This document shows, in pieces, positions 1 through 64,000 of a stretch of 64,000 nt of DNA. The stretch's first letter is position 1; each line of letters begins with the position of its first letter. Origin of the DNA: Aquamicrobium sp. (GTDB lineage: Bacteria; Pseudomonadota; Alphaproteobacteria; Rhizobiales; Rhizobiaceae); assembly GCA_019739225.1 (NCBI GenBank), contig JAHHDT010000005.1, positions 434,001-498,000 on the forward strand, given 5' to 3'. Under the pieces are notes generated by a model. That model did no database searches. It was not told where the DNA came from and saw nothing but the letters and a program-made list of their open reading frames with translations. Both the position numbers and the translations under genes were made by a program.

Positions 1-6
1 CTGCTG

Positions 7-489
7 CTATTTGCCCAGCACAAGCGTCCAGTAACGCCGGTCGTCATCGGTGCCCGCATAGGCGAGACCGAAGCGGGTGAAGCGCTCGTCAAGCATGTTG
101 CGGCGGTGGCCGGAGGAGGCCATCCACATCTGGAACAGCCGCTCCATCTCCATGCGACCATGGGCGAGGTTCTCGGCCGCCGGCGCGGCGACGCCGTCCG
201 CCTTCATCCGGGTGGCGAAATCGCGCCGCCAGCCGGTGTCGTGCGCCATGCGGCCCGATTGCGCCATGTAGCCGGACTGGCGCAACGCCGCCTTCTCCAG
301 TGTCGGATCGGGTCTCAGCGCCGGCAGGCCGGCTGAGGTGCGAATCTCGGCCAGATAGGCCTGCCCGGAGCGTGACGCCCCGGCCGAAGCGCCGGGCGTG
401 GTTCCCGTCTGGCAGCCGGCGACCAGTAGCGCTCCTGCCAGCATGACGGCCGCGCCGGCGGCGCTGACTGCTCTTGCGATGCGGTTCAT
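7..489 (-). CDS. CAP (SCP/PR1-like) domain lipoprotein
   Basis: 160 aa. A hydrophobic leader ends in a lipobox (LVAGC, Cys26), so the protein is probably lipid-anchored in the cell envelope. The rest matches the bacterial CAP/SCP fold: helix with MAHDTGW (about residue 82), AENLAHG (about 105) and a C-terminal WMASSGHRRNML block (about 121), all usual CAP signatures. Bacterial CAP-domain lipoproteins are widespread in Rhizobiales and their biochemical role is unsettled, so I assign none. It lies 62 bp downstream of rmuC on the same strand and may be co-transcribed with it. Confidence 0.85.
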   Translation of the reverse strand: MNRIARAVSAAGAAVMLAGALLVAGCQTGTTPGASAGASRSGQAYLAEIRTSAGLPALRPDPTLEKAALRQSGYMAQSGRMAHDTGWRRDFATRMKADGVAAPAAENLAHGRMEMERLFQMWMASSGHRRNMLDERFTRFGLAYAGTDDDRRYWTLVLGK

Positions 490-551
490 GGATGCCCTTC
501 GAATTTGCGACGGTGGGCTTCTTCAAACAGGATCGTGGCAGGATGCGGGCA

Positions 552-1799
552 TCATTCGCCGTCTTCGACCACATGCAGACGCAACTGCCCGGTGCGCGAC
601 GAGGCCGTTCGCGGCGCGGGCTCTTCCGTCTCCGGCGCGCCGCCCTCGATGCCGAACTCGAGCGCCTCGATCTTGGCACCGCGCCGCGTGACCTTGTCGA
701 CCGAGGTCAGGATCGTCTCGACGTCGCGGCTCGCCTGCGAGAAATGCGTCTGCAGCTTGCGCACGCGATCGTCAAGGCGGCCGATATCTTCCATCAGCCG
801 CACCACCTCGTGCTGGATAAGGTGTGCCTGCTCGCGCATGCGCGCATCCTTGAGCACGGCCTGGATCACCTGGATCGACAGCATCAGCAGCGACGGCGAG
901 ACGATGACCACGCGGGCGCGGTGCGCCTTCTGCACGACCGCCTCGAAGTTCTCGTGGATCTCGGCGAAGATCGATTCGGACGGCACGAACATGAAGGCCG
1001 TGTCCTGTGTTTCGCCCGCTATCAGGTACTTCTCCGCGATGGCGCGGATGTGCACCTCCACGTCGCGGCGAAAGGCCTGCGCGGCGACCTTCTGCGCGTC
1101 CGCTCCCTCGCTCTCGGCCGCCGCCCGGATCGCGTTCCACGATTCCAGCGGGAACTTGGCGTCGATGACGAGGTCGGGCGCGCCGTTGGGCATGCGCACG
1201 AGGCAATCGGGGCGGTTGTTGTTCGACAGCGTCGCCTGGAACTCGTAGGCGCCGTGTGGCAGGCCGTCGGCGACGATCGCCTCCATGCGGCTCTGGCCGA
1301 ACGCGCCACGCGTCTGCTTGTTGGACAGGATCTGCTGGAGCTGCACGACCTGGCCCGCCAGCGACTGGATGTTGGACTGCGCCGTGTCGATCACCGCCAG
1401 CCGCTCCTGCAGCTTCGCCAGGTTCTCATGCGTCGACTTCGTCTGCTCGGTAATCGAATGGCCGAGCCGCGCGCTCATCCCGTCAAGCCGCTCGCCGATC
1501 GATTTCGTCAGTTCCGCCTGCCGACTGCCGAAGACCTCTGCGATGGTGCCCATGCGGCCCTGCATCTCGGCCTGCGCGCGGGCGATCTCGGCCATGCGGG
1601 CTTCCGCCTCGCGGGCGCGCTGCGTCGCTTCGGCTGCCGCCTCGGCGCGGGAGCGGGCGGAGCGCAGCAGGGCGAGCGTGAGAAACAGGAGCAGCAGCAG
1701 CACCAGCGCGACCGCACTCGCAAGGGCCTGGCCCAGCGTGATCGTAGTCGCGCCGAGGTGGGCGACGGGGAGCGAAAGCAGTGCGGCCGGATCATTCAT
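552..1799 (-). CDS. rmuC: DNA recombination protein RmuC
   Basis: About 415 aa. One N-terminal membrane segment (roughly residues 15-35) is followed by a long Ala/Glu/Arg-rich coiled coil and then the conserved RmuC nuclease-like core (DCLVRMPNGAPDLVIDAKFP, then MFVPSESIFAEIHE and VVIVSPSLLMLSIQVI). RmuC proteins limit inversions and rearrangements at short repeats. The start at 1799 (MNDPAALLS) is preferred over an upstream in-frame ATG at 1832 because the latter has no ribosome binding site, but a GAAGGG sits very close to the 1799 ATG, so the choice is uncertain. It is divergent from def, with about 100 bp between them. Confidence 0.9.
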   Translation of the reverse strand: MNDPAALLSLPVAHLGATTITLGQALASAVALVLLLLLFLTLALLRSARSRAEAAAEATQRAREAEARMAEIARAQAEMQGRMGTIAEVFGSRQAELTKSIGERLDGMSARLGHSITEQTKSTHENLAKLQERLAVIDTAQSNIQSLAGQVVQLQQILSNKQTRGAFGQSRMEAIVADGLPHGAYEFQATLSNNNRPDCLVRMPNGAPDLVIDAKFPLESWNAIRAAAESEGADAQKVAAQAFRRDVEVHIRAIAEKYLIAGETQDTAFMFVPSESIFAEIHENFEAVVQKAHRARVVIVSPSLLMLSIQVIQAVLKDARMREQAHLIQHEVVRLMEDIGRLDDRVRKLQTHFSQASRDVETILTSVDKVTRRGAKIEALEFGIEGGAPETEEPAPRTASSRTGQLRLHVVEDGE

Positions 1800-1900
1800 C
1801 CCTTCAGGATAGACGATTCGGCTGGCCGGCATAAGACCAAAACGTGAACATTCTCGCCAAAGCCGTTGACGCCTCTGGGGTTACCGATTACCTGACGGGC

Positions 1901-2428
1901 ATGATCAGACCTCTTGTCATCCTCCCCGATCCCGTCCTGCGCCAGGTTTCCGAGCCGGTGGAGCGGGTCGACGACGCGCTGCGGCGCTTTGCCGACGACA
2001 TGCTCGAGACGATGTACGACGCGCCCGGCATCGGGCTGGCGGCGATCCAGATCGGCGAACCGCGCCGCATGCTGGTGATCGATCTCGCCAAGGAGGACGA
2101 GCCGAAGGCGCCGCATGTCTTCATCAACCCGGAAATCGTCGCCAGCGGCGACGGCATTTCGGTCTATGAGGAAGGGTGCCTGTCGATCCCGGACTACTAT
2201 GCCGAGGTCGAGCGGCCGGACACGGTGACGGTGAAATATCTCGACCGCGACGGCAAGGAACAGGTCATCGAGGCCGACGGGCTGATGGCGACGTGCCTGC
2301 AGCATGAGATCGACCATCTCAACGGCGTGCTGTTCATCGACCACATCTCCAAACTCAAGCGCGACATGGTGGTGCGCAGGTTCAAGAAGCTGGCGCGCGA
2401 CAAACCCCTCAGCCGGATGGCCGGCTAG
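1901..2428 (+). CDS. def: Peptide deformylase
   Basis: 175 aa from the ATG at 1901. It removes the formyl group from the N-terminal methionine of nascent proteins. All three metal/active-site motifs are present: [10 protein letters not shown] (motif 1), EGCLS with the metal-binding Cys (motif 2), and QHEIDH with two metal-binding His and the catalytic Glu (motif 3). The reading frame is open back to 1844, but homologues begin at [15 protein letters not shown]. It is first in a def-fmt-GNAT-truA run; pairing with fmt is the classic arrangement, since fmt adds the formyl group that def removes. Confidence 0.95.
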
Positions 2429-2457
2429 CCCCGCGCCGGCGAGCCGGAGGCCGCACC

Positions 2458-3393
2458 ATGTCCCTACGCGTCATCTTCATGGGAACGCCCGAGTTTTCGG
2501 CCGCGACGCTGCGCGCGATCGCCGAGGCCGGGCACGAGATCGTCGCCGTCTATAGCCAGCCGCCGCGCCCTGCGGGCCGGCGCGGACTGGAACTGACGAA
2601 ATCGCCGGTGCATCTGCTTGCCGAGGAGTTGGGCGTCGAGGTGCGCACGCCCAAGTCGCTAAAGGGCGAAGACGAGCAACAGGCGTTCCGCGATCTGGAG
2701 GCGGACGTCGCCGTCGTGGTCGCCTACGGGTTGCTGCTGCCGAAGCCGATCCTCGACGGCACCCGTCTGGGCGCGTTCAACGGCCATGCGTCGCTGCTGC
2801 CGCGCTGGCGCGGCGCGGCTCCGATCCAGCGCGCGATCATGGCCGGTGACACCGAGACCGGCATGATGGTCATGAAGATGGACGAGGGGCTCGACACCGG
2901 CCCTGTGGCCTTGACGGAACGCGTCGCCATCGGTCCCGACATGACCGCTGGCGAACTGCACGACGCGCTGATGGCAACGGGTGCCGCACTGATGGTGCGG
3001 GCGCTGGAGGCGCTCGAATCCGGATCGCTGTCGCTGAAACCGCAGCCTGAAGAAGGCGCGACCTACGCGAAGAAGATCGCCAAGGAGGAGGCGCGCATCG
3101 ACTGGTCGCGGAGCGCGGCGGAGGTGCACAATCATATCCGGGGGCTTTCACCGTTTCCCGGCGCATGGTGCGAGATGACGACCGGAGGTAAGGCGGAACG
3201 CGTGAAGCTGCTGCGCTCGACCATGGCCGAGGGCGAGGGGCCTGCCGGGCGCATCCTCGACGATCGGTTGACCGTAGCCTGCGGCAACGGCGCGGTGCGG
3301 CTGACGGAGCTGCAGCGGGCAGGCGGAAAGCCGATGGCGGCGGGCGAGTTCCTGCGCGGCGCCAAGATCGGCGAGGGAGACGAGCTGTCATGA
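2458..3393 (+). CDS. fmt: Methionyl-tRNA formyltransferase
   Basis: 311 aa, normal length. It formylates initiator Met-tRNA using 10-formyl-tetrahydrofolate. The N-terminal formyltransferase fold shows [14 protein letters not shown], the catalytic Asn/His region [20 protein letters not shown], and the following Asp in [12 protein letters not shown]. The C-terminal OB-fold domain starts near residue 205. A GGAG ribosome binding site lies 7-10 bp before the ATG. It sits 29 bp after def and overlaps the next gene by 4 bp (ATGA), so translation is probably coupled. Confidence 0.97.
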
Positions 3394-3890
3394 ACGGCAT
3401 TACCATCCGTGAGGCGGCCGAGCGGGATCGCGGCGCGATCCGCGCGGTCGAGGAAGCGGCCTTCGGGCAGGATGGCGAGGCACGGCTCGTCGAGCTGCTG
3501 GTCGCCGCCAGCGACGATGTGCTCGAACTGGTCGCCGAACGGGACGGCGAACTTGTCGGCCATGTGTTGTTCTCGCGGCTGATGGTGGAGACACGCAACC
3601 GCAGCTTCGCCGCGGTCGCGCTCGCGCCGCTGGCGGTTTCGCCCGCCGCGCAGGGACAAGGCATCGGCGCGGCGCTTGTGGAAGAGGCGCACCGTCGCCT
3701 GCGCGCCGCGGGCGAGACTCTGTGCGTCGTGCTGGGCGATCCGGCCTATTACGGCCGTTTCTTATATGCGCACGAGCGCGCCAGCGGGTTCGAAAGCGAC
3801 TATCAGGGCGAGGCGCTGCAGGCGATTTCGTGGGGCGAGGCGCCGGCCAGCGGCAGGCTGGTCTACGCGCCGGCGTTCCAGGAGCTCTGA
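3390..3890 (+). CDS. GNAT family N-acetyltransferase (YhbS-like)
   Basis: 166 aa. The acetyl-CoA binding motif A is visible as [20 protein letters not shown] (about residues 81-100), with a preceding beta-strand ending [10 protein letters not shown] and a following [11 protein letters not shown] as in YhbS-type acetyltransferases. The substrate is unknown. It begins within the last codons of fmt (ATGA) and its own stop lies 2 bp before the GTG of truA. A GNAT gene tucked between fmt and truA may be a local insertion into the conserved def-fmt-truA order. Confidence 0.88.
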
Positions 3891-3892
3891 CG

Positions 3893-4636
3893 GTGCCGCG
3901 CTACCGGCTCGACATCGAATATGACGGACGGGCTTATGCCGGCTGGCAGCGGCAGGCCGACCTTGCCACGGTTCAGGAAGCGATCGAGAAGGCCATACTC
4001 GGCTTTTGCGGCCAGACGGTTACGATCCGCGGCGCCGGGCGCACCGATGCCGGCGTGCATGCGATGGGGCAGGTGGTCCATGTCGATCTCGACAGGGAAT
4101 GGGACGCCGACAAGGTGCAGGGCGCGCTCAACGCCCATCTGACGATGGCGGGCGAGGCCGTCGCGGTGCTGGCGGCGGCGCGCGTGGCGGATGATTTCGA
4201 TGCGCGGTTCTCGGCGGCCGCCCGGCACTATCTCTACGTTATCCTCAACCGTCGCGCGCCGGCGGCACTGATGCGCGGCAATGTTTGGCACGTACCGCGT
4301 TTGCTGGATGCGGACGCAATGCACGCGGCCGCGCAGCGGCTTCTGGGCAAGCACGACTTCACCACCTTTCGCTCGGTGCAGTGCCAGTCGGCAAGCCCGG
4401 TCAAGACGCTCGACCGGCTCGACGTTTCGCGCGACGGCGACCTGATCGAGGTTCGCGCGTCGGCGCGCTCTTTCCTGCACAATCAGGTGCGCTCGATGGT
4501 CGGCTCGCTGAAGAAGGTGGGCGAGGGCGGCTGGAGCGCGGACGACCTCGAGGCGGCACTGAAGGCCGCCGACCGCGCTCGCTGCGGGCAGGTCGCGCCG
4601 CCCGACGGGCTCTACCTCACCCGGGTCGATTATTGA
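3893..4636 (+). CDS. truA: tRNA pseudouridine(38-40) synthase
   Basis: 247 aa from a GTG at 3893, with AGGAG 9-13 bp upstream inside the end of the GNAT gene. It converts uridines 38-40 of the tRNA anticodon arm to pseudouridine. The catalytic Asp lies in [11 protein letters not shown] (about residue 51), and the usual [11 protein letters not shown]-like block is seen as [13 protein letters not shown]. The open frame reaches back to 3722 but that part overlaps the GNAT gene and is not homologous. Its last 20 bp overlap the convergent Lrp-family gene. Confidence 0.96.
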
Positions 4637-5180
4637 ACGCATCGACGCCGGCCTGCGCGTTCTTCACCAGAGCCGGCCATTCGGCGGTGACGCCGGGCTG
4701 CACCGGACGTTCCAGATAGGTGGACAGCACCACATAGCTGCGGGTCGCCTTGACGCCGGGCGTATCGTAGAGGCGCGCAAGCAGGCCCTCGAGCGCATGC
4801 GTGCTTTCCGTGCGGACCTTGAGCAGCATGCAGGTGTCGCCGGCAACCGAGTGGATCTCCTCCACCTCGGGGTGCTCCTCGATCGCGAGCAGCACCGGCG
4901 TCTTGCCCCAGCCGGTGGTGTCGACATGCACGAAGGCAAGCATCGGTTTGCCGCTCGCCTCGGGATCGATCAGCGCGGCGACCTTGCGGATCGCGCCGCA
5001 GCGGCGCAGGCGCTTGACCCGCTCGTGCGCGGCGGGCGGCGAAAGGCCGACCCGCTCGCCCAGATCCGCGTAGCTGATGGTCGCATCCTCGGCCAGAACG
5101 CCTAACAGCTTTCGGTCCATATCGTCGAGGGCGCGGCCGCTGGCGCGTTTACGCCGAATACCATCTGTATTTTCGTTCAT
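4617..5180 (-). CDS. Lrp/AsnC family transcriptional regulator
   Basis: 187 aa. The N-terminal helix-turn-helix (about residues 20-70: [20 protein letters not shown] ... [20 protein letters not shown]) is followed by an AsnC-type RAM ligand-binding domain with the glycine-containing turn [11 protein letters not shown]. About 20 residues precede the usual start, so a start at Met21 is possible. It is divergent from an MFS transporter with only 48 bp between them and an inverted repeat in the gap. By the usual logic of Lrp pairs it may control that exporter in response to an amino acid or related ligand (inference). Confidence 0.92.
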
Positions 5181-5208
5181 ATCGCAGTTCCACCTTGATG
5201 CCGAACAT

Positions 5209-5231
5209 CATTCTGCAATCATGCAGGAATG
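5209..5231. promoter_or_regulatory. Inverted repeat in the Lrp/MFS divergent promoter
   Basis: CATTCTGCA-ATCA-TGCAGGAATG forms an inverted repeat with one extra G in the right arm. It is flanked on both sides by direct copies of GAACATC (5203-5209 and 5234-5240). It sits at the MFS start and 29 bp upstream of the Lrp-type start. Lrp/AsnC regulators bind such imperfect palindromes. That this is the operator is inference. Confidence 0.45.
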
Positions 5232-6401
5232 ACGAACATCGATCAACACACTATCGCAGCCGCCCCGGCAAGGATGCCGATCCCGCCCTTCGCGTTCTTG
5301 CTGACCGCTTGCATCGGCGTGATCGGCTCGAACTCGCTGGCGCTGGGGCCGATCGCGCCCGAGGTCGCGCGGGCGCTGGGAACCAGCGTTCCGGCGGTGA
5401 TGGTCGCGTCGGCCGCCTTCGGCCTCGGCACGGCGGCGAGCGCGGTTTTTCTCGGCCGGCTCATCGACCGCCACGGTGCGCGGCGCATGCTGCTGGCGGC
5501 ATTGCTGCTGCTTGGCGCAGGACTCGGCGGCAGCGCGCTGGCGCCGGCGCTTGCGGCACTCGTCGCCGCGCAGTTCGTCGTCGGCATCGCCGCAGGTGTC
5601 GCGCTGCCGGCGATCTATACGCTGGCGGCCGAGGTTGCGCCCGCCGGACGCGAAAGCCAGACCATCGGCGTCGTGCTCACCGGCTGGACGCTCAGCATGG
5701 TCGCCGGCGTCTCGCTTTCGGCGGTGCTGGCCGATCTCGCTGGCTGGCGGCTGGTCTATGCCGTGGTGGCGGTCGCGGCGCTCGCTGCGGCACTGGCGGT
5801 TTCGGCCTCAGCGGCTGGGACGGCCGCAGCCGGCTCAAGCGTCTCGCAATCGCCTTTTGCCGCGCTGCGCGTGCGCGGCGTGGCGCCGCTGCTCGTGGCC
5901 TGCGCCGCCTTCATGACCTCGTTCTACGGCGTCTACGGCTATATCGGCGATCATCTGCACGGGGCACTGGGCCTACCGCTTAGTGCCAACGGCCTCGTCG
6001 CGCTGAGCTACGGGCTCGGTTTCGGCGCCGCCGCGTTGCTCGACCGCCTCATCGACAGGGTCGGCCCCGGCCTGCTGCTATCGCTGATCTTCCTGGGTGT
6101 CGCGGCGGTGTTCGCCGCCATGGCCGTGGCGAGCGTTTCTTATGCGGCGATGCTGGTAGCGGTCTTCGCCTGGGGGCTGATCAACCATTTCGGGCTCAAT
6201 GTGCTGATCATGCGGCTGACGGCGCTCGACCCTTCGCGACGTGGTGCGATCATGGGGCTGAACAGCGGCGTGACCTATCTGGCGCTGTTTGCCGGCACGA
6301 TCGGCTTTGGTCCGGTCTATGCGGCGTTCGGTTTCGCCGTGCTGCCGGTGCTGGCGGTCGGGCTGATGATCGTCGCGGCCGCATTCGCCGCGCGGCGCTA
6401 G
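5229..6401 (+). CDS. MFS transporter (drug/arabinose-efflux-like)
   Basis: 390 aa with about 12 hydrophobic segments. The loop 2-3 motif of the major facilitator family is seen as FLGRLIDRHGARRMLLAALL (about residues 75-94), and its weaker repeat in the second half as LLDRLIDRVGPGLLL. The size and N-terminus (TACIGVIGSNSLALGPIAPE) resemble DHA1-type exporters. The substrate is unknown. The AGGA directly abuts the ATG at 5229, so translation may begin at Met17 (5277). It is divergent from the Lrp-family gene. Confidence 0.88.
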   Translation: MTNIDQHTIAAAPARMPIPPFAFLLTACIGVIGSNSLALGPIAPEVARALGTSVPAVMVASAAFGLGTAASAVFLGRLIDRHGARRMLLAALLLLGAGLGGSALAPALAALVAAQFVVGIAAGVALPAIYTLAAEVAPAGRESQTIGVVLTGWTLSMVAGVSLSAVLADLAGWRLVYAVVAVAALAAALAVSASAAGTAAAGSSVSQSPFAALRVRGVAPLLVACAAFMTSFYGVYGYIGDHLHGALGLPLSANGLVALSYGLGFGAAALLDRLIDRVGPGLLLSLIFLGVAAVFAAMAVASVSYAAMLVAVFAWGLINHFGLNVLIMRLTALDPSRRGAIMGLNSGVTYLALFAGTIGFGPVYAAFGFAVLPVLAVGLMIVAAAFAARR

Positions 6402-6408
6402 GCCCGCC

Positions 6409-7011
6409 CTAGCTTGGCATCGGGGCGCTGAGGCCCAGCAGGTCCTGTAGCGCGAACAGGGTCAGGACCGACGCCATGAACATGCCGGCGAAGACGCCTG
6501 TCGCCACGCCCGGCCCCTTGTCTATTGCCGCATCGGTCAGCCGCCACGAGAGCACCATGCTGGCGAGGAAGATGCCGAGCGACAGGGCGGTCGCCGCCTC
6601 GCCGAGCCCCGGTGCGACCAGCCGCAGCAGCGAGGCAGGCAGCATGAACCAGGCAAACAGCGCCGAGCCCCAGTTGGTGGCGACGACATAGGCGACGAAG
6701 CGGTCGCGGATGCCGACATAGCCGGAGATTGCGGCGACCGCCGCGATCGGCAGAACCCACGAACCGATGTCGACGACGGCCAGCCGCAGCACCAGCAGCA
6801 CGCGGCCGACGAAGCGGGCTTCGGGCACGGCCAGTTCGTTGGCGAGCGGCACCCAGCCGACCAGCAGCACCGGCAGCGCGATGAGGATTGCGAAGAACGA
6901 GTTCCAGAAGCCGTCGACTGAGAGGTCGAGCATGCGCACGGCGTCGCGCTTGCCCGTCATCATGCGCCAGGCGCCGAGGAGGTGTCTCTGGATGTCCTCG
7001 GCGGGCGGCAT
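6409..7011 (-). CDS. Conserved membrane protein, Yip1-like, function unknown
   Basis: 200 aa with about five hydrophobic segments (around residues 35-55, 70-95, 100-125, 145-170 and 172-190). The layout of a short polar N-terminus followed by five helices is Yip1-like, but I do not recognise a defining motif. Its ATG lies one base after the dapE stop (TGACATG), so it is almost certainly translated from the dapE transcript. No function is assigned. Confidence 0.75.
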   Translation of the reverse strand: MPPAEDIQRHLLGAWRMMTGKRDAVRMLDLSVDGFWNSFFAILIALPVLLVGWVPLANELAVPEARFVGRVLLVLRLAVVDIGSWVLPIAAVAAISGYVGIRDRFVAYVVATNWGSALFAWFMLPASLLRLVAPGLGEAATALSLGIFLASMVLSWRLTDAAIDKGPGVATGVFAGMFMASVLTLFALQDLLGLSAPMPS

Positions 7012-7012
7012 G

Positions 7013-8200
7013 TCAGGCGAACCAGTCTTCCAGGAAACGCTGGTAGATGCGCGTCAACGTCTCCAGATCGGAGAGCGCCACGCGTTCGTCGACCATGTGC
7101 ATGGTCTGCCCGACGAGGCCGAACTCGACCACCGGGCAATGATCCTTGATGAAGCGGGCATCGGACGTGCCGCCGGATGTCGACAGCACCGGCTTGCGGC
7201 CGGTCACCGCCTCGACGGATGCGCTTAAGCCGGCCGTCAGCTTCTCGTCGCGGGTGATGAAGACCGGGCTCGGCCGATCACGCCAGATCAGCTCGAAATT
7301 GATCTTCTCCCCACGGCCGGGCCGCAGCTTCCTGCGCGCGGCGGCGCGGTCGAGCCGGTTGTGGATTTCCGCCTGCAGCGTCTCCGCCGTCCAGGTGTCG
7401 TTGAAACGGATGTTGAACGATGCCTTCGCGCGGGCCGGGATGACGTTGGTGGCCGGATTGCCGACGTCGATGGTGGTCACTTCCAGATTTGTCGGCTGGA
7501 AATTGTCGGTGCCTTCGTCGAAGGCCGGCGACAGGAGCGCATCGACCAGCATGACGATGCCTGGCACCGGATTGTCGGCCAGGTGTGGATAGGCGGCGTG
7601 GCCCTGGCGGCCGTGAACGACGATGTCGCCGGAGATCGAGCCGCGACGGCCGATCTTGATCATGTCGCCGAGCGCCTCCGGGTTGGTCGGCTCGCCGACG
7701 ATCGCCGCGTCCCAGCTCTCGCCGCGCTTTGCCGCCCAGTCGAGCAGCTTGACGGTGCCGTTGATGGACGGGCCTTCCTCGTCGCCGGTGATCAGCAGCG
7801 ATACGCTGCCCTTCGGTGCGCCGTTCGCCTCGATGTGGCGGGCGATCGCCGCGACGAAACAGGCGATGCCGCCCTTCATGTCGACCGCGCCACGCCCGAA
7901 CATCCAGCCATCGGCGACCTCGGCTGCGAAGGGCGGATGCGTCCAGTCGGCCTCGTCGCCCACCGGCACGACATCGGTATGGCCGGCGAACATCAGATGC
8001 GGTCCGTTGCCGGAAAGCCGTCCGTAGAGGTTCTCGACGTCCGGAGTGCCGTCCTCGGAGAAGGTCGGCCTGTCGATGGCGAAACCCATCGGCGCAAGCA
8101 TCGCCTGCAGGGCCGAGAGCGCACCGCCCTCGGCGGGCGTGACGGACGGACAAAGGATGAGCGCGGCGAGGTTCGCCGCCGGATCAACAGGCAGGTTCAT
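7013..8200 (-). CDS. dapE: Succinyl-diaminopimelate desuccinylase
   Basis: 395 aa, M20 family zinc amidohydrolase. It hydrolyses N-succinyl-LL-diaminopimelate to LL-diaminopimelate in the lysine/peptidoglycan pathway. Metal and catalytic residues are visible: [12 protein letters not shown] (His and catalytic Asp), [10 protein letters not shown] (bridging Asp), ITGDEEG (Glu pair), and the C-terminal His in [10 protein letters not shown]. The internal dimerisation domain is present. dapD, acting one step earlier, lies about 1.6 kb away on the same strand, as in many Rhizobiales. It is followed by a coupled membrane-protein gene. Confidence 0.96.
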
Positions 8201-8221
8201 GTGTGCGATGGATAGACCAAG

Positions 8222-8260
8222 CCGCCGAAGCTGTCACGTAGAGCGTGACGCAGTCGGCGG
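8222..8260. repeat. Compound hairpin upstream of dapE
   Basis: A 39-nt two-tier inverted repeat: outer arms CCGCCGA/TCGGCGG (8222-8228, 8254-8260), a 4-nt internal bubble, and inner arms GTCACG/CGTGAC (8233-8238, 8244-8249) around TAGAG. It lies 22 bp upstream of the dapE start and 89 bp upstream of the PanE-like start. It could be an mRNA leader structure for dapE or a divergent-promoter operator; the sequence does not decide. Confidence 0.5.
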
Positions 8261-8348
8261 TGAAAAACATAGGGCCAGAGGGCGCGTCCTTCGCCATTGA
8301 CCCGCCCGTGTTTGAATGTCTCCATCCGGGTTCGCGCGGAGGACTGGC

Positions 8349-9374
8349 ATGATCGGTGTCGACACGAAGATCGCGGTTGCGGGGGCGGGAAGCATCGGCT
8401 GCCATGCCGGTGGGTGCTTGGCGCTTGCGGGACGCAGGGTCAGCTTGCTCTGTCGGCCGGCACTTGCCGATGCCGTCGAAAAGCGGGGGCTGCGGATCGT
8501 CGATCTGGGCGGAGGCGTGCGCGATGTGCCGGCAGGCGCGATCGGTGCCGAAAGCGATCCCGCGGTGGCATTGGCCGATGCCGGTGTCGTGCTGGTGACG
8601 GTGAAGAGCCATGACACCGCGGCGATGGCCGAACTGGTCGCGCGCCGTGCACGGGCCGATGCCGTGGTCGTCAGCCTGCAGAACGGAGTCAGGAATGCGG
8701 AAACGCTGCGCCGGACTTTGCCGGCTACGATGCGCGTCGTCACCGGCATGGTACCGTTCAACGTGGTGCGCGGCGAGACGGCGGAAGGCGCGCCAATGTT
8801 CCATCGTGCCAGCAGCGGATCCACGCTTCTGGCGGCTGGTGTGCCGGGCCTGCGCGATTTGCTGGACGTGTCCGGTTTTCCGTCCGCCGAACATGCCGAT
8901 CTCGACGCCGTGTTGTGGGGTAAGCTGGTGATGAACCTCAACAACGCCTTCAACGCGCTGTCGGGCCTGCCGCTGGCCGAGCAGCTTGGCGACCGCCGCT
9001 GGCGGCGGCCGTTTGCCGATCAGGTGAGCGAGGCGCTGGACGTGTTGCGGGCGGCGGGCATCCGGCCCCGCGCGGCAGCCGGACCGCCCCCGGCTCTGAT
9101 TCCCTCGATCCTGCGGCTGCCCGACTGGCTGTTCCGCATACTGGCCCGACGCATGCTGTCGATCGACCCGCAGGCGCGATCCTCGATGTGGGAGGATCTG
9201 CAGCGCGGGCGGCCGACGGAAATCGACGAGTTTCAGGGCGTGATCGTCGCGCTGGCCGAACGGCATGGCCGGACGGCGCCGTTGTCGACGCGCGTTGTGA
9301 AGCTAGTGCGGGATGCGGAAAGGGCCGGTGCGGGATCGCCGGTGCTCACGCCCGAAGATATGGCGGGCGCCTAG
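8349..9374 (+). CDS. 2-dehydropantoate 2-reductase family protein (ApbA/PanE-like)
   Basis: 341 aa from the ATG at 8349, which has a good GGAGG 8 bp upstream; an in-frame ATG at 8316 lacks one. An N-terminal Rossmann fold binds NADP (KIAVAGAGSIGCHAGG), and a C-terminal ApbA_C domain carries the conserved LWGKLVMNLNNAFNALSGL block (catalytic Lys and Asn region). PanE reduces ketopantoate to pantoate for coenzyme A. This family also includes paralogues with other substrates and no other pan gene is nearby, so the precise activity is uncertain. Confidence 0.85.
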   Translation: MIGVDTKIAVAGAGSIGCHAGGCLALAGRRVSLLCRPALADAVEKRGLRIVDLGGGVRDVPAGAIGAESDPAVALADAGVVLVTVKSHDTAAMAELVARRARADAVVVSLQNGVRNAETLRRTLPATMRVVTGMVPFNVVRGETAEGAPMFHRASSGSTLLAAGVPGLRDLLDVSGFPSAEHADLDAVLWGKLVMNLNNAFNALSGLPLAEQLGDRRWRRPFADQVSEALDVLRAAGIRPRAAAGPPPALIPSILRLPDWLFRILARRMLSIDPQARSSMWEDLQRGRPTEIDEFQGVIVALAERHGRTAPLSTRVVKLVRDAERAGAGSPVLTPEDMAGA

Positions 9375-9384
9375 CGCCTGCCTG

Positions 9385-9753
9385 CTACTTCGGCCGGTTG
9401 GTCGTCTGGCCGTACTGGTTGGCGCCGGGCGTGCCCGGCATTAGGCACAAGCCTACGAAGACGATGAAGTTGAGCAACGGCACGAACAGCAGCGCGGCGA
9501 ACAGGCCGGGCTTGTCGATGTCGTGCACGCGCTTGGCCCCCAGCGCTGCCTGCGCCCACAGCGAGGCGATCATGACCGCGCTGAGCAGCGTCTCCCAGAA
9601 CGCGCCGCCGCTGCCGCTCTCCTGCGCCAGCGTCAGCCGGTAGACCATGAAGACGACGAGGATCATCATCAGCAGGCCGGCCAGAAAATAGGCGGCGCGG
9701 CTGATCCGGCCGGAAAAGCCGAAGAAGAGCCATAACATCTGGTTCGCAGGCAC
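9385..9753 (-). CDS. DUF805 family membrane protein
   Basis: 122 aa. FFGFSGRISRAAYFLAGLLM at the N-terminus and KRVHDIDKPGLFAALLFVPL near the middle are hallmarks of DUF805 inner-membrane proteins (YhaH/YhaI type), with about four hydrophobic segments. The start is probably the GTG at 9753, which has a GGAG 8 bp upstream; the ATG at 9738 has none. Function unknown. It follows dapD by about 60 bp on the same strand. Confidence 0.85.
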   Translation of the reverse strand: MPANQMLWLFFGFSGRISRAAYFLAGLLMMILVVFMVYRLTLAQESGSGGAFWETLLSAVMIASLWAQAALGAKRVHDIDKPGLFAALLFVPLLNFIVFVGLCLMPGTPGANQYGQTTNRPK

Positions 9754-9811
9754 GGTGGCGGTCTCCGCAGGATCGCGTTCTAGGTCAGGATGAACCGGCG
9801 CGCAGCGCCGA

Positions 9812-10666
9812 TCAATCCCGCAGCAGCTCGTTGATGGAGGTCTTGGAGCGCGTCTTCTCGTCGACGCGCTTCACGATCACGGCGCAGTAGAGGCTGGGGC
9901 CCCAGTTCTCGCCGGGCACGTTCTTGCCGGGCATGGTGCCGGCGACGACGACGGAGTAGGGCGGTACCTCGCCGTAGAACACCTTGCCGGTGTCGCGGTC
10001 CACGATCTTGGTCGACTTGCCGATGAAGACGCCCATGCCGAGCACCGAGCCCTCGCGCACGATGCAGCCTTCCACGACTTCCGAGCGCGCGCCGATGAAG
10101 CAGTTGTCCTCGATGATGGTCGGGCCGGCCTGCATCGGCTCCAGCACGCCGCCGATGCCGACGCCGCCCGAAAGGTGCACGTTCTTGCCGATCTGTGCGC
10201 AGGAGCCGACGGTGGCCCATGTGTCGACCATGGTGCCTTCGCCGACATAGGCGCCGAGATTGACGAAGGACGGCATCAGCACGGCGCCCGGCGCCACATA
10301 AGCCGACCGGCGCACGATGCAGTTGGGCACGGCGCGGAAGCCGGCCTTCTCGAATTCGTTCGGGGACCAGCCGTCGAACTTGGAGGGTACCTTGTCCCAC
10401 CACACCGCATCGCCGGGGCCGCCCTTGACGATCTCCATCGGATTGAGCCGGAACGACAGGAGCACGGCCTTCTTCAGCCACTGGTTGACCGTCCAGGTAC
10501 CGTCGGCTGCCCGTTCGGCGACGCGGGCCTGGCCCTTGTCGAGCAGCTCGAGCGCTGCCCCCACCGCATCGCGCACCTCGCCGCGCGTGCCAGTGTTGAC
10601 GCCGTCGCGCTCGTCGAATGCCTTCTCGACAGTCATCTCGAGGGCTGCCAGATCCGGCTTGGTCAT
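9812..10666 (-). CDS. dapD: Tetrahydrodipicolinate N-succinyltransferase
   Basis: 284 aa from Met at 10666 (an in-frame ATG four codons upstream also exists). A left-handed beta-helix acyltransferase: hexapeptide repeats run from about residue 105 to 230 (for example [51 protein letters not shown]). It transfers succinyl from succinyl-CoA to tetrahydrodipicolinate, the step before DapC and DapE in lysine and diaminopimelate synthesis. The C-terminus ([14 protein letters not shown]) is typical of the alphaproteobacterial enzyme. Confidence 0.97.
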
Positions 10667-10815
10667 GAAATGCTCCATTACGCGCTGTTAAGGGGTAGAC
10701 AATAGGCTGGAGGTGACGAGGTGACCCTCGGGTCGGCGCGGAAACTATGTCATGCGCGGTGGGGGGTCAATGACGGGGCGCGCCGCTGTGCGGCGCATAG
10801 AGACAGATTGGAATT

Positions 10816-11661
10816 TTGATGAATCCGGAGGACAAATCCGGCTGGACGCCGCTGCCGCATTCCGACGAGGACCTCGAGCGCGCGAAGGCCGTGCCGGACA
10901 CCCCGCAGACCCGTGCGCCGGCCTACAGGCTGGCATGGGACGACGAGGAGTTCATGACACGGCGCGAGTTGCGCGCCGTGCGTCTGCAGCTCGAACTGCT
11001 GAAGCCCGAGATGATGCTCGCCGAGCGGGGCATCCGCTCGACCGTGGTGCTGTTCGGCGGCGCGCGCATCCCGGAGCCGGGCGGCGAGGCATGGGCAGCC
11101 AAGAACGAGACCCAGCGCAAGAACCTCGAGGCGAACGCCCGCTACTATGAGGAAGCGCGGACCTTTGCGCGGCTGTGTTCGGAGCATTCCGCCAAGACCT
11201 ATTACCGCGAGTTCGTGGTGGTGACGGGCGGCGGGCCGGGCGTGATGGAAGCCGGCAATCGTGGCGCAGCAGACTGCGGCGCGCCCTCGATAGGCCTCAA
11301 CATCGTGCTGCCGCACGAGCAGGCGCCGAACCTCTATGTCACGCCGGAACTGTGCTTCAACTTCCACTATTTCGCGGTCCGCAAGATGCATTTCATCATG
11401 CGCGCCAAGGCGGTGGCGGTGTTTCCAGGCGGCTTCGGCACGATGGACGAGTTCTTCGAGACGCTGACGCTGATCCAGACCGGCCGCATGGAGCGCGTTC
11501 CGGTGATCCTGTTCGGCAAGGAGTTCTGGTCGCGGGCCGTCGATCTCGACTATCTGGCCGAACAGGGCACCATCTCGCCCGGCGACCAGCACCTGATCGA
11601 CGCGGTCGACACCGCCGACGAGGCGTGGGACATCGTCAAGGAATTCTACGAAATCACTTGA
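10816..11661 (+). CDS. LOG family protein (TIGR00730-type, Rossmann-fold nucleotide binding)
   Basis: 281 aa. It carries the two signatures of the LOG/cytokinin-activating phosphoribohydrolase family: VTGGGPGVMEAGNRGA (about residue 140, nucleotide binding) and FPGGFGTMDEFFETLTLIQT (about 205, the PGGxGTxxE motif). Family members release nucleobase from nucleoside 5'-monophosphates. An N-terminal extension of about 70 residues makes it longer than plant LOG proteins, as in the longer bacterial subgroup. The actual substrate here is unknown. It is divergent from dapD. Confidence 0.88.
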   Translation: MMNPEDKSGWTPLPHSDEDLERAKAVPDTPQTRAPAYRLAWDDEEFMTRRELRAVRLQLELLKPEMMLAERGIRSTVVLFGGARIPEPGGEAWAAKNETQRKNLEANARYYEEARTFARLCSEHSAKTYYREFVVVTGGGPGVMEAGNRGAADCGAPSIGLNIVLPHEQAPNLYVTPELCFNFHYFAVRKMHFIMRAKAVAVFPGGFGTMDEFFETLTLIQTGRMERVPVILFGKEFWSRAVDLDYLAEQGTISPGDQHLIDAVDTADEAWDIVKEFYEIT

Positions 11662-11759
11662 GGGGTAGCGGTTCGCGCAGGGGGGTGCTCAACCTTGGCG
11701 CGCCATGTCGCAGGGCGACCCGCTGGCGGGGTTGCGGCAACTGCGCTAAGGGCATTGGC

Positions 11760-12164
11760 ATGAACATGGCTCGCCGCCCGACATGGTTTGCGACGCTGCG
11801 GCGCGACCGCGGCCTGTTCGCGCTGATCGGTTGCCTGATCCTGCTCCTGAACGTGCTGCAACCCGTCACGGCGGCAAAGGCTGCCGAGAACGGCCTGTGG
11901 GTGATCTGTACCATTTACGGCGCGGAGAAGCCGGTCGACGGTTCCGACCTGCCGGCGCCGCTGCAGGAAAAATGCCCGATCTGCCTGTTCGGCCACAGCG
12001 GCCAGAATGCGCCGGTCTACAAGGCGCTGCCGGCCACCGAGCCGGCATTCCCGACGCCGCTGGCGCTGTCGTTCGCTCACACCTTCGTTGAAGCAGACGA
12101 GAATTTCGCTCCGCGACCGGACGATCCGCCGCCGGCGATCCGCGGCCCGCCCCTTTCCGCCTGA
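11760..12164 (+). CDS. DUF2946-like exported protein, probable copper cluster member
   Basis: 134 aa. Basic N-terminus, then one hydrophobic segment (about residues 19-40) and a CPICLF motif near residue 75, typical of DUF2946 proteins that are often encoded beside copper transport or resistance genes. The same frame is open from 11175, but that part overlaps the LOG-family gene and is not coding. It is followed 57 bp later by a YcnI-PCuAC copper protein gene, which supports a role in periplasmic copper handling (inference). Confidence 0.7.
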   Translation: MNMARRPTWFATLRRDRGLFALIGCLILLLNVLQPVTAAKAAENGLWVICTIYGAEKPVDGSDLPAPLQEKCPICLFGHSGQNAPVYKALPATEPAFPTPLALSFAHTFVEADENFAPRPDDPPPAIRGPPLSA

Positions 12165-12221
12165 AGTCGAGCCGGCCTCGAACAGGGGCCTTTGATACTT
12201 CAGACGCTGAAAGGAAAAACC

Positions 12222-13193
12222 ATGCGTCATCTCATGCTTCAATTCGCTGCGGCCAGCGCGCTGACGGCGTTCTCCGTCGCCACCGCCTACGCCCATGCCT
12301 CGCTGGAAACGGCGAATGCCGCGCCCGGCAGCTACAAGGCAGTCGTCCGCATCCCGCATGGCTGCGAGGGCCAGGCCACCCACACGGTACGCGTCGAGGT
12401 CCCGGAAGGCTATGTCGGCGTCAAGCCGATGCCCAAGGCGGGCTGGAAGCTGGCCGTCGATAGCGGTGACTATCAGAAGAGCTACAACCTGCACGGCCGC
12501 GAGGTTTCGTCCGGCACCAAGGCAGTCACCTGGTCCGGCGGTTCACTGGAAGACGGCCACTATGACGAATTCGTGCTGTCGGGTTCGCTCGCCGGCGTCG
12601 AGGAAGGGCAGAAGCTGTTCTTCGTGACGACGCAGACATGCGCCGACGGTGAAGTGAAGTGGGACGAAATGCCGGCCGAAGGGCAGGACCCGCATTCGCT
12701 TGCGCATCCTGCGCCGGGCTTGACGATCCTTGCCGCCGAAGGTGGCGGGCATGGCCATGCCGGTCATGGCGGCGGCGAGCAGGCCGTTGTTGCCGGTGAC
12801 CTCGAGATCACCGCCGCCTGGGCGCGCGCGATGCTGCCCGGTCAGCCTGCCGGCGGCGGATACCTGACCATCGCCAACAAGGGCGACGAGGCCGACCGGC
12901 TCGTGGGCGCCAGCGCGTCGGCCGCCGGCCGCGTCGAGATCCACACCATGGAAGTCGTCGACGACGTGATGGTGATGCGCCCGGTCGACGGCGGACTGGA
13001 GATTCCGGCCGGCGAGACGGTAGAGCTCAAGCCGGGCGGCCTGCACATCATGTTCCTCGACGTGTCGGACCCGTTTCGCGAAGGCGGCACGGTTCCCGTC
13101 AGGCTCGAATTCGAGAAGGCGGGTTCGGTGGATGTCGAACTGCCGGTGCGCTCCGCACGGGGCGGCGATGGCGGGGGCCACCACAAGCATTGA
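12222..13193 (+). CDS. YcnI (DUF1775)-PCuAC fusion, periplasmic copper chaperone
   Basis: 323 aa from the ATG at 12222. A signal peptide ends near ATAYA, leaving His as the mature N-terminus, followed by a YcnI/DUF1775 domain (HASLETANAAPGSYKAVVRI ... HGCEGQATHTVRVEVPEG). In YcnI the N-terminal His ligates Cu(II). After a Gly/His-rich linker (GGGHGHAGHGGG, about residues 177-188) comes a PCuAC domain (from about 195) with Cu(I)-ligand motifs: HTM, a Met about ten residues later (VMVMRP) and GLHIMFL. The C-terminus is also His-tipped (GGGHHKH). PCuAC proteins deliver Cu(I) towards the CuA site of cytochrome oxidase. The two-domain fusion puts Cu(II) and Cu(I) sites on one chain. Confidence 0.88.
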   Translation: MRHLMLQFAAASALTAFSVATAYAHASLETANAAPGSYKAVVRIPHGCEGQATHTVRVEVPEGYVGVKPMPKAGWKLAVDSGDYQKSYNLHGREVSSGTKAVTWSGGSLEDGHYDEFVLSGSLAGVEEGQKLFFVTTQTCADGEVKWDEMPAEGQDPHSLAHPAPGLTILAAEGGGHGHAGHGGGEQAVVAGDLEITAAWARAMLPGQPAGGGYLTIANKGDEADRLVGASASAAGRVEIHTMEVVDDVMVMRPVDGGLEIPAGETVELKPGGLHIMFLDVSDPFREGGTVPVRLEFEKAGSVDVELPVRSARGGDGGGHHKH

Positions 13194-13239
13194 CGTGGGC
13201 GGCATAAAAACGCTGCCCTATTGTCAGCTTGAATACAGA

Positions 13240-13267
13240 GAGGCGGCCAGTCGGCCGCCTCTTTTTT
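13240..13267 (+). terminator. Rho-independent terminator after the copper cluster
   Basis: A perfect 9-bp stem GAGGCGGCC/GGCCGCCTC with loop AGTC is followed immediately by six T residues (13262-13267). It lies 46 bp after the YcnI-PCuAC stop and just before the convergent ABC operon ends at 13270. Confidence 0.93.
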
Positions 13268-13269
13268 GT

Positions 13270-14355
<1,086 letters not shown>

Positions 14356-14366
14356 GCCGGAATTCC

Positions 14367-15190
14367 CTATTTGACCGCGCCTTCGGTGAGGCCGCTGACG
14401 AAGCCGCGCCCGATCAGCGCGAAGATCGCCACGACCGGAACGATCGCGACGGTCGCGCCCGCAAGCAGCAGGCCCCAGTCGATCTGATATTGCCCAATGA
14501 TGCCGGAGAAGCCGACCGGCAGGGTCCGCTTGGCGTCGGAGAGGATGAGCACGGAGGCGAAGACATATTCTGTCCAGGCCGTCACGAAAGCGTAGATGCC
14601 GACGGAGGCGATGCCGGGCGCGATCAGCGGGATCATGATGCGCCGCAGGATCGTCAGCGTCGGCGCACCGTCCATCACCGCAGCCTCCTCGATCTCCTTG
14701 GGTACGCCGGCGAGGAACGAGCGCAGCATCCAGATCGAGAACGGCAGCGCGAAGGCGACGTTGACGATGACGAGCGCCGGCAGCCGGTCGACCAGCCCGA
14801 CCTTGGCGAACAGCCCGAACAGCGGGATCAGCACCACGATGGACGGGAACGCGTAAGCGAGCAGGATCGTGCGATAGAGGAAGCCGCGTCCCGGAAAGAC
14901 GAGGCGGAAGAAGGCGTAAGCTGCGGGTATCGCCAGAAGCAGCGTCAGCACGGTCGAGGATGCCGCCACGATGAGGCTGTTGACCAGATAGACCGGATAG
15001 TCCGACGCCTCGAACAGCTTCTGGTAGTGCTGCAGCGTGAAGCTTTGCGGGATCATCGTCGGGCTGCGCGCGATGATCTCCTGCGGGATCTTGAACGATC
15101 CCGACACCACCCACCAGAACGGCAGGCCCACCAGCACCACGAAGAAGGCGACAACGGCGACGAGCGCGGCATTGAGGCCGAGCGAGCGGT

Positions 15191-15194
<4 letters not shown>
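14367..15194 (-). CDS. Carbohydrate ABC transporter permease (MalG/UgpE-like)
   Basis: 275 aa with six membrane segments. The cytoplasmic EAA loop that contacts the ATPase is visible as EIEEAAVMDGAPTLTILRRI (about residues 168-187). The N-terminal WWVVSGSFK block is typical of MalG-type subunits. Its ATG overlaps the stop of the upstream MalF-type gene by 4 bp, and the ATPase gene follows 11 bp later. Confidence 0.94.
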
Positions 15195-16063
<869 letters not shown>

Positions 16064-16084
16064 CCGGCTGTCTCCGTCAGCGCC

Positions 16085-17363
16085 TTACTGGGCGACTTCC
16101 TGCATCCGAGCCTGGCCCGCGGTCACGGCTTCGGCTGCGGACTGGCCAGACACCACGATCGACTGCAGGGTCTCGGCGATGATGTTCTGCGCCGAGATCG
16201 CAGCGATCGAGGGGAAGGTGCGGCCGCTCGTGAACCCGAACAGCCGGCCGTTCTGTGCATTGTCGATGACGGTCTCGATCTGTTCGCGATACTTCTCGAC
16301 CATCGGGTCGGCCCAGAAGGTCTCGGCCTCGGCGCCATCCGCCGTCACCGGCATGAACAGGCCCGGCTCCATGTTGAGGAAGCGGCCATAGTTGTCGGGC
16401 TCGAGCAGGAAGGACACGAACTTCTTCGACGCTTCCATCTTTGCCTCATCCTTGGACAGGAGCATCACGGCGTTGGCGTAGGAGATGGTGTTGTGATCGC
16501 CGCCGTCCTTGGACGGGATGGCCGCGACGCCGAGGTCGGCCGCGTCACCCTCGGCCTGCGTGTCGTAGGTGGCGATGACGGAGAACTGCATCACCATCGC
16601 GCAGGCCTTCGACGAGAAGCAGGCTTCCGCCTCGCCCCAGGTCCAGGAGGTGGAGTCGGCCGGCGAGAACTTGTTGAGGTCGGCATAGAACTCGTAGGCG
16701 CCGACGGTCTCCGGATTATCGAAGCGCAGCGTGCCATCCTCGTTGTAGATCTCGGTCGCGCCGCCATTGACCATCACGGAATAGACGGTCTGGTCGGTGT
16801 AGAGCTGCTTGTTGGCAGGCAGGCCCATGCCCGAGACGCCGTCCACCGACAGCTTCTCGGCCGCAGCGCGCCACTCTTCCCACGTCTTCGGGGCTTCGAT
16901 GCCTGCTTCTTCAAGCACGCTCTTCCGGTACCAGAGGTTCATGGCCATGTTGTAGAGCGGTACGGCCCACACGCCGCCGTCATAGGAATAGGCCTCGACG
17001 GTTGAATCGACGAAATCATGCTTCTGCGTCGAGTTCCTTGACGAAGTCTTCGACCGAGGTCAGCGCGCCGATGTCCTTGAGGATAGGCGTGAAATCCGGA
17101 ATGGCGAACAGCATGTCCGGGCCCTGTCCGGCGGCCAGCGCCGCCGGCGCCTTGGCATAGACCTCGCCCCAGTTCTGCGGCTCCTGCTTGACCACGATGT
17201 CGGGGTTGGCGGCGTTGAAGGCGTCGATCAGCTCCTGCACGCGCGCGACGCGGTGCGGCGGCTGCTCCATGTGCCAGAGCGTCACTTCGACAGGCTCCTG
17301 CGCGAGTGCCGCGACAGGCATCAGCATGGTTGTGGCGAGCGCCAGCTTCAATATCGATTTCAT
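16085..17363 (-). pseudogene. Carbohydrate ABC solute-binding protein, one-base frameshift
   Basis: Family 1 extracellular sugar-binding protein of the CUT1 system, split into two frames. The first part has a signal peptide (MKSILKLALATTMLMPVAALA) and runs to ...DFVKELDAEA then TGA near 17014. The second frame continues with HDFVDSTVEAYSYDGGVWAV to the normal C-terminus. Removing one base at about 17026 (an extra g on the plus strand) reads through as KELDEKHDFVDS and restores a protein of about 425 aa, the usual size. The start at 17363 is preferred; an in-frame ATG at 17411 overlaps the upstream gene. There is no other sign of decay, so the indel is either very recent or a sequence error. 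Confidence 0.85.
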
Positions 17364-17407
17364 CTCGTGTTCCCTTTCCTCACTCCACTTGAGCCCCGGA
17401 CATTGTT

Positions 17408-18137
17408 TCAAAGGTGCGGGTTTCGGGGCCGAAACCGCGCCACCAGTTGCTCGTTGTTCTCCCTGGCGCCCGGCATGTTCGCGCTCAGATAGATCGGTGC
17501 GTTGCCGTCGCCGACCAGACGGGCAGCCACGCCCGCCATGATCGCGTTGATGATCGCGACACCGATGGCGGTGGAAACCGGGCCGACCTTGAGTTCGCTG
17601 CCCTCCACGCCGATCACCGCGTCTCCGGGCGGGGCGCCGTTGTCGAGCACGATGTCGGCAAGGTCCGCCAGCCGCTCGCGGCCTTTCGCCGCCGCGCTGG
17701 AATAGTCGACCGAGGTGATCGCGATCACCGTCGCGCCGCGCGCCTTGCCGATGCGGGCGGCTTCCAGCGGCGCGGCGTTCACGCCGGAATTGGACGACAC
17801 GAACAGCACGTCATCGGGGCCGATGGGGTAGCGGTCCATGATGGGACCGACCACGCCCTCCATACGCTCATAGGCGGTGCCTGCGACCGCACCCTCGTGC
17901 AGCATGGTGGGGCCGGCGAGGATCGGCACGGTCAGCGCCAGCCCGCCGGCGCGAAAATGCACTTCCTCGGCGAGCATGTGGGAGTGGCCGGTGCCGAAGA
18001 CGTAGACGAGCCCGTCGCGCCGCGCGGTCTCCACGATCGCATCCACCGCCTGCGCCATCGGCTCGGCGAGCGCTGGCCTTCAGCGCCGTCAGCCGGGCGA
18101 TCAGATCGGAGAAATACGCGTCCTGTATGGTGTTCAT
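17408..18137 (-). pseudogene. SIS-domain sugar-phosphate protein (UPF0309-like), one-base frameshift
   Basis: About 242 aa if restored. The N-terminus [20 protein letters not shown] (from 18137) is out of frame with the remainder, [20 protein letters not shown] onward. Dropping one base near 18074 joins them as LKA(A/T)LAEPMAQAV. The SIS fold is clear: [20 protein letters not shown] and [18 protein letters not shown] (phosphosugar-binding Ser). This family includes the UPF0309 proteins found near nagA, suggesting an amino-sugar or related phosphosugar substrate. Its start overlaps the GntR stop (ATGA). Confidence 0.82.
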
Positions 18138-18868
18138 GCCTGCGTTCGGGCTCCCAGTGAGAGGTCGACTTTCATGACGAAGAAATCGCCGCGATAGGTG
18201 GAGCGCACGAACTCGAACGGGCTGCCGTCCTGATCGCGGGTCAGACGCGTGAGGTCGAGCACCGGGGCGCCGGGGTCGGTGTGCAGCGTGCGGGCGATGT
18301 TGGCGTCGGCGAGCCCGGCCATCAGGGTCTGCTCGGCCAGTGTCGGCACGATGCCGTATTCGTCCGTCAGCGTCGCGTAGAGGGAGGTGGTGCGGAAGTC
18401 GGCGCGCTCCAGCAGGTGCGGGGCGCGGCTGGCGATGATTTCGGTGGTTTCCAGCGCGACCGGCATGCCGTCGACGAAACGCACGCGGGTGAGGCAGTGG
18501 ACCATGCCTGTCGCGGGCAGCGAAAGGGCGCGTGCCGTCTGCTCGTCAGCGCGCCGCGTGATCGAGGAGACGATGATGGACGAGGCCTGCCGGCCCTGAC
18601 GCGTGATCTCCTCGGTAAAGCCGCTCAGCGTTTCGAGCCGCTGCTCGATCTGCCGGCTGGAGACGAAGGTGCCTTGCCCGGTGCGCGTTTCAACCAGCCC
18701 CTTGCCGATGAGATGGCGCAGAGCCTGGCGCGCGGTCATGCGGCTGACGCCAAGGCGCTCCGACAGCGCGCGCTCTGAATCGATCTTCTCCTCCGCCTTG
18801 AGCACGCCGGACGCGATCTCGGCCTCGAGATCGGCGGCGATCCTCAAATAGAGCGGTGCATTGTCCAT
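18134..18868 (-). CDS. GntR family regulator with UTRA domain (HutC/NagR/DasR subgroup)
   Basis: 244 aa from Met at 18868 (MDNAPLYLRIAADLEAEI). An N-terminal winged helix (about residues 5-70; SERLGVSRMTARQALRHLIG) is followed by a UTRA ligand-binding domain (about 90-235). Members of this subgroup bind phosphosugars or urocanate and repress nearby catabolic genes. The frame is open to 18919, but that stretch holds a half-site and part of the palindrome at 18905-18920, so it is probably leader, which supports the later start. It is first in the operon and coupled to the SIS gene by a 4-bp overlap. Confidence 0.92.
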   Translation of the reverse strand: MDNAPLYLRIAADLEAEIASGVLKAEEKIDSERALSERLGVSRMTARQALRHLIGKGLVETRTGQGTFVSSRQIEQRLETLSGFTEEITRQGRQASSIIVSSITRRADEQTARALSLPATGMVHCLTRVRFVDGMPVALETTEIIASRAPHLLERADFRTTSLYATLTDEYGIVPTLAEQTLMAGLADANIARTLHTDPGAPVLDLTRLTRDQDGSPFEFVRSTYRGDFFVMKVDLSLGARTQA

Positions 18869-18883
18869 CACGCGTCCCCAGCG

Positions 18884-18899
18884 GCTGGTATAGTCCAGC
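18884..18899. promoter_or_regulatory. Second, degenerate GntR half-site pair
   Basis: GCTGGTATAGTCCAGC has matching outer arms (GCTGG/CCAGC) and the TGGTATA core shared with the perfect palindrome starting 21 bp away, roughly two helical turns centre to centre. It looks like a weaker second site for the same regulator; inference from resemblance only. Confidence 0.5.
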
Positions 18900-18904
18900 T
18901 CTGT

Positions 18905-18920
18905 AGTGGTATATACCACT
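18905..18920. promoter_or_regulatory. Perfect 16-bp operator palindrome, DasR/NagR type
   Basis: AGTGGTATATACCACT is a perfect palindrome. It matches the known DasR consensus AGTGGTCTAGACCACT at all but the four central bases, and the TGGT-N4-ACCA pattern of HutC-subfamily GntR operators. It lies 37 bp upstream of the GntR/UTRA gene start. It is the best-supported regulatory site in the window and predicts autoregulation of the regulator-SIS-ABC operon. Confidence 0.85.
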
Positions 18921-18994
18921 CACTTTGGCGCGCGAGGCCCACGGAGTCAAGAGGCTCCGCAGGGCGTTAAGTCTGGCCGCTCAGGCGCAGGCGA

Positions 18995-20494
18995 TCAGCC
19001 GAGAAGCCTGTCGCGGGCCGCGATGTAACGGGCGAAGGCCGGCTCCAGCGCGGCCGTGCCCTGCCGGTCGGGAACGTAGGTGCGGCCGCGGCCGGCAATT
19101 GCGGCAGACGCAACATTGATCGTCTCGAACGCGCCGTCGGCAGTGGCCGCTAGAAGGGCCGCACCCCGCGCGCCGAACTGCGAGCCTTCCGGCACCTCGA
19201 CCGGCTGTCCGATGAGGTCGCAGATCATCTGCACCCAGTCGGGGTTCTGCGCGCCGCCGCCGGTGAGCAGCACGCGGTCGCCGTCGAAGGCGAGCAGGTC
19301 GAAGAGGTCGCGCATGGCAAAGGCCACGCCTTCGAGCACCGCGCGGAACAGGCAGGCACGGTCATGCCGGGGCGACAGGCCGAAGAACTGCGCCCGCGCC
19401 GCGTGATCGACCTTGGGCGCGATGATGCCGCTTTCCGACAGGTAGGGCAGGTAGACGAGGCCGTGCGCGCCCGGGCGGCACCGAGCGGATCATCTCCGTC
19501 ATCATGGCGAACCGATCGGGCCTGGCGGCGAGGTCGGGCGCGAGCGCGTTGAACGCCCAGTCGAGATTGAGCGTGCCGGCGACATTGACCATGGCGCGAT
19601 ACCAGCGTTCGCCCGGCAACGTGAAGAGGAGCCCGATGTCGGCCGGCTCGAAGATTGGCCGTTCGTGGGCGACCCCGACCATGCAGGTGGTGCCGAGCAC
19701 GGCCGTCGCCGTTCCAGCGGCAAGCCCGCCCGCGCCGATGACGGTGGCGGCGACGTCGCCCGCGCCGACGGCGACCGGCAGGCCCACGGGCAGGCCGATG
19801 GCTTGTGCTGCCTCGCTCGTGAGGCCGCCTACGAAGCTCTCCGATTCGGCAACGGGCGGTAGCAGGTCAGCCGTATGTCCTCGAGACCGAACAGCGCGAT
19901 CATCGCGTCGCTGCGGGTGCGCGCGGTCGCCGATCCGGGCAGCACCGATGCCTCGGTGCGGTCGGTCGCGAGTCGAGCCGGTCAGGCGAAAGCGCAGAAA
20001 ATCCTTGTAGCCAAGCACATGGCGCGTGCGCGCCAGCGTCTGCCGGTTCGTGGCGGGCAAGCCATGCAAGCAGCGGCAGCGTGCAGCCCTGCTGCATCAC
20101 CGAGCCGGACGATGCGAAGATGCGGCTCATGAACTGCGGGTCGCGGGCGACATGCGCGCCGATCAGCGGCTGCGCGCGGCTGTCCTCCCACGTGATGCCG
20201 TTGACGCACTGCCTGACCGTCCGCATCGACGAGCCAGGCTCCGACCATCGCCGCCGTCAGGCCGATGCCACGGATGCGGGACGCGTCGACGCCGCTCTCG
20301 CGCACCACGCGTCCCAGCACGTCGAGCGCCGCCTTCCACGCCTCGGCGGGGTCGAGCTCGCTCCAGCCGGGATGCGGCCGCAGCACGGTCGTACGGTGCT
20401 GGGCCTCGGCAAGCTGGTTGCCGGCGAGATCGAAGATCGCGGCCTTGGTCAGCGAGGTGCCGGCATCGAGGCCGATATAGAGATGGTCGCTCAC
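18995..20494 (-). pseudogene. FGGY-family carbohydrate kinase with five one-base indels
   Basis: About 500 codons from a GTG at 20494 (GGAGG 5 bp upstream). The N-terminal phosphate motif YIGLDAGTSLTKAAIFD and the C-terminal LLTGGGAQNPDWVQMICDL identify an FGGY sugar kinase (xylulokinase-like group). The chain changes frame near 20217 (AVR|NGITWEDS), 20045 (RHEP|QTLARTRH), 19976 (LTG|RLATDRTEAS), 19872 (EDIR|ADLLPPVAES) and 19472 (PPG|AHGLVYLPYL). Each is repaired by adding or dropping one base: four extra bases and one missing. Between breaks the protein is well conserved. The substrate is probably the sugar imported by the adjacent ABC system. Confidence 0.85.
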
Positions 20495-20622
20495 ATTGCC
20501 TCCGCGAGAAGGGCGTTTCACAAACGGGAGCGAGGACGCGACAATCATCGTCGTCCGTCGCACGGGTTTTCTGCCGCGAGCGCCGACAAAAGGCAGCCGG
20601 CGCCGACATGGTCGGGACCGGT

Positions 20623-20650
20623 GCAATACCAATCCGGAACCAAATGACAA
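20623..20650 (-). promoter_or_regulatory. Possible sigma-70 promoter for the kinase gene
   Basis: Read on the minus strand, TTGTCA (20650-20645) and TATTGC (20628-20623) are separated by 16 bp. They lie about 130 bp upstream of the kinase start in the 184-bp gap after the M23-like gene. The -35 box is one base from consensus but the -10 box is weak, so this is tentative. I see no gene in this gap. Confidence 0.3.
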
Positions 20651-20678
20651 GCTGCCTCTGCGGTGAACGGATCGGGCG

Positions 20679-21596
20679 TCAGCCGAAGATGAGCGGTGTC
20701 GGGTCGGGGAAGAGGTCGTCCCATATGTCGAGAAACGCGCCTTCGCCGACACCCGGCATCATGGTGAAATCGGGGTATTTCTCGGCGCTGAGTTGCAGGT
20801 GGAGATGCGGCAGCCACCAGCCGTTTTCCTCGAAACCGCCCATCTCGCAGAAGGCGGTGCCCGCGGCGATGCGGTCGCCCGGCTTCCAGCTCTGCGCGGA
20901 CGCGAAGCTCAGATGCCCCCACAGCGACCAGAATTTCCCGTCGTCGAACCCGTGTTCAAGGACGAGTACGCCGCCATAGTCCAGCCGCACGTCGACAATG
21001 CGCGCGTCAACCACCTCACCGTCCATCGGCAGGATGAGCGGCGTGCCGGCATCGCAGAAAAGATCGAGGCCGAGATGATGGTCGCGCCGGACGGCAGGAT
21101 CGAAGACGGAGATGTAGTTGTCGGTGCTGTAGACTGTCCTGTATTCGTGCCAGGTGCCGATGCCGAGGCGCGCGCCCTCTCGCGCCATGTAGGCGTCGTA
21201 GAGGCGCTGGGCCGTCTTCCGATCCTGTGCGGCCGAGGCGGCGGCGATGTCGGAGACCGAACCGCCGAGCTCCAGGTCGACGGAAGGCATGTCGCGCACC
21301 GACGGCGCGATGATGCCGTGCCATTCCCCGGCATTGGCTGCGATCCATTGGCGCAGCGCCGCTCCGCCCGGAACCGGCTCCAGCCCGGCGCCCTGCCGCA
21401 GCAGCGCCCGCGCGACCACCGGGTCCATGCGCTCCACGCGCGCCTGCAGCGATGTTCCTTTCGTCAGTTCCGCCAGCCGGGCGAGCACGGCCTTCGCCGG
21501 CGCAGACAGGTCGATTTCGCCTGCCAGCAGCGGGCCGAGCGCGTGCAGGGACATGCCCTTTTCGCGCAGAAGGGTCTCGATTGCGTCAGGCTTCAT
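20679..21596 (-). CDS. M23-like peptidase domain protein
   Basis: 305 aa from Met at 21596, whose ATG overlaps the stop of the PaiB-like gene (TAATG); a GAAGGA ribosome binding site lies upstream. The C-terminal half has the LytM/M23 zinc-site pattern: HLGLDLF (HxxxD, about residue 190), WGHLSFA, and PHLHLQLS (HxH, about 276). In many Rhizobiales this type of domain sits within a large phosphotransferase-aminotransferase protein; here it stands alone with an unrecognised 100-residue N-terminus. No signal peptide is seen, so it may act in the cytoplasm on a small substrate rather than on the wall (inference). It is last in the peptide-uptake operon. Confidence 0.75.
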   Translation of the reverse strand: MKPDAIETLLREKGMSLHALGPLLAGEIDLSAPAKAVLARLAELTKGTSLQARVERMDPVVARALLRQGAGLEPVPGGAALRQWIAANAGEWHGIIAPSVRDMPSVDLELGGSVSDIAAASAAQDRKTAQRLYDAYMAREGARLGIGTWHEYRTVYSTDNYISVFDPAVRRDHHLGLDLFCDAGTPLILPMDGEVVDARIVDVRLDYGGVLVLEHGFDDGKFWSLWGHLSFASAQSWKPGDRIAAGTAFCEMGGFEENGWWLPHLHLQLSAEKYPDFTMMPGVGEGAFLDIWDDLFPDPTPLIFG

Positions 21597-22222
21597 TACT
21601 CGTTTTCCTTCGGGCGGTAGCACGCCATCCTGTCGGCCAGATCGTTCCGGCCCGCTTCGCGCAGCCGCGCCTCGGCGGCCAGCATGTCGCGGGCGCGCTC
21701 GTCCTGGCCGAGCTTGAAGCGCACCTCGCTGCGTTCGATGGGCAGTTCGTAGCCGACGATGTGGGGCAGGCGCCGCTCCAGCCCGCCCGGCCCGAGCTCG
21801 CCCATCGACCACGCATCCTGCCGCCCACGCTCCATATGGGTGACGAGCTGGCTGAGATGGCGCGCGGTGGCGGCTTCCGGGATGATTTCGGGCCGGCCGT
21901 GGAAATGCGCGACCATGAAGTTCCAGGTCGGCGCGCTGTCCCGCCGGGGTGCTGCCGGATACCAGGACGACGAGATATAGCTGCCGCCGTCCATCAGGAT
22001 GGCGACGCTGGGCAGGCCCTGACGCAGGAAGCGCACATGGTCGTTGGCGAGCGCCACGTGCGAGACGAGCCGGTTGCGCGCGCGGTCGGCCATGAAGACC
22101 GGGTGCGAGATGGCGACGCCTTCGTCGTGGGCGGTCACCAGCGTGCCGAGCACGACGCGGTCGACGAGGTCGAACAGTTCAGCCGGATCGTGCGGCTGGA
22201 AATAGGGTTTCGTGTAGAGCAT
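21596..22222 (-). CDS. FMN-binding PaiB-like protein
   Basis: 208 aa from Met at 22222 (MLYTKPYFQPHDPAELFDLV). It matches the PaiB family of FMN-binding split-barrel proteins, sometimes called negative transcriptional regulators: SHPVFMADR, GSYISSSWYP and WNFMVAHFHGRPEIIPE are typical blocks. The true role is unclear; related split-barrel proteins bind flavin. It lies five bases after the amidase stop and overlaps the M23-like gene, so it is co-translated with them. Confidence 0.85.
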   Translation of the reverse strand: MLYTKPYFQPHDPAELFDLVDRVVLGTLVTAHDEGVAISHPVFMADRARNRLVSHVALANDHVRFLRQGLPSVAILMDGGSYISSSWYPAAPRRDSAPTWNFMVAHFHGRPEIIPEAATARHLSQLVTHMERGRQDAWSMGELGPGGLERRLPHIVGYELPIERSEVRFKLGQDERARDMLAAEARLREAGRNDLADRMACYRPKENE

Positions 22223-22227
22223 CGGTC

Positions 22228-23668
22228 TTACGCGTGAATGGGGGGACGGCGGCCGGCCCACGGCCAGTTGCGTTCGATCTCGCCGGCAAGGGCGAACAGC
22301 AGGCCCTCGCCGCCGAGCGGGCCCATGAACTGAATGCCGATGGGCAGGCCGTCCGCGCTGTGCGCCATCGGCACGCTCATGGCCGGTATGCCGGCAGCAT
22401 TGGCGGGGTGGGTGAAGGCGGTGACGTCCATCAGCCTGTCGACGAAGCCGCGCCAGTCGGCGCTGCGCACGTCGAGCGTGCCGAGCGGCAAAGGCAGGTT
22501 CGGCATCACCGGCGCCATGATGACGTCGACCTCGGCGAACAGCCGGCCGAAAGCGCGGGCCGTCGCGTTGGCCGTGTTTCGGGCGCGCAGCGCCTCGGTC
22601 GCGGCAAGCTCCCTTCCGAACGCTGCGAGCCCGAGATTGACGGGCTCGAAATTGTCGTCGTCGGCGGGCTTGCCGAAGGCGGTCGCGACGTCGTCCACCT
22701 CGATAGCGGTGTAGGTCGCGATCAGCGTCGTCAGCGCCTTTTTCAGTGCGCTGGCGTCGTGGGCGAATGCGATGGGCACGATCGTGTGACCGAGGCCCCG
22801 CAGCCGATCGGCCGCTTCATCCGAGCGCTTTCGCGATCTCCGGTTCCGGCTGCATTTGCAGGCCCGATTGCGCGACGAGCCCGATGCGGAGACTGCGCGG
22901 CCTGTTTGCCGCGGCGGCCAGATAGGAGCCTTCCTTGGCGGGCGCGGCATAGAGCGCACCCGGCTCCGGTGCATCGGTCAGATCGAGGAGGAGCGCCGAG
23001 TCACGCACGCTGCGGGTCAGCGCATGGTGGCTGACGAGGCCGCCCCAGTTCTCGGTCGAAACCGGACCGCAGGGCACGCGGCCGCGCGACGGCCGGAAGC
23101 CGAACAGCCCGGCACAGGACGCCGGTATCCTGATCGAGCCCGCGCCGTCATTGGCATAGGCCGTGGGCACCATGCCGGCGGCGACGGCGGCCGCCGCCCC
23201 GCCGGACGAGCCGCCGATGCTGCGCTGCGTGTTCCACGGGTTGAGCGCCGGCCGGTGCAGGGTGGATTCGGTTGCGACGTTGCAGGAAAATTCCGGCAGG
23301 TTGGACTTGCCGATGACCACGACCGGCCCGGCCGCGCGGTAACGGCTAACGATCTCGTGGTCGCTGTCGGAGACATTGCCGGCAGCCGCCCGGCAGCCGA
23401 ACGACATTGGCGCGCCGGCATAGGACGGGCAGTCGTCCTTCAGCAGGGTCGGGACGCCGCGCAGCGGTGCATCCTGCGGCAGGCGGCTTAGCTGCTCGCG
23501 CGCCTCGTCCTCCATGCGCAGGATGACGGCATTGAGGCGGGGATTGGCCCGGTCGATCGCAGCGAAGGCCTCGCCGACGGCTTCGTCCGGGCTCAGCACC
23601 CCCGCCCGAATGGCTTCGGAAAGGCCGATTGCGTCGCTTGTTGCATAGTCGAATTCGGAAGCACGCAT
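22228..23668 (-). pseudogene. Amidase-signature hydrolase with one-base frameshift
   Basis: About 479 aa if restored. The Ser-cisSer-Lys triad is present: PTLLKDDCPSYAG (Lys), QRSIGGSSGGAAAAVA (cis-Ser) and DGAGSIRIPASCAGLFGFRP (nucleophile Ser). The first frame ends with ...PEIAKALG then TGA near 22820; the second continues (D)EAADRLRGLGHTIVPIAF to the end. Dropping one G at about 22821 gives AKALDEAADRLRGLG. The family cleaves amides such as aryl and peptide amides. Lying between a peptide-binding protein and a PaiB-like gene, it probably hydrolyses the imported amide. Confidence 0.85.
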
Positions 23669-23688
23669 ATCGGCCAGTCCTTCGCAGT

Positions 23689-25248
23689 CTACTCGGCGTC
23701 CTTGGTCACCGCCCAGAAGCGGTGGGAGCCGCCGAGCCAGCCGGAATAGCCCTTCACGGACGACGACAGCGCGGTGACGTTAGACAGGTTGAACAGGCCG
23801 AGGATCGGCACCTGCTTGCCCATCTCGCGGTTCATCTCGGAGAAGACCGCCTTGCGTTCTGCCGGCTCCTGCAGGGTCTGAACCTTTTCGAGCAGCTCCT
23901 CCGCCTTCGGATCGTCCCACATGCGGGTGGGCTCGACCGACTTGTCGCCGATGAAGGACTGGAAGCTCAGGAGCGGATCGAGACGGGCCGAGTAGGCGAA
24001 GACGGCCAGTTCGTAATTGCCGGCGCGGTACTGCTCGAGCTGCGTCGCCCAGTCGCGCACGTCGAGATTGACGTTGATGCCGGCCGAAGAGAGCATCGCC
24101 TGCACGATCGTCGCGACCTGCACGCGGTTCTGGCGATTGGCGACGAGGATGGAGAGCGGTTCGCCATTGTAGCCGGCTTCGGCCGCCAGAGCGCGCGCCT
24201 TTTCCACGTCGTAGGCCGGCCAGGCGGCGGAGGAGTCGTCGTAATAATAGGTGCCTTCGGCGATGACTGACGGGTTCGGGCGGTAGAAATCGCCGCCGAG
24301 CGCTTCGGAAAGCTGGTTCAGGTCGATGGCGTGCGCGATCGCCTGGCGCATGCGGACGTCTTCCAGCGCAGGCGCGGCAGTCTGGATCTGCAACGTCATG
24401 ATCGCCGGCGTCGGCTGGATGTCGACGGTGATGTCGCGGGCGCGCAGCGTCTCGACCAGCGTCGGCTCGACCTCGTCGATGACGTCGATCTCGCCGGACT
24501 GCAGGCCGTTGGCGCGCGTGCTGGCATCGGGCACCGTCATGAAGCGGATGCGCTCGACGCTCGCCTGCTTGTTGCCGACATTGCCGTCGGGCTCGCCCGG
24601 CAGCGCGGCATAGTCGTCGAAGCGGACGATATCGAGGTAGCGGCCGCTTTCCAGCGTATCGAAGCTGTAGGGGCCGGTGCCGACCGGTTTGACGAATGCG
24701 CCGCTCCCGTCGACCGAGGAGGGGCTGAGGATCCAGGGCGTGCACTGCACGGTCGCCATGGTGATGAGGAAGTTGGAGGTCGGCTCGGCGAAGGTGAAGC
24801 GAACGGTCGTGTCGTCAACCGCCTCGACCGTCTCCAGCTTCGGACCGATGCCGCCATTGTAGCGGGCCGCACACTGGAAGGCCGTTTCGGGATCCAGATA
24901 GCGTTCGAAGTTCCAGACCACGTCCTGCGCCGTCAGCGTCTTGCCGTCGTGGAATGGTACGCCCTCGCGCAGGCGGAAATCGTAGACCTTGCCGCCCTCG
25001 CTGACCGACCATTCCTCTGCCAGCATCGGCTTGATGGACAGATCGTCGGAAAAGCCGACGAGGCCCTCGACAACGTGCAGCATCACCATGTCCGAATTGG
25101 CGTCGCGGTTGACGCCCGGATTGGTGCTGGCGATGTCGGAGTGGATCGCCACGCGCAGCGTGTTCGCACCTTGCGCGGCCAGCGGCGCAGTCGAGACCAG
25201 AAGGCTCGCGGCGAGCGATGTCAGGAAGGATATTCCGAAAGGTTTCAT
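23689..25248 (-). CDS. Peptide/nickel-type ABC solute-binding protein (family 5)
   Basis: 519 aa from Met at 25248 (MKPFGISFLTSLAASLLVST, a signal peptide). Family 5 features: NTLRVAIHSDIASTNPGVN at the mature N-terminus, YDFRLREGVPFHDGKTLTAQ (about residue 100), VKPVGTGPYSF, and the C-terminal SFQSFIGDKS ... NREMGKQVPILGLF. It captures peptides or peptide-like compounds in the periplasm for the DppBCDF-type transporter encoded upstream. The frame is open further upstream but without homology. Unusually, it is not first in its operon and follows a hydrolase gene. Confidence 0.92.
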   Translation of the reverse strand: MKPFGISFLTSLAASLLVSTAPLAAQGANTLRVAIHSDIASTNPGVNRDANSDMVMLHVVEGLVGFSDDLSIKPMLAEEWSVSEGGKVYDFRLREGVPFHDGKTLTAQDVVWNFERYLDPETAFQCAARYNGGIGPKLETVEAVDDTTVRFTFAEPTSNFLITMATVQCTPWILSPSSVDGSGAFVKPVGTGPYSFDTLESGRYLDIVRFDDYAALPGEPDGNVGNKQASVERIRFMTVPDASTRANGLQSGEIDVIDEVEPTLVETLRARDITVDIQPTPAIMTLQIQTAAPALEDVRMRQAIAHAIDLNQLSEALGGDFYRPNPSVIAEGTYYYDDSSAAWPAYDVEKARALAAEAGYNGEPLSILVANRQNRVQVATIVQAMLSSAGINVNLDVRDWATQLEQYRAGNYELAVFAYSARLDPLLSFQSFIGDKSVEPTRMWDDPKAEELLEKVQTLQEPAERKAVFSEMNREMGKQVPILGLFNLSNVTALSSSVKGYSGWLGGSHRFWAVTKDAE

Positions 25249-25280
25249 GCTCAGGCTCCCATTGTTTGTGATTGCGCCAC

Positions 25281-26150
25281 TCAGCGGGCTGCGGTGACGA
25301 TGCTGGTGAAGAAGTCTTCGGCCGGATCGACCATCTCGAACGGCGAGTGCGCGATGCCCGGAACGATGTCGCGGCGCACGGCGATGCCATGGGCCTCGAA
25401 GGAATCGGCAAGTGCGGCGATGCGTTCCAGACGGTTGGCGCCCTGAAGGTCGGCACCATCCATCCACAATTTGCTGTCGCGCGGGATGGTGATTTCCCAG
25501 GTTGCGTCGTCGGCGCCGCCGATCAGCGTCTGGACCTTGACCCTGCGCATCGCCTCAAGGTCGATCTCGATGCCGAAGCGGGCTTTCAGGTCGCGCACGC
25601 CGACCCACCAGTCGTAGTCCTGGTTGAGCAGCGTCACCACGCCCGGCGCGCCGATGGCGACGGCGCGCAGCCGCTGCGGATGCAGCATGAAGAAGCGCTG
25701 GCAGAACTGGCCGCCGCCGGAATAGCCGTACATCATGAAGCCGCCGTCGCGGATGCGGTACTTGGCGCAGACCTCGTCGACCATCGACAGAAGCACGAGG
25801 TCGTAGCGGATGCCGTGGAACTCGATGCGCTTGTAGTTGGCGAGTTCGCCGGGCTCTACGATGCCGACGGGAAACAGCGGCGCCAGGATGATGCAGCCGT
25901 GCTTTTCGGCGAAGTCTGCGAAGCGGTCGCGATACTGCGCGGCCGTGCGGCCGGTGCCGTGGACGATGACGGCGAGGTCGTACTGCTTGCCGTCGGTCTC
26001 GCTGTAGTCCTGCGGGACATAGAGGCAGTAGCTGAAGCGCTGGTCGTACTGGCTCGCAAAGAACGGGGTCGGGCCGAAATCGTAGAAGCTGAGATTGATG
26101 CCGTGGCCCTCGCGCTTCGGCGGTTTCGGCGTGACGGTGGCGTTCGACAT
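25281..26150 (-). CDS. Alpha/beta hydrolase
   Basis: 289 aa from the ATG at 26150, which has AAGGAG 8 bp upstream. The nucleophile elbow is GYSGGG (about residue 129), preceded by the oxyanion region VIVHGTGRTAAQYRDRF and followed by acid GGADD (about 215) and the catalytic His in PGIAHSPF (about 268). It resembles esterase/depolymerase-type hydrolases. It has no signal peptide, so it probably hydrolyses an ester or amide of the imported substrate in the cytoplasm. It lies between the DppF-like gene (13 bp) and the binding-protein gene (32 bp). Confidence 0.85.
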   Translation of the reverse strand: MSNATVTPKPPKREGHGINLSFYDFGPTPFFASQYDQRFSYCLYVPQDYSETDGKQYDLAVIVHGTGRTAAQYRDRFADFAEKHGCIILAPLFPVGIVEPGELANYKRIEFHGIRYDLVLLSMVDEVCAKYRIRDGGFMMYGYSGGGQFCQRFFMLHPQRLRAVAIGAPGVVTLLNQDYDWWVGVRDLKARFGIEIDLEAMRRVKVQTLIGGADDATWEITIPRDSKLWMDGADLQGANRLERIAALADSFEAHGIAVRRDIVPGIAHSPFEMVDPAEDFFTSIVTAAR

Positions 26151-26163
26151 GGATCGATCTCCT

Positions 26164-27018
26164 TCAGGTGGCATCGGCGGCGGCTGGTTCGTTGCGCCAG
26201 CGTAATTCGACGCCGCCGGCTGGCGTGGTCTCGAGGATCGGGATCGCGTTGAGCAGCCGGCGCGTATAGGCGTGGCGCGGCGTGTCGAGAATGGCGTCGC
26301 GCGTGCCTTCCTCGACGATGCGCCCCTCATGCATGACTATGACGCGGTCGGCGATCTGCTCGACGACGGCGAGGTCGTGGGTGATGAAGAGGCAGGCGAA
26401 ACCGAACTTCGATTGCAGGTCGGCCAAGAGCCGCAGCACCTGCGCGCGGACAGTGACATCCAGTGCAGAGACCGCCTCGTCGGCGATGACGAAGGATGGC
26501 CGGCGGATGAGTGCGCGCGCGATCGCCACGCGCTGGCGCTGGCCGCCGGAAAGTTCGTGCGGGAAGCGTCTGGCGAAGGACGGGTCCAGCGCCACGTTGG
26601 TCAATGCCTCCTCGACGCGGCGCGCGTAATGCGAGGCCGGCACGTCGGGCAGCGCGCGCAGCCCCTCGGCCACCAGCGCGCCGACCTTCATGCGCGGATC
26701 GAGCGACGAGAACGGGTCCTGGAAGACCATCTGGCAGTTGCGGCGGTAATCGGCATAGTCGGGCGCGCCGGGCTCAATGCCGTGGCCGTTGAAGAGTACC
26801 CGTCCGCCCTGATGCCGCGTCAGGCCGGCGATCACGCGCGCCAGCGTTGTCTTGCCGGATCCTGAACCGCCGACCACCGCGAGCACCTCGCCCGGGCGGA
26901 TTTCCAGATTGACGTCGCGCACAGCATGCTTGACGCCGCGCCGGCCGAACAGCCCGGCCCGAACCGGGAAATCGACCTTGAGATTTTCGACCGAGACGAT
27001 CGGCGCGTTCTCCGGCAT
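26164..27018 (-). CDS. Oligopeptide ABC transporter ATP-binding protein (DppF/OppF-like)
   Basis: About 284 aa from Met at 27018; the frame is open through a GTG at 27039 and beyond. Walker A GGSGSGKTT, signature LSGGQRQR, Walker B FVIADEAVSALD and the family-specific QMVFQDPFSSLDPRMKV are present. The upstream sequence in this frame (KLLVSLPVRAPARAMPENAP) looks like the tail of the DppD partner, so the two ATPases may originally have formed one two-domain protein interrupted by a one-base frameshift near 27064. Confidence 0.9.
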   Translation of the reverse strand: MPENAPIVSVENLKVDFPVRAGLFGRRGVKHAVRDVNLEIRPGEVLAVVGGSGSGKTTLARVIAGLTRHQGGRVLFNGHGIEPGAPDYADYRRNCQMVFQDPFSSLDPRMKVGALVAEGLRALPDVPASHYARRVEEALTNVALDPSFARRFPHELSGGQRQRVAIARALIRRPSFVIADEAVSALDVTVRAQVLRLLADLQSKFGFACLFITHDLAVVEQIADRVIVMHEGRIVEEGTRDAILDTPRHAYTRRLLNAIPILETTPAGGVELRWRNEPAAADAT

Positions 27019-27058
27019 CGCGCGGGCCGGCGCGCGCACCGGCAGCGATACGAGCAGC

Positions 27059-27814
27059 TTACGGCGTGTAGCCGTGCTTCGGCGCGACCAGCAGCTCCGC
27101 TGTCCTGCCTTCCTCGACGATCTCGCCCGTCTGCATGACGAGGATGCGGTCGCTGTAGCGGGCGACCATCGGAAGGTCGTGGCTGATGAGGATGACGGCC
27201 GTGCCGTGCTCGCGCGTCAGGCCGACAAGCAGGTCCATGACGTCGCGCTGCGTGACGGCGTCAAGCGCGGTGGTCGGTTCATCCGCCACCAGCAGCGCCG
27301 GTCGCATCAGCATGGCACTGGCGATCATGATGCGCTGGCGCATGCCGCCGGAGAACTCGTGCGGGTAGGCGGCCAGCGCGCGCTCGCCGTCGGCGATGCC
27401 GACCCGCCCGAGCATGTCGAGGATGCGGGCCTTGCGCTCCCTGCGGCCGATGCCGCCGTGCAGGGCCAGCCCTTCCTCGAGCTGCTGGCCGATGCGCATC
27501 GACGGGTTGAGCGACGTCATAGGCTCCTGGAAGACCATAGTCACGCCGCTGCCGCGCATTGCCCGCAGACCGGCATCGTCGAGCGCGCCCAGCGAGCGGC
27601 CCTTGAAGCGGATGTCGCCGGAGACGAGGCCGACTGGCGCGGGCGACAGTCCGAGGATCGCGCGGCCGAGCATGGTCTTGCCGGAACCCGACTCGCCGAC
27701 GATGCCGACGATCTCGCCCGGTGCGATCGACAGGCTCGCATCCTTCACGATCGTTGGGCCTGCCCGTCCGATGCCGAGCGTGACGTTGCTGACTTCGAGG
27801 AGTGGCTGGGTCAC
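27059..27814 (-). CDS. Oligopeptide ABC transporter ATP-binding protein (DppD/OppD-like), probably frameshifted at the end
   Basis: 251 aa to the TAA at 27059. Walker A GESGSGKT, FQEPMTSLNPSMRIG, signature FSGGMRQR and Walker B LLVADEPTTALD are intact. The protein stops at HGYTP, exactly where DppD proteins continue with a HPYTR-type segment and more. Removing one C near 27064 gives HGYTRKLLVSLPVRAP and joins directly into the DppF-like frame. Two-domain DppD-DppF fusions are common in Rhizobiales, so this is probably one gene of about 550 codons carrying a single indel. Confidence 0.88.
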   Translation of the reverse strand: MTQPLLEVSNVTLGIGRAGPTIVKDASLSIAPGEIVGIVGESGSGKTMLGRAILGLSPAPVGLVSGDIRFKGRSLGALDDAGLRAMRGSGVTMVFQEPMTSLNPSMRIGQQLEEGLALHGGIGRRERKARILDMLGRVGIADGERALAAYPHEFSGGMRQRIMIASAMLMRPALLVADEPTTALDAVTQRDVMDLLVGLTREHGTAVILISHDLPMVARYSDRILVMQTGEIVEEGRTAELLVAPKHGYTP

Positions 27815-28632
27815 AGGACGCGCCTCCTCATGCGGGGGTCGAGCCGGTCACGCAGCGCGTCGCCCAGAAGATTGATGCCGAGAAGAGCCATGGAGATGGT
27901 GAGGCCGGGGAAGGTCACCAGCCAGACGGCCTGGTCGAGAAAGGCGCGGCTGCCGGCCAGCATGTTGCCCCAGGTCGGCGCTGGCGGCGCAACGCCCAGG
28001 CCAAGGAAGCTGAGCGCGCTTTCAGCCAGCAGCGCCCAGCCGCACATCGACGTTGCGAGCACGGTCAGCGGCGCGATGCAGTTGGGCAGGATATGGCGGC
28101 GCATCGTGTAACCGAGGGAGTTGCCCATGACATGCGAGGCTTCGACGAATTCGCGCTCGCGCAGACTGAGCACGGTGCCGCGCACCACGCGCACCACGGA
28201 GGACATGTAGACGAGGCCCAGCGCCAGGATGATGCCGGTTTCGTTGGCGCCGAGCACGGCGAGCAGGCCGAGCGCGAAAAGCAGGCCCGGAAAGGCGAGC
28301 AGCACGTCGTTGAGCGACATGATGATGCGGTCGGACCAGCCGCGCAGAAAGCCGCTGACGATGCCGATCGCCGTGCCCGCCGAGATCGCGAGCGTCACCG
28401 TCAGCACCGAGATCTTCACGCTTGCGGCGGCACCGGTCATCAACCGGCTGAGCTGGTCGCGGCCGAACTCGTCGGTGCCGAGCCAGTGGCTCCAGCTCGG
28501 CGGCGCGAGGCGGGCGGTGAAGTTCATGGCGACCGGGTCGTAAGGCGTCCAGACCACGCCCATCACCGCCATGACGACGATGATGCCCGTGAGTGCGAGC
28601 CCGATGACGAGGTTCGGCGGATAGGTTCTCAT
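27811..28632 (-). CDS. Peptide ABC transporter permease (DppC-like)
   Basis: 273 aa from Met at 28632, six membrane segments. The N-terminal HWLGTDEFGRDQLSRLMTGA is diagnostic for DppC/OppC subunits, and the EAA loop is REFVEASHVMGNSLGYTMRR (about residues 160-179). It overlaps the dppD-like start by 4 bp and the dppB-like stop by 4 bp. Confidence 0.94.
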   Translation of the reverse strand: MRTYPPNLVIGLALTGIIVVMAVMGVVWTPYDPVAMNFTARLAPPSWSHWLGTDEFGRDQLSRLMTGAAASVKISVLTVTLAISAGTAIGIVSGFLRGWSDRIIMSLNDVLLAFPGLLFALGLLAVLGANETGIILALGLVYMSSVVRVVRGTVLSLREREFVEASHVMGNSLGYTMRRHILPNCIAPLTVLATSMCGWALLAESALSFLGLGVAPPAPTWGNMLAGSRAFLDQAVWLVTFPGLTISMALLGINLLGDALRDRLDPRMRRRVL

Positions 28633-29575
28633 TGCGCCGTCACCCGCGGGTCGAAGATCGGATAGAGCAAGTCGACGACGAGGTTCACCAGCACGTAGAT
28701 GCCGGCGATGAACAGCAGGCAGCCCTGGATGACGGGGTAGTCGCGGGCAAAGATCGCGTCGACCAGCAGCCGGCCGAGGCCGGGGATCGTGAACACGGTC
28801 TCGATGATGGCGACGCCGGCCAGAAGATTGCCGAGGATGAGGCCGAGCAGCGTCCATGTCGGGCCAAAGGCGTTGCGGAAGGCATGGCGCCACATCACCG
28901 CGTACTCTCGGGCAGCCCCTTGGCGCGAGCATGGGTGATGTAGTCGAGGCCGAGGACTTCCAGCGTGGAGGCGCGCGCCATGCGCAGGATCACGCCGACC
29001 TCGTGCAGGAAGAGCGTGAAGATCGGCAGGACGAGGTAGAGGGCGGCGCCGCGAACGCTTTCCGAGAAGCTGACATAGCCGACGATCGGCAGCCATCCGA
29101 GCTTCAGCCCGAAGAGCAGCAGCATCAGCATTCCCATCCAGAAGGTGGGGATCGACATCAGCAGCGTCGCAGATGTGACGAGGGCGATGTCGCTGGTCTT
29201 GTTCTGCCGCCATGCCGCCAGCATGCCCATCGGCACGGCCACAAGCGTGGAAAGGATCACGGCAGGCACCACCACCTGCAGGCTGATAAGGAAGCGCGAT
29301 ATGATAGTCTGCAGCACTGGCTGGCCGGTGGCGATGGATGTGCCCATGTCGCCCTGCAGCAGCAGGCCTGCCCAGATCACGAATTGCTCCGGCAGGCTGC
29401 GGTCGAGCCCGAGCCGCTCGCGCAGCGCGGCCAACGCGGCCGCATCGCCGACATCGCCCAGCATCAGGGATGCCGGATCGCCGGGAATGATGCGCACCAG
29501 AATGAACACCGTCACGCCGACCATGATCAGCGTCGGGATCGCCATCGCTATGCGGCCTATGGCGAAGCGCAGCAC
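28629..29575 (-). pseudogene. Peptide ABC transporter permease (DppB-like) with one-base frameshift
   Basis: About 315 aa from a GTG at 29575 (VLRFAIGRIAMAIPTLIMVG). Typical DppB features: FILVRIIPGDPASLMLG and GLDRSLPEQFVIWAGLLLQG near the N-terminus, and an EAA loop STLEVLGLDYITHARAKGLP. The frame ends ...KGLPESTR then TGA near 28899 and the other frame continues YAVMWRHAFRNAFGPTWTLL to FDPRVTAQ. One missing base near 28907 would explain it (KGLPE(S/R)YAVMWRHAF). Everything else looks intact. Confidence 0.85.
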
Positions 29576-29577
29576 CG

Positions 29578-30750
29578 TCAGTTCTCCACGGATGCCGCTA
29601 TAGCACGCGCTCCGGCATCGGCCGGCAGCAGCGCGTCGTCGTCCAGCGCGTATGTCCGGAACTCGCGGTTGAGCGCCGGAAGGGCTGCGATCTCCATGAA
29701 CCCCTTGGACGAGTCGATCACGACCATGGCGACGGTCGTGGAGATGTTGCTGGCCTCGTTCTCGCGCGGTGGCCGGCAGACCGAAAACGGCGTGAGGAAG
29801 TCGTCGAACAGCGCGGCCTTCAGGTCGGCGCGGCCGAGAAGGGGGCCGCGTTCTTCGAGCAGGCGGCGCACGCGCCAGTCGCGGTAGAAGCTTTCCGGCA
29901 CATAGGGAATGCCGGTGTCGCGCAGCTTGGAGAGCGCCACCGGGCTCACCCAGTGGTTTGCATGCACCAGCAGCCCGTCCTCGGGATAGAGCGGGAAGGA
30001 TTCGTCCGGCGCGCATTCGAAGTCGATGCCGAAGCCGGCCGAGGTCGAGATCATGATGTTGTTGGAGCAGGACTTCGGCGTCGTCGCCACGACCTTGATG
30101 GCGCGGGCGAAGTGCTCGTTCTGCAGTACCTTGCGACGGATCGCGCCGAGCGGCACGCCGCGCTGGGTGAAGTCGCGCTCGCACTCCAGATAGTTGGCGG
30201 TGATTGCCGTTCCGGCGGCGTTGAAACCGCTTCGCGCAAGCCCGCCGGCCTCGACGAAGGTGACGAAGTCCGGCCCGGTCTCCTGCCGCACCCGCAGCAC
30301 CACGCCGGTCTCGGCGCATTCCACCCGCCAGTCCCAGTTCTGGCCGTGGATCAGGTGTCCGGTGCTGCTGCGCTCCGGCATGATGAGGGCGCAGGTGCAG
30401 CCGTCATCGGGCTCGTCCGGTTCGGGTTTGTTCAATTCGGCCCGCGCCGAAGCGACGATCTCGGTACGCGCATTGATCATCACGATGTCTTCGAAGGCGA
30501 CGCCCGAGCCGTCGGCGATGCCGCGCATCTCCTCGATGTAGCTCTCGTCGAATTCGGCGATGCAGTCGGCATAGCTCTGGATCAGCGCAGCCTTGCGCTC
30601 TGCGGGAAGGCCGAGCTGGTGGAGCGAGCCGCCATACAGGTCGGCGCTGCGCCGGATGCGGGATGCCAGCAGCACGCCGTATTGCCGGCCACGCTCGAAG
30701 GCGCCGCCCGAAACGGTGATGAAGGGAAAGGGTTCGACCGGCATTGGCAC
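29578..30750 (-). CDS. Peptidase C45 / isopenicillin-N acyltransferase-like enzyme
   Basis: 390 aa. The C45 (Ntn-hydrolase) self-cleavage site is visible as DDGCTCALIMPE (Gly-Cys-Thr, Cys near residue 118), matching the Gly-Cys-Thr of the fungal acyltransferase where Cys becomes the N-terminal nucleophile. HGQNWDWR and VTFVEAGGLARSGFNAAG follow, as in the family. These enzymes make or cleave N-acyl amides. It is first in an operon with a peptide transporter, amidase and hydrolase, so it may deacylate N-acylated peptides or amides (inference). Two bases separate it from dppB. Confidence 0.88.
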   Translation of the reverse strand: MPMPVEPFPFITVSGGAFERGRQYGVLLASRIRRSADLYGGSLHQLGLPAERKAALIQSYADCIAEFDESYIEEMRGIADGSGVAFEDIVMINARTEIVASARAELNKPEPDEPDDGCTCALIMPERSSTGHLIHGQNWDWRVECAETGVVLRVRQETGPDFVTFVEAGGLARSGFNAAGTAITANYLECERDFTQRGVPLGAIRRKVLQNEHFARAIKVVATTPKSCSNNIMISTSAGFGIDFECAPDESFPLYPEDGLLVHANHWVSPVALSKLRDTGIPYVPESFYRDWRVRRLLEERGPLLGRADLKAALFDDFLTPFSVCRPPRENEASNISTTVAMVVIDSSKGFMEIAALPALNREFRTYALDDDALLPADAGARAIAASVEN

Positions 30751-30909
30751 TCCAAAGGCACGTCAGAAAATGTTCTTTATAGCTACAGAAAACATATGTC
30801 CATACGTTCTTGAGTGAAATTCGTTTTATGCCTATTTATTATGCGTTTGAATAAGCGGCGACCACCTGTCATGGTGGCGCGACAGCCGCAACCGATTGCC
30901 CGAGATGGC

Positions 30910-31869
30910 ATGACGACCAGAGGCCCGATGCAGGTTTCCCCGAACGATTTGCAGCAACCCGCCGCGCTCAGCAGCCTTCAGGCTGAGATCGCACGTAAGG
31001 TCCTGGCGCTGATTTCCGAAGGGCGCTGGGCGGCCAAGGAGAAGGTTTCCGATTCGGCGCTGGCCCGGGAATTCGGCGTCTCGCGCACGCCTGTCAGACA
31101 GGTGTTGCAGGCACTGACCGCGCAGGGGCTTCTCGAACAGAACGGCAGCAGGGGCTTCCAGCTCGTGCGGGCGCTGGCCTCGGGCGAGAGCATCCAGGGC
31201 ATGGTGCCGCCCTCCGAAAGCCAGAGCCTCTATGACCGCCTGATGAGCGCCCGCGCGACCGGCGATATCGCCGAGGAGGTTTCGGAAACCGAGCTGGTGG
31301 AGCAGTTCGGCGCGACGCGAGGCGCGGTGCGGCGTGCGCTCATGCGCATGTCCGACGAGGGGATCGCCAGCCGCCGTGCCGGCCATGGCTGGCGCTTCGC
31401 CGAATGCCTCGTCACCGACGAGGCGGTCGATGAGAGCTACCAGTTCCGCCTGATCGTCGAATGCGGCGCGCTGCTGGTGCCGAACTACCGGCCCGACGAG
31501 GCGCAGATCAAGGCGCTCGAACGCGACCAGCGCGGTATCCTCGAGCGCCCCATCCACGAGATCAGCCGCGTCGACTGGTTCAGCGCCAATGCCAGGTTCC
31601 ACGAGACCATCGTATCGTGGTCGGGCAACCGGTTCCTGGTGCAGAGCCTGCAGCGCCAGAACAGCCTGCGGCGGATGACCGAGTTGAGCGACTTCTCCAA
31701 GCTGAGCAAGCGCCGGCTCGACGAGGCCTGCAAGGACCATCTCGGCATTCTGGAGGCGATCGCTTCCGGCGACTATAAATTCGCTGCCGCACTGCTCAAT
31801 CGGCACATTTCGAGGGCGAGCCAGGATGTGTCGGACGAAGGGCGGGAAACGTCGCTGCCTATGGACTGA
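30910..31869 (+). CDS. GntR family regulator with two winged helices and FCD-like domain
   Basis: About 319 aa from Met at 30910; the frame is open to 30814 and starts at 30841 or 30928 are possible. A first GntR winged helix (SDSALAREFGVSRTPVRQVL) is followed by a second one (SETELVEQFGATRGAVRRAL) about 90 residues later, then an FCD-type ligand domain (FRLIVECGALLVPN ... NARFHETIVSWSGN ... DHLGILEAIASGDYKFAAAL). Two DNA-binding domains on one chain are unusual but known in rhizobia. It is divergent from the C45/peptide-uptake operon, which it probably controls. Confidence 0.88.
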   Translation: MTTRGPMQVSPNDLQQPAALSSLQAEIARKVLALISEGRWAAKEKVSDSALAREFGVSRTPVRQVLQALTAQGLLEQNGSRGFQLVRALASGESIQGMVPPSESQSLYDRLMSARATGDIAEEVSETELVEQFGATRGAVRRALMRMSDEGIASRRAGHGWRFAECLVTDEAVDESYQFRLIVECGALLVPNYRPDEAQIKALERDQRGILERPIHEISRVDWFSANARFHETIVSWSGNRFLVQSLQRQNSLRRMTELSDFSKLSKRRLDEACKDHLGILEAIASGDYKFAAALLNRHISRASQDVSDEGRETSLPMD

Positions 31870-33280
31870 CTGCGACGGTCGGCACGGGGGCAGGTGCCAT
31901 CAGCCGGTCGCGGCGCAGCCAGCGGGCCAGAAGCAGCATGGCGACCACCGCAAGGCCGCTCGAAAGCCCGATCCAGATTCCGACGCCGTCGAGCCCGCCG
32001 GGGAAGGCGAGCCACACGCCGAGCGTCAGCCCGACTCCCCAATAGCCGATCGCTGCATAGACCATTGGCACCGTCGTATCCTGCAAGCCGCGCAGCATGC
32101 CGCCGGCCACGGCCTGCGCCCCGTCGACGATCTGGAACATCGCGGCGAGCGCCAGGAAGGTGACTGCCAGCCCGATCACCGGCGCGTTGGCGGGATCCGA
32201 CAGGTTGATGAAGGCGCGGATCAAAAGGTACGGCGCGAACAGCATCAGCGCCGCCATGCAGGCCATGAACGCCACACCCATGACGAATGCCGTCCAGCCG
32301 GCGCGCGTCACGCCGTCCCGGTCGCCGGCGCCATAGGCGCGGCCGACGCGTACGGTGGCGGCCTGCGACACGCCCATCGGCACCATGAACGAGATCGAGG
32401 CGATCTGGATGGCGATGGCGTGGGCGGCCAGCGACACGGCGTCGATCAAGCCCATGATAAGCGCTGCGGCATTGAAGATGCTGACCTCGAAGGTGATGAT
32501 GCCCGCGATCGGCAGGCCGAGCCGCAGCAACTGCCGGAAACGCGGCCAGTCGGAGCGCCAGAAGCGGCCGAAAAGCCGGTAGCGGCGGAAGCGCCGGTCG
32601 AGCGACACGGCCAGCGCCAGCCCGGAGAACATCAGCAGGCTCGACAGCGTGGTGGCGGCACCAGCGCCGACGATGCCGAGTGCCGGAAAGCCCAGATTGC
32701 CGAACATCAGCGCCCAGTTGCACAGCACGTTGAAGCCGACGGCGGCAAAGACGATCACCAGCGCCCAGCCGGGCCGTTCGAGCGCGGAAATGAAGGAGCG
32801 CAGCACGATGAAGCAGTAGAAGGGCAGGATCGCCCACTGCATCACGCGCACGTAACGGCCGGCTTCCACCGCCAGCGCCGGGTCCTGACCCATGGCGACG
32901 AGGATCGCCTCCGTATGCCACAGGAGCAGCCACACCGGCACGGCCACGCACAGCGCGACCCAGAAGCCCTGCCGGACGGTGCGGCGCACATCGCGCACGG
33001 AATGGCGCTTGCGCCCGAGCTCGAAGGCGATCATCGGCGAGACGGCGAGGATCAGCCCGAGGCCGAACATCATCGGCGCGAAATAGAGGTTCGCGCCGAG
33101 CGTTCCGGCGGCAAGAGCCTCCGGGCCCAGCCGGCCCATCATCATCACGTCCGTTGCCGTCATCGCGGTCTGGCCGAGATTGGTCAGGATCATCGGCCAG
33201 GCGAGCGCCAGCATGGCGCGGAACTCCGCGCGCCACGGCGTCTGCGCGGCAACGCGCCCTATGGTGGCGGTTTTTGACAT
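31859..33280 (-). CDS. MATE family efflux transporter (NorM-like)
   Basis: 473 aa with about 12 membrane segments. MATE motifs include AWPMILTNLGQTAMTATDVM at the N-terminus, GVSQAATVRVGRAYGAGD (the GxxxATxVxVGxxxG block) and VDGAQAVAGGMLRGLQDT in the second half. NorM-type proteins export cationic compounds in exchange for Na+ or H+. The substrate is unknown. It overlaps the convergent GntR gene by 11 bp at the stop. Confidence 0.93.
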   Translation of the reverse strand: MSKTATIGRVAAQTPWRAEFRAMLALAWPMILTNLGQTAMTATDVMMMGRLGPEALAAGTLGANLYFAPMMFGLGLILAVSPMIAFELGRKRHSVRDVRRTVRQGFWVALCVAVPVWLLLWHTEAILVAMGQDPALAVEAGRYVRVMQWAILPFYCFIVLRSFISALERPGWALVIVFAAVGFNVLCNWALMFGNLGFPALGIVGAGAATTLSSLLMFSGLALAVSLDRRFRRYRLFGRFWRSDWPRFRQLLRLGLPIAGIITFEVSIFNAAALIMGLIDAVSLAAHAIAIQIASISFMVPMGVSQAATVRVGRAYGAGDRDGVTRAGWTAFVMGVAFMACMAALMLFAPYLLIRAFINLSDPANAPVIGLAVTFLALAAMFQIVDGAQAVAGGMLRGLQDTTVPMVYAAIGYWGVGLTLGVWLAFPGGLDGVGIWIGLSSGLAVVAMLLLARWLRRDRLMAPAPVPTVAVSP

Positions 33281-33405
33281 TTCGGCTCAATAGCCGAGGC
33301 GGCGGACATTGCCAGAACCACGCCGCGCCATCGGTTGGCGCAGCGATGTTGCCCTTGTCGTGCCGCGGCTGTAGCGTTTTGACCACCGCGCAAGGGGGGC
33401 GATTT

Positions 33406-34149
33406 GTGGGTGCGTTGACGGCATTGGGCTGGGGACTTTTCGGCGGCAGCGCGCTGCTGGTCGGAGCCGCGATCGGCTGGTTCGCGCGACCAAGCCCGCG
33501 CATTGTCGCCGCCGTCATGGCCTTCGGCAGCGGCGTGCTTATCTCAGCTATCGCGTTCGACCTGATGGATGACGCTGCCGGCAAGGGCGGTATCGCCGCC
33601 TCGGCCACCGGCTTCATGGTCGGGGCGATGGCTTTCACGCTCGGCGCGCTCTACCTCGCCCGGCGCGATGCCGGCGGCCGCAAACGCTCGTCGGCGTCCG
33701 CAGCGGCACCCGCGACGGCGGCCATGGCGATCGCGCTGGGTTCGGTCTTCGACGGCATTCCCGAATCGATGGTGATCGGGCTGAGCCTGCTCGACGGAGA
33801 AGGCGTCTCGCTGCCGGTGGTGATCGCCATCTTCCTGTCCAACGTGCCGGAAGGCATGTCGAGTTCGGCGGGCATGAAGGCATCGGGCCTGTCGCGCCGC
33901 TTCGTGTTCGGCCTGTGGAGCGCCATCGCCATTCTGTGCGGCATCGGTGCCGTGGCGGGTTTCCATCTCTTCGCCGGCGCGCCGCCGCATTACGTGGCCA
34001 TTGCGCAAGGCGTCGCCGCCGGCGCGATGCTGGCCATGATCGCCGACACGATGATCCCCGAAGCGTTCGACACGGCGCATGATTTCGCGGGGCTGATCAC
34101 GGCGGCGGGTTTCGTCTGCGCCTTCATGCTTTCGCATGCCTTCGGTTGA
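33406..34149 (+). CDS. ZIP-family-like metal transporter with altered metal site
   Basis: 247 aa from a GTG at 33406, which has AAGGGG about 7 bp upstream; the longer frame from 33154 overlaps the MATE gene. About eight membrane segments. The positions corresponding to the ZIP metal-binding motifs read [13 protein letters not shown] (TM4) and [13 protein letters not shown] (TM5), keeping the Pro-Glu core but lacking the usual His of HNxPEG/HExPH. A typical variable loop (residues about 80-100) is Arg/Ala-rich rather than His-rich. Transport of Zn(II) or another divalent ion is inferred from the family only. Confidence 0.78.
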
Positions 34150-34229
34150 CAGCGAACCATTTGCGCGGGGTCGCATTTGCGGCTAAGACGCCGCCGACCG
34201 AAATGTCCAGCAATCCCGAGGTTTCCTCC

Positions 34230-35126
34230 ATGACGACGGACCAGCTTGCCACTGCGGAAGAGCAGGCGCGCCTTCTTTCGGCAGCGCTGCCCTACATGCA
34301 ACGCTACGAGAACAAGACCGTCGTCGTGAAATATGGCGGCCACGCCATGGGCGATGCCGAGCTCGGCCAGGCCTTCGCCCGCGACATCGCGCTGCTCAAG
34401 CAATCCGGCGTCAACCCCATCGTCGTGCATGGCGGCGGGCCGCAGATCGGCGCGATGCTGAACAAGATGGGCATCGAATCCAAGTTCGAGGGCGGCCTGC
34501 GCGTCACCGACCGTAAGACGGTCGAGATCGTCGAGATGGTGCTGGCTGGATCGATCAACAAGGAGATCGTGGCGCTCATCAACGCCGAAGGCGAGTGGGC
34601 GATCGGCCTGTGCGGCAAGGACGGCAACATGGTGTTTGCCGAAAAGGCGCACAAGACCATCAAGGACCCCGACAGCAACATCGAGCGCGTGCTGGATCTC
34701 GGCTTCGTCGGCGAGCCGGTCGAGGTCGACCGCACGCTTCTCGACCTGCTCGCCCGCTCGGAGATGATCCCGGTGATCGCGCCGGTGGCGCCGGGTCGCG
34801 ACGGGCATACCTACAACATCAACGCCGACACATTCGCCGGCGCAATCGCCGGCGCGCTCAGCGCCTCGCGGCTCCTGTTCCTGACCGACGTGCCGGGCGT
34901 GCTCGACAAGGACAAGAAGCTGATCGACGAGCTGACGGTAGGCGAGGCGCGCGCGCTGATCGCCGACGGCACGATCTCCGGGGGCATGATCCCCAAGGTC
35001 GAGACCTGCATCGAGGCGATCGAGCGCGGAGTGGAAGGTGTCGTCATCCTCAACGGCAAGGCGCCGCATGCGGTGCTGCTCGAACTCTTCACGCACCACG
35101 GCGCCGGCACGCTGATCGTGCCCTAG
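34230..35126 (+). CDS. argB: Acetylglutamate kinase
   Basis: 298 aa from the ATG at 34230, preceded by GAGG; ATGs at 34203 and 34146 are in frame but less likely. It phosphorylates N-acetylglutamate in arginine biosynthesis. ATP-site and substrate motifs: [10 protein letters not shown] (Lys), [47 protein letters not shown], and [13 protein letters not shown] with [10 protein letters not shown] near the end. Length and motifs are normal for the arginine-inhibitable type. Confidence 0.97.
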
Positions 35127-35451
35127 GCCGCCTCAACGGTCAGATAGAGCCAGCCGGCGAGCGGATACACGCTCCGGATGAACACGTGCCGGATGTCGCC
35201 GAATTGGCCTCAAGCGATTCCCGCGCAGGCCGGGCATCAGAAATGATGCTTGGCCCGCGATAGCTCGGCCGCAAAAATGGGCCGCCGAAGGCGCTTTACC
35301 AGCCCCTCTTTCGGCCGCGTCCACGTCCTCTTTTCCGGCAATTTCCGGCAATCGACCCATTTTGCAGACGACGGATCGCGAATTTCGATGAAGCTTCTGT
35401 CGATGACGGCCACACCGCACCGTCTCAGGCAACGACTGAAGGAAACATCGC
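35127..35451. other. Intergenic region without a supported gene
   Basis: 325 bp between argB and a small lipoprotein gene. It contains a short tandem repeat (TTCCGGCAAT twice, around 35334-35353) and weak open frames on both strands (for example 35237-35470 minus) with no recognisable domain or ribosome binding site. I see no RNA gene or clear terminator in it. Confidence 0.5.
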
Positions 35452-35790
35452 ATGTACCACCGCCTCGCACCTCTGCTTCTCTTTCCGCTCGCCGGCTGCG
35501 TGAGCGCCAGCAGCGCCGACGTCACGCGCGAACTGGCAGTCGGCCAGACGGCCCACATCACCGCTTACAGGGGCGATGGCTGCAATGCTCCCGCACCGAG
35601 CTTTGAGGCGGTGATGCGACGCATCCCCAAGTCGGAACTGGTCAGATATTCCGATGGCGGACTTTCCAGCCGCGTCAGCGATCAATGCAAGAAACGCGTC
35701 CCGACCCGTGCTGTCAACGGCACGGGCATCAAGGCCGGTTCCGAGGTGAAACGCTACCAGTCGGGTACTGTCGCCATCGTCGTCAAATAA
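35452..35790 (+). CDS. Small putative lipoprotein
   Basis: 112 aa with a lipobox LAGC (Cys16) after a short hydrophobic leader and a GAAGGA ribosome binding site about 8 bp upstream. The mature part is polar with two further Cys (about residues 44 and 79) that could form a disulphide. No family is recognised. It stands alone between argB and a DMT transporter. Confidence 0.65.
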   Translation: MYHRLAPLLLFPLAGCVSASSADVTRELAVGQTAHITAYRGDGCNAPAPSFEAVMRRIPKSELVRYSDGGLSSRVSDQCKKRVPTRAVNGTGIKAGSEVKRYQSGTVAIVVK

Positions 35791-35919
35791 GCGAACGCAT
35801 TTCCACTTGGCCGACGCGGCCGGGCGCAGACTTGCCCGGTACGTCGCGCAACCCGGCTCGTGACCCCGATGGTTGGCCCCAGCGGGATCACGAGTCGGTT
35901 TTCGTTTCGGCCGTCCCAG

Positions 35920-36825
35920 TCAGCCCAGAAGCACGAGGATCAGGATACCGGCGACGATCAGGAGGCAACCGGCGGTTTCCAGCCGGTTGATCTTCTCCTT
36001 GAAGAAGAACACCGAGGCGGTGAAGGTAAAGAGCATTTCGATCTGGGCCAGCGCCTTCACCACCGCTGCCTGTTGTAAAGTCATCGCCATGAACCAGCCG
36101 AACGAGGCGGTCGCGCCGACGAAGCCGGTGAATAGCGAGACCTTCCAGGCCTTGCCGATGCGGCCGATCTCGGCGCGGTCTTTCCACAGCATCCAGCCGC
36201 CCATGACGAGCGTCTGGAGCGTGATCGTCCAGGCGAGGGTGACGGCTGCCTGCATCATGAAGTTCGGGCCCCCCAATGCGAGCGAGGCGGCGCGGTAGGC
36301 GACGGCGGCGATGCCGAACAGCGTGCCCGAGGCGAGGCCGATCAGCGCATTCCTGGCAAAGATCGAGGCGACGAGATTGCGCCAGCTCATATGCATGTGG
36401 GCGACCGAGATCAGCATGACGCCGAAGACGCTGACCGCGATTGCAAGCAGCGTTCCGCCGGTCACACGCTCGCCGAAGAAGAGCAGCGCGAAGAGCGCGG
36501 TCTGCGCCGGCTCGGTGCGCGAATAGGCCGTTCCCACCGCGAAGTTTCGGTAGGAAAAGAGGTGGATGAGCAGGAAGGTCGCCGCGATCTGCCCGAAGGC
36601 GCCGACCGTCACCCAGAACAGGAACGGCCCGTTGGGAGATGGAATCTGATAGCCGGCAACGCGGCTGAGCACGAGCAGGAAGAGCAGCGCGAAGGGCAGG
36701 CCGAAGCCGAAGCGCACGAAGGTCGCGCCCGTCGTGCCCATAACCGCCTTCAGATGCTTCTGCGCCGCGGAACGCAGGTTCTGCAGGAACGCGGCAGCGA
36801 TTGTGATGGGTATCCAGAGTTCCAT
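35920..36825 (-). CDS. EamA/DMT-superfamily transporter
   Basis: 301 aa, ten hydrophobic segments arranged as two repeated five-helix EamA units. The C-terminal repeat ends ALAQIEMLFTFTASVFFFKE KINRLE, the typical DMT helix 9-10 region (EKI), and the first repeat shows EPAQTALFALLFFGERVTGG. Such proteins move metabolites or amino acids; the substrate cannot be told. It is monocistronic and convergent with the small lipoprotein gene. Confidence 0.88.
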   Translation of the reverse strand: MELWIPITIAAAFLQNLRSAAQKHLKAVMGTTGATFVRFGFGLPFALLFLLVLSRVAGYQIPSPNGPFLFWVTVGAFGQIAATFLLIHLFSYRNFAVGTAYSRTEPAQTALFALLFFGERVTGGTLLAIAVSVFGVMLISVAHMHMSWRNLVASIFARNALIGLASGTLFGIAAVAYRAASLALGGPNFMMQAAVTLAWTITLQTLVMGGWMLWKDRAEIGRIGKAWKVSLFTGFVGATASFGWFMAMTLQQAAVVKALAQIEMLFTFTASVFFFKEKINRLETAGCLLIVAGILILVLLG

Positions 36826-36930
36826 GGGAGACGGCGCGTGGACGAAGATGAAGGCCGCTAGGGTCTAGTCCCACTCATCGAGGGTTGCAATGGAGCGGCA
36901 AGCGATCACCCTTGGCGCGCTTCAAAAATA

Positions 36931-37060
36931 CCCCCACCCCTAAACCCCTCCTCACAAGGGGAGAGGGGACGTTGGCGCGGCAGCCCATGTCGAGGTTGGA
37001 TGACGTCCTGAGCGCCGCGTTTCCGAAACCTCCTCCCCCTTGTGGATTAGGGGTGGCGGT
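36931..37060. repeat. Palindromic intergenic repeat (rhizobial RIME/RPE-like)
   Basis: A left arm at 36931-36968 (core CCACCCCTAAACCCCTCCTC then ACAAGGGGAGAGG) and a right arm at 37029-37060 are related in inverted orientation: the reverse complement of the right arm reads CCACCCCTAATCCACAAGGG GGAGG. About 60 bp separates them. The structure and C/G-rich arms resemble the small palindromic intergenic elements common in Mesorhizobium and Rhizobium genomes. It sits in a 262-bp gap between two divergently ended genes. Confidence 0.75.
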
Positions 37061-37087
37061 AACGCTTTGGCACGTGGCTTTCCCTGG

Positions 37088-37867
37088 TCAGGCCGCCTGT
37101 GCCGCCGCTTCGAAGACCACCCGGTTGCGGCCGCGGCGCTTGGCTTCGTAGAGGCGCCTGTCGGCTTCGCGCATCATTTCCGACCACGACAGATGAGGAC
37201 GCAGCCGCGATGCGCCGATGCTGACCGACAGGGGCAGGTATTTGCCTTCGCCCGGCGAGAAATGGATGGCCTCGACGGCAAGGCGGATGCGTTCGGCCAC
37301 CTCGACGGCCTCGTTCACATCGGCGCCGACGAGGAACGCGCCAAATTCCTCGCCTCCGATGCGACCGACGAGATCTTTTTCGCGCAGGGCGGTGCGGATC
37401 GCCTCGGTGATCAGCTTCAGCGCCACGTCGCCCTGTTGGTGGCCGTGCGTGTCGTTGATGTATTTGAAGTTGTCCGCGTCGATGATGAGCAGCGCGCCGC
37501 TGTCGGTACGCCGCCGCAGGCTCTTCAAGGTGGCGAAAAAGGCTTCGCGGTTGAGCAGGCCGGTCATGTCGTCGTGACGGGCCTTTTCCGACAGCCGCGC
37601 ATGCGCCTCGGCGAGCTGCATGTGAGCATCGGCAAGCTCATCATGGGCGCGGGTCAGCTTGCCAAGCGCATCTGCGAGCCGCTTCTTCTGCCACATCGTG
37701 TGAGCGCTGGCGGGAAAGGCGACCAGCAGCGGGCAGAGAACCGTCATCAAGAGCGCATTGCCCTCCACCACGCCGCCGAGCAGCGGTACGAGCGTGAGCA
37801 CAATCAGGAGTGACGCCGCCGCCGACGCCACGGCAATCAACGCCGCTTTCGCCAATACCTGCTTCAT
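37088..37867 (-). CDS. GGDEF-domain diguanylate cyclase
   Basis: 259 aa from Met at 37867 (GAAGGA 6 bp upstream); an earlier in-frame ATG at 37936 is less likely. Two N-terminal membrane segments (about residues 8-28 and 36-60), a short coiled coil, then a GGDEF domain from about residue 95 (HDDMTGLLNREAFF ... ADNFKYINDTHGHQQGD). The active-site signature is GGEEF, and the product-inhibition I-site RxxD (REKD) lies the standard five residues before it. It should make cyclic di-GMP with feedback control. No input domain is recognisable. Confidence 0.93.
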   Translation of the reverse strand: MKQVLAKAALIAVASAAASLLIVLTLVPLLGGVVEGNALLMTVLCPLLVAFPASAHTMWQKKRLADALGKLTRAHDELADAHMQLAEAHARLSEKARHDDMTGLLNREAFFATLKSLRRRTDSGALLIIDADNFKYINDTHGHQQGDVALKLITEAIRTALREKDLVGRIGGEEFGAFLVGADVNEAVEVAERIRLAVEAIHFSPGEGKYLPLSVSIGASRLRPHLSWSEMMREADRRLYEAKRRGRNRVVFEAAAQAA

Positions 37868-38001
37868 GATGGTCCTTCCGTGGAAGGGTCCTGATGGCAG
37901 GGGAAAGTGAATCGGTGGTTTCGCGGGCATCTCCAATTCGACACAGTCGCCGAATTATCGTTGCGCTTCATTCGGCCTGTGGAATCGTCTAGTCAGATAC
38001 C

Positions 38002-38712
38002 ATGACAAATCTTCCCGATCCCGTGCGCTTCGCCCATGTGACCGACTGGGTGTTCGACCTCGACAACACGCTCTATCCGCATCACTCGAACCTGTTTTCG
38101 CAGATCGATGTGAAGATGACGGCCTATGTGTCGGAATTGCTGCAACTGCCGCGCGACGAGGCGCGCGTGTTGCAGAAGGACCTGTATCGGGAATATGGAA
38201 CCACGCTGAACGGGCTGATGGCGCGCCACGGCATCGACCCGGACGACTTCCTCAACAAGGTGCACGACATCGACTATTCCTGGGTCGATCCGAACCCGGC
38301 ACTCGGCGATGCCATCCGCACCCTGCCGGGCCGCAAGTTCATATTCACCAACGGCGACCGCGGCCACGCCGAGCGCACGGCGCGGCAACTCGGCATCCTC
38401 GACCATTTCAACGACATCTTCGACATTGTGGCGGCCGACCTGACGCCTAAGCCGGCGCGCGAGACCTACGACAAGTTCGTCGGCCTGCATCGTGTCGATG
38501 CGCCCCGCGCGGTGATGTTCGAGGATCTTGCCCGCAATCTTGCCGTGCCCAAGGCGCTCGGCATGACGACGGTTCTGATCGTGCCGAACAATTTCGAGCC
38601 GACCTTCTCCGAGATATGGGAGCGCGACGCCGATAACGAGGATGACGTCGACTACGTCACCGACGACCTCGCCGGCTTCCTGACGCGCATCAATGCGGCG
38701 CTTGCCCATTGA
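38002..38712 (+). CDS. HAD-family pyrimidine 5'-nucleotidase-like phosphatase
   Basis: 236 aa. HAD motif I is FDLDNTLYPH (nucleophile and acid Asp, about residue 18), motif II FTNGDRGHAE, and motif IV FEDLARNL. The sequence matches the pyrimidine 5'-nucleotidase (Sdt1-like) branch of HAD hydrolases, which dephosphorylate UMP/CMP or similar. Its stop overlaps the start of the next gene by 4 bp. Confidence 0.88.
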   Translation: MTNLPDPVRFAHVTDWVFDLDNTLYPHHSNLFSQIDVKMTAYVSELLQLPRDEARVLQKDLYREYGTTLNGLMARHGIDPDDFLNKVHDIDYSWVDPNPALGDAIRTLPGRKFIFTNGDRGHAERTARQLGILDHFNDIFDIVAADLTPKPARETYDKFVGLHRVDAPRAVMFEDLARNLAVPKALGMTTVLIVPNNFEPTFSEIWERDADNEDDVDYVTDDLAGFLTRINAALAH

Positions 38713-39647
38713 GGCGCTTTACCTCCCTTGAGGCACGGATCGATGCAGCCGCGCATGTGGTGCTCGACCGACTGCCGGCGCATGGCCTCTATGGCGCTGC
38801 GGTCGAGTTCGTGGTTTTCGGGCTCAAGCAGGGCTGGGCGTGCCTGTTCGGCGGCGCGATGCTGGCGCTTATCATCGGCACGCGCTTGCTGTGGCCCGAT
38901 GCGAGCATCATAAGCCGCTACGACTTCCTGTTTCTCGCCGCGCTTGGCATCCAGCTCGCCATGCTGGGCCTCAAGCTGGAGACGCTTTCCGAGGCGAGGG
39001 TGATCCTCATCTTCCACGTCGTCGGAACGGCGATGGAAATCTTCAAGACCGGCGCGGGCTCCTGGGTCTATCCGGAGGAGAGCTTCTTCCGCATCGCCGG
39101 CGTGCCGCTGTTTTCGGGCTTCATGTATGCGGCCGTTGGCTCCTATCTGGCGCGCGTCAGCCGTATCTTCGATATGCGGTACACGCATTATCCGCCCTTT
39201 TGGACGACAGTGGCGCTGGCTGTTGCGATCTACGTCAACTTCTTCGCGCACCATTTCGTCGTGGATTTCCGCATTGTGCTCTTTGCGGCGACGGCGGTGC
39301 TGTTCCTGCGCACGTCCGTGCATTACCGGGTCTTCCGGTTCCGCCACCGCATGCCGCTGCTCGTCGGCTTCCTGCTGGTGTCGCTGTTCATCTGGTTCGC
39401 GGAAAATATCGGCACGTGGTCGCGCGCCTGGCTCTATCCGGGCCAGGAGGACGGCTGGACACCGGTGTCGATCCACAAGCTCGGCGCCTGGTATCTGCTG
39501 ATGATCATCTCGTTCGTGCTGGTGACGCTGGTGCACCGGCCGCGGTCGCTCGACGACGAAAAAGGTGAGATTGCAATGGATCGGGAGCCCGTCGCGGCGA
39601 CGCCTTCAAAGGCGGAGGCCGTGCGCCTGAGTTCCCGGGAGACATAG
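38709..39647 (+). CDS. DUF817 family membrane protein
   Basis: 312 aa with about eight membrane segments. Conserved blocks TAMEIFKTGAGSWVYPEESF and ENIGTWSRAWLYPGQEDGW are typical of DUF817 (YoaT-like) proteins, whose function is unknown. It is translationally coupled to the HAD phosphatase gene (ATGA). The C-terminal 40 residues are polar and likely cytoplasmic. Confidence 0.85.
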   Translation: MRRFTSLEARIDAAAHVVLDRLPAHGLYGAAVEFVVFGLKQGWACLFGGAMLALIIGTRLLWPDASIISRYDFLFLAALGIQLAMLGLKLETLSEARVILIFHVVGTAMEIFKTGAGSWVYPEESFFRIAGVPLFSGFMYAAVGSYLARVSRIFDMRYTHYPPFWTTVALAVAIYVNFFAHHFVVDFRIVLFAATAVLFLRTSVHYRVFRFRHRMPLLVGFLLVSLFIWFAENIGTWSRAWLYPGQEDGWTPVSIHKLGAWYLLMIISFVLVTLVHRPRSLDDEKGEIAMDREPVAATPSKAEAVRLSSRET

Positions 39648-39681
39648 CCCGACCGGGAAAGACGGGTGGTATCGGGGGGGG

Positions 39682-39709
39682 ACCCACCCGCCGTGTCCGG
39701 CGGATGGGT
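39682..39709. terminator. Hairpin between DUF817 and proX
   Basis: ACCCACCCGCCG-TGTC-CGGCGGATGGGT forms a 12-bp stem with one mismatch, in the gap between two convergent genes. There is no T-tract on either strand, so it may act as a weak bidirectional terminator or 3' mRNA stabiliser. Confidence 0.55.
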
Positions 39710-39730
39710 GATCTTGATGCGTCCGGCCGA

Positions 39731-40774
39731 TCAGTCGGCAGCGGCGCGGGCGGTTTCGAGCCAGCCGGAGACGAGCTCCTCATTGGCTTCGATCCACTCG
39801 CTGGCGTGACGCTCGATGTCTTCGGCATCGCCTTCGCCGTCGTTCATCTTGGCGTTCTGGGCAAAGATGTCCTCGATCGGGATCGACGCAGCCTCAAGCA
39901 GCGCCTGCACGGCCGGGTTCTCTTCCAGGAAGGCAGAGTTGACCACCGGACGGATGTCGTTGGCCGGGAAACCGAGCATGCAGGGATCGTTGATGCAGCC
40001 GTTGACGCCGTCGAGCGTCGCGGCATCCTCGAGGTCCTTCTGCGCTTCCGGCAGGTTGACCTCGGGAACCTCGATCCACATCACGTCCTCGCCGGGCTTC
40101 AGCGTGTCGACGGTCCAGTTCGGCGTCCAGGTGTAAAAGAGGATCGGGTCGCCTTCGCCGTAGGCTGCCACGGCATCCGCCATCGAGGCGGAGTAGCTGG
40201 CCTTGATCGGGTTCACGTGGTCGCGCAGGTCATAGGCATCGAGATGATGCTCGATGGTGATCTCGCAGCCCCAGCCGGGCGGGCAGGCGACCAGATCGGC
40301 CTTGCCGTCGCCGTCGCGGTCGAAGGCTTCCTTGACTTCGTCGCGCTTGAAGTCCTCGAGCGACTTGATGTCGAACTTCTCGATGGAAGCCTTGTCGACG
40401 AGGTAGCCTTCCAGCGCGCCGCCTTGGGCGACGTTACCGACGAGCTCGGCGCCCTGCGAATAGGTATCCTCATAGCTGTTGTGGAGCGGGAACCAGCCAT
40501 TGACCCACAGATCGAGGTCGCCCTGCGAAACCGCCTGGTAGAAGGGCGGGTTGTCGAGCGTGGTCGGTCCTTCGACCGTGTAGTCCAGCCGCTCCAGAAG
40601 CTGCTTGTAGACGGCGGCGGGGAACCAGCCGGTGTCCCAGGTCGCCTGGGCCATGCGCACGGTCACACCGGCGCCGGGGCCTTCCTGTGCCTGTGCGGTC
40701 GCCATCGGTGCGGTAAGCATCGTGCCGGCCGCAAGGGCCATGGCGAAGATCCGCGATAGGTTGTGGTTGTTCAT
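39731..40774 (-). CDS. proX: Glycine betaine/proline ABC solute-binding protein
   Basis: 347 aa with a signal peptide (cleavage near MATAQA). ProX-type blocks are present: QATWDTGWFPAAVYKQLLER at the mature N-terminus, DLWVNGWFPLHNSY, CPPGWGCEITIEHHL, and YTWTPNWTVDTLKPGEDVMW, with Trp residues that form the quaternary-ammonium cage. The Cys-containing insert NGCINDPCMLGFPANDI is typical of the proteobacterial form. An AAGGAG lies 6 bp before the start. It is the last gene of a proV-proW-proX operon for osmoprotectant uptake. Confidence 0.94.
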   Translation of the reverse strand: MNNHNLSRIFAMALAAGTMLTAPMATAQAQEGPGAGVTVRMAQATWDTGWFPAAVYKQLLERLDYTVEGPTTLDNPPFYQAVSQGDLDLWVNGWFPLHNSYEDTYSQGAELVGNVAQGGALEGYLVDKASIEKFDIKSLEDFKRDEVKEAFDRDGDGKADLVACPPGWGCEITIEHHLDAYDLRDHVNPIKASYSASMADAVAAYGEGDPILFYTWTPNWTVDTLKPGEDVMWIEVPEVNLPEAQKDLEDAATLDGVNGCINDPCMLGFPANDIRPVVNSAFLEENPAVQALLEAASIPIEDIFAQNAKMNDGEGDAEDIERHASEWIEANEELVSGWLETARAAAD

Positions 40775-40825
40775 GTCAGTCTCCTTGCTTTCTTCTTTCG
40801 CCCCGCGCGGACACGGAGCATGGAA

Positions 40826-40861
40826 CCGCGCAAGACGCGGTCGGGGCAGGTCAGCCTGCCC
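40826..40861. repeat. Hairpins between proW and proX
   Basis: Two adjacent inverted repeats, CCGCG/CGCGG (40826-40840) and GGGCAGG-TCAG-CCTGCCC (40844-40861), lie at the end of proW and before proX. The second overlaps the proW stop. Intercistronic hairpins before a binding-protein gene often tune relative expression; here this is inference. Confidence 0.45.
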
Positions 40862-41789
40862 GCTGCGACTCGCCGGCGGCGGCGTCGCGCCGCGGCGAGA
40901 AAAGGGATCGCATCGTCTCCATCAGGGAGACCGTGCGCACGGAGCGCTTTTCGCCGAGCGCCTGGCTGATGCGGTCGAGGATGATGGCGAGCAGCACGAT
41001 GCCGACGCCGCCGGCCGTGGCATTGCCGACGTCCAGCCGGCCGAGGCCGGTGAACACGGTCAGGCCGAGCCCGCCCGCGCCGATGAGTGCGGCGATGACC
41101 ACCATCGAAAGAGCCAGCATCAGAGTCTGGTTGAGGCCGGCCATGATGGTGCGCAGCGCCAGCGGAAACTGCACCTCCACCAGCGACTGCCACGGCGTCG
41201 CGCCGAACGCGACGGCGGCTTCCGTGAGGTCGTGGCGCACGTTCCGGATGCCGAGATTGGTCAGCCTGATGATGGGCGGAACCGCGAAGATGATCGTCGC
41301 GATGATGCCCGGCACCACGCCGACGCCGAACAGCATGACGATCGGCACCAGATATACGAAGGACGGGATCGTCTGCATGATGTCGAGGATCGGCCGCAGC
41401 ACGGCCTGGAAGATGTCGCTGCGCGCGGCGAGCACGCCCAGCGGGATGCCGATCACAACGCAGAAGAACACCGCCGTCACGACCATGGCCAGCGTCGTCA
41501 TCGTCTCCGGCCAGAGGCCGATAAGGTCGATGAAGACGAGCGCGATCAGCGTGAAGATGGCGACGCCGCGTCCGGCCGTACGCCAGGCGATCAGCGCGAG
41601 CGCGGCGGTAAACACCAGCATCGGCGTGGCGTTTAGGAAGGTGGACAGGCCGTTCAGCACCTGGCTCACCGGCCACTGCATGGACCGGAAGAAGGGCCGG
41701 AAGTTCGGCACCAGCCAGTCGCGCACGAACAGGTTGATCCAGTCTGCGAACGGGATTGCGAGAAAGTCGAAATCGGATGGGCTGATCAT
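40851..41789 (-). CDS. proW: Glycine betaine/proline ABC permease
   Basis: 312 aa. A polar N-terminus is followed by about seven membrane segments. The EAA-type loop HDLTEAAVAFGATPWQSLVE (about residues 187-206) and MLALSMVVIAALIGAGGLG (about 229-247) are diagnostic for ProW. It starts one base after the proV stop and is followed by proX. Confidence 0.94.
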   Translation of the reverse strand: MISPSDFDFLAIPFADWINLFVRDWLVPNFRPFFRSMQWPVSQVLNGLSTFLNATPMLVFTAALALIAWRTAGRGVAIFTLIALVFIDLIGLWPETMTTLAMVVTAVFFCVVIGIPLGVLAARSDIFQAVLRPILDIMQTIPSFVYLVPIVMLFGVGVVPGIIATIIFAVPPIIRLTNLGIRNVRHDLTEAAVAFGATPWQSLVEVQFPLALRTIMAGLNQTLMLALSMVVIAALIGAGGLGLTVFTGLGRLDVGNATAGGVGIVLLAIILDRISQALGEKRSVRTVSLMETMRSLFSPRRDAAAGESQRAG

Positions 41790-41790
41790 G

Positions 41791-42972
41791 TCACGCGCCT
41801 CCCGTTGAAAGCTGTGCGAAGACCGCCTTCGGCTCGACGATGCCTGAAAGCCGCCCGTCTCCGTTGGTGAGTGCGATCGGCAGGCCGGTCTGCGCCAGTT
41901 CGTAGAGATCGAACAGGCGCGTGTCGGGCTCTGCCGCCGGAAAGTCCTCGTTCAGGACGTCGCGGAGCGTGCCGCCGTTGCGGCCGAGCGCGGCGTTGGC
42001 GTCGCGATAGGTCACGATGCCGGCGACCTTGCCGTCGTCGACGAGATGGATCGCGTCGCGGTGCAGCCGTTCCATAGCGGCGAGGGCGGACTTGAGATCC
42101 GCAGCGGCCAGATCCAGCGCTTCGCCGGGTTCCGCCACGCTGCCGGCTGTGAAGACCAGCGACCGATCGATGTCCTTGGTGAAGGCCGCGACGTAATCGT
42201 CGGCCGGACTGCCGACAATTTCCTCGGCGGCGCCGGTCTGGACGATCGCGCCGTTGCGCATGATCGCGATGGTGCTGCCGAGCGTCAGCGCTTCGTTCAG
42301 GTCGTGGGTGATGAAGACGATCGTCTTCTTCAGCGAGCGCTGGAGCTCGAGGAGCTCCTGCTGCATGTCGCTGCGGATGAGGGGGTCGAGCGCGCTGAAG
42401 GGCTCGTCCATCAGCAGGATTTCCGGCTCCGAGGCCAGGCCGCGGGCAAGGCCGACGCGCTGCTGCATGCCGCCGGAGAGCTCGTCCGGGTAGCTGTCGG
42501 CGCGTGCGCCGAGGCCGACCTGGTCGAGAGCTACCTGCGCCTTCTCGCGCCGTTCGGCTGCGGGCATGCCCTTGATCTTGAGGCCAAAGGCGACGTTGTC
42601 GGCGACCGTCTTGTGCGGGAAGAGCGCGAAGTGCTGGAAGACCATCGCGACCTTCTCGCGCCGCACGCGGCGAAGCTGCTCATCGGAACAGCTGCCGACA
42701 TCGACGCCATCGATCAGAATTTCTCCGGCGCTGGGCTTTATGAGCCCGTTGATCATGCGCACCAAAGTTGATTTTCCGGACCCGGAAAGTCCCATGACGA
42801 CGAAAATCTCGCCTTCGGCAACCTCGAAACTTGCGTCGTTCACGCCGACGGTCTGTCCCGTTGCCTCGAATATTTCGTCTTTGTCTTTGCCTGCCTGGAG
42901 AAGCTTCAGCGCATCTTCAGCGCTTCCGCCGAATATCTTGTATAAATTCTTGCCTGTTATTTTGGTTTTCAT
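41791..42972 (-). CDS. proV: Glycine betaine/proline ABC ATP-binding protein with CBS domains
   Basis: 393 aa from Met at 42972 (MKTKITGKNLYKIFGGSAED). Walker A GLSGSGKST (about residue 61), signature SGGMQQR, Walker B ILLMDEPFSALD and the His switch FITHDLNEA. The C-terminal part (about 275-390) carries two CBS-type repeats, which in OpuA/ProV sense ionic strength and gate transport. The N-terminal ProV-specific extension GKDKDEIFEATGQTVGVNDA is present. It is first in the operon. Confidence 0.95.
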   Translation of the reverse strand: MKTKITGKNLYKIFGGSAEDALKLLQAGKDKDEIFEATGQTVGVNDASFEVAEGEIFVVMGLSGSGKSTLVRMINGLIKPSAGEILIDGVDVGSCSDEQLRRVRREKVAMVFQHFALFPHKTVADNVAFGLKIKGMPAAERREKAQVALDQVGLGARADSYPDELSGGMQQRVGLARGLASEPEILLMDEPFSALDPLIRSDMQQELLELQRSLKKTIVFITHDLNEALTLGSTIAIMRNGAIVQTGAAEEIVGSPADDYVAAFTKDIDRSLVFTAGSVAEPGEALDLAAADLKSALAAMERLHRDAIHLVDDGKVAGIVTYRDANAALGRNGGTLRDVLNEDFPAAEPDTRLFDLYELAQTGLPIALTNGDGRLSGIVEPKAVFAQLSTGGA

Positions 42973-43303
42973 GAATCCATTGCGAGGTGTCAAAAAATAA
43001 ATACAGCCACGGCCAAAAATATCATCCAATATTGCATGGGGTCATGAAGGTTACGCACCCTCGGCAATATCAAATGATTATTAAATGGCTGGCTATATGA
43101 TGCCCTCATGGCATCGGAGTTGCTGCCTATATACGGCCATAATATTTAACGGGCAACCCCGATGAGCCGGATTGGACCGGAACAATCAAGAACGGAAGGT
43201 CGCGCGCAACATTGCTGCGCGCGGCCGACGGTGCCCCGCGCGGAATTGCGTTCCATGACGCCCGTGTCCACGGATGAAAAATGCCGGGCTGCCTGTAAAA
43301 GGC
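42973..43303. promoter_or_regulatory. AT-rich proV upstream region with inverted repeats
   Basis: 331 bp without a gene, clearly richer in A/T than its surroundings between about 42950 and 43150. It holds ATATTGC/GCAATAT arms (43029-43035, 43064-43070) and GATGCC-CTCAT-GGCATC (43099-43115, perfect 6-bp arms). It must contain the proVWX promoter; which element is the operator cannot be told. The remaining part up to the GlcD-like stop shows nothing recognisable. Confidence 0.5.
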
Positions 43304-44725
43304 TCAGCCGAGCAACGCGCCCGGGTTCATCATGCCGTCGGGATCGAGCGCCTGCTTGATCTGGCGCATGACGGCGAGCTTCACCGGGTCGCCCAGCCGC
43401 TGCAGCTCCGATGTGAGCTTGCGGCCGATGCCATGTTCGGCGCTGATGGTACCGCCGAAGCGCATGGCGATGTCGTGCACGGCCATTTCGACTTCGAGCG
43501 CCTTGGCCTCGCCGTCTGGCAGCGCCCGCCAGTAGTCGTGCGGGAACATGAGGATGTAGTGGACGTTGCCGTCGCCCAAGTGGGAGACGACCAGCACCCG
43601 CGCCTGCGGGAAAAGCCTCGCCGACATTTCGTCGGCAGCCGCGATGAAGCCGGGTACGGCCGAATTACGCACGGCGGTGTCGTGCACGATGCCGACACCC
43701 TCGATCTTGTGCGCCTCGGTGACGGAGTGGCGGATGTGCCAGATGTCCTTCGCCTGCGCCTCGTTCTGCGCGACGATCGCATCGTCGGCGAGGCCGGCTT
43801 CCAGCGCCGCCGCCATCACCTCTTCGAGTGCTGCAACGAGGTCTGCATCGGGATCGGTGTGGGCGAGCTCGATCATCACCGACCATTCCGGCGTGGCCTC
43901 GAACGGCAGCCGCGTGCGTGGAATGTGCCGCAGCACGCAATCGACCTCGGCGCGGTTCAGCATCTCGAAGGCTTCGACCGCATCGCCGCAGCGATCCTGC
44001 AGGCGCGACAGAAGCTCGACCGCGGCCTCGGGTCCGGTGACGGAAATCCAGCCATGGGCGAACGACCGGTTGGGTTGGCGCAGGCGCAGCGCTGCTCCAG
44101 TGACGAGGCCGAGCGTGCCCTCAGCGCCGATCAGCAGGTGCTTGAGGTCGTAGCCGGTGTTGTTCTTTCGCAGCGCGTCGAGATCGCGATAGACGCTGCC
44201 GTCGGGCAGCACCGCTTCGATGCCGCAGACGAGATCGCGCATCGGGCCGTAGCGCAGCACGCCCGTTCCGCCGGCATTGGTCGAAATCAGCCCGCCGATC
44301 TGGGCGGTGCCCTCGCTGCCCAGATGGAGTGGGAACTGCCGGCCTTCGCCGGCTGCAAGCTCGTGCACGCGCGCAAGCGTCACGCCGGCATCCACCGTCA
44401 CGACATTGGCGGCGCGGTCCATGGCGCGCAGGTTCGCCATCCGGCTCATGCCGACGACGATTGCCGGGCGTCCGGGAGCAGGCGTAGGCACGGCAGCATA
44501 GCAAAGGCCAGTATTGCCGCCGAGCGGGAAGATCGCGGCGTTGTGTTCGCGCGCGATCGCCACGACGGCCGCCGCCTCGTCGGTATTTGCCGGAAGCGCA
44601 ACCGCGTCAGCCGCGCCGGTCATGCGGCCACGGAAATCCGTGACGAACGGCGTCATCTCGCCCCGATCGGCGATCAGGCCCCGTTCGCCGAGAACCGCAC
44701 CCAGCCGCTCGATCAGCGTGCTCAC
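43304..44725 (-). CDS. FAD-linked oxidase (GlcD/D-lactate dehydrogenase-like)
   Basis: 473 aa from a GTG at 44725 that overlaps the stop of the upstream aldolase gene (GTGA). FAD-binding domain 4 spans about residues 35-215 (LPLGGNTGL-type loop FPLGGNTGLCY, HLGSEGTAQIGGLISTNAGG, GAEGTLGLVTGAAL). The C-terminal FAD-oxidase domain carries VVSHLGDGNVHY (about 385) and GGTISAEHGIGRKL (about 430). These enzymes oxidise D-2-hydroxyacids such as D-lactate, glycolate or 2-hydroxyglutarate. Clustering with a TRAP transporter and DapA-family aldolase points to a hydroxyacid route. Confidence 0.9.
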   Translation of the reverse strand: MSTLIERLGAVLGERGLIADRGEMTPFVTDFRGRMTGAADAVALPANTDEAAAVVAIAREHNAAIFPLGGNTGLCYAAVPTPAPGRPAIVVGMSRMANLRAMDRAANVVTVDAGVTLARVHELAAGEGRQFPLHLGSEGTAQIGGLISTNAGGTGVLRYGPMRDLVCGIEAVLPDGSVYRDLDALRKNNTGYDLKHLLIGAEGTLGLVTGAALRLRQPNRSFAHGWISVTGPEAAVELLSRLQDRCGDAVEAFEMLNRAEVDCVLRHIPRTRLPFEATPEWSVMIELAHTDPDADLVAALEEVMAAALEAGLADDAIVAQNEAQAKDIWHIRHSVTEAHKIEGVGIVHDTAVRNSAVPGFIAAADEMSARLFPQARVLVVSHLGDGNVHYILMFPHDYWRALPDGEAKALEVEMAVHDIAMRFGGTISAEHGIGRKLTSELQRLGDPVKLAVMRQIKQALDPDGMMNPGALLG

Positions 44726-45621
44726 GCAGCGGCTGCCTTCGTCATGCCGGCAAAGGCCGCTTCGAGCGCGTTGCGCGTTTCGGGCGTCGGATCGGTCAGC
44801 GGCAGGCGCACGCCGCCGGCGCGCATTCCAGCGAGGCCCATGTAATATTTGAGCGGGCCGGGGTTGGTCTCCAGGAAGATCGTCTTGACGACCGGGTCGA
44901 GGCGCTGCTGGTGGGCGATCGCTGCGTCCAGCTTGCCATCGCGGGCGAGCTTGAAGACCTCGATCCAGTGGCGCGGATAAACCGTCGCCGAAGCGAGCAC
45001 GCCGCCGCATGCGCCGAGCGCCACATGCGTGGCGAACAGCGGCTCCTCGCCGCTGAGCACGGCAAGCTTGTCGCCGGCGAGCTTCATGGTCTCGATGAAT
45101 TCCGGCATGTCGTAGGACGAGTACTTCATGCCGATGATCGAACCGTCGTCGGCCAGCGCCGCGATGGTCTCGGCCTTGAGCGCAACGCCTGTGCGGCGCG
45201 GGATCTCGTAGGCGAGCACCGGCGCGTCGACCGCGTCGCGATAGTTGCGGAAATAGGTGCGCATGCCTTCCTGCGTGCCCGCGGCGTAGTATGGCGTGAC
45301 CGTCATCACGCCGCTGGCGCCCGCGGCGATGAAGTCGCGCCCGGCGTCCACCGCGTCTGCGAAGCCCGTGGCAAGCACGCCCGGCAGCACCGGCGCGCCG
45401 GCGGCGGCCTCCACGCAGGCCCGCACGATGTCGGCACGCTCGCCGCGCGAAAGGGCAGGGTATTCGCCCGTGCCGCCGATCGGCACGATGCCGGTCGCAC
45501 CCGCATCGATCTGGAAGCGGACGAGAGCGCGCAGCGCGTCGAAGTCTACGGAACCGTCATCGGTGAACGGTGTGACGATTGCGGTGAAGAGACCCGACAG
45601 GTCGTCTTTTGTCAGAGCCAT
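44722..45621 (-). CDS. DapA-superfamily aldolase/dehydratase
   Basis: 299 aa. A class I TIM-barrel lyase of the dihydrodipicolinate synthase/N-acetylneuraminate lyase superfamily: GTGEYPALSRGER (substrate carboxylate loop), the catalytic Tyr in AYEIPRRTG (about residue 137) and the Schiff-base Lys in GMKYSSYD (about 164). True DapA is expected elsewhere in the genome, and context (TRAP transporter, GlcD-like oxidase) suggests a catabolic 2-keto-3-deoxy acid or related substrate. AAAGGA lies about 8 bp before the start. Confidence 0.88.
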   Translation of the reverse strand: MALTKDDLSGLFTAIVTPFTDDGSVDFDALRALVRFQIDAGATGIVPIGGTGEYPALSRGERADIVRACVEAAAGAPVLPGVLATGFADAVDAGRDFIAAGASGVMTVTPYYAAGTQEGMRTYFRNYRDAVDAPVLAYEIPRRTGVALKAETIAALADDGSIIGMKYSSYDMPEFIETMKLAGDKLAVLSGEEPLFATHVALGACGGVLASATVYPRHWIEVFKLARDGKLDAAIAHQQRLDPVVKTIFLETNPGPLKYYMGLAGMRAGGVRLPLTDPTPETRNALEAAFAGMTKAAAA

Positions 45622-45643
45622 CCAGAAAGTCCTTTCAGAAATA

Positions 45644-46946
45644 TCACATGAAACCGAACAACCGGGGCAGCGTCAGCGAAACCGCCGGCACGTAGGTGAC
45701 GACAAGCAGCACCGCCAGGTTGGAGAGGAGGAAGGGCACGCTCTGGCGCACGATCGCGCCGAGTGGCACCCCGGATATGGTCGAGCCGAGATAGAGCGCC
45801 AGTCCGTAAGGAGGCGTCATCAGGCCGATCATGACGTTGAGCACCATGATGACCCCGAAATGCACGGGGTCGACACCCATGGATGCAAGCAGCGGTGTGA
45901 ACAGGGGCGCAAACAGCAGGAGCTGCACGGAATCGCCGATCCACAACCCGTTGATGAGGAAGAACAGGTTGAGAAGCAGCAGCAGCATCCACGGCTCGAG
46001 CTGCATATCCTGCACGAGCGCCTGCAGCTCGCTTGGCACGCGCTCATTGGCCAGCACCCAGCTTATGATGGTTGCGAAGCCGACGATCAGATAGACGGAG
46101 GCGGAGGTGCGCGCGGCGCGGTCGATGATGTCCCAGAAGGCCTTGAGCGACAGGTTGCGATAGGCAAGCACGCCCACCAGCAGCGCATAGGCCACCGCAA
46201 CGGCCGCCGCTTCGGTTGCCGTGAAGATGCCGGAGATGATGCCGCCCAGAATGATCAGCGGCATGAAGATCGCCCAGAACGCGCTCATGAAGATGTGGAA
46301 GGCAACGCCCAGCGTGAGGTTCGCGATGGGGTTGCGCGGAAAACCTCTCTTGCGCGCCAGATAATAGATGACGGCCATCTGCGCGATGCCCAGCATCATG
46401 CCCGGGAACGGCGCCGGCAAGGAACAGCGCGGCGACGGAAGTGTTGGTCAGCGCCGAGAAGATGATGAGCGGGATCGACGGCGGAATGATCGGCCCCTGA
46501 ATTGCAGAGGCGACGGTAAGGGCGGCGGAGAAATCCTTCCGGTAGCCGTCCTTCTCCATCATCTTGACCTCGATCGGGCCGAGCGCGGAGATGTCGGCCA
46601 GCGCCGATCCGGAGACGCCAGAAAACATCATCGACCCGACGACGTTGACATAGGCGAGCCCGCCGCGAAGCCTGCCGACCATCAGGCGCGACAGGTTCAC
46701 CAGCCGGTCTGTCATGCCGATGGCGGTCATGATCTCGCCAGCGATGATGAAGAGCGGGATCGACAGCCAGATGAACACATCCATGCCCGTGAAGAACTTG
46801 TGGGCATAGATGTCGAGCATGCCGGACATGCCTGGCTTGATGAAGAAATAGGCCATCCCGGCAAAGCCGATGGCGAAGATCACGGGGCTGCCCATGAACA
46901 TGAGCAGGAGCAGCAGACCGATGACGATGAGAAGCGTGTAGTCCAT
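45644..46946 (-). pseudogene. TRAP transporter large permease (DctM-like) with one-base frameshift
   Basis: About 434 aa if restored, about 12 membrane segments. The first frame (MDYTLLIVIGLLLLLMFMGS ... FLAGAVPG) shifts near 46403; the continuation (MMLGIAQMAVIYYLARKRGF ... FGFM) is in the other frame. The break sits in CCCGGGC; removing one G gives LAGAVPGMMLGIAQM. TRAP hallmarks include VNVVGSMMFSGVSGSALADI and IPPSIPLIIF. It carries the Na+-coupled transport path together with the DctQ-like subunit. It is the only clear frameshift outside 17-29 kb. Confidence 0.88.
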
Positions 46947-46954
46947 CGGGGGCC

Positions 46955-47479
46955 TCAGATCTCGGCTTTGAGGATGGAGGGCTGGTCGTTTTCAGGCGTG
47001 CCGCGCACAAGATCGCGCAACGCCAGAACCAGCATGTGGAAGAGCATCAGGGCCGCGCCGACCGGCACGGAGAGATATATCCAGTAGAAACTGAGCTGCA
47101 GCGTCGCCGACATGCGGCGCTGTCCGAAATCGGCGTTTTCGTAGCCTTTCCAGACGAGCACGGCGAGAAGCGCGCACAGCATCAGCCGGAAGACCGCGTT
47201 GCGGAACGAGAGCAGCCGGCGCGGCCAGTAGCCATCGAAGAAGTCGACGCGCACGAGCTGCTCGTCCTTCACCAGGAGGCTGCCGGCCAGCATCACCACC
47301 CAGATCATCAGGTAGCGCGCCGCTTCCTCGGGCCATGGGAGTGAGAAGCCGAAACCGTAGCGCAGCACGACCTGCATGAACAGGATCGCGGCCACGAGGA
47401 CGAGCATGACGCGAGCAACGAAGGAGGAGATGAAGCCCAGCACGTCTGCGAGCTTTTCGAGGGTTCTGAGCAACGCCAC
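46955..47479 (-). CDS. TRAP transporter small permease (DctQ-like)
   Basis: 174 aa, four membrane segments, with LPWPEEAARYLMIWVVMLAG (about residues 44-63) as the DctQ signature. The start is written as GTG at 47479; its GGAGG is too close for that codon and a TTG at 47473 is better spaced. It lies between the solute-binding gene and the large permease gene, in the usual P-Q-M order. Confidence 0.9.
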   Translation of the reverse strand: MALLRTLEKLADVLGFISSFVARVMLVLVAAILFMQVVLRYGFGFSLPWPEEAARYLMIWVVMLAGSLLVKDEQLVRVDFFDGYWPRRLLSFRNAVFRLMLCALLAVLVWKGYENADFGQRRMSATLQLSFYWIYLSVPVGAALMLFHMLVLALRDLVRGTPENDQPSILKAEI

Positions 47480-47528
47480 CTCCAGAGTTGAAGCCGGGAC
47501 AGCACTGGCTGTCCGGCGGAAAAGAACG

Positions 47529-47553
47529 AGCCCGCGCCTGAGGCGCGGGCTCT
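47529..47553 (-). terminator. Attenuator-like hairpin between dctP-like and dctQ-like genes
   Basis: GAGCCCGCGCC-TGA-GGCGCGGGCTC forms a perfect 11-bp stem, 8 bp after the solute-binding-protein stop. On the minus strand GTTCTTTT follows, so partial termination is plausible. Such an element would give more binding protein than permease. Confidence 0.75.
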
Positions 47554-47560
47554 ATGATGA

Positions 47561-48595
47561 CTAGTCCTGCGCGTCGGCGATAGCCTGCTGCAGCTCGCTG
47601 ATGAGCTCCGCGCCGACCTGCTCGGTTAGGATTTCGGCGATCGGCTGCTGGGTCTTCTCGACGAAGGCCTGGAACTCTTCCGCCGTGGGCTGGTAGATTT
47701 CCACGCCTGCCTTCTCGATGACCTTCAGGTCCTGCGATTCCTTGGCCGCGATGATGCCGAGCATGGCGAACGTCGCCTGGCGGCCGGCATAATCGAACGC
47801 CGCGCGGTCTTCCTCGCTGAGGCCCTGGTAGAACTCCTCATTGATGGTGATGAGCGGCATGTTGATGAGGTGGTGATCCAGCGTGTAATACTTCTGCACT
47901 TCCTGCAGGTTCGCCAGAAGCATCGTGTAGGGCGCGTTTTCCTGCCCGTCGACGACGCCCGTCTGCAGCGCGCTGTAAAGCTCGGCCCAGGCGATCGGGG
48001 TCGGCGACGCGCCGAGCGCCTCGACCATCTTGATATGGATTGGAACCTGCTGGGTGCGGATCTTGAGGCCGACCATGTCCTCGGGCGTACGGATCGGCCG
48101 CACCGAGTTCGAGAAATTGCGGAACGCGGACGGCAGGTAGTTGAGGATGCGCACGCCGCTCTGCTCGGCGACCGTGTCGGAAAGCTTCTTGCCGAACGGG
48201 CCCTCGAGAACCTCGCGCGCCACTTCCGTGGTGGAGAAGGTATAGGGCATCTCCAGCACCTGCGCGGCCGGCGCGTAGGCTGCGACGTGGCCGGCATTCA
48301 GGCCGCCGACGATCTGCAGCGATCCGCGCGCATTCTGCTCGAGCAGCGATTCCAGATCGCCGAGCTGGCCGTTCGGGAACACCTGGATCTCGTAGCGCCC
48401 GCCGGTGTGCGACTTGACGATCGAGCTGAACACCTCGGTGTAGGCCCAGTAAGGATTCGCCAGAAGGTCGCCTTCGCCGTCGACATGGCCGAAGCGCACG
48501 ACCGTCTGCGCGTCGGCGGCGCCGATCATCATGGTTCCAAGGCTCATTGTCGCCGCAGCGCAAACAACGCTCAGTTTTCGTATGATGGATTTCAT
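47561..48595 (-). CDS. TRAP transporter solute-binding protein (DctP-like)
   Basis: 344 aa from Met at 48595 (GAGGAA ribosome binding site); an in-frame ATG at 48628 is less likely. A signal peptide ends near GAADA. DctP-type blocks: VVRFGHVDGEGDLLANPYWA, YEIQVFPNGQLGDLESLLEQ, GLKIRTQQVPIHIKMVEALG (the Arg that salt-bridges the ligand carboxylate) and LYSALQTGVVDGQENAPYTM. The ligand is therefore probably an organic or sugar acid. It is first in a P-Q-M operon that continues to the aldolase and GlcD-like oxidase. Confidence 0.94.
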   Translation of the reverse strand: MKSIIRKLSVVCAAATMSLGTMMIGAADAQTVVRFGHVDGEGDLLANPYWAYTEVFSSIVKSHTGGRYEIQVFPNGQLGDLESLLEQNARGSLQIVGGLNAGHVAAYAPAAQVLEMPYTFSTTEVAREVLEGPFGKKLSDTVAEQSGVRILNYLPSAFRNFSNSVRPIRTPEDMVGLKIRTQQVPIHIKMVEALGASPTPIAWAELYSALQTGVVDGQENAPYTMLLANLQEVQKYYTLDHHLINMPLITINEEFYQGLSEEDRAAFDYAGRQATFAMLGIIAAKESQDLKVIEKAGVEIYQPTAEEFQAFVEKTQQPIAEILTEQVGAELISELQQAIADAQD

Positions 48596-48743
48596 TTCCT
48601 CAACTCCGCTGTCGGTGGTGGAAGTCACAGTGACCCCGACGCGGCGGGCGCAGGCCCGACGACGCTCAAGTTCACCCTCAATGTAAATGCTTTTGGCAGT
48701 TTCCCTGGGGGCTTGTAGCCTGCCCCTCTTAGCTGTCTACCAT

Positions 48744-48790
48744 ACGAAACGACATTTTCGTGTCAAGCTGGATCGGCAAAAAAATGTCGT
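48744..48790. promoter_or_regulatory. Inverted repeats in the TRAP/XRE divergent promoter
   Basis: ACGACATTTT (48749-48758) and AAAATGTCGT (48781-48790) are perfect 10-bp inverted copies 22 bp apart. The left copy lies inside a second palindrome, ACGAAA-N6-TTTCGT (48744-48761). TCGTATA occurs twice more as direct copies 50 bp apart (48787 and 48837). They lie between the divergent TRAP operon and the XRE-cupin regulator and are likely its operators. Confidence 0.6.
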
Positions 48791-48906
48791 ATAGTGGATA
48801 AGCGTACTATCCGCACTTTCCCAACAGGAACGGACATCGTATAAGCGACTGCGTCGCCTGGCGGTTTCCGCCGGGGAGCCAGACAGCAGGAAGGCTGGAG
48901 CCAGCA

Positions 48907-49515
48907 ATGAACGTCCGACCCGCCGAAGTCATTGAGCCCGATGTCGAAACGGCCGTGCCCGGCCTGGACATCGGCGCGAGGCTCGCCCAGCTTCGCCAGC
49001 AGCAGGGCTGGACGCTGCAGCAGGCCAGCAAGCGGACCGGCGTCTCCGCATCGGCGCTGTCGAAGATCGAGCGCAACGAACTGTCGCCGACGATCTCGAC
49101 GCTCCAGCGCGTTGCCCATGGCTACGAACTCGACGTGGTCGCGTTGCTGAATGACCGGGAAGCCTCGCGCAGTCTGCCGGGCCGCCGCAGCGTGACGCGG
49201 GCGGACGAGGGACGTCCCTACCAGTCGAACAGTTGCGCCAACACGGTGCTCTGCGCCGACCTGCTCGACAAGCGCATGACGCCGATCCGCACGCGGGTGA
49301 CGGCGCGCTCGCCGGAGGAATATCGCTCCTGGCCGGTGAGCGATGCCGAGATTTTCGTGACCGTCATCAAGGGGACGATGGTCGTGCACAGCCAGATCTA
49401 CGAACCCCTGATCCTCAACGCGGGCGACAGCCTCTATTACGATGCCGGATCGCCGCACATCTGGACCTCGCAGGGGCCGGAGGATGCGGAAGTGATCTGG
49501 GTGATCTCCTCCTAG
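48907..49515 (+). CDS. XRE family regulator with C-terminal cupin domain
   Basis: 202 aa. An N-terminal helix-turn-helix (about residues 24-77: RLAQLRQQQGWTLQQASKRT ... SALSKIERNELSPTISTLQR) is followed by a small beta-barrel cupin (about 130-200: GTMVVHSQIYEPLILNAGDS, YYDAGSPHIWTS). Such XRE-cupin proteins usually repress neighbouring catabolic genes and respond to a small ligand. It is divergent from the TRAP operon and 9 bp upstream of the hydroxyacid oxidase gene, so it probably governs both. Confidence 0.92.
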   Translation: MNVRPAEVIEPDVETAVPGLDIGARLAQLRQQQGWTLQQASKRTGVSASALSKIERNELSPTISTLQRVAHGYELDVVALLNDREASRSLPGRRSVTRADEGRPYQSNSCANTVLCADLLDKRMTPIRTRVTARSPEEYRSWPVSDAEIFVTVIKGTMVVHSQIYEPLILNAGDSLYYDAGSPHIWTSQGPEDAEVIWVISS

Positions 49516-49524
49516 AGACGCTCC

Positions 49525-50682
49525 ATGCTGTTGAATGCAGCCGACTACCGCGAAAAGGCGCGGCGCAGACTGCCGCGCGGCCTGTTCGAATATATTGACC
49601 GGGGCACCGAGGACGAACAGGCCCTGGCGCGCCTGCGCGGCTCGTTGGATGCGGTGACGCTGCGGCCTTCGGTGCTGTCGGGGGATGCAAGTCGCGATGC
49701 CGGCACGACGCTTTTCGGCAAAGGATTGCCGACGCCTTTGGTCGTGGCGCCGACCGCGTTGGCGGGCCTCGTCGCACACGACGGCGAACTGAAACTGGCG
49801 CGTGCCGCGGCAGCGCTCGGCATCCCATTTTGCGTCTCGACGCAGTCCGTGACGACCATAGAGGACATCCGCCGCGCAGCACCCGATGCGGCTTTGTGGT
49901 TCCAGCTCTATGTCTGGCGTGACCGTTCGCTGACCGCCGAACTTCTGAAGCGGGTGCGGGCGAGCGATTGCGAATGCCTGGTCGTGACGGCCGACACGCA
50001 GATGTCGCCCAACCGCGAATACAACCAGCGCAACGCCTTCGGCATCCCCTTCAAACCGACCGTGCGCAACGTCGCCGACATGGCGGTTCATCCCCGTTGG
50101 CTGCTGGGCGTCATGCTGCGTTATATGTTTGCCGGCGGCGTACCGACCTACGGTCATTATCCGCCGGAGTTCCGCAGCGCCATCACCCGCGCCAGTGTTG
50201 CGGACGCCGTGCGGCTGAGGACGGATCTTTCCTGGGACGACGTGAAACGGCTGCGCGACGAGTGGCCGGGCAAGCTGATCGTCAAGGGCGTGCTGTCGGT
50301 CGAGGATGCCGAACTGGCCGCCGGGGTCGGCGCTGATGGCATCGTCGTTTCCGCGCATGGCGGGCGCAATCTCGATTGCCTGCCATCTCCCGCAAGCTGC
50401 CTGCCGGCGATCGCGGAAGCGGTGGGCGACAGCATGGCCGTACTGGCCGACAGCGGTGTGCGGCGCGGCACCGACGCACTGAAATATCTTGCCATGGGCG
50501 CGCAGGGCGTGATGCTGGGCCGGTTACCGCTCTGGGGGCTCGCGGCCGGCGGCGAGGAGGGCGCGCGCGCCATCCTGTCGATGATGCTGCGCGAGATGGA
50601 CACCGCCATGGGCTTTCTCGGTGTGCCTGACATCGCCGCGCTACGATCGCCCGCGCGCTGGAGCGTCGAAGCGGTGAACTGA
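49525..50682 (+). CDS. FMN-dependent alpha-hydroxy-acid oxidase/dehydrogenase
   Basis: 385 aa. The glycolate oxidase/L-lactate dehydrogenase TIM barrel: FEYIDRGTEDE near the N-terminus, PLVVAPTALAGL, FQLYVWRDR, VTADTQMSPNRE, KLIVKGVLSVEDAELA, the catalytic His in SAHGGRNLD (about residue 281) with Arg following, and LADSGVRRGTDALKYLAMGA with LGRLPLWGL for the FMN phosphate. It oxidises an L-2-hydroxyacid to the 2-ketoacid. Together with the D-type GlcD-like enzyme nearby it would cover both stereoisomers of a TRAP-imported hydroxyacid (inference). Confidence 0.92.
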   Translation: MLLNAADYREKARRRLPRGLFEYIDRGTEDEQALARLRGSLDAVTLRPSVLSGDASRDAGTTLFGKGLPTPLVVAPTALAGLVAHDGELKLARAAAALGIPFCVSTQSVTTIEDIRRAAPDAALWFQLYVWRDRSLTAELLKRVRASDCECLVVTADTQMSPNREYNQRNAFGIPFKPTVRNVADMAVHPRWLLGVMLRYMFAGGVPTYGHYPPEFRSAITRASVADAVRLRTDLSWDDVKRLRDEWPGKLIVKGVLSVEDAELAAGVGADGIVVSAHGGRNLDCLPSPASCLPAIAEAVGDSMAVLADSGVRRGTDALKYLAMGAQGVMLGRLPLWGLAAGGEEGARAILSMMLREMDTAMGFLGVPDIAALRSPARWSVEAVN

Positions 50683-50838
50683 GCCTGCGTCGCGCGGCGT
50701 GCCGCCGTGCTTCATGCGCCCGCGCAGCATCCCACCACCTGCACCGCTTCCTCCCGCATTTCTCCGCCACGTGCCGTCCTCACCGAGCGCCGCACCGGCG
50801 GCGTGCGAAAGAACCTGCTTGCCTGTCAAATCTTCTTC

Positions 50839-50870
50839 TTGACTCAAGTGCGGATTCTCTCTCCTATTAT
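50839..50870 (+). promoter_or_regulatory. Possible promoter of the TTT operon
   Basis: TTGACT (50839-50844) and TATTAT (50865-50870) resemble -35 and -10 boxes, but the 20-bp spacing is long, so it may be weak or need activation. The TetR-type palindrome begins right after the -10 box. Confidence 0.4.
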
Positions 50871-50886
50871 CTAACCGTTTGGTTAG
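50871..50886. promoter_or_regulatory. TetR-type operator palindrome at the TTT operon
   Basis: CTAACC-GTTT-GGTTAG has perfect 6-bp arms and lies 15 bp upstream of the solute-binding-protein start, across the expected transcription start. Many TetR regulators bind such AACC/GGTT palindromes. The tetR gene at 58.4 kb in the same operon is the natural candidate (inference). Confidence 0.7.
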
Positions 50887-50900
50887 TTAGGGGAACGAGA

Positions 50901-51908
50901 ATGGGCAATAAGGCATACGCATTCATCGCCGCGACAGCGGCCTTTCTGGTCGCCGGTCCCGCCGTTGCGCAGGACTGGAAGCCCAGCGAACCGGTCACGA
51001 TCATCGTGCCGTGGTCTGCGGGCGGATCGACCGATACCGTCACCCGCGTCGTCGCCGGCGAGCTTTCCGAAGCGCTCGGCCAGAACGTCGTGATCCTCAA
51101 CCAGCCCGGCGCGTCCGGCTCGACGGGCACCCGCTCCGTGTGGGAGGCGCCGCATGACGGCATGACCATGGCCGCCGGCGCGGTGGCCGACCTCGGCGCC
51201 TATCCGGTGCTGGGCACGCTCGACGCGAAGCTCGAGGACTGGCGCCTCTATCTGCATGTCGCCAATCCGGGCCTCATCTCCGTTCGCACCGACAGCGAAT
51301 GGGAAGATTTCGGCGATCTTCTCGAGGCGCTGAAAACGTCCGAGGAAGCCATCACCGTCTCGTCCGGCGGACTTTCCTCCGCAACCGCCATCAGCATGCA
51401 GACGCTGGAGAAGGCGGCCGACATCAACTATCGCCAGATCGTCTATGAGGGCGGCAACCCGGCCGTCATCTCGACCGTTTCCGGCGAGACGCAGTTCACC
51501 GCCGCGACCGCAACGGAGCAGGTCGACATGATCCGCGCCGGGCGGCTGCGCCCGCTGGCCGTGATTGCCGACAAGCCGCTCGAGCTCGAGGGCTTCGGCA
51601 CGGTGCCGCCGGTGACCGAATGGCTGCCGGAGGTTGCCAGCGCGCCGAACTATTTCGGCGTCTTCGTTCCCGCCGATGCGCCGCAGGAGGTGCTCGACAC
51701 GATGGACAAGATCTGGGCCGAGAAGATCGCGGGCTCCGAGGTCATGAAGGCGCACGCAGCCGAGCGCGGCGCGCTGTTCAACGCCACCTATGGCGAGGAA
51801 GCGGTCAAGGCCGCAATGCCGTATCTTTCGATCAATGCCTGGCAGCAGTTCGAAAGCGGCGCGGCGCCGAACGACCCGTCGGAGTTCGGCATCCCGAAGC
51901 CCGAATAA
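50901..51908 (+). CDS. TTT transporter solute-binding protein (TctC/Bug-like)
   Basis: 335 aa with a signal peptide ending near AVAQ. The Bug-family blocks are PVTIIVPWSAGGSTDTVTRV (ligand-contacting loop) and LNQPGASGSTGTRSVWEAPH, and GVFVPADAPQEVLDTM near the C-terminus. It captures carboxylates (tricarboxylates, aromatic or sugar acids) for the TctAB permease. AGGGGA lies about 7 bp before the ATG. It is first in a nine-gene operon. Confidence 0.93.
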   Translation: MGNKAYAFIAATAAFLVAGPAVAQDWKPSEPVTIIVPWSAGGSTDTVTRVVAGELSEALGQNVVILNQPGASGSTGTRSVWEAPHDGMTMAAGAVADLGAYPVLGTLDAKLEDWRLYLHVANPGLISVRTDSEWEDFGDLLEALKTSEEAITVSSGGLSSATAISMQTLEKAADINYRQIVYEGGNPAVISTVSGETQFTAATATEQVDMIRAGRLRPLAVIADKPLELEGFGTVPPVTEWLPEVASAPNYFGVFVPADAPQEVLDTMDKIWAEKIAGSEVMKAHAAERGALFNATYGEEAVKAAMPYLSINAWQQFESGAAPNDPSEFGIPKPE

Positions 51909-51993
51909 GCATCCAACAGACGCGATCCGGCACGTCCTGCGCGCCGGATCGCGATAGTCTTTGCCCGCGGTATACGGCCAGGCGATCGGTTTC

Positions 51994-53517
51994 ATGGACG
52001 GTCTGAATCAATTTCTCGGCGCGGTCGTCGCGATCGGCATGTCCGCGGACATGCTGGTCGTCGTCTGGGCGACGCTGCTCGGCATCGTGGTCGGCATGAT
52101 ACCGGGCCTGACGGCGACACTGGGCGTGGCGCTCGTCACCACGCTGACCTTCACCATGGAGCAGAACACCGCGATCCTGGTGCTGATCTGCGTCTATATC
52201 GGCGCGATCTATGGTGGTGGCAGGACAGCCATCCTGCTCAACATCCCCGGAACGCCGGCCAATGCGGCCTCGGCGCTGGACGGGTTTCCGCTGGCCAAGC
52301 AGGGCCGGGCGGGCGAGGCCATGGCGGTGGCGACGTCCGGCTCCTTCCTGGGCACGATGGTGGGCATGGTCGGCCTCGCGCTGATCGCGCCATGGCTGGC
52401 CGAATTCGCGCTCGACTTCACCTCCTTCGAATTCTTCTGGCTTGCCGTCTTCGGCATCGTGCTTTGCGGCCAGCTCACATCGATGGACGATCCGCTCAAG
52501 GGCTGGATCGCCGGCTTCCTCGGCCTGCTGGTCGCGATGGTGGGGCAGGAAAGCCTGCACGCCTATTCGCGTTATTCCTACGGTATCCTCGATCTTGAGG
52601 CGGGCTTCGGTCTGCTGCCCGTCCTCGTCGGTGCGTTCGGCTGCGCGGAAGTCTTCGTCGTGATGCGGCAGGAGGCGACGACACTGGTCGCCTCGCAGGT
52701 CGGCGGCGTGCTGCGCTCCGCCCTGAAATCGTTCAGATATGTGCGGACCTGGCTGCGATCCGGCGTGATCGGCACCTTCATGGGCGTCGTGCCCGGCGTC
52801 GGCGAGGATATGGGCGCGTGGGTCTCTTACGCAGCCGCCAAGCGCGCTTCGAAGACGCCCGACGACTTCGGCAAGGGCTCGACGGACGGCCTGCTGGCGG
52901 CCGAGACGGGCAACAACGCCGCCGTGCCCGGCGCGCTGATCCCGGTGCTCACCCTGGCGATCCCCGGTTCCGCGCCGGCCGCCGTGCTGCTGGCCGCGAT
53001 GGTGATCCATGGTCTTCGCCCCGGTCCGCTGATCATGATTACGCAGGCCGATTTCTTCTATTCGGTCGTCGCCATGGTCTTCTGGGCGAGCGTGGCAATG
53101 CTGGTGCTCGGGCTTCTCCTGACGCGCCCGCTGCTTCTCATCCTCAAGGTGCGGCGCGAATGGCTGATGGGCATCATCTTCGTCCTGTGCGCGGTGGGCT
53201 CCTTCGCGATTGCCGGGCGCCTGTTCGACGTCTGGGTGATGATCGGCTTCGGCCTCATCGGCTTCCTGATGCGCGAAACCGGTTTCCCGATCGCGCCGAT
53301 GATCCTCGGCGTGGTGCTGGGGCCGATCCTCGACAACAACTTCCGGCGCAGCCTGTCGCTTACACAGGGCGACCCGATACCCTTCGTCACGCGGCCGATC
53401 AGCGCCGTCATCGCACTCCTCGTGCTGCTGATGATCGTGCTGGCGCTGCCGCCGGTGCGGCGCATGCTGGGCCAGGCGAAAGTGCGGCTGCTCGAAGGGA
53501 GACGCGCCGATGGCTGA
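51994..53517 (+). CDS. TTT transporter large permease (TctA-like)
   Basis: 507 aa from the ATG at 51994; a TTG at 51961 is in frame. About 12 membrane segments. Signature blocks: GMIPGLTATLGVALVTTLTF, GGGRTAILLNIPGTPANAAS, VVPGVGEDMGAWVSYAAAKR and GALIPVLTLAIPGSAPAAVL. It is the main transmembrane subunit. No clear ribosome binding site is seen. It overlaps the next gene by 8 bp. Confidence 0.93.
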   Translation: MDGLNQFLGAVVAIGMSADMLVVVWATLLGIVVGMIPGLTATLGVALVTTLTFTMEQNTAILVLICVYIGAIYGGGRTAILLNIPGTPANAASALDGFPLAKQGRAGEAMAVATSGSFLGTMVGMVGLALIAPWLAEFALDFTSFEFFWLAVFGIVLCGQLTSMDDPLKGWIAGFLGLLVAMVGQESLHAYSRYSYGILDLEAGFGLLPVLVGAFGCAEVFVVMRQEATTLVASQVGGVLRSALKSFRYVRTWLRSGVIGTFMGVVPGVGEDMGAWVSYAAAKRASKTPDDFGKGSTDGLLAAETGNNAAVPGALIPVLTLAIPGSAPAAVLLAAMVIHGLRPGPLIMITQADFFYSVVAMVFWASVAMLVLGLLLTRPLLLILKVRREWLMGIIFVLCAVGSFAIAGRLFDVWVMIGFGLIGFLMRETGFPIAPMILGVVLGPILDNNFRRSLSLTQGDPIPFVTRPISAVIALLVLLMIVLALPPVRRMLGQAKVRLLEGRRADG

Positions 53518-54550
53518 CGCGCGGCGCTCCGTCCTGATCTGCGGCTTCGGGGCCTTCGGCGCACTGCATGCGAAGGCGTGGCGCGTCTGCGACCCCTCGG
53601 TTCGGCTCATGGTAAGCGACCCGTCGGAGGCGGCGCGTGGTGAGGCGATTGCAAGCGGCGTCGAACCGGCAGCAGTTGCCGAGGACCCTGCGACGCTGAT
53701 GCCGCACGCCGACATCGTCGATGTCGTCGCGCCGCCGGTTCATCATCTTCCGCTGGCGCTGCAGGCTCTGTCGCTCGGCAAGCCGGTATTGCTGGAAAAG
53801 CCCGCCGTGCGCTCGCTTGGCGAGGCGCAGGCACTCGTGCAGGCGGCCGGAACCGTGCCGGTTCAGGTCGGCCTCGTGCTGCGGTGCCACCCGCTCGTGC
53901 GCCGCGCACGCGACCTGCTCGCGGCAGGCGCGATCGGCAAGCTGCTGTTGATGGAGGGAGACTTCTCCGGCTGGAAGCGGATGCGGGCGGATTCATCACT
54001 CATCGAAAACGACGGCGTGCATTTCATCGACCTGATGCGCCATTTCGCTGGCGCTCCGGTCAGTGCGGTTGACGCTGCTTTCGCTCGGCACCTCGATCCG
54101 GCAGTTGTCGACGATATCCGCATCGATCTCGCATTCGGCAACGGCATCGAAGGCCGCCTGAGGCTCGGCGTGCTGGCCGGTGGGCTCGCCGAGGACGGCT
54201 TCGTGCCCGGCGCGATGACCAGCAAGAGCCTGCGGCTGGTGGGATCGACGGGCAATCTGGTGCTCGACTTCAACGCCAACCGGCTGTTTCACGGCACCGT
54301 CGAATATCGCCGCTCGCCCGGCGGCTTCGACGTCATGCCGCAAGGCCTGACCAGCGAGGCAGCGATCGGGGTGACGCCGGTATCCCTGCTTGCCCGCAGT
54401 TTCGTGATCTTCGGCACGGCACTCGATGGCGGCGGACCGGTGATGTGCGACCCGCATGAAGGCGCGCTGGAGATGGCGCGCGTGATCGAGGCGCTGGAGG
54501 CCTGCGCGAGCCGCACGCGTCGGCTTGAACCGGTAGGAGATGCTGCATGA
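53510..54550 (+). CDS. Gfo/Idh/MocA family oxidoreductase
   Basis: 346 aa. N-terminal Rossmann fold for NAD(P) (VLICGFGAFGALHAKAWRVC), the DIVDVVAPPVHHLPLALQAL strand-helix and the catalytic-Lys motif LLEKPAVRSLGEAQAL (Glu-Lys-Pro). The C-terminal domain has ENDGVHFIDLMRHFAGAPVS with the conserved His. These enzymes oxidise or reduce sugars and sugar acids. It is inserted between tctA- and tctB-like genes, which ties it tightly to the imported compound. Confidence 0.9.
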   Translation: MADARRSVLICGFGAFGALHAKAWRVCDPSVRLMVSDPSEAARGEAIASGVEPAAVAEDPATLMPHADIVDVVAPPVHHLPLALQALSLGKPVLLEKPAVRSLGEAQALVQAAGTVPVQVGLVLRCHPLVRRARDLLAAGAIGKLLLMEGDFSGWKRMRADSSLIENDGVHFIDLMRHFAGAPVSAVDAAFARHLDPAVVDDIRIDLAFGNGIEGRLRLGVLAGGLAEDGFVPGAMTSKSLRLVGSTGNLVLDFNANRLFHGTVEYRRSPGGFDVMPQGLTSEAAIGVTPVSLLARSFVIFGTALDGGGPVMCDPHEGALEMARVIEALEACASRTRRLEPVGDAA

Positions 54551-55053
54551 AGGTGGAGAAGGTCATGCGCACCGACCTGATATCGGGGCTGGCCGTTTCG
54601 GTGGTCGGCATTGCGGGTTTCGTCGAAGCCTTGCGGATGCCGCGTTTCGAGGCGCGCAACGCCGACCCGTTCACCGTACCCGGCCTGACGCCCGGCATCG
54701 TCAGCTTCGTCATCGCGGTGCTGGGGCTGATGCTCGTGCTGCGTGCGCTCGCGGGCCGTGGCGCATCCGAAACGTTGCCGATTGGCGTATGGCCCGAAGG
54801 CAGCGTCAAGCGCACCCTGTTCACGATAGCAACGGTGGTCATCTACGGCGGTGCGCTGTTCGGCCGGATGCCTTTCATTGCCGCGACGACGCTGTTCGTC
54901 TTCGTGTTTACCGTGGGGGCCGAGTGGCTGAACCCGCAACGCCGGATGGGCTTGCCGGTGCTTGCTGGATGGGCATTGGCACTTTCGCTGGTCGCCGCCT
55001 TCGTCATCCATTACGTCTTCACCACCGTCTTTCATGTCAGGTTGCCGGGATGA
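54547..55053 (+). CDS. TTT transporter small permease (TctB-like)
   Basis: 168 aa with four membrane segments and the TctB layout (RTDLISGLAVSVVGIAGFVE at the N-terminus and FVFVFTVGAEWLN in the third segment). It overlaps both the oxidoreductase stop (ATGA) and the following isomerase start (ATGA), so translation is coupled on both sides. It completes the TctCAB set. Confidence 0.88.
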   Translation: MKVEKVMRTDLISGLAVSVVGIAGFVEALRMPRFEARNADPFTVPGLTPGIVSFVIAVLGLMLVLRALAGRGASETLPIGVWPEGSVKRTLFTIATVVIYGGALFGRMPFIAATTLFVFVFTVGAEWLNPQRRMGLPVLAGWALALSLVAAFVIHYVFTTVFHVRLPG

Positions 55054-55898
55054 GGCGGTTCCGGATCTCGCTCTGTAACGAGGTGCTCGGCAAGCTGCCT
55101 TTCGTGCGCCAATGCGCGCTGGCGGCCGCACTGGGCTATGACGGGCTGGAGCTCGCGCCGTTCACGCTCGACCCGGAGCCGGCGTCCCTGGGTCTCGCGA
55201 AGCGTCGAGCTCTGCGGCGCACGGCCGAGCGCGAAGGCATCGCCATCACCGGATTGCACTGGCTTCTGACAGTGCCGAAGGGCCTGTCGATCACGACGGG
55301 GGACCCGGCCCTGCGGGCGCGCACGGTCGCTCATATCGAGGCGATGATCGAGCTCTGCGCCGATCTCGGCGGCGAGGTTCTCGTTCACGGCTCGCCGGAC
55401 CAGCGGCGGGTTGCCGATGCGAGCGGCCCGCAGGCGGCGCGCGACAACGCGACCGTGGTGCTGGCCCGCGCGGCCGAAGCCGCACAGCGGGCCGGTGTCG
55501 TCTATTGCCTGGAACCGCTGTCGCCGGCGCTGACCGATTTCGCCACCAATATCGACGAGGCGGCGGCGATCGTGCGCGCGGTCGGGTCGCCGCATCTCGC
55601 GACGATGATCGACACGTCGGCCGCTTGGGCCGGCGAAACGGAACAACCCGACGCGCTGATCCGGCGGCATCTGCCGACCGGCCTGCTGCGGCACGTGCAC
55701 GTCAACGACACCAACCGCCGCGCGCCGGGGCAGGGGGAGCACGGCTTCCTGTCGGTGATGCGCGCGCTGGTCGACGGCGGCTACAAGGGCGTCGTCGGGG
55801 TCGAGCCCTTTGATTATCACCCGGACGGAGCAACGGCTGCCGCAATGGCGCTGGGCTATCTCAACGGGCTTCTGGAACAGACGGAGAGGACGCCATGA
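55050..55898 (+). CDS. Sugar-phosphate isomerase/epimerase-like TIM-barrel protein
   Basis: 282 aa from the ATG at 55050 (a longer in-frame ORF is only a shadow of tctB). It is an AP-endonuclease-2/xylose isomerase-type barrel: FAVAL-type start RRFRISLCNEVLG, LGYDGLELAPF, GEVLVHGSP, YCLEPLSPALTDF with the metal-binding Glu, MIDTSAAW, HVHVNDTNRRAPGQGEH, and VVGVEPFDYHPDG with the last Glu. Such proteins isomerise or epimerise keto-sugars and sugar acids using divalent metal. The substrate is unknown. Confidence 0.88.
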   Translation: MRRFRISLCNEVLGKLPFVRQCALAAALGYDGLELAPFTLDPEPASLGLAKRRALRRTAEREGIAITGLHWLLTVPKGLSITTGDPALRARTVAHIEAMIELCADLGGEVLVHGSPDQRRVADASGPQAARDNATVVLARAAEAAQRAGVVYCLEPLSPALTDFATNIDEAAAIVRAVGSPHLATMIDTSAAWAGETEQPDALIRRHLPTGLLRHVHVNDTNRRAPGQGEHGFLSVMRALVDGGYKGVVGVEPFDYHPDGATAAAMALGYLNGLLEQTERTP

Positions 55899-57358
55899 AC
55901 GCGCCAGCAATCAAGGTCGGCGAGGCGCGGTTCGGGATCGACAATGCATTTGCCCGCATGCCCTTCCGCTTCGGCGTGGTCACCATGGAGGCGGCGGCAG
56001 CACTCACGCTCGAACTGGAACTGAGCATCGACGGCCGCCGCGCCGTGGGCTACGCCTCTGATCTGCTTGCCTACAAATGGTTCGACAAGCGGCCGGAAAA
56101 GACGCCGGCCGACAATGTCGCCGACCTGCTATGGGTGGTGCAGGAAGCAGCGAAGATCGCGCGCGACCTGCCTTCGGGCACGCTGTTCGAGATCTGGCGG
56201 GCACTGGACGGCGAGGTCGAGCGGCGCGCACTCGACGCCGGCTTCAATCGTCTTGGCGCTTCGTTCGGCGTGTCGATGATCGAACGCGCGCTGATCGACG
56301 GCATCGCGCGATCGCTCGGGCTGACCTTCCACGAGTGCATCCGCGGCGACGTCCTCGGGCTGCGCCCGGCGCAGGTCTTCCCCGAGCTGGACGGCATGTC
56401 GCCTGCCGATGTGTTGCCGGCCACGCCGCTGAAGCGGCTTGGCCTGCGCCACACGATCGGGCTGGTCGATCCGATTGATGCCGGTGACCTCGATCCGGCT
56501 CAGCGCGTCGGCGACGGCCTGCCGGAGACGCTGGCCGACTATCTGAACCACGATGGCGTTCGCTATCTCAAGATCAAGGTGGGCGGCAACGCCGATGCCG
56601 ACATCGCGCGTCTCGAGAAGATCGCCGGGCTGCTGAGGCAGGTCGGCGGGCCGTTCTCGATCACGCTCGACGGCAATGAGCAGTACAAGCGCCTCGACGA
56701 TTTCGCTGGCCTCATGGAGGCGATCCGCTCTCGGTCGGCGCTGGACGAGATCTACCGTTCGATCCTTTTCGTCGAACAGCCGCTGGAGCGCTCAGTCGCG
56801 CTCGACGGGCCGCTGGGGGCGGACGCGCTGGCGGCGATCGGCAAGCCGCTGCTGATCGACGAGGCCGACGGCTGGACAGGCGCATTCCGCGATGCCATCG
56901 CGCTGGGCTATCGCGGCGTCAGCCACAAGAACTGCAAGGGCGTCGTCCGGTCGCTGCTCAACGCGATGCTGGTCGCGCATCACAACGCCGCGTCAGGCGA
57001 GCCGGGCGGCTATTTCCAGTCGGCCGAGGACCTGACATGCCTGCCGGCCGTGTCTTTGCAGGCCGATCTCGCCGTGGTCGCCTCGCTCGGCATCACGCAT
57101 GTGGAGCGCAACGGGCACCACTATTTCCACGGGCTCGACCATCTGCCGCGCGCCGAGGCGGATGCGGCGCTGAACGCGCATCCCGACCTCTACGAGGAAA
57201 CGCGCCAGGGCGCGCAACTCGCAGTGCGCGATGGCCATCTCGACATCGCGTCGCTGCAGGTGCCCGGCCTCGGCTGCGCGCTCACCCCCGATCTCGGCAA
57301 GCGCATCGCTCCGGCTGACTGGACGTTCGCCATGCTTAACGCAAGACCGGCAGACTGA
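55895..57358 (+). CDS. Enolase-superfamily enzyme of unknown reaction
   Basis: 487 aa, longer than typical mandelate racemase members (about 370-400). The barrel motifs are visible: YLKIKVGG (Lys acid/base), ITLDGNEQY (metal Asp), ILFVEQPLER (metal Glu), LLIDEADGW (metal Glu or Asp) and GVSHKNCKGVVRSL (second Lys). The extended N-terminus (about 200 residues) and a His-rich C-terminal part (NGHHYFHGLD) are unusual. It is likely to abstract the alpha-proton of a carboxylate, perhaps dehydrating the sugar acid made upstream. It overlaps the isomerase gene (ATGA). Confidence 0.82.
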   Translation: MNAPAIKVGEARFGIDNAFARMPFRFGVVTMEAAAALTLELELSIDGRRAVGYASDLLAYKWFDKRPEKTPADNVADLLWVVQEAAKIARDLPSGTLFEIWRALDGEVERRALDAGFNRLGASFGVSMIERALIDGIARSLGLTFHECIRGDVLGLRPAQVFPELDGMSPADVLPATPLKRLGLRHTIGLVDPIDAGDLDPAQRVGDGLPETLADYLNHDGVRYLKIKVGGNADADIARLEKIAGLLRQVGGPFSITLDGNEQYKRLDDFAGLMEAIRSRSALDEIYRSILFVEQPLERSVALDGPLGADALAAIGKPLLIDEADGWTGAFRDAIALGYRGVSHKNCKGVVRSLLNAMLVAHHNAASGEPGGYFQSAEDLTCLPAVSLQADLAVVASLGITHVERNGHHYFHGLDHLPRAEADAALNAHPDLYEETRQGAQLAVRDGHLDIASLQVPGLGCALTPDLGKRIAPADWTFAMLNARPAD

Positions 57359-57376
57359 GCCGGCGAGGAGACTGAA

Positions 57377-58405
57377 ATGGACCAGACCATCCCGTCCGAA
57401 ATCCGCACCGAGGAAGAGTTGGAGGAGCTGCTGTCGCGGCCGAGCGAGCAGCTCGTCGCGTCGCTGCGCAGCATCGACGGAGACATCACCATCCTTGGCG
57501 TCGGCGGCAAGATGGGGCCGACGCTGGCACGCATGGCCAAGCGCGCCGCGCCCGAAAAGCGCGTCATCGGCGTCGCCCGCTTCTCCGAGGCGGGCCTGAA
57601 GGAGAAGCTGCAGGGCTGGGACATCGAAACGGTCGAGTGCGACCTGCTCGACCGCAAGGCGGTCGACGGCCTCGAACGCACGGAGAATGTCGTCTTCATG
57701 GCCGGCCGAAAGTTCGGGTCCGAGGGCAACGAGTCGCTGACCTGGGCGATGAACGTGCATGTGCCGGCGATCGTCGCCGAAGCTTTCGTGCAGTCGCGCA
57801 TCGCCGTGTTCTCGACCGCCTGCGTCTATCCCTTCGTCGACATAGCGGGGCAGGGCGCACGCGAGGACCTGCCGCTCGATCCACCCGGCGAATATGCCAA
57901 TTCCTGCGTCGGGCGCGAACGCATGTTCGAGCATTTCTCGCGCGTCTACGGCGCGCGGGTCTCGCTGATCCGTCTCTCCTACGCGATCGACATGCGCTAC
58001 GGTGTGCTGCACGACGTTGCGCGCGCGGTGCTCGCCGGCGAACCGGTGCAGGTGAGCAGCGGCCATTGCAACGTGATCTGGCAGGGTGATGCCAACGACA
58101 TCGCGCTCCAGTCGCTCGCCCATGCCGGAACGCCGCCTTTCGTGCTCAACTTGTCGGGTCCGGAGCTTGTCAGCGTGCGCCGGCTTGCGCAGAAGTTCGG
58201 GGAGCGCTTCGGGCGTACGCCGGTCTTCGAAGGCGAGGAGCAGGGCAAGGCGTGGATCGTGGACACGAGCCTGCAGCAGTCGCTGCACGGTTACCCCTCG
58301 GTTCCGCTGCCCCGGCTGATCGACTGGACCGCAAAATGGATGCAAGGGGGCGGCAAGTCTCTCGACAAGCCGACGCATTTCGAGGTTCGAGATGGCAAAT
58401 ACTGA
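57377..58405 (+). CDS. NAD-dependent epimerase/dehydratase-like SDR lacking the YxxxK lysine
   Basis: 342 aa with a Rossmann fold (ITILGVGGKMGPTLARMAK) after a 40-residue N-terminal leader rich in Glu. Extended-SDR landmarks are VFMAGRKFGSEG, STACVYPF (catalytic Ser region) and PPGEYANSCVGRERMFEHFS. The last is the place of the YxxxK motif, but it reads YANSC, so the usual catalytic Lys is replaced by Cys. It may still bind NAD and act through another residue, or be a non-classical member. Ribosome binding site GGAGA; 18 bp after the enolase-like gene. Confidence 0.83.
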   Translation: MDQTIPSEIRTEEELEELLSRPSEQLVASLRSIDGDITILGVGGKMGPTLARMAKRAAPEKRVIGVARFSEAGLKEKLQGWDIETVECDLLDRKAVDGLERTENVVFMAGRKFGSEGNESLTWAMNVHVPAIVAEAFVQSRIAVFSTACVYPFVDIAGQGAREDLPLDPPGEYANSCVGRERMFEHFSRVYGARVSLIRLSYAIDMRYGVLHDVARAVLAGEPVQVSSGHCNVIWQGDANDIALQSLAHAGTPPFVLNLSGPELVSVRRLAQKFGERFGRTPVFEGEEQGKAWIVDTSLQQSLHGYPSVPLPRLIDWTAKWMQGGGKSLDKPTHFEVRDGKY

Positions 58406-59114
58406 TGCGGACGGGACGTCCGGCAAGGACGTCCCGACGGGCAAGCCGGTGAAGGATGCGCCCCGCCAGACGCGCGACGCGGTGGCAACGCGCGCGCGCA
58501 TCCTCACGGCCGCGGTGAAGGAATTCGCCAAGAAGGGCCTGACAGGCACCCGCATCGACCAGATCGCCACGCGCGCCCGCTGCAACAAGGCGCTGATCTA
58601 TCATTATTTCGGCAGCAAGGAGGCGCTGTTCAGCGCCGTGCTGGAAAAGACCTACGAGAACATCAGGCTGGCGGAGCGCCAGCTCGACCTGACGCACAAG
58701 CCGCCGGTGGAGGCGATGCGCGAGCTGATCGGCTTCTCGTTCGACTATGTGAGCCAGCACCCCGAATTCATCAAGCTCATCAATGACGAGAACCTGCATG
58801 GCGGCGTGCATGTCGCGCATTCGGCCAAGGCGCGTGACCTGAACAGCCCGCTCGTCGCGCTGATCGAGGAGATACTGAAGCGGGGGGAACGCGAAGGCGT
58901 CTTTCGCGCCGGCGTCGACCCGGTGCAGCTCTACATCTCGATCGCCAGCATCTGCTATTTCTTCATCGCCAATCGCCCGACCCTTTCCGCGATCTTCGGC
59001 CTGCCGAAGACGCCGGAAGTGCTGGCGGATCGTCGCCGGCACGTGATCGACGTCATCCTCGGCTATCTGCGCCCCGTCGACGGGACGCCTTCCACATCAA
59101 GAGCAAATCCATGA
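58392..59114 (+). CDS. TetR family transcriptional regulator
   Basis: 240 aa. A disordered Lys/Asp-rich N-terminus of about 30 residues precedes the helix-turn-helix (RARILTAAVKEFAKKGLTGT, RIDQIATRARCNKALIYHYF, GSKEALFSAVLE), and the C-terminal all-alpha ligand domain (about 85-220). It overlaps the SDR gene by 14 bp and the next gene by 4 bp, so it is part of the operon and probably regulates it through the palindrome at 50871-50886. Confidence 0.92.
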   Translation: MANTDADGTSGKDVPTGKPVKDAPRQTRDAVATRARILTAAVKEFAKKGLTGTRIDQIATRARCNKALIYHYFGSKEALFSAVLEKTYENIRLAERQLDLTHKPPVEAMRELIGFSFDYVSQHPEFIKLINDENLHGGVHVAHSAKARDLNSPLVALIEEILKRGEREGVFRAGVDPVQLYISIASICYFFIANRPTLSAIFGLPKTPEVLADRRRHVIDVILGYLRPVDGTPSTSRANP

Positions 59115-60160
59115 AGATCAACGACATCCCCGCCACCCCGCTCGCAGCGCTCCGCAAGGGCGGCGTCATCCCCGCGCATCCGCTGGCGCTCGACGCCTCG
59201 CGCAAGCTGGACGAGCGCCATCAGCGCGCGCTGTCGCGTTATTATCTCGATGCGGGCGCGATCGGAATGGCGGTCGGTGTTCACACAACGCAGTTCGAAA
59301 TCCGCGACCATGGCCTTCTGGAGCCGGTGCTTTCGCTGGCGGCGGAGGAAGCCGCGCGCCATGCCAGCCAGCCCTTCATGGTGGCCGGCGCGATCGGGCG
59401 CACGGAGCAGGCGGTGCGCGAGGCCGAGCTGGCGCGCGCCAAGGGCTATCATGCGGTGCTGCTCGGGCTCGCGGCCATGCGGGACGCCAGCGAGGACGAG
59501 CTGGTCGCGCACTGCCGCGCCGTCGCCGAGGTGATGCCGGTGATCGGCTTCTACCTGCAGACGGCCGTCGGCGGGCAGCCGCTGCGCTACGAGTTCTGGC
59601 GGCGCTTTGCCGAGATCGAGAACGTTGTGGCCATCAAGATGGCTCCCTTCAACCGCTACCGCACGCTCGACGTGGTGCGGGCGGTGATCGACGCCGGCAC
59701 CGAGGACCGCATCACGCTCTACACCGGCAATGACGACCATATCGTCGCCGACCTGATGACCAAGTTTACGTTCAAGCGCGACGGCAAGCCGGTCAGCGTG
59801 CGCATCAAGGGCGGCCTGCTCGGCCACTGGGCCGTGTGGACCAGAAGCGCCGTCGAGTTGCTGGCCGACATTCACGAACGCGCCGACGAGCGGTCAACCG
59901 CCGAATGGCTGGAGCTGGATGCGCGCACCACGGATGCCAACGGCGTGCTGTTCGACGTGCGCAACGACTTCGCCGGCTGCATCGCCGCCATCCACGAGGT
60001 GCTGCGCCGGCAGGGGTTGCTGCAGGGCATCTGGTGCCTGAACCCGGACGAGACGATGGGGTCGGGGCAGGAAGAGGAACTTGCGCGTATCATGCGCGAC
60101 TATCCCGAACTCACCGACGATGCGTTCGTGCGCGAAAACCTGGATCGCTGGCTCGCCTGA
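59111..60160 (+). CDS. DapA-superfamily enzyme, long form
   Basis: 349 aa, about 50 longer than DapA. The TIM-barrel pattern shows VIGFYLQTAVGG, the Schiff-base Lys in VVAIKMAPFNRYRT (about residue 178) and LYTGNDDHIV. The GTGE-type motif is replaced here by VGVHTTQFEIRDHGL. A lyase of a 2-keto-3-deoxy acid would fit as the final step of the pathway encoded upstream; the exact reaction is not determined. It is the last gene of the operon (coupled to tetR by ATGA). Confidence 0.8.
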   Translation: MKINDIPATPLAALRKGGVIPAHPLALDASRKLDERHQRALSRYYLDAGAIGMAVGVHTTQFEIRDHGLLEPVLSLAAEEAARHASQPFMVAGAIGRTEQAVREAELARAKGYHAVLLGLAAMRDASEDELVAHCRAVAEVMPVIGFYLQTAVGGQPLRYEFWRRFAEIENVVAIKMAPFNRYRTLDVVRAVIDAGTEDRITLYTGNDDHIVADLMTKFTFKRDGKPVSVRIKGGLLGHWAVWTRSAVELLADIHERADERSTAEWLELDARTTDANGVLFDVRNDFAGCIAAIHEVLRRQGLLQGIWCLNPDETMGSGQEEELARIMRDYPELTDDAFVRENLDRWLA

Positions 60161-60178
60161 GCAGGTCGCGGCAGGGAT

Positions 60179-60201
60179 GGAAGCCGCTCAGAGCGGCTTC
60201 C
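60179..60201. terminator. Hairpin between convergent operons
   Basis: GGAAGCCGCT-CAG-AGCGGCTTCC, a perfect 10-bp stem with a 3-nt loop, lies between the end of the TTT operon and the end of livM, and covers the livM stop codon. No T-run follows on either strand, so it may stop transcription weakly from both sides. Confidence 0.65.
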
Positions 60202-61171
60202 GCGTCCATTTCGAGATGACGCCGACGATGCCTTCACGGAAGAGCATCACCGAGACCACGAAGATCAGGCCCTGAATGATGGTCACCCAGGCGCCGAAGG
60301 TCGCCAGGTAGTTCTGCATGGTGACGATCACCGCGGCGCCCACGATCGGCCCGAACACGGTGCCCATGCCGCCGAGCAGCGTCATCAACACGACTTCGCC
60401 GGACATCGTCCAGTAGACGTCGGTTAGCGAGGCGAGCTGGAAGACGATGGCCTTGGTGGCGCCGGCGAGGCCGGCCAGCGTCGCAGACAGCACGAAGACG
60501 GCGAGCTTGTAGCGGTTGACGCGGTAGCCGAGCGAGATCGCGCGGGGCTCGTTCTCGCGGATCGCTTTCAGCACCTGCCCGAACGGCGAGTGGATGATGC
60601 GGTAGATGAGCAGGATCCCCGCGAAGGCGATCGCCAGTACCAGGAAATACAGCGATTCCTGCGAGCGCAGATCGATGAGGCCGAAGAGATGGCCGCGCGG
60701 CACCGCCTGAATGCCGTCCTCGCCGCCGGTGAACTCGGCCTGCAGCGAGAAGAAGTAGACCATCTGCGCGAAAGCGAGCGTGATCATCGCGAAATAGATG
60801 CCCTGCCTGCGGATCGCCAGCGAACCGATGAGGAAGCCGAGCACCCCGGCAACAAGCGTGCCGCAGATGATGGCAAGTTCTGGCGTCAGCCCCCAGACCT
60901 TGGCGGCGTGGGCGCAGACATAACTCGCCATCCCGAAATAGGCGGCATGGCCGAAGGACAGCAGCCCGCCATAGCCGAGCAGCAGGTTGAAGGCGCAGGC
61001 AAAGAGCGCGAAGCACAGGATCTTCATGATGAAGATCGGGTAGAAGAAGAACGGCGCGGCGATGAGCAGCACCAGCAGGCCGGCGAAGATCGCGATGTGG
61101 TGGGCAGGCATGCCGCCCGCCGTCTGCTGGGCGACGACCGGGCCGCCGGTTGCTTCCGTGGTGGCGGTCAT
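60188..61171 (-). CDS. Branched-chain amino acid-type ABC permease (LivM-like)
   Basis: 327 aa from Met at 61171. A hydrophobic protein with about nine segments. LivM hallmarks: LLGYGGLLSFGHAAYFGMAS (about residues 62-81), GQVLKAIRENEPRAISLGYR (about 197-216) and MTLLGGMGTVFGPIVGAAVI near the C-terminus. It overlaps the livH-like stop by one base. The ligand of this system is not evident from the permease. Confidence 0.93.
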   Translation of the reverse strand: MTATTEATGGPVVAQQTAGGMPAHHIAIFAGLLVLLIAAPFFFYPIFIMKILCFALFACAFNLLLGYGGLLSFGHAAYFGMASYVCAHAAKVWGLTPELAIICGTLVAGVLGFLIGSLAIRRQGIYFAMITLAFAQMVYFFSLQAEFTGGEDGIQAVPRGHLFGLIDLRSQESLYFLVLAIAFAGILLIYRIIHSPFGQVLKAIRENEPRAISLGYRVNRYKLAVFVLSATLAGLAGATKAIVFQLASLTDVYWTMSGEVVLMTLLGGMGTVFGPIVGAAVIVTMQNYLATFGAWVTIIQGLIFVVSVMLFREGIVGVISKWTRKPL

Positions 61172-62058
61172 CAGGCAGTCCTCCCGAAGAGCCCTGCCGG
61201 CTTGACCAGCAGCACCAGGGCCATGATGACGAAAATGACCACCGCCGAGCCTTCGGGGTAGAAGACGCGCGTCAGGCCTTCGATGAGGCCGAGCCCGAAG
61301 CCGGTGACGATCGAGCCGAGGATCGAGCCCATGCCCCCGATGACGACCACGGCGAAGACGACGATGATGAGATTCTCGCCCATCACCGGGTTGATCGCGT
61401 AGATCGGCGCGGCAAGCACGCCGGCAAAGCCGGCAAGGGCCACGCCGAAGCCGTAGGTCAGCGTGATCATGAGCGGCACGTTCACGCCAAAAGCGCCGAC
61501 GAGCGTCGGGTTCTCCGTCGCTGCCCGCAGATAGGCGCCGAGCTTGGTCTTCTCGATCACGAACCATGTCGCCAGGCACACGACCGCCGAGGCGATGATG
61601 ACCCATGCGCGCGAATTGGGCAGGTACATGAAGCCGAGATTATGTCCGCCCGAGAGCAGTGGCGGCGCCTGGTAGGGCAGGCCGGATACGCCGAAAATCT
61701 GCTTGAAGATGCCGGTCGTGATGAGCGCCAGGCCAAATGTGAGGAGCAGGCCATAAAGATGGTCGAGGTGATATAGTCGCCGGATGAACAGGCGTTCCAG
61801 GATGACGCCGGTAATGCCGACCGCGACCGGCGCGATCAGCAGCGACCACCAGTAGTTCACGCCGAGATAGTTGAGCAGCATCCAGGTGACGAACGCACCC
61901 AGCATGTACTGCGCGCCGTGGGTGAAGTTGATGATGTTCAGCAAGCCGAAAATCACCGCCAGCCCGAGAGAGAGGATGGCGTAGAACGAGCCGTTGATCA
62001 GCCCGAGCAAGAGCTGGCCGAAAAGCGCCTGAGGCGGAATGCCGAGGAGTTCGAACAT
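61171..62058 (-). CDS. Branched-chain amino acid-type ABC permease (LivH-like)
   Basis: 295 aa, about eight hydrophobic segments. Signature blocks: GLINGSFYAILSLGLAVIFG at the N-terminus, GLLNIINFTHGAQYMLGAFV, and VFAVVVIGGMGSILGSIVTG near the C-terminus. It partners LivM. A 66-bp gap with a strong hairpin separates it from the binding-protein gene upstream. Confidence 0.94.
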   Translation of the reverse strand: MFELLGIPPQALFGQLLLGLINGSFYAILSLGLAVIFGLLNIINFTHGAQYMLGAFVTWMLLNYLGVNYWWSLLIAPVAVGITGVILERLFIRRLYHLDHLYGLLLTFGLALITTGIFKQIFGVSGLPYQAPPLLSGGHNLGFMYLPNSRAWVIIASAVVCLATWFVIEKTKLGAYLRAATENPTLVGAFGVNVPLMITLTYGFGVALAGFAGVLAAPIYAINPVMGENLIIVVFAVVVIGGMGSILGSIVTGFGLGLIEGLTRVFYPEGSAVVIFVIMALVLLVKPAGLFGRTA

Positions 62059-62081
62059 CTGGATACCTGCTGCCGTATGAG

Positions 62082-62111
62082 AAGGGAGGCGCGCGTGTGC
62101 GCGCCTCCCTT
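62082..62111 (-). terminator. Intra-operon hairpin after the livK-like gene
   Basis: AAGGGAGGCGCGC-GTGT-GCGCGCCTCCCTT is a perfect 13-bp stem in the 66-bp gap between the binding-protein stop and the livH-like start. On the minus strand it ends in two Ts only, so it probably acts as a partial terminator or as a 3' stabiliser of the binding-protein mRNA. Confidence 0.75.
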
Positions 62112-62124
62112 GCTAGCGGTTACG

Positions 62125-63315
62125 TCACTTGACGAATTCGCAGCCACCTTCCTCGAGCGGACGGAACGCCTTGTCGGCCGGGATCGTCGCAACGGTCTCG
62201 TAAAGGTCCCATTCGCCTTCCGACTTGTCCGGCGTCTTCACGCGGAACAGGTAGGAGTCGTGGATCTTGCGCCCGTCCTCGCGAACGACACCCTGGCCGA
62301 ACAGCGGATCGTCGGTCGGCATCTCCTTCATCTTGGCCATGACGGCCTCGGTTTCCTTGCTGCCGACCGCCTCGACTGCCTTCAGGTAGTGCAGGACGGC
62401 GCTGTAGACGCCGGCCTGGATCATCGACGGCTTGTTGCCGGTCTGCTCCTCGAAGCGGGCCGACCACTCGCGGGTGCCGTCATTCATGTCCCAATAGAAG
62501 CTTTCCGTCAGCACGAGGCCCTGGGCCACGTCGAGACCCAGCGAATGCACGTCGTTGATGAACACGAGCAGGCCGGCGATCGCCTGACCGGCCTGTGTGA
62601 TGCCGAACTCGGCGGCCTGCTTCATCGAGTTGACGGTATCGCCGCCGGCATTGGCGAGGCCGATCACCTGTGCGCCGGACGCCTGCGCCTGCAGCAGGAA
62701 CGACGAGAAGTCGGTGCCGGGGAACGGAGTCTTGACCGAGCCCACCACTTCGCCGCCGGCTTCCTTGACGACTGCCGAGGTGTCGCGCTCGAGTGCGTGG
62801 CCGAAGGCATAGTCCGCGGTCAGGAAGAACCAGGTCTTGCCGCCGTTCTCCACCATGGCGCCGCCGGTGCCATGCGCGAGCTGCCAGGTGTCGTAGGTCC
62901 AGTGGATGGTGTTGGGCGAGCAGGCCGCACCCGTCAGATCGGACGTTGCAGCACCCGAATTGAGGAAGATCTTGTTCTTCTCGCGGGTGATCTCGTTGAT
63001 GGCGAGCGCGACCGACGAGGTCGGAACGTCGGCGATCACGTCGACGCCTTCGGTGTCGTACCACTGGCGTGCGATGTTGGAGCCGACATCCGGCTTGTTC
63101 TGGTGGTCGGCGGACACGATCTCGACGTTGATGTCTTTGGACGCGGCGTCGAAGTCTTCCACTGCCATCCGCGCGGCGATCACCGAGCCTTCGCCACCGA
63201 TGTCGGCATAGATGCCGGAGCGGTCGTTCATCACGCCAATCTTGACGTCGGTAGCGTAGGCCGTTCCCGACATCAGCACGCCTGCCAGTGCGGCAAGGAC
63301 AAATCTGCTCTTCAT
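62125..63315 (-). CDS. Branched-chain amino acid-type ABC solute-binding protein
   Basis: 396 aa with a signal peptide ending near AYA. A type I periplasmic-binding protein (family 6): DVKIGVMNDRSGIYADIGGE at the mature N-terminus, VVGSVKTPFPGTDFSSFLLQ, and PTDDPLFGQGVVREDGRKIH near the C-terminus. Binding proteins of this subgroup often take up amides, aromatic or short organic acids rather than leucine. It is next to livF-, livH- and livM-like genes. Confidence 0.92.
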   Translation of the reverse strand: MKSRFVLAALAGVLMSGTAYATDVKIGVMNDRSGIYADIGGEGSVIAARMAVEDFDAASKDINVEIVSADHQNKPDVGSNIARQWYDTEGVDVIADVPTSSVALAINEITREKNKIFLNSGAATSDLTGAACSPNTIHWTYDTWQLAHGTGGAMVENGGKTWFFLTADYAFGHALERDTSAVVKEAGGEVVGSVKTPFPGTDFSSFLLQAQASGAQVIGLANAGGDTVNSMKQAAEFGITQAGQAIAGLLVFINDVHSLGLDVAQGLVLTESFYWDMNDGTREWSARFEEQTGNKPSMIQAGVYSAVLHYLKAVEAVGSKETEAVMAKMKEMPTDDPLFGQGVVREDGRKIHDSYLFRVKTPDKSEGEWDLYETVATIPADKAFRPLEEGGCEFVK

Positions 63316-63358
63316 TATCTTCTCCTCCGATTGCGGCGCGTTTCGCGCCTTCTCTCCC

Positions 63359-64000
<642 letters not shown>

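Follow-up and report, generated by a model that had tools for sequence, protein, structure and literature searches.

A nine-gene operon of Aquamicrobium sp. with a TTT transporter and a conserved SDR-DapA pair, predicted to take up and break down a small, probably sugar-derived acid

Introduction

The locus analysed here raises the question of which acid is imported and degraded by a compact gene set in which a tripartite tricarboxylate transporter (TTT), several enzymes and a regulator stand together. It lies in a 64,000-nucleotide stretch of an Aquamicrobium sp. contig, referred to below as the window. A sequence-only reading had described it as a self-contained operon leading from a sugar acid to central metabolites.

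Results

Gene content and layout of the operon

The operon occupies positions 50901-60160 on the plus strand, with the gene order TctC, TctA, Gfo/Idh/MocA oxidoreductase, TctB, TIM barrel, enolase-superfamily enzyme, SDR, TetR and DapA-like protein (Table 1). Coordinates, Pfam matches, homologue profiles and structure models agree with the families and places that had been assigned to these nine genes, and the tight packing together with an own uptake system and regulator was confirmed. The tctC and tctA genes are separated by 85 bp, taking ATG 51994 as the start of tctA, which was judged from the sequence to be likelier than TTG 51961, where the ORF opens. This is followed by overlaps of 8 bp (tctA/Gfo) and 4 bp each (Gfo/tctB, tctB/TIM barrel and TIM barrel/enolase), a gap of 18 bp between the enolase and SDR genes, and overlaps of 14 bp (SDR/tetR) and 4 bp (tetR/DapA-like). 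The three TTT subunits are all above their Pfam cutoffs, and neither a kinase nor an aldehyde dehydrogenase was found by Pfam among the nine genes. In simple scans, no promoter-like site was found upstream of the operon and no terminator-like site downstream, the sole terminator-like match lying inside tctC; tRNA and Rfam scans returned nothing relevant. The same nine genes, with order and strand conserved, are present on a plasmid of Nitratireductor sp. OM-1 (locus L031).

Table 1. Features of the operon in the window
Feature	Position	Strand	Evidence and residues
Putative TetR operator, TAACCGTTTGGTTA (TAACC-N4-GGTTA; perfect 5-bp arms, 4-bp centre)	50872..50885	.	sequence, recurrence in relatives
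TctC, periplasmic solute-binding protein of TTT system	50901..51908	+	PF03401 8e-21
TctA, large TTT membrane subunit	51994..53517	+	PF01970 1.3e-133
Gfo/Idh/MocA oxidoreductase	53510..54550	+	PF01408 4.1e-14, PF22725 2e-11
TctB, small TTT membrane subunit	54547..55053	+	PF07331 9.3e-11
AP_endonuc_2 TIM-barrel isomerase/epimerase	55050..55898	+	PF01261 5.4e-39
Enolase-superfamily enzyme, 487 aa	55895..57358	+	homologue profiles, model, alignment; K226, K228, D259, E294, E323, K345
Extended-SDR-fold protein, core partner of DapA-like protein	57377..58405	+	homologue profiles, model; Y173, C177, invariant K112
TetR-family regulator (TetR_C_29), putative repressor at 50872-50885	58392..59114	+	TetR_N; PF17938 8.7e-43; operator comparison
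DapA-like Schiff-base enzyme, distinct subfamily, core partner of SDR	59111..60160	+	PF00701 3.1e-10; K176, Y148, T60

The SDR-DapA pair

Among the 385 class genomes, 35 (counting that of the window itself) have the SDR family, and precisely these 35, which belong to 19 families, also have the DapA family; in 5 of them no copy of one gene lies within 10 kb of the other. In a species-level genome collection, the DapA-like subfamily has at least 592 occurrences, spread over several phyla. The pair of SDR and DapA is the constant core of the module. Locus counts given below refer to the best 80 of these at least 592 places by score, 15 of which come from Bradyrhizobium or carry the name of its family, so the counts lean to near, related genomes.

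The window SDR has no Pfam match by itself and, like the enolase, was placed in its family by homologue profiles and a structure model (pLDDT 94.0), for which the best Foldseek matches were TerB and UDP-glucose 4-epimerase (best E 1.1e-16). It resembles these extended SDRs in fold and in the Tyr of the YxxxK motif (Y173), but the motif reads YxxxC in the window protein. At position 177, Cys was found in 39, Ala in 1 and Lys in none of the 40 sequences of alignment A6 (the window protein and 39 of 69 SDR matches), and Cys in 9 and Val in 2 of the 11 sequences of alignment A2, whereas a Lys elsewhere (K112) is invariant among the aligned members. Since the YxxxK Lys is missing from all 40 sequences, the SDR may not be an ordinary dehydrogenase.

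For the DapA-like protein, the DHDPS match in Pfam was weak, and the best PDB profile match was N-acetylneuraminate lyase (4.3e-10). The Schiff-base Lys (K176) and Tyr (Y148) of the N-acetylneuraminate lyase/DHDPS family are present in 28/28 sequences of alignment A7 (the window protein and 27 of 78 DapA matches); in the plasmid set A1, K176 is kept in 11/11 and Y148 in 9/11, the two without Tyr being actinobacterial. The protein nevertheless belongs to a separate subfamily, within which identity to the window protein is 54-85% and outside which it drops to 27% (next plasmid match), or to an E value of 1.8e-9 in genomes. Dihydrodipicolinate synthesis was rejected as its function, there being no DapA equivalog match.

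TetR regulator and putative operator

A palindrome as expected for a TetR repressor of the operon is present in the promoter region, ending 15 bp upstream of the tctC start codon, and the identical site stands before tctC in Nitratireductor OM-1 at the same distance of 29 bp (start to start). The pattern was read from the window promoter and then tested on 80 other DapA-anchored loci, where 10/10 perfect and 24/30 one-mismatch copies fall within the 67,461 of 1,360,321 bp (5%) lying just upstream of module genes, the starts of TctC, TctA, NMT1, ABC permease and Gfo genes being approximate in these counts (tblastn match start). The real half-site scored first of 30 permuted half-sites. The putative half-sites are TAACC or CAACT around a 4-bp centre, and the putative operator is shared, from genome to genome, by genes for transporters and for enzymes. 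CAACT sites are often placed 4 bases into the called tetR gene, whose start codon was judged to be miscalled. The degenerate operator was absent from 9 of 47 TetR-bearing loci; the genome of the window itself has two copies of the perfect 14-mer against three of a reversed control, and when as many as 3 of 20 positions were allowed to mismatch, the pattern was rarer than the control (59 vs 145 sites in 21 genomes).

Eight regions with an operator-like site outside the known loci were chosen by eye, and in three of them module genes adjoin the site. Three relatives thus carry the operator in front of module cassettes that are separate from the DapA locus, in one case far away along its chromosome and in two cases on a different contig, and the description of the operon as self-contained is too strong. 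The sites in L155, L156, L158, L159 and L161 have no module genes at them and were regarded as chance occurrences. An NMT1/ABC-permease pair was seen about 2.5 kb from the site in L155.

The best NCBIfam match of the TetR protein was RutR (1.4e-17). It differs from RutR-like regulators in scoring 64.3 bits against a cutoff of 368 and in its putative TAACC/CAACT operator.

Transporter and Gfo oxidoreductase

The interleaving of enzymes with transporter subunits, which had been pointed out before, is real in the window, where the Gfo gene sits between tctA and tctB, but this position is apparently local. Relatives of the window Gfo protein (E up to 1e-5, 40% coverage) are present in 2 of the 80 loci at 33-34% identity, with the gene adjoining tctC, and Nitratireductor sp. 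OM-1 has the gene at the same tctA-tctB position as the window. The Gfo gene is apparently a lineage-specific insertion. A few TctC matches at 26-28% identity (L071, L081 and L088) are possibly unrelated.

A TTT system of Vibrio sp. C42 is reported to be specific for uronates in the form of alginate oligosaccharides (PMC13390454), which sets a precedent for uronate transport by this transporter type. The three subunits TctC, TctA and TctB are shared with that system; in contrast to it, the window has an oxidoreductase gene between tctA and tctB, and no polysaccharide lyase is present among its nine genes.

TIM barrel and enolase-superfamily enzyme

The nearest named relatives of the TIM barrel are IolO (5-keto-L-gluconate epimerase; NCBIfam 6.2e-25, below cutoff) and psicose/tagatose 3-epimerases (PDB 7x7w, 3.1e-15).

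The window enolase-like protein has no Pfam match by itself. Its model (pLDDT 92.4) has a capping domain and a barrel, and the best Foldseek matches belong to the enolase superfamily. The acidic metal ligands D259, E294 and E323, on successive strands, the KxK residues K226 and K228, and K345 are present in 29/29 aligned members (alignment A5, the window protein and 28 of 29 usable enolase matches), the lysines standing at strand ends in the model. The best single Foldseek match was N-acylamino acid racemase, and the profile also reaches dipeptide epimerases. The likeness to the branch of muconate cycloisomerase, dipeptide epimerase and N-acylamino acid racemase lies in the fold and in the KxK, D, E and (D)E positions, which align with muconate lactonizing enzyme (MLE), the MLE alignment covering the strand-2 KxK but stopping before the strand-6 Lys; the window protein differs from that branch in that its identity to the 50 listed solved structures does not exceed 18%, in its length of 487 aa and in lacking a Pfam match. 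The Lys pair appears to be of the MLE type rather than that of the sugar-acid dehydratases. Because the residues resemble those of this branch, epimerisation appears as possible as dehydration.

The enolase family is present in 24 of the 35 genomes with SDR and DapA, and in 30 of the 80 DapA-anchored loci. In Rhizobium johnstonii, an enolase homologue adjoins GH39 and KduI genes, a carbohydrate context; the TIM barrel near it is not recognisable as the window's family (E 0.054), so this locus informs on the enolase only.

Sister loci

Around the core of the 80 loci, the varying parts are TTT or NMT1-type ABC transporters, the TIM-enolase pair, GNAT, amidases and a Gfo-DUF993-TIM cassette. Of the 80 loci, 48 have relatives of GNAT, 11 have relatives of amidase and 39 have NMT1-type binding proteins; the gene counts among the 80 loci are minimum values, as many of the loci run into the end of a contig. 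Genes for CN_hydrolase (2), M20 (2) and hydantoinase B (1) abut the core in five loci. For the clustering of genes, a simple gene caller was used that misses genes, and alignment A4 leaves out the wrong-frame rows L004, L014, L020 and L024. The recurrence of GNAT, amidase, CN_hydrolase, M20 and hydantoinase B in or beside the core loci suggests nitrogen in some substrates. Sugar ABC permeases and Gfo are found in the context of the Streptomyces and Glaciihabitans loci, and Gfo, TIM and DUF1080 genes in that of Aquisphaera. Relatives of the solved, unnamed structures 4dnh (DUF993) and 3oqb belong to the same putative regulon. A search of 18 extra genes embedded in the operons of relatives (10 + 8) yielded one aldehyde dehydrogenase.

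Discussion

On balance, the locus is considered to be a TetR-controlled operon that serves the uptake and catabolism of a small carboxylic acid, a sugar-derived one of the aldonate/uronate type being the likeliest. A sugar acid is a likely substrate, although the recurrence of amide hydrolases and GNAT in sister loci speaks against it. As judged from family membership, TctC would bind the acid, which TctA and TctB would import, and the Gfo and TIM-barrel enzymes would carry out its oxidation and its epimerisation or isomerisation. The enolase, being MLE-like, would take the alpha-proton, and the product would be either an epimer or, by dehydration, a 2-oxo-3-deoxy acid; the Lys-less SDR would prepare a 2-oxo acid for its DapA-like partner, and the latter would form a Schiff base on K176 and cleave or dehydrate the acid, most likely to pyruvate or another small 2-oxo acid. 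TetR is predicted to repress at the palindrome before tctC, a site that the comparison of loci supports, until the acid or an intermediate arrives. The previously proposed order of oxidation, isomerisation, dehydration and aldol cleavage is a tentative one, given the MLE-like residues of the enolase and the missing YxxxK Lys of the SDR.

A broader, more tentative proposal is that SDR and DapA form a new two-enzyme core, in which the Lys-less SDR, with K112 perhaps substituting, passes a 2-oxo acid to the new DapA subfamily. Interchangeable uptake systems and upstream enzymes under one TetR-operator family would make this core one trunk for a group of acids without a linked pathway.

A nitrogen-bearing acid, that is, an N-acyl or amide form of an amino acid or amino-sugar acid, is a rather unlikely substrate. 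In such a route the enolase would epimerise the N-acyl alpha-carbon, the acyl group would be put on or taken off by GNAT and amide hydrolases of the sister loci, and the carbon skeleton would be degraded by SDR-DapA. The GNAT, amidase and NMT1-type counts, the position of M20, CN_hydrolase and hydantoinase B genes directly against the core, and the racemase and dipeptide epimerase matches of the enolase all favour it, but the window operon has neither GNAT nor an amide hydrolase, and carbohydrate is indicated by the TIM-barrel epimerase relatives, the Gfo relatives and the contexts with sugar ABC genes. The N-succinylamino acid racemase pathway has a GNAT acyltransferase and a desuccinylase beside the racemase; both are absent from the nine genes, GNAT and M20 occurring in some sister loci only, and this pathway was rejected for the window operon.

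Less probable still is a Weimberg- or Dahms-like non-phosphorylative route, in which an enolase-type dehydratase followed by a DapA-type dehydratase/aldolase would yield 2-oxoglutarate semialdehyde or pyruvate plus an aldehyde. The family content (enolase superfamily, DapA family and oxidoreductases) fits in outline. However, the nine genes include no aldehyde dehydrogenase and the relatives supplied a single one, the DapA-like protein is weakly similar to KdgD (3.5e-05 and 8e-05 against KdgD-type models, both below cutoff and the latter far below), the enolase Lys pair appears to be MLE-type rather than of the dehydratase kind, and 50 of the 80 loci have no enolase match, some of them being cut by contig ends. 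The plain Weimberg route was rejected, as none of the nine genes encodes a 2-oxoglutarate semialdehyde dehydrogenase. Most of the operon's families are individually common, but a chance assembly without a single pathway is untenable because the nine-gene order and strand are shared with Nitratireductor sp. OM-1, and the identical SDR/DapA phylogenetic profiles and the shared putative operator also oppose it, leaving it hardly any probability.

In titles and abstract openings of the open-access literature, no assigned substrate was found for this gene set, in line with the earlier view that it has no described pathway, and likewise no function for the SDR-DapA pair and no paper on DUF993. The relatives of 4dnh (DUF993) and 3oqb are hereby placed in the putative regulon of the operon. 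A DapA subfamily at at least 592 places in several phyla, travelling with its SDR, points to a common nutrient whose breakdown was not found described, and the operator together with the core pair provides a substrate-independent handle for finding that nutrient.

Gene content of the operon

Nine densely packed genes were found on the plus strand (table below), as the sequence-only reading had proposed, with seven families supported by Pfam and two by profile and structural model. Pfam matches were obtained for TctC, TctA, the Gfo/Idh/MocA oxidoreductase, TctB, an AP_endonuc_2 TIM barrel and the TetR regulator. The DapA-like protein matched the DHDPS family weakly, the enolase-like and SDR-like proteins had no Pfam match in the single-sequence search, and none of the nine proteins reached an NCBIfam cutoff. 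For the enolase-like protein, a profile of 20 homologues reached muconate lactonizing enzyme and its relatives among PDB entries (best 9.9e-05), MR_MLE_C was matched by 12 of these homologues (E <= 0.1; best 5.4e-09) and not by the window member, and the model (pLDDT 92.4) had enolase-superfamily enzymes as its best Foldseek matches. The SDR profile matched TerB (1.7e-12), and its model (pLDDT 94.0) was closest to TerB and UDP-glucose 4-epimerases. The XRE regulator and alpha-hydroxy-acid dehydrogenase ORFs next to the operon may or may not share its substrate.

Coordinates of the operon, its surroundings and two related loci (flanking ORFs judged from translations)
Feature	Sequence	Position	Strand	Remarks
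TRAP-type transporter ORFs	window	45644-48628	minus	upstream of operon
Cupin-type XRE regulator ORF, then FMN-dependent alpha-hydroxy-acid dehydrogenase ORF	window	48907-50682		directly 5' of operon
Putative operator	window	50872-50885		TAACC-GTTT-GGTTA, its start lying 29 bp ahead of the tctC start
Nine-gene operon	window	50901-60160	plus	
Branched-chain-amino-acid-type ABC transporter ORFs	window	60188-63982	minus	downstream of operon
Gfo-DUF993-TIM cassette	L154 (G392)	4968-8177		with operator-like site
Different carbohydrate operon	L032 (Rhizobium johnstonii pRL10)	3338-9392		enolase relative (40% identical) with KduI/IolB, GH39, another TIM barrel, D-2-hydroxyacid dehydrogenase

The folds and general plan of this system are familiar. 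No published description or pathway assignment of the gene set was found in the open-access literature, covered mostly as titles and abstract openings; this is weak evidence of absence, on which the gene combination, the SDR-DapA core pair and the shared putative operator are undescribed as far as the literature found goes, in agreement with the sequence-only reading, which had not recognised the set as a described pathway.

Catalytic residues

In the SDR alignment, Tyr173, Ser176 and Lys112 were each present in 40/40 sequences, and position 177 was Cys in 39, Ala in one and Lys in none; we conjecture that Lys112 may stand in for the missing SDR lysine. In the DapA-like alignment, Lys176 and Tyr148 were both invariant (28/28), and among the plasmid homologues they were found in 11/11 and 9/11, respectively. 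Tyr148 was replaced by Ala in L035 (Rhodococcus qingshengii plasmid; 62.7% identity to the window protein) and by Ser in L043 (Glaciihabitans plasmid; 56.5%), the Schiff-base Lys being retained in both. In the enolase-like alignment, K226, K228, D259, E294, D322, E323 and K345 were each conserved in 29/29 sequences, the KxK, D, E and (D)E lining up with muconate lactonizing enzyme and K345 lying at a strand end in the model. Since such a Lys pair is known in cycloisomerases, epimerases and racemases, dehydration by this enzyme is not established.

Conservation of the SDR-DapA pair

Plasmid pOM-1 of Nitratireductor sp. OM-1 carries all nine genes with order and orientation unchanged (identity 85.6% for the DapA-like and 67.5% for the enolase-like protein). 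Wider comparison used the best 80 of at least 592 DapA-like relatives detected by profile in a species-level collection of genomes, thus the nearer relatives, 15 of them Bradyrhizobium or named just to its family. By tblastn, SDR was present in 70 of these loci, TetR in 47, ABC ATPase in 47, ABC permease in 42, NMT1 binding protein in 39, TctC in 27, TctA in 19, TctB in 16, enolase in 30, TIM in 26, a second TIM in 13, a second Gfo in 14, DUF993 in 14, window-type Gfo in 2, GNAT in 48 and amidase in 11. The SDR gene started within 3.5 kb of dapA in 63 of the 70 loci and shared its strand in 69. From these counts, SDR-DapA is the constant part of the system, and the Gfo gene seems to have been added locally between tctA and tctB: the claimed placement of an enzyme gene amid transporter subunits holds for the window and OM-1 and is apparently lineage-specific.

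Across 385 genomes of the class, the DapA-like family was found in 35 (the window's own counted), each at E <= 2.3e-128, the next match being 1.8e-9 (72 genomes had any match at 1e-3). The SDR family (E <= 1e-40) was found in exactly the same 35 genomes, spanning 19 families, with a naive hypergeometric probability of 1.6e-50, the true value being less extreme through kinship of the genomes. The two genes lay within 10 kb in 30 genomes, were distant on a single contig in two (G028, G182) and on separate contigs in three (G044, G087, G231). Full-length enolase matches occurred in 29/385 genomes (weak matches alone in 8 more); 24 of the 29 fell inside the set of 35, and in 19 of these the enolase gene was no more than 12 kb from dapA or sdr. 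On plasmids outside Proteobacteria, an SDR/epimerase-type gene adjoined the DapA-like gene in Rhodococcus, Aquisphaera, Paenibacillus, Streptomyces, Mesobacillus, Glaciihabitans and Prescottella.

Extra enzymes abutting the core were observed in one or two loci each, namely M20 (L089, L094), CN_hydrolase (L093, L101), hydantoinase B (L111), aldehyde dehydrogenase (L076) and a DHO_dh-like protein (L051), most of them targeting C-N bonds; an M20 gene also lay near the pair in L044.

A shared putative operator

The palindrome ahead of tctC was identical in OM-1, at equal distance from tctC. Using this motif, taken from the window, which lies outside the 80 loci, 10 perfect copies were found in those loci, all with a 4-bp spacer (2-6 bp allowed). 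Upstream regions of module genes (the SDR-DapA pair and the families recurring around it), 67,461 of 1,360,321 bp, held 10/10 perfect and 24/30 one-mismatch copies. Among all 30 half-site permutations, the true half-site ranked first (34 upstream matches), followed by CAACT (29), the rest giving at most 2. Since the CAACT copies, many from closely related Bradyrhizobium, were found for the most part where tetR, ABC permease or SDR genes begin in NMT1-type loci, we read them as the probable operator of a diverged TetR branch. TAACC was seen in promoters of the TTT type and in many DapA promoters and CAACT in NMT1/Bradyrhizobium-type loci, a branch-wise difference that would fit co-evolution of TetR and site. 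The merged form YAACY-N4-RGTTR was picked after the control results were known, so its counts are descriptive: 69 of 79 matches lay around module gene starts (180 before to 60 after; 98,273 bp), in 42/80 loci and 38/47 TetR-bearing loci, and two letter-sharing permutations scored 50 and 31, the others at most 4.

Genome-wide, the 16-mer GTAACC-N4-GGTTAC occurred once each in 8/20 genomes and was absent from the remaining 12 (reversed control, 3/20); seven sites coincided with known loci by coordinates and the eighth lay in Roseomonas sp. HF4 (G402). With up to 3 mismatches over 20 positions, the pattern was rarer than its control (59 vs 145 sites, 21 genomes), so loose matches alone carry no weight; the genome that contains the window held two copies of the perfect 14-mer and three of the control. 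Eight operator-like sites away from known loci were chosen by eye and their neighbourhoods examined: three had module genes at the site and five had none. Of the three, one separated a TetR homologue from a Gfo-DUF993-TIM cassette in Devosia rhodophyticola (G392; DapA operon about 1.2 Mb off, same contig), one lay ahead of tctC-tctB-tctA-TIM in a Pseudorhodoplanes MAG (G388), and one lay between a GNAT-matching ORF and tctC-tctB-tctA in G402, the latter two on contigs other than the DapA locus. In the Devosia cassette, the Gfo protein matched PDB entry 3oqb ('oxidoreductase', 4.1e-185) and the DUF993 protein PDB entry 4dnh ('uncharacterized protein', 9.1e-196). SMc04132 is presumably a DUF993 protein. 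Both SMc04132 and SMc04133 are tabulated in a study of the regulator PhaR (PMC12542648).

Likely function and substrate

A substrate of sugar origin is favoured by the TIM epimerase relatives, the sugar ABC contexts with Gfo among relatives, the DUF1080/Gfo/TIM context in Aquisphaera, the GH39 and KduI genes beside the enolase homologue in Rhizobium johnstonii, and the printed precedent of a TTT reported to be specific to alginate oligosaccharides (PMC13390454). Against this, GNAT and amide hydrolases occur in sister loci, for which reason a nitrogen-bearing acid is kept as a less likely alternative to the favoured sugar-derived one. Most likely the operon serves to take up and break down a small acid under TetR control, the SDR and DapA-like enzymes forming the common trunk of the route.
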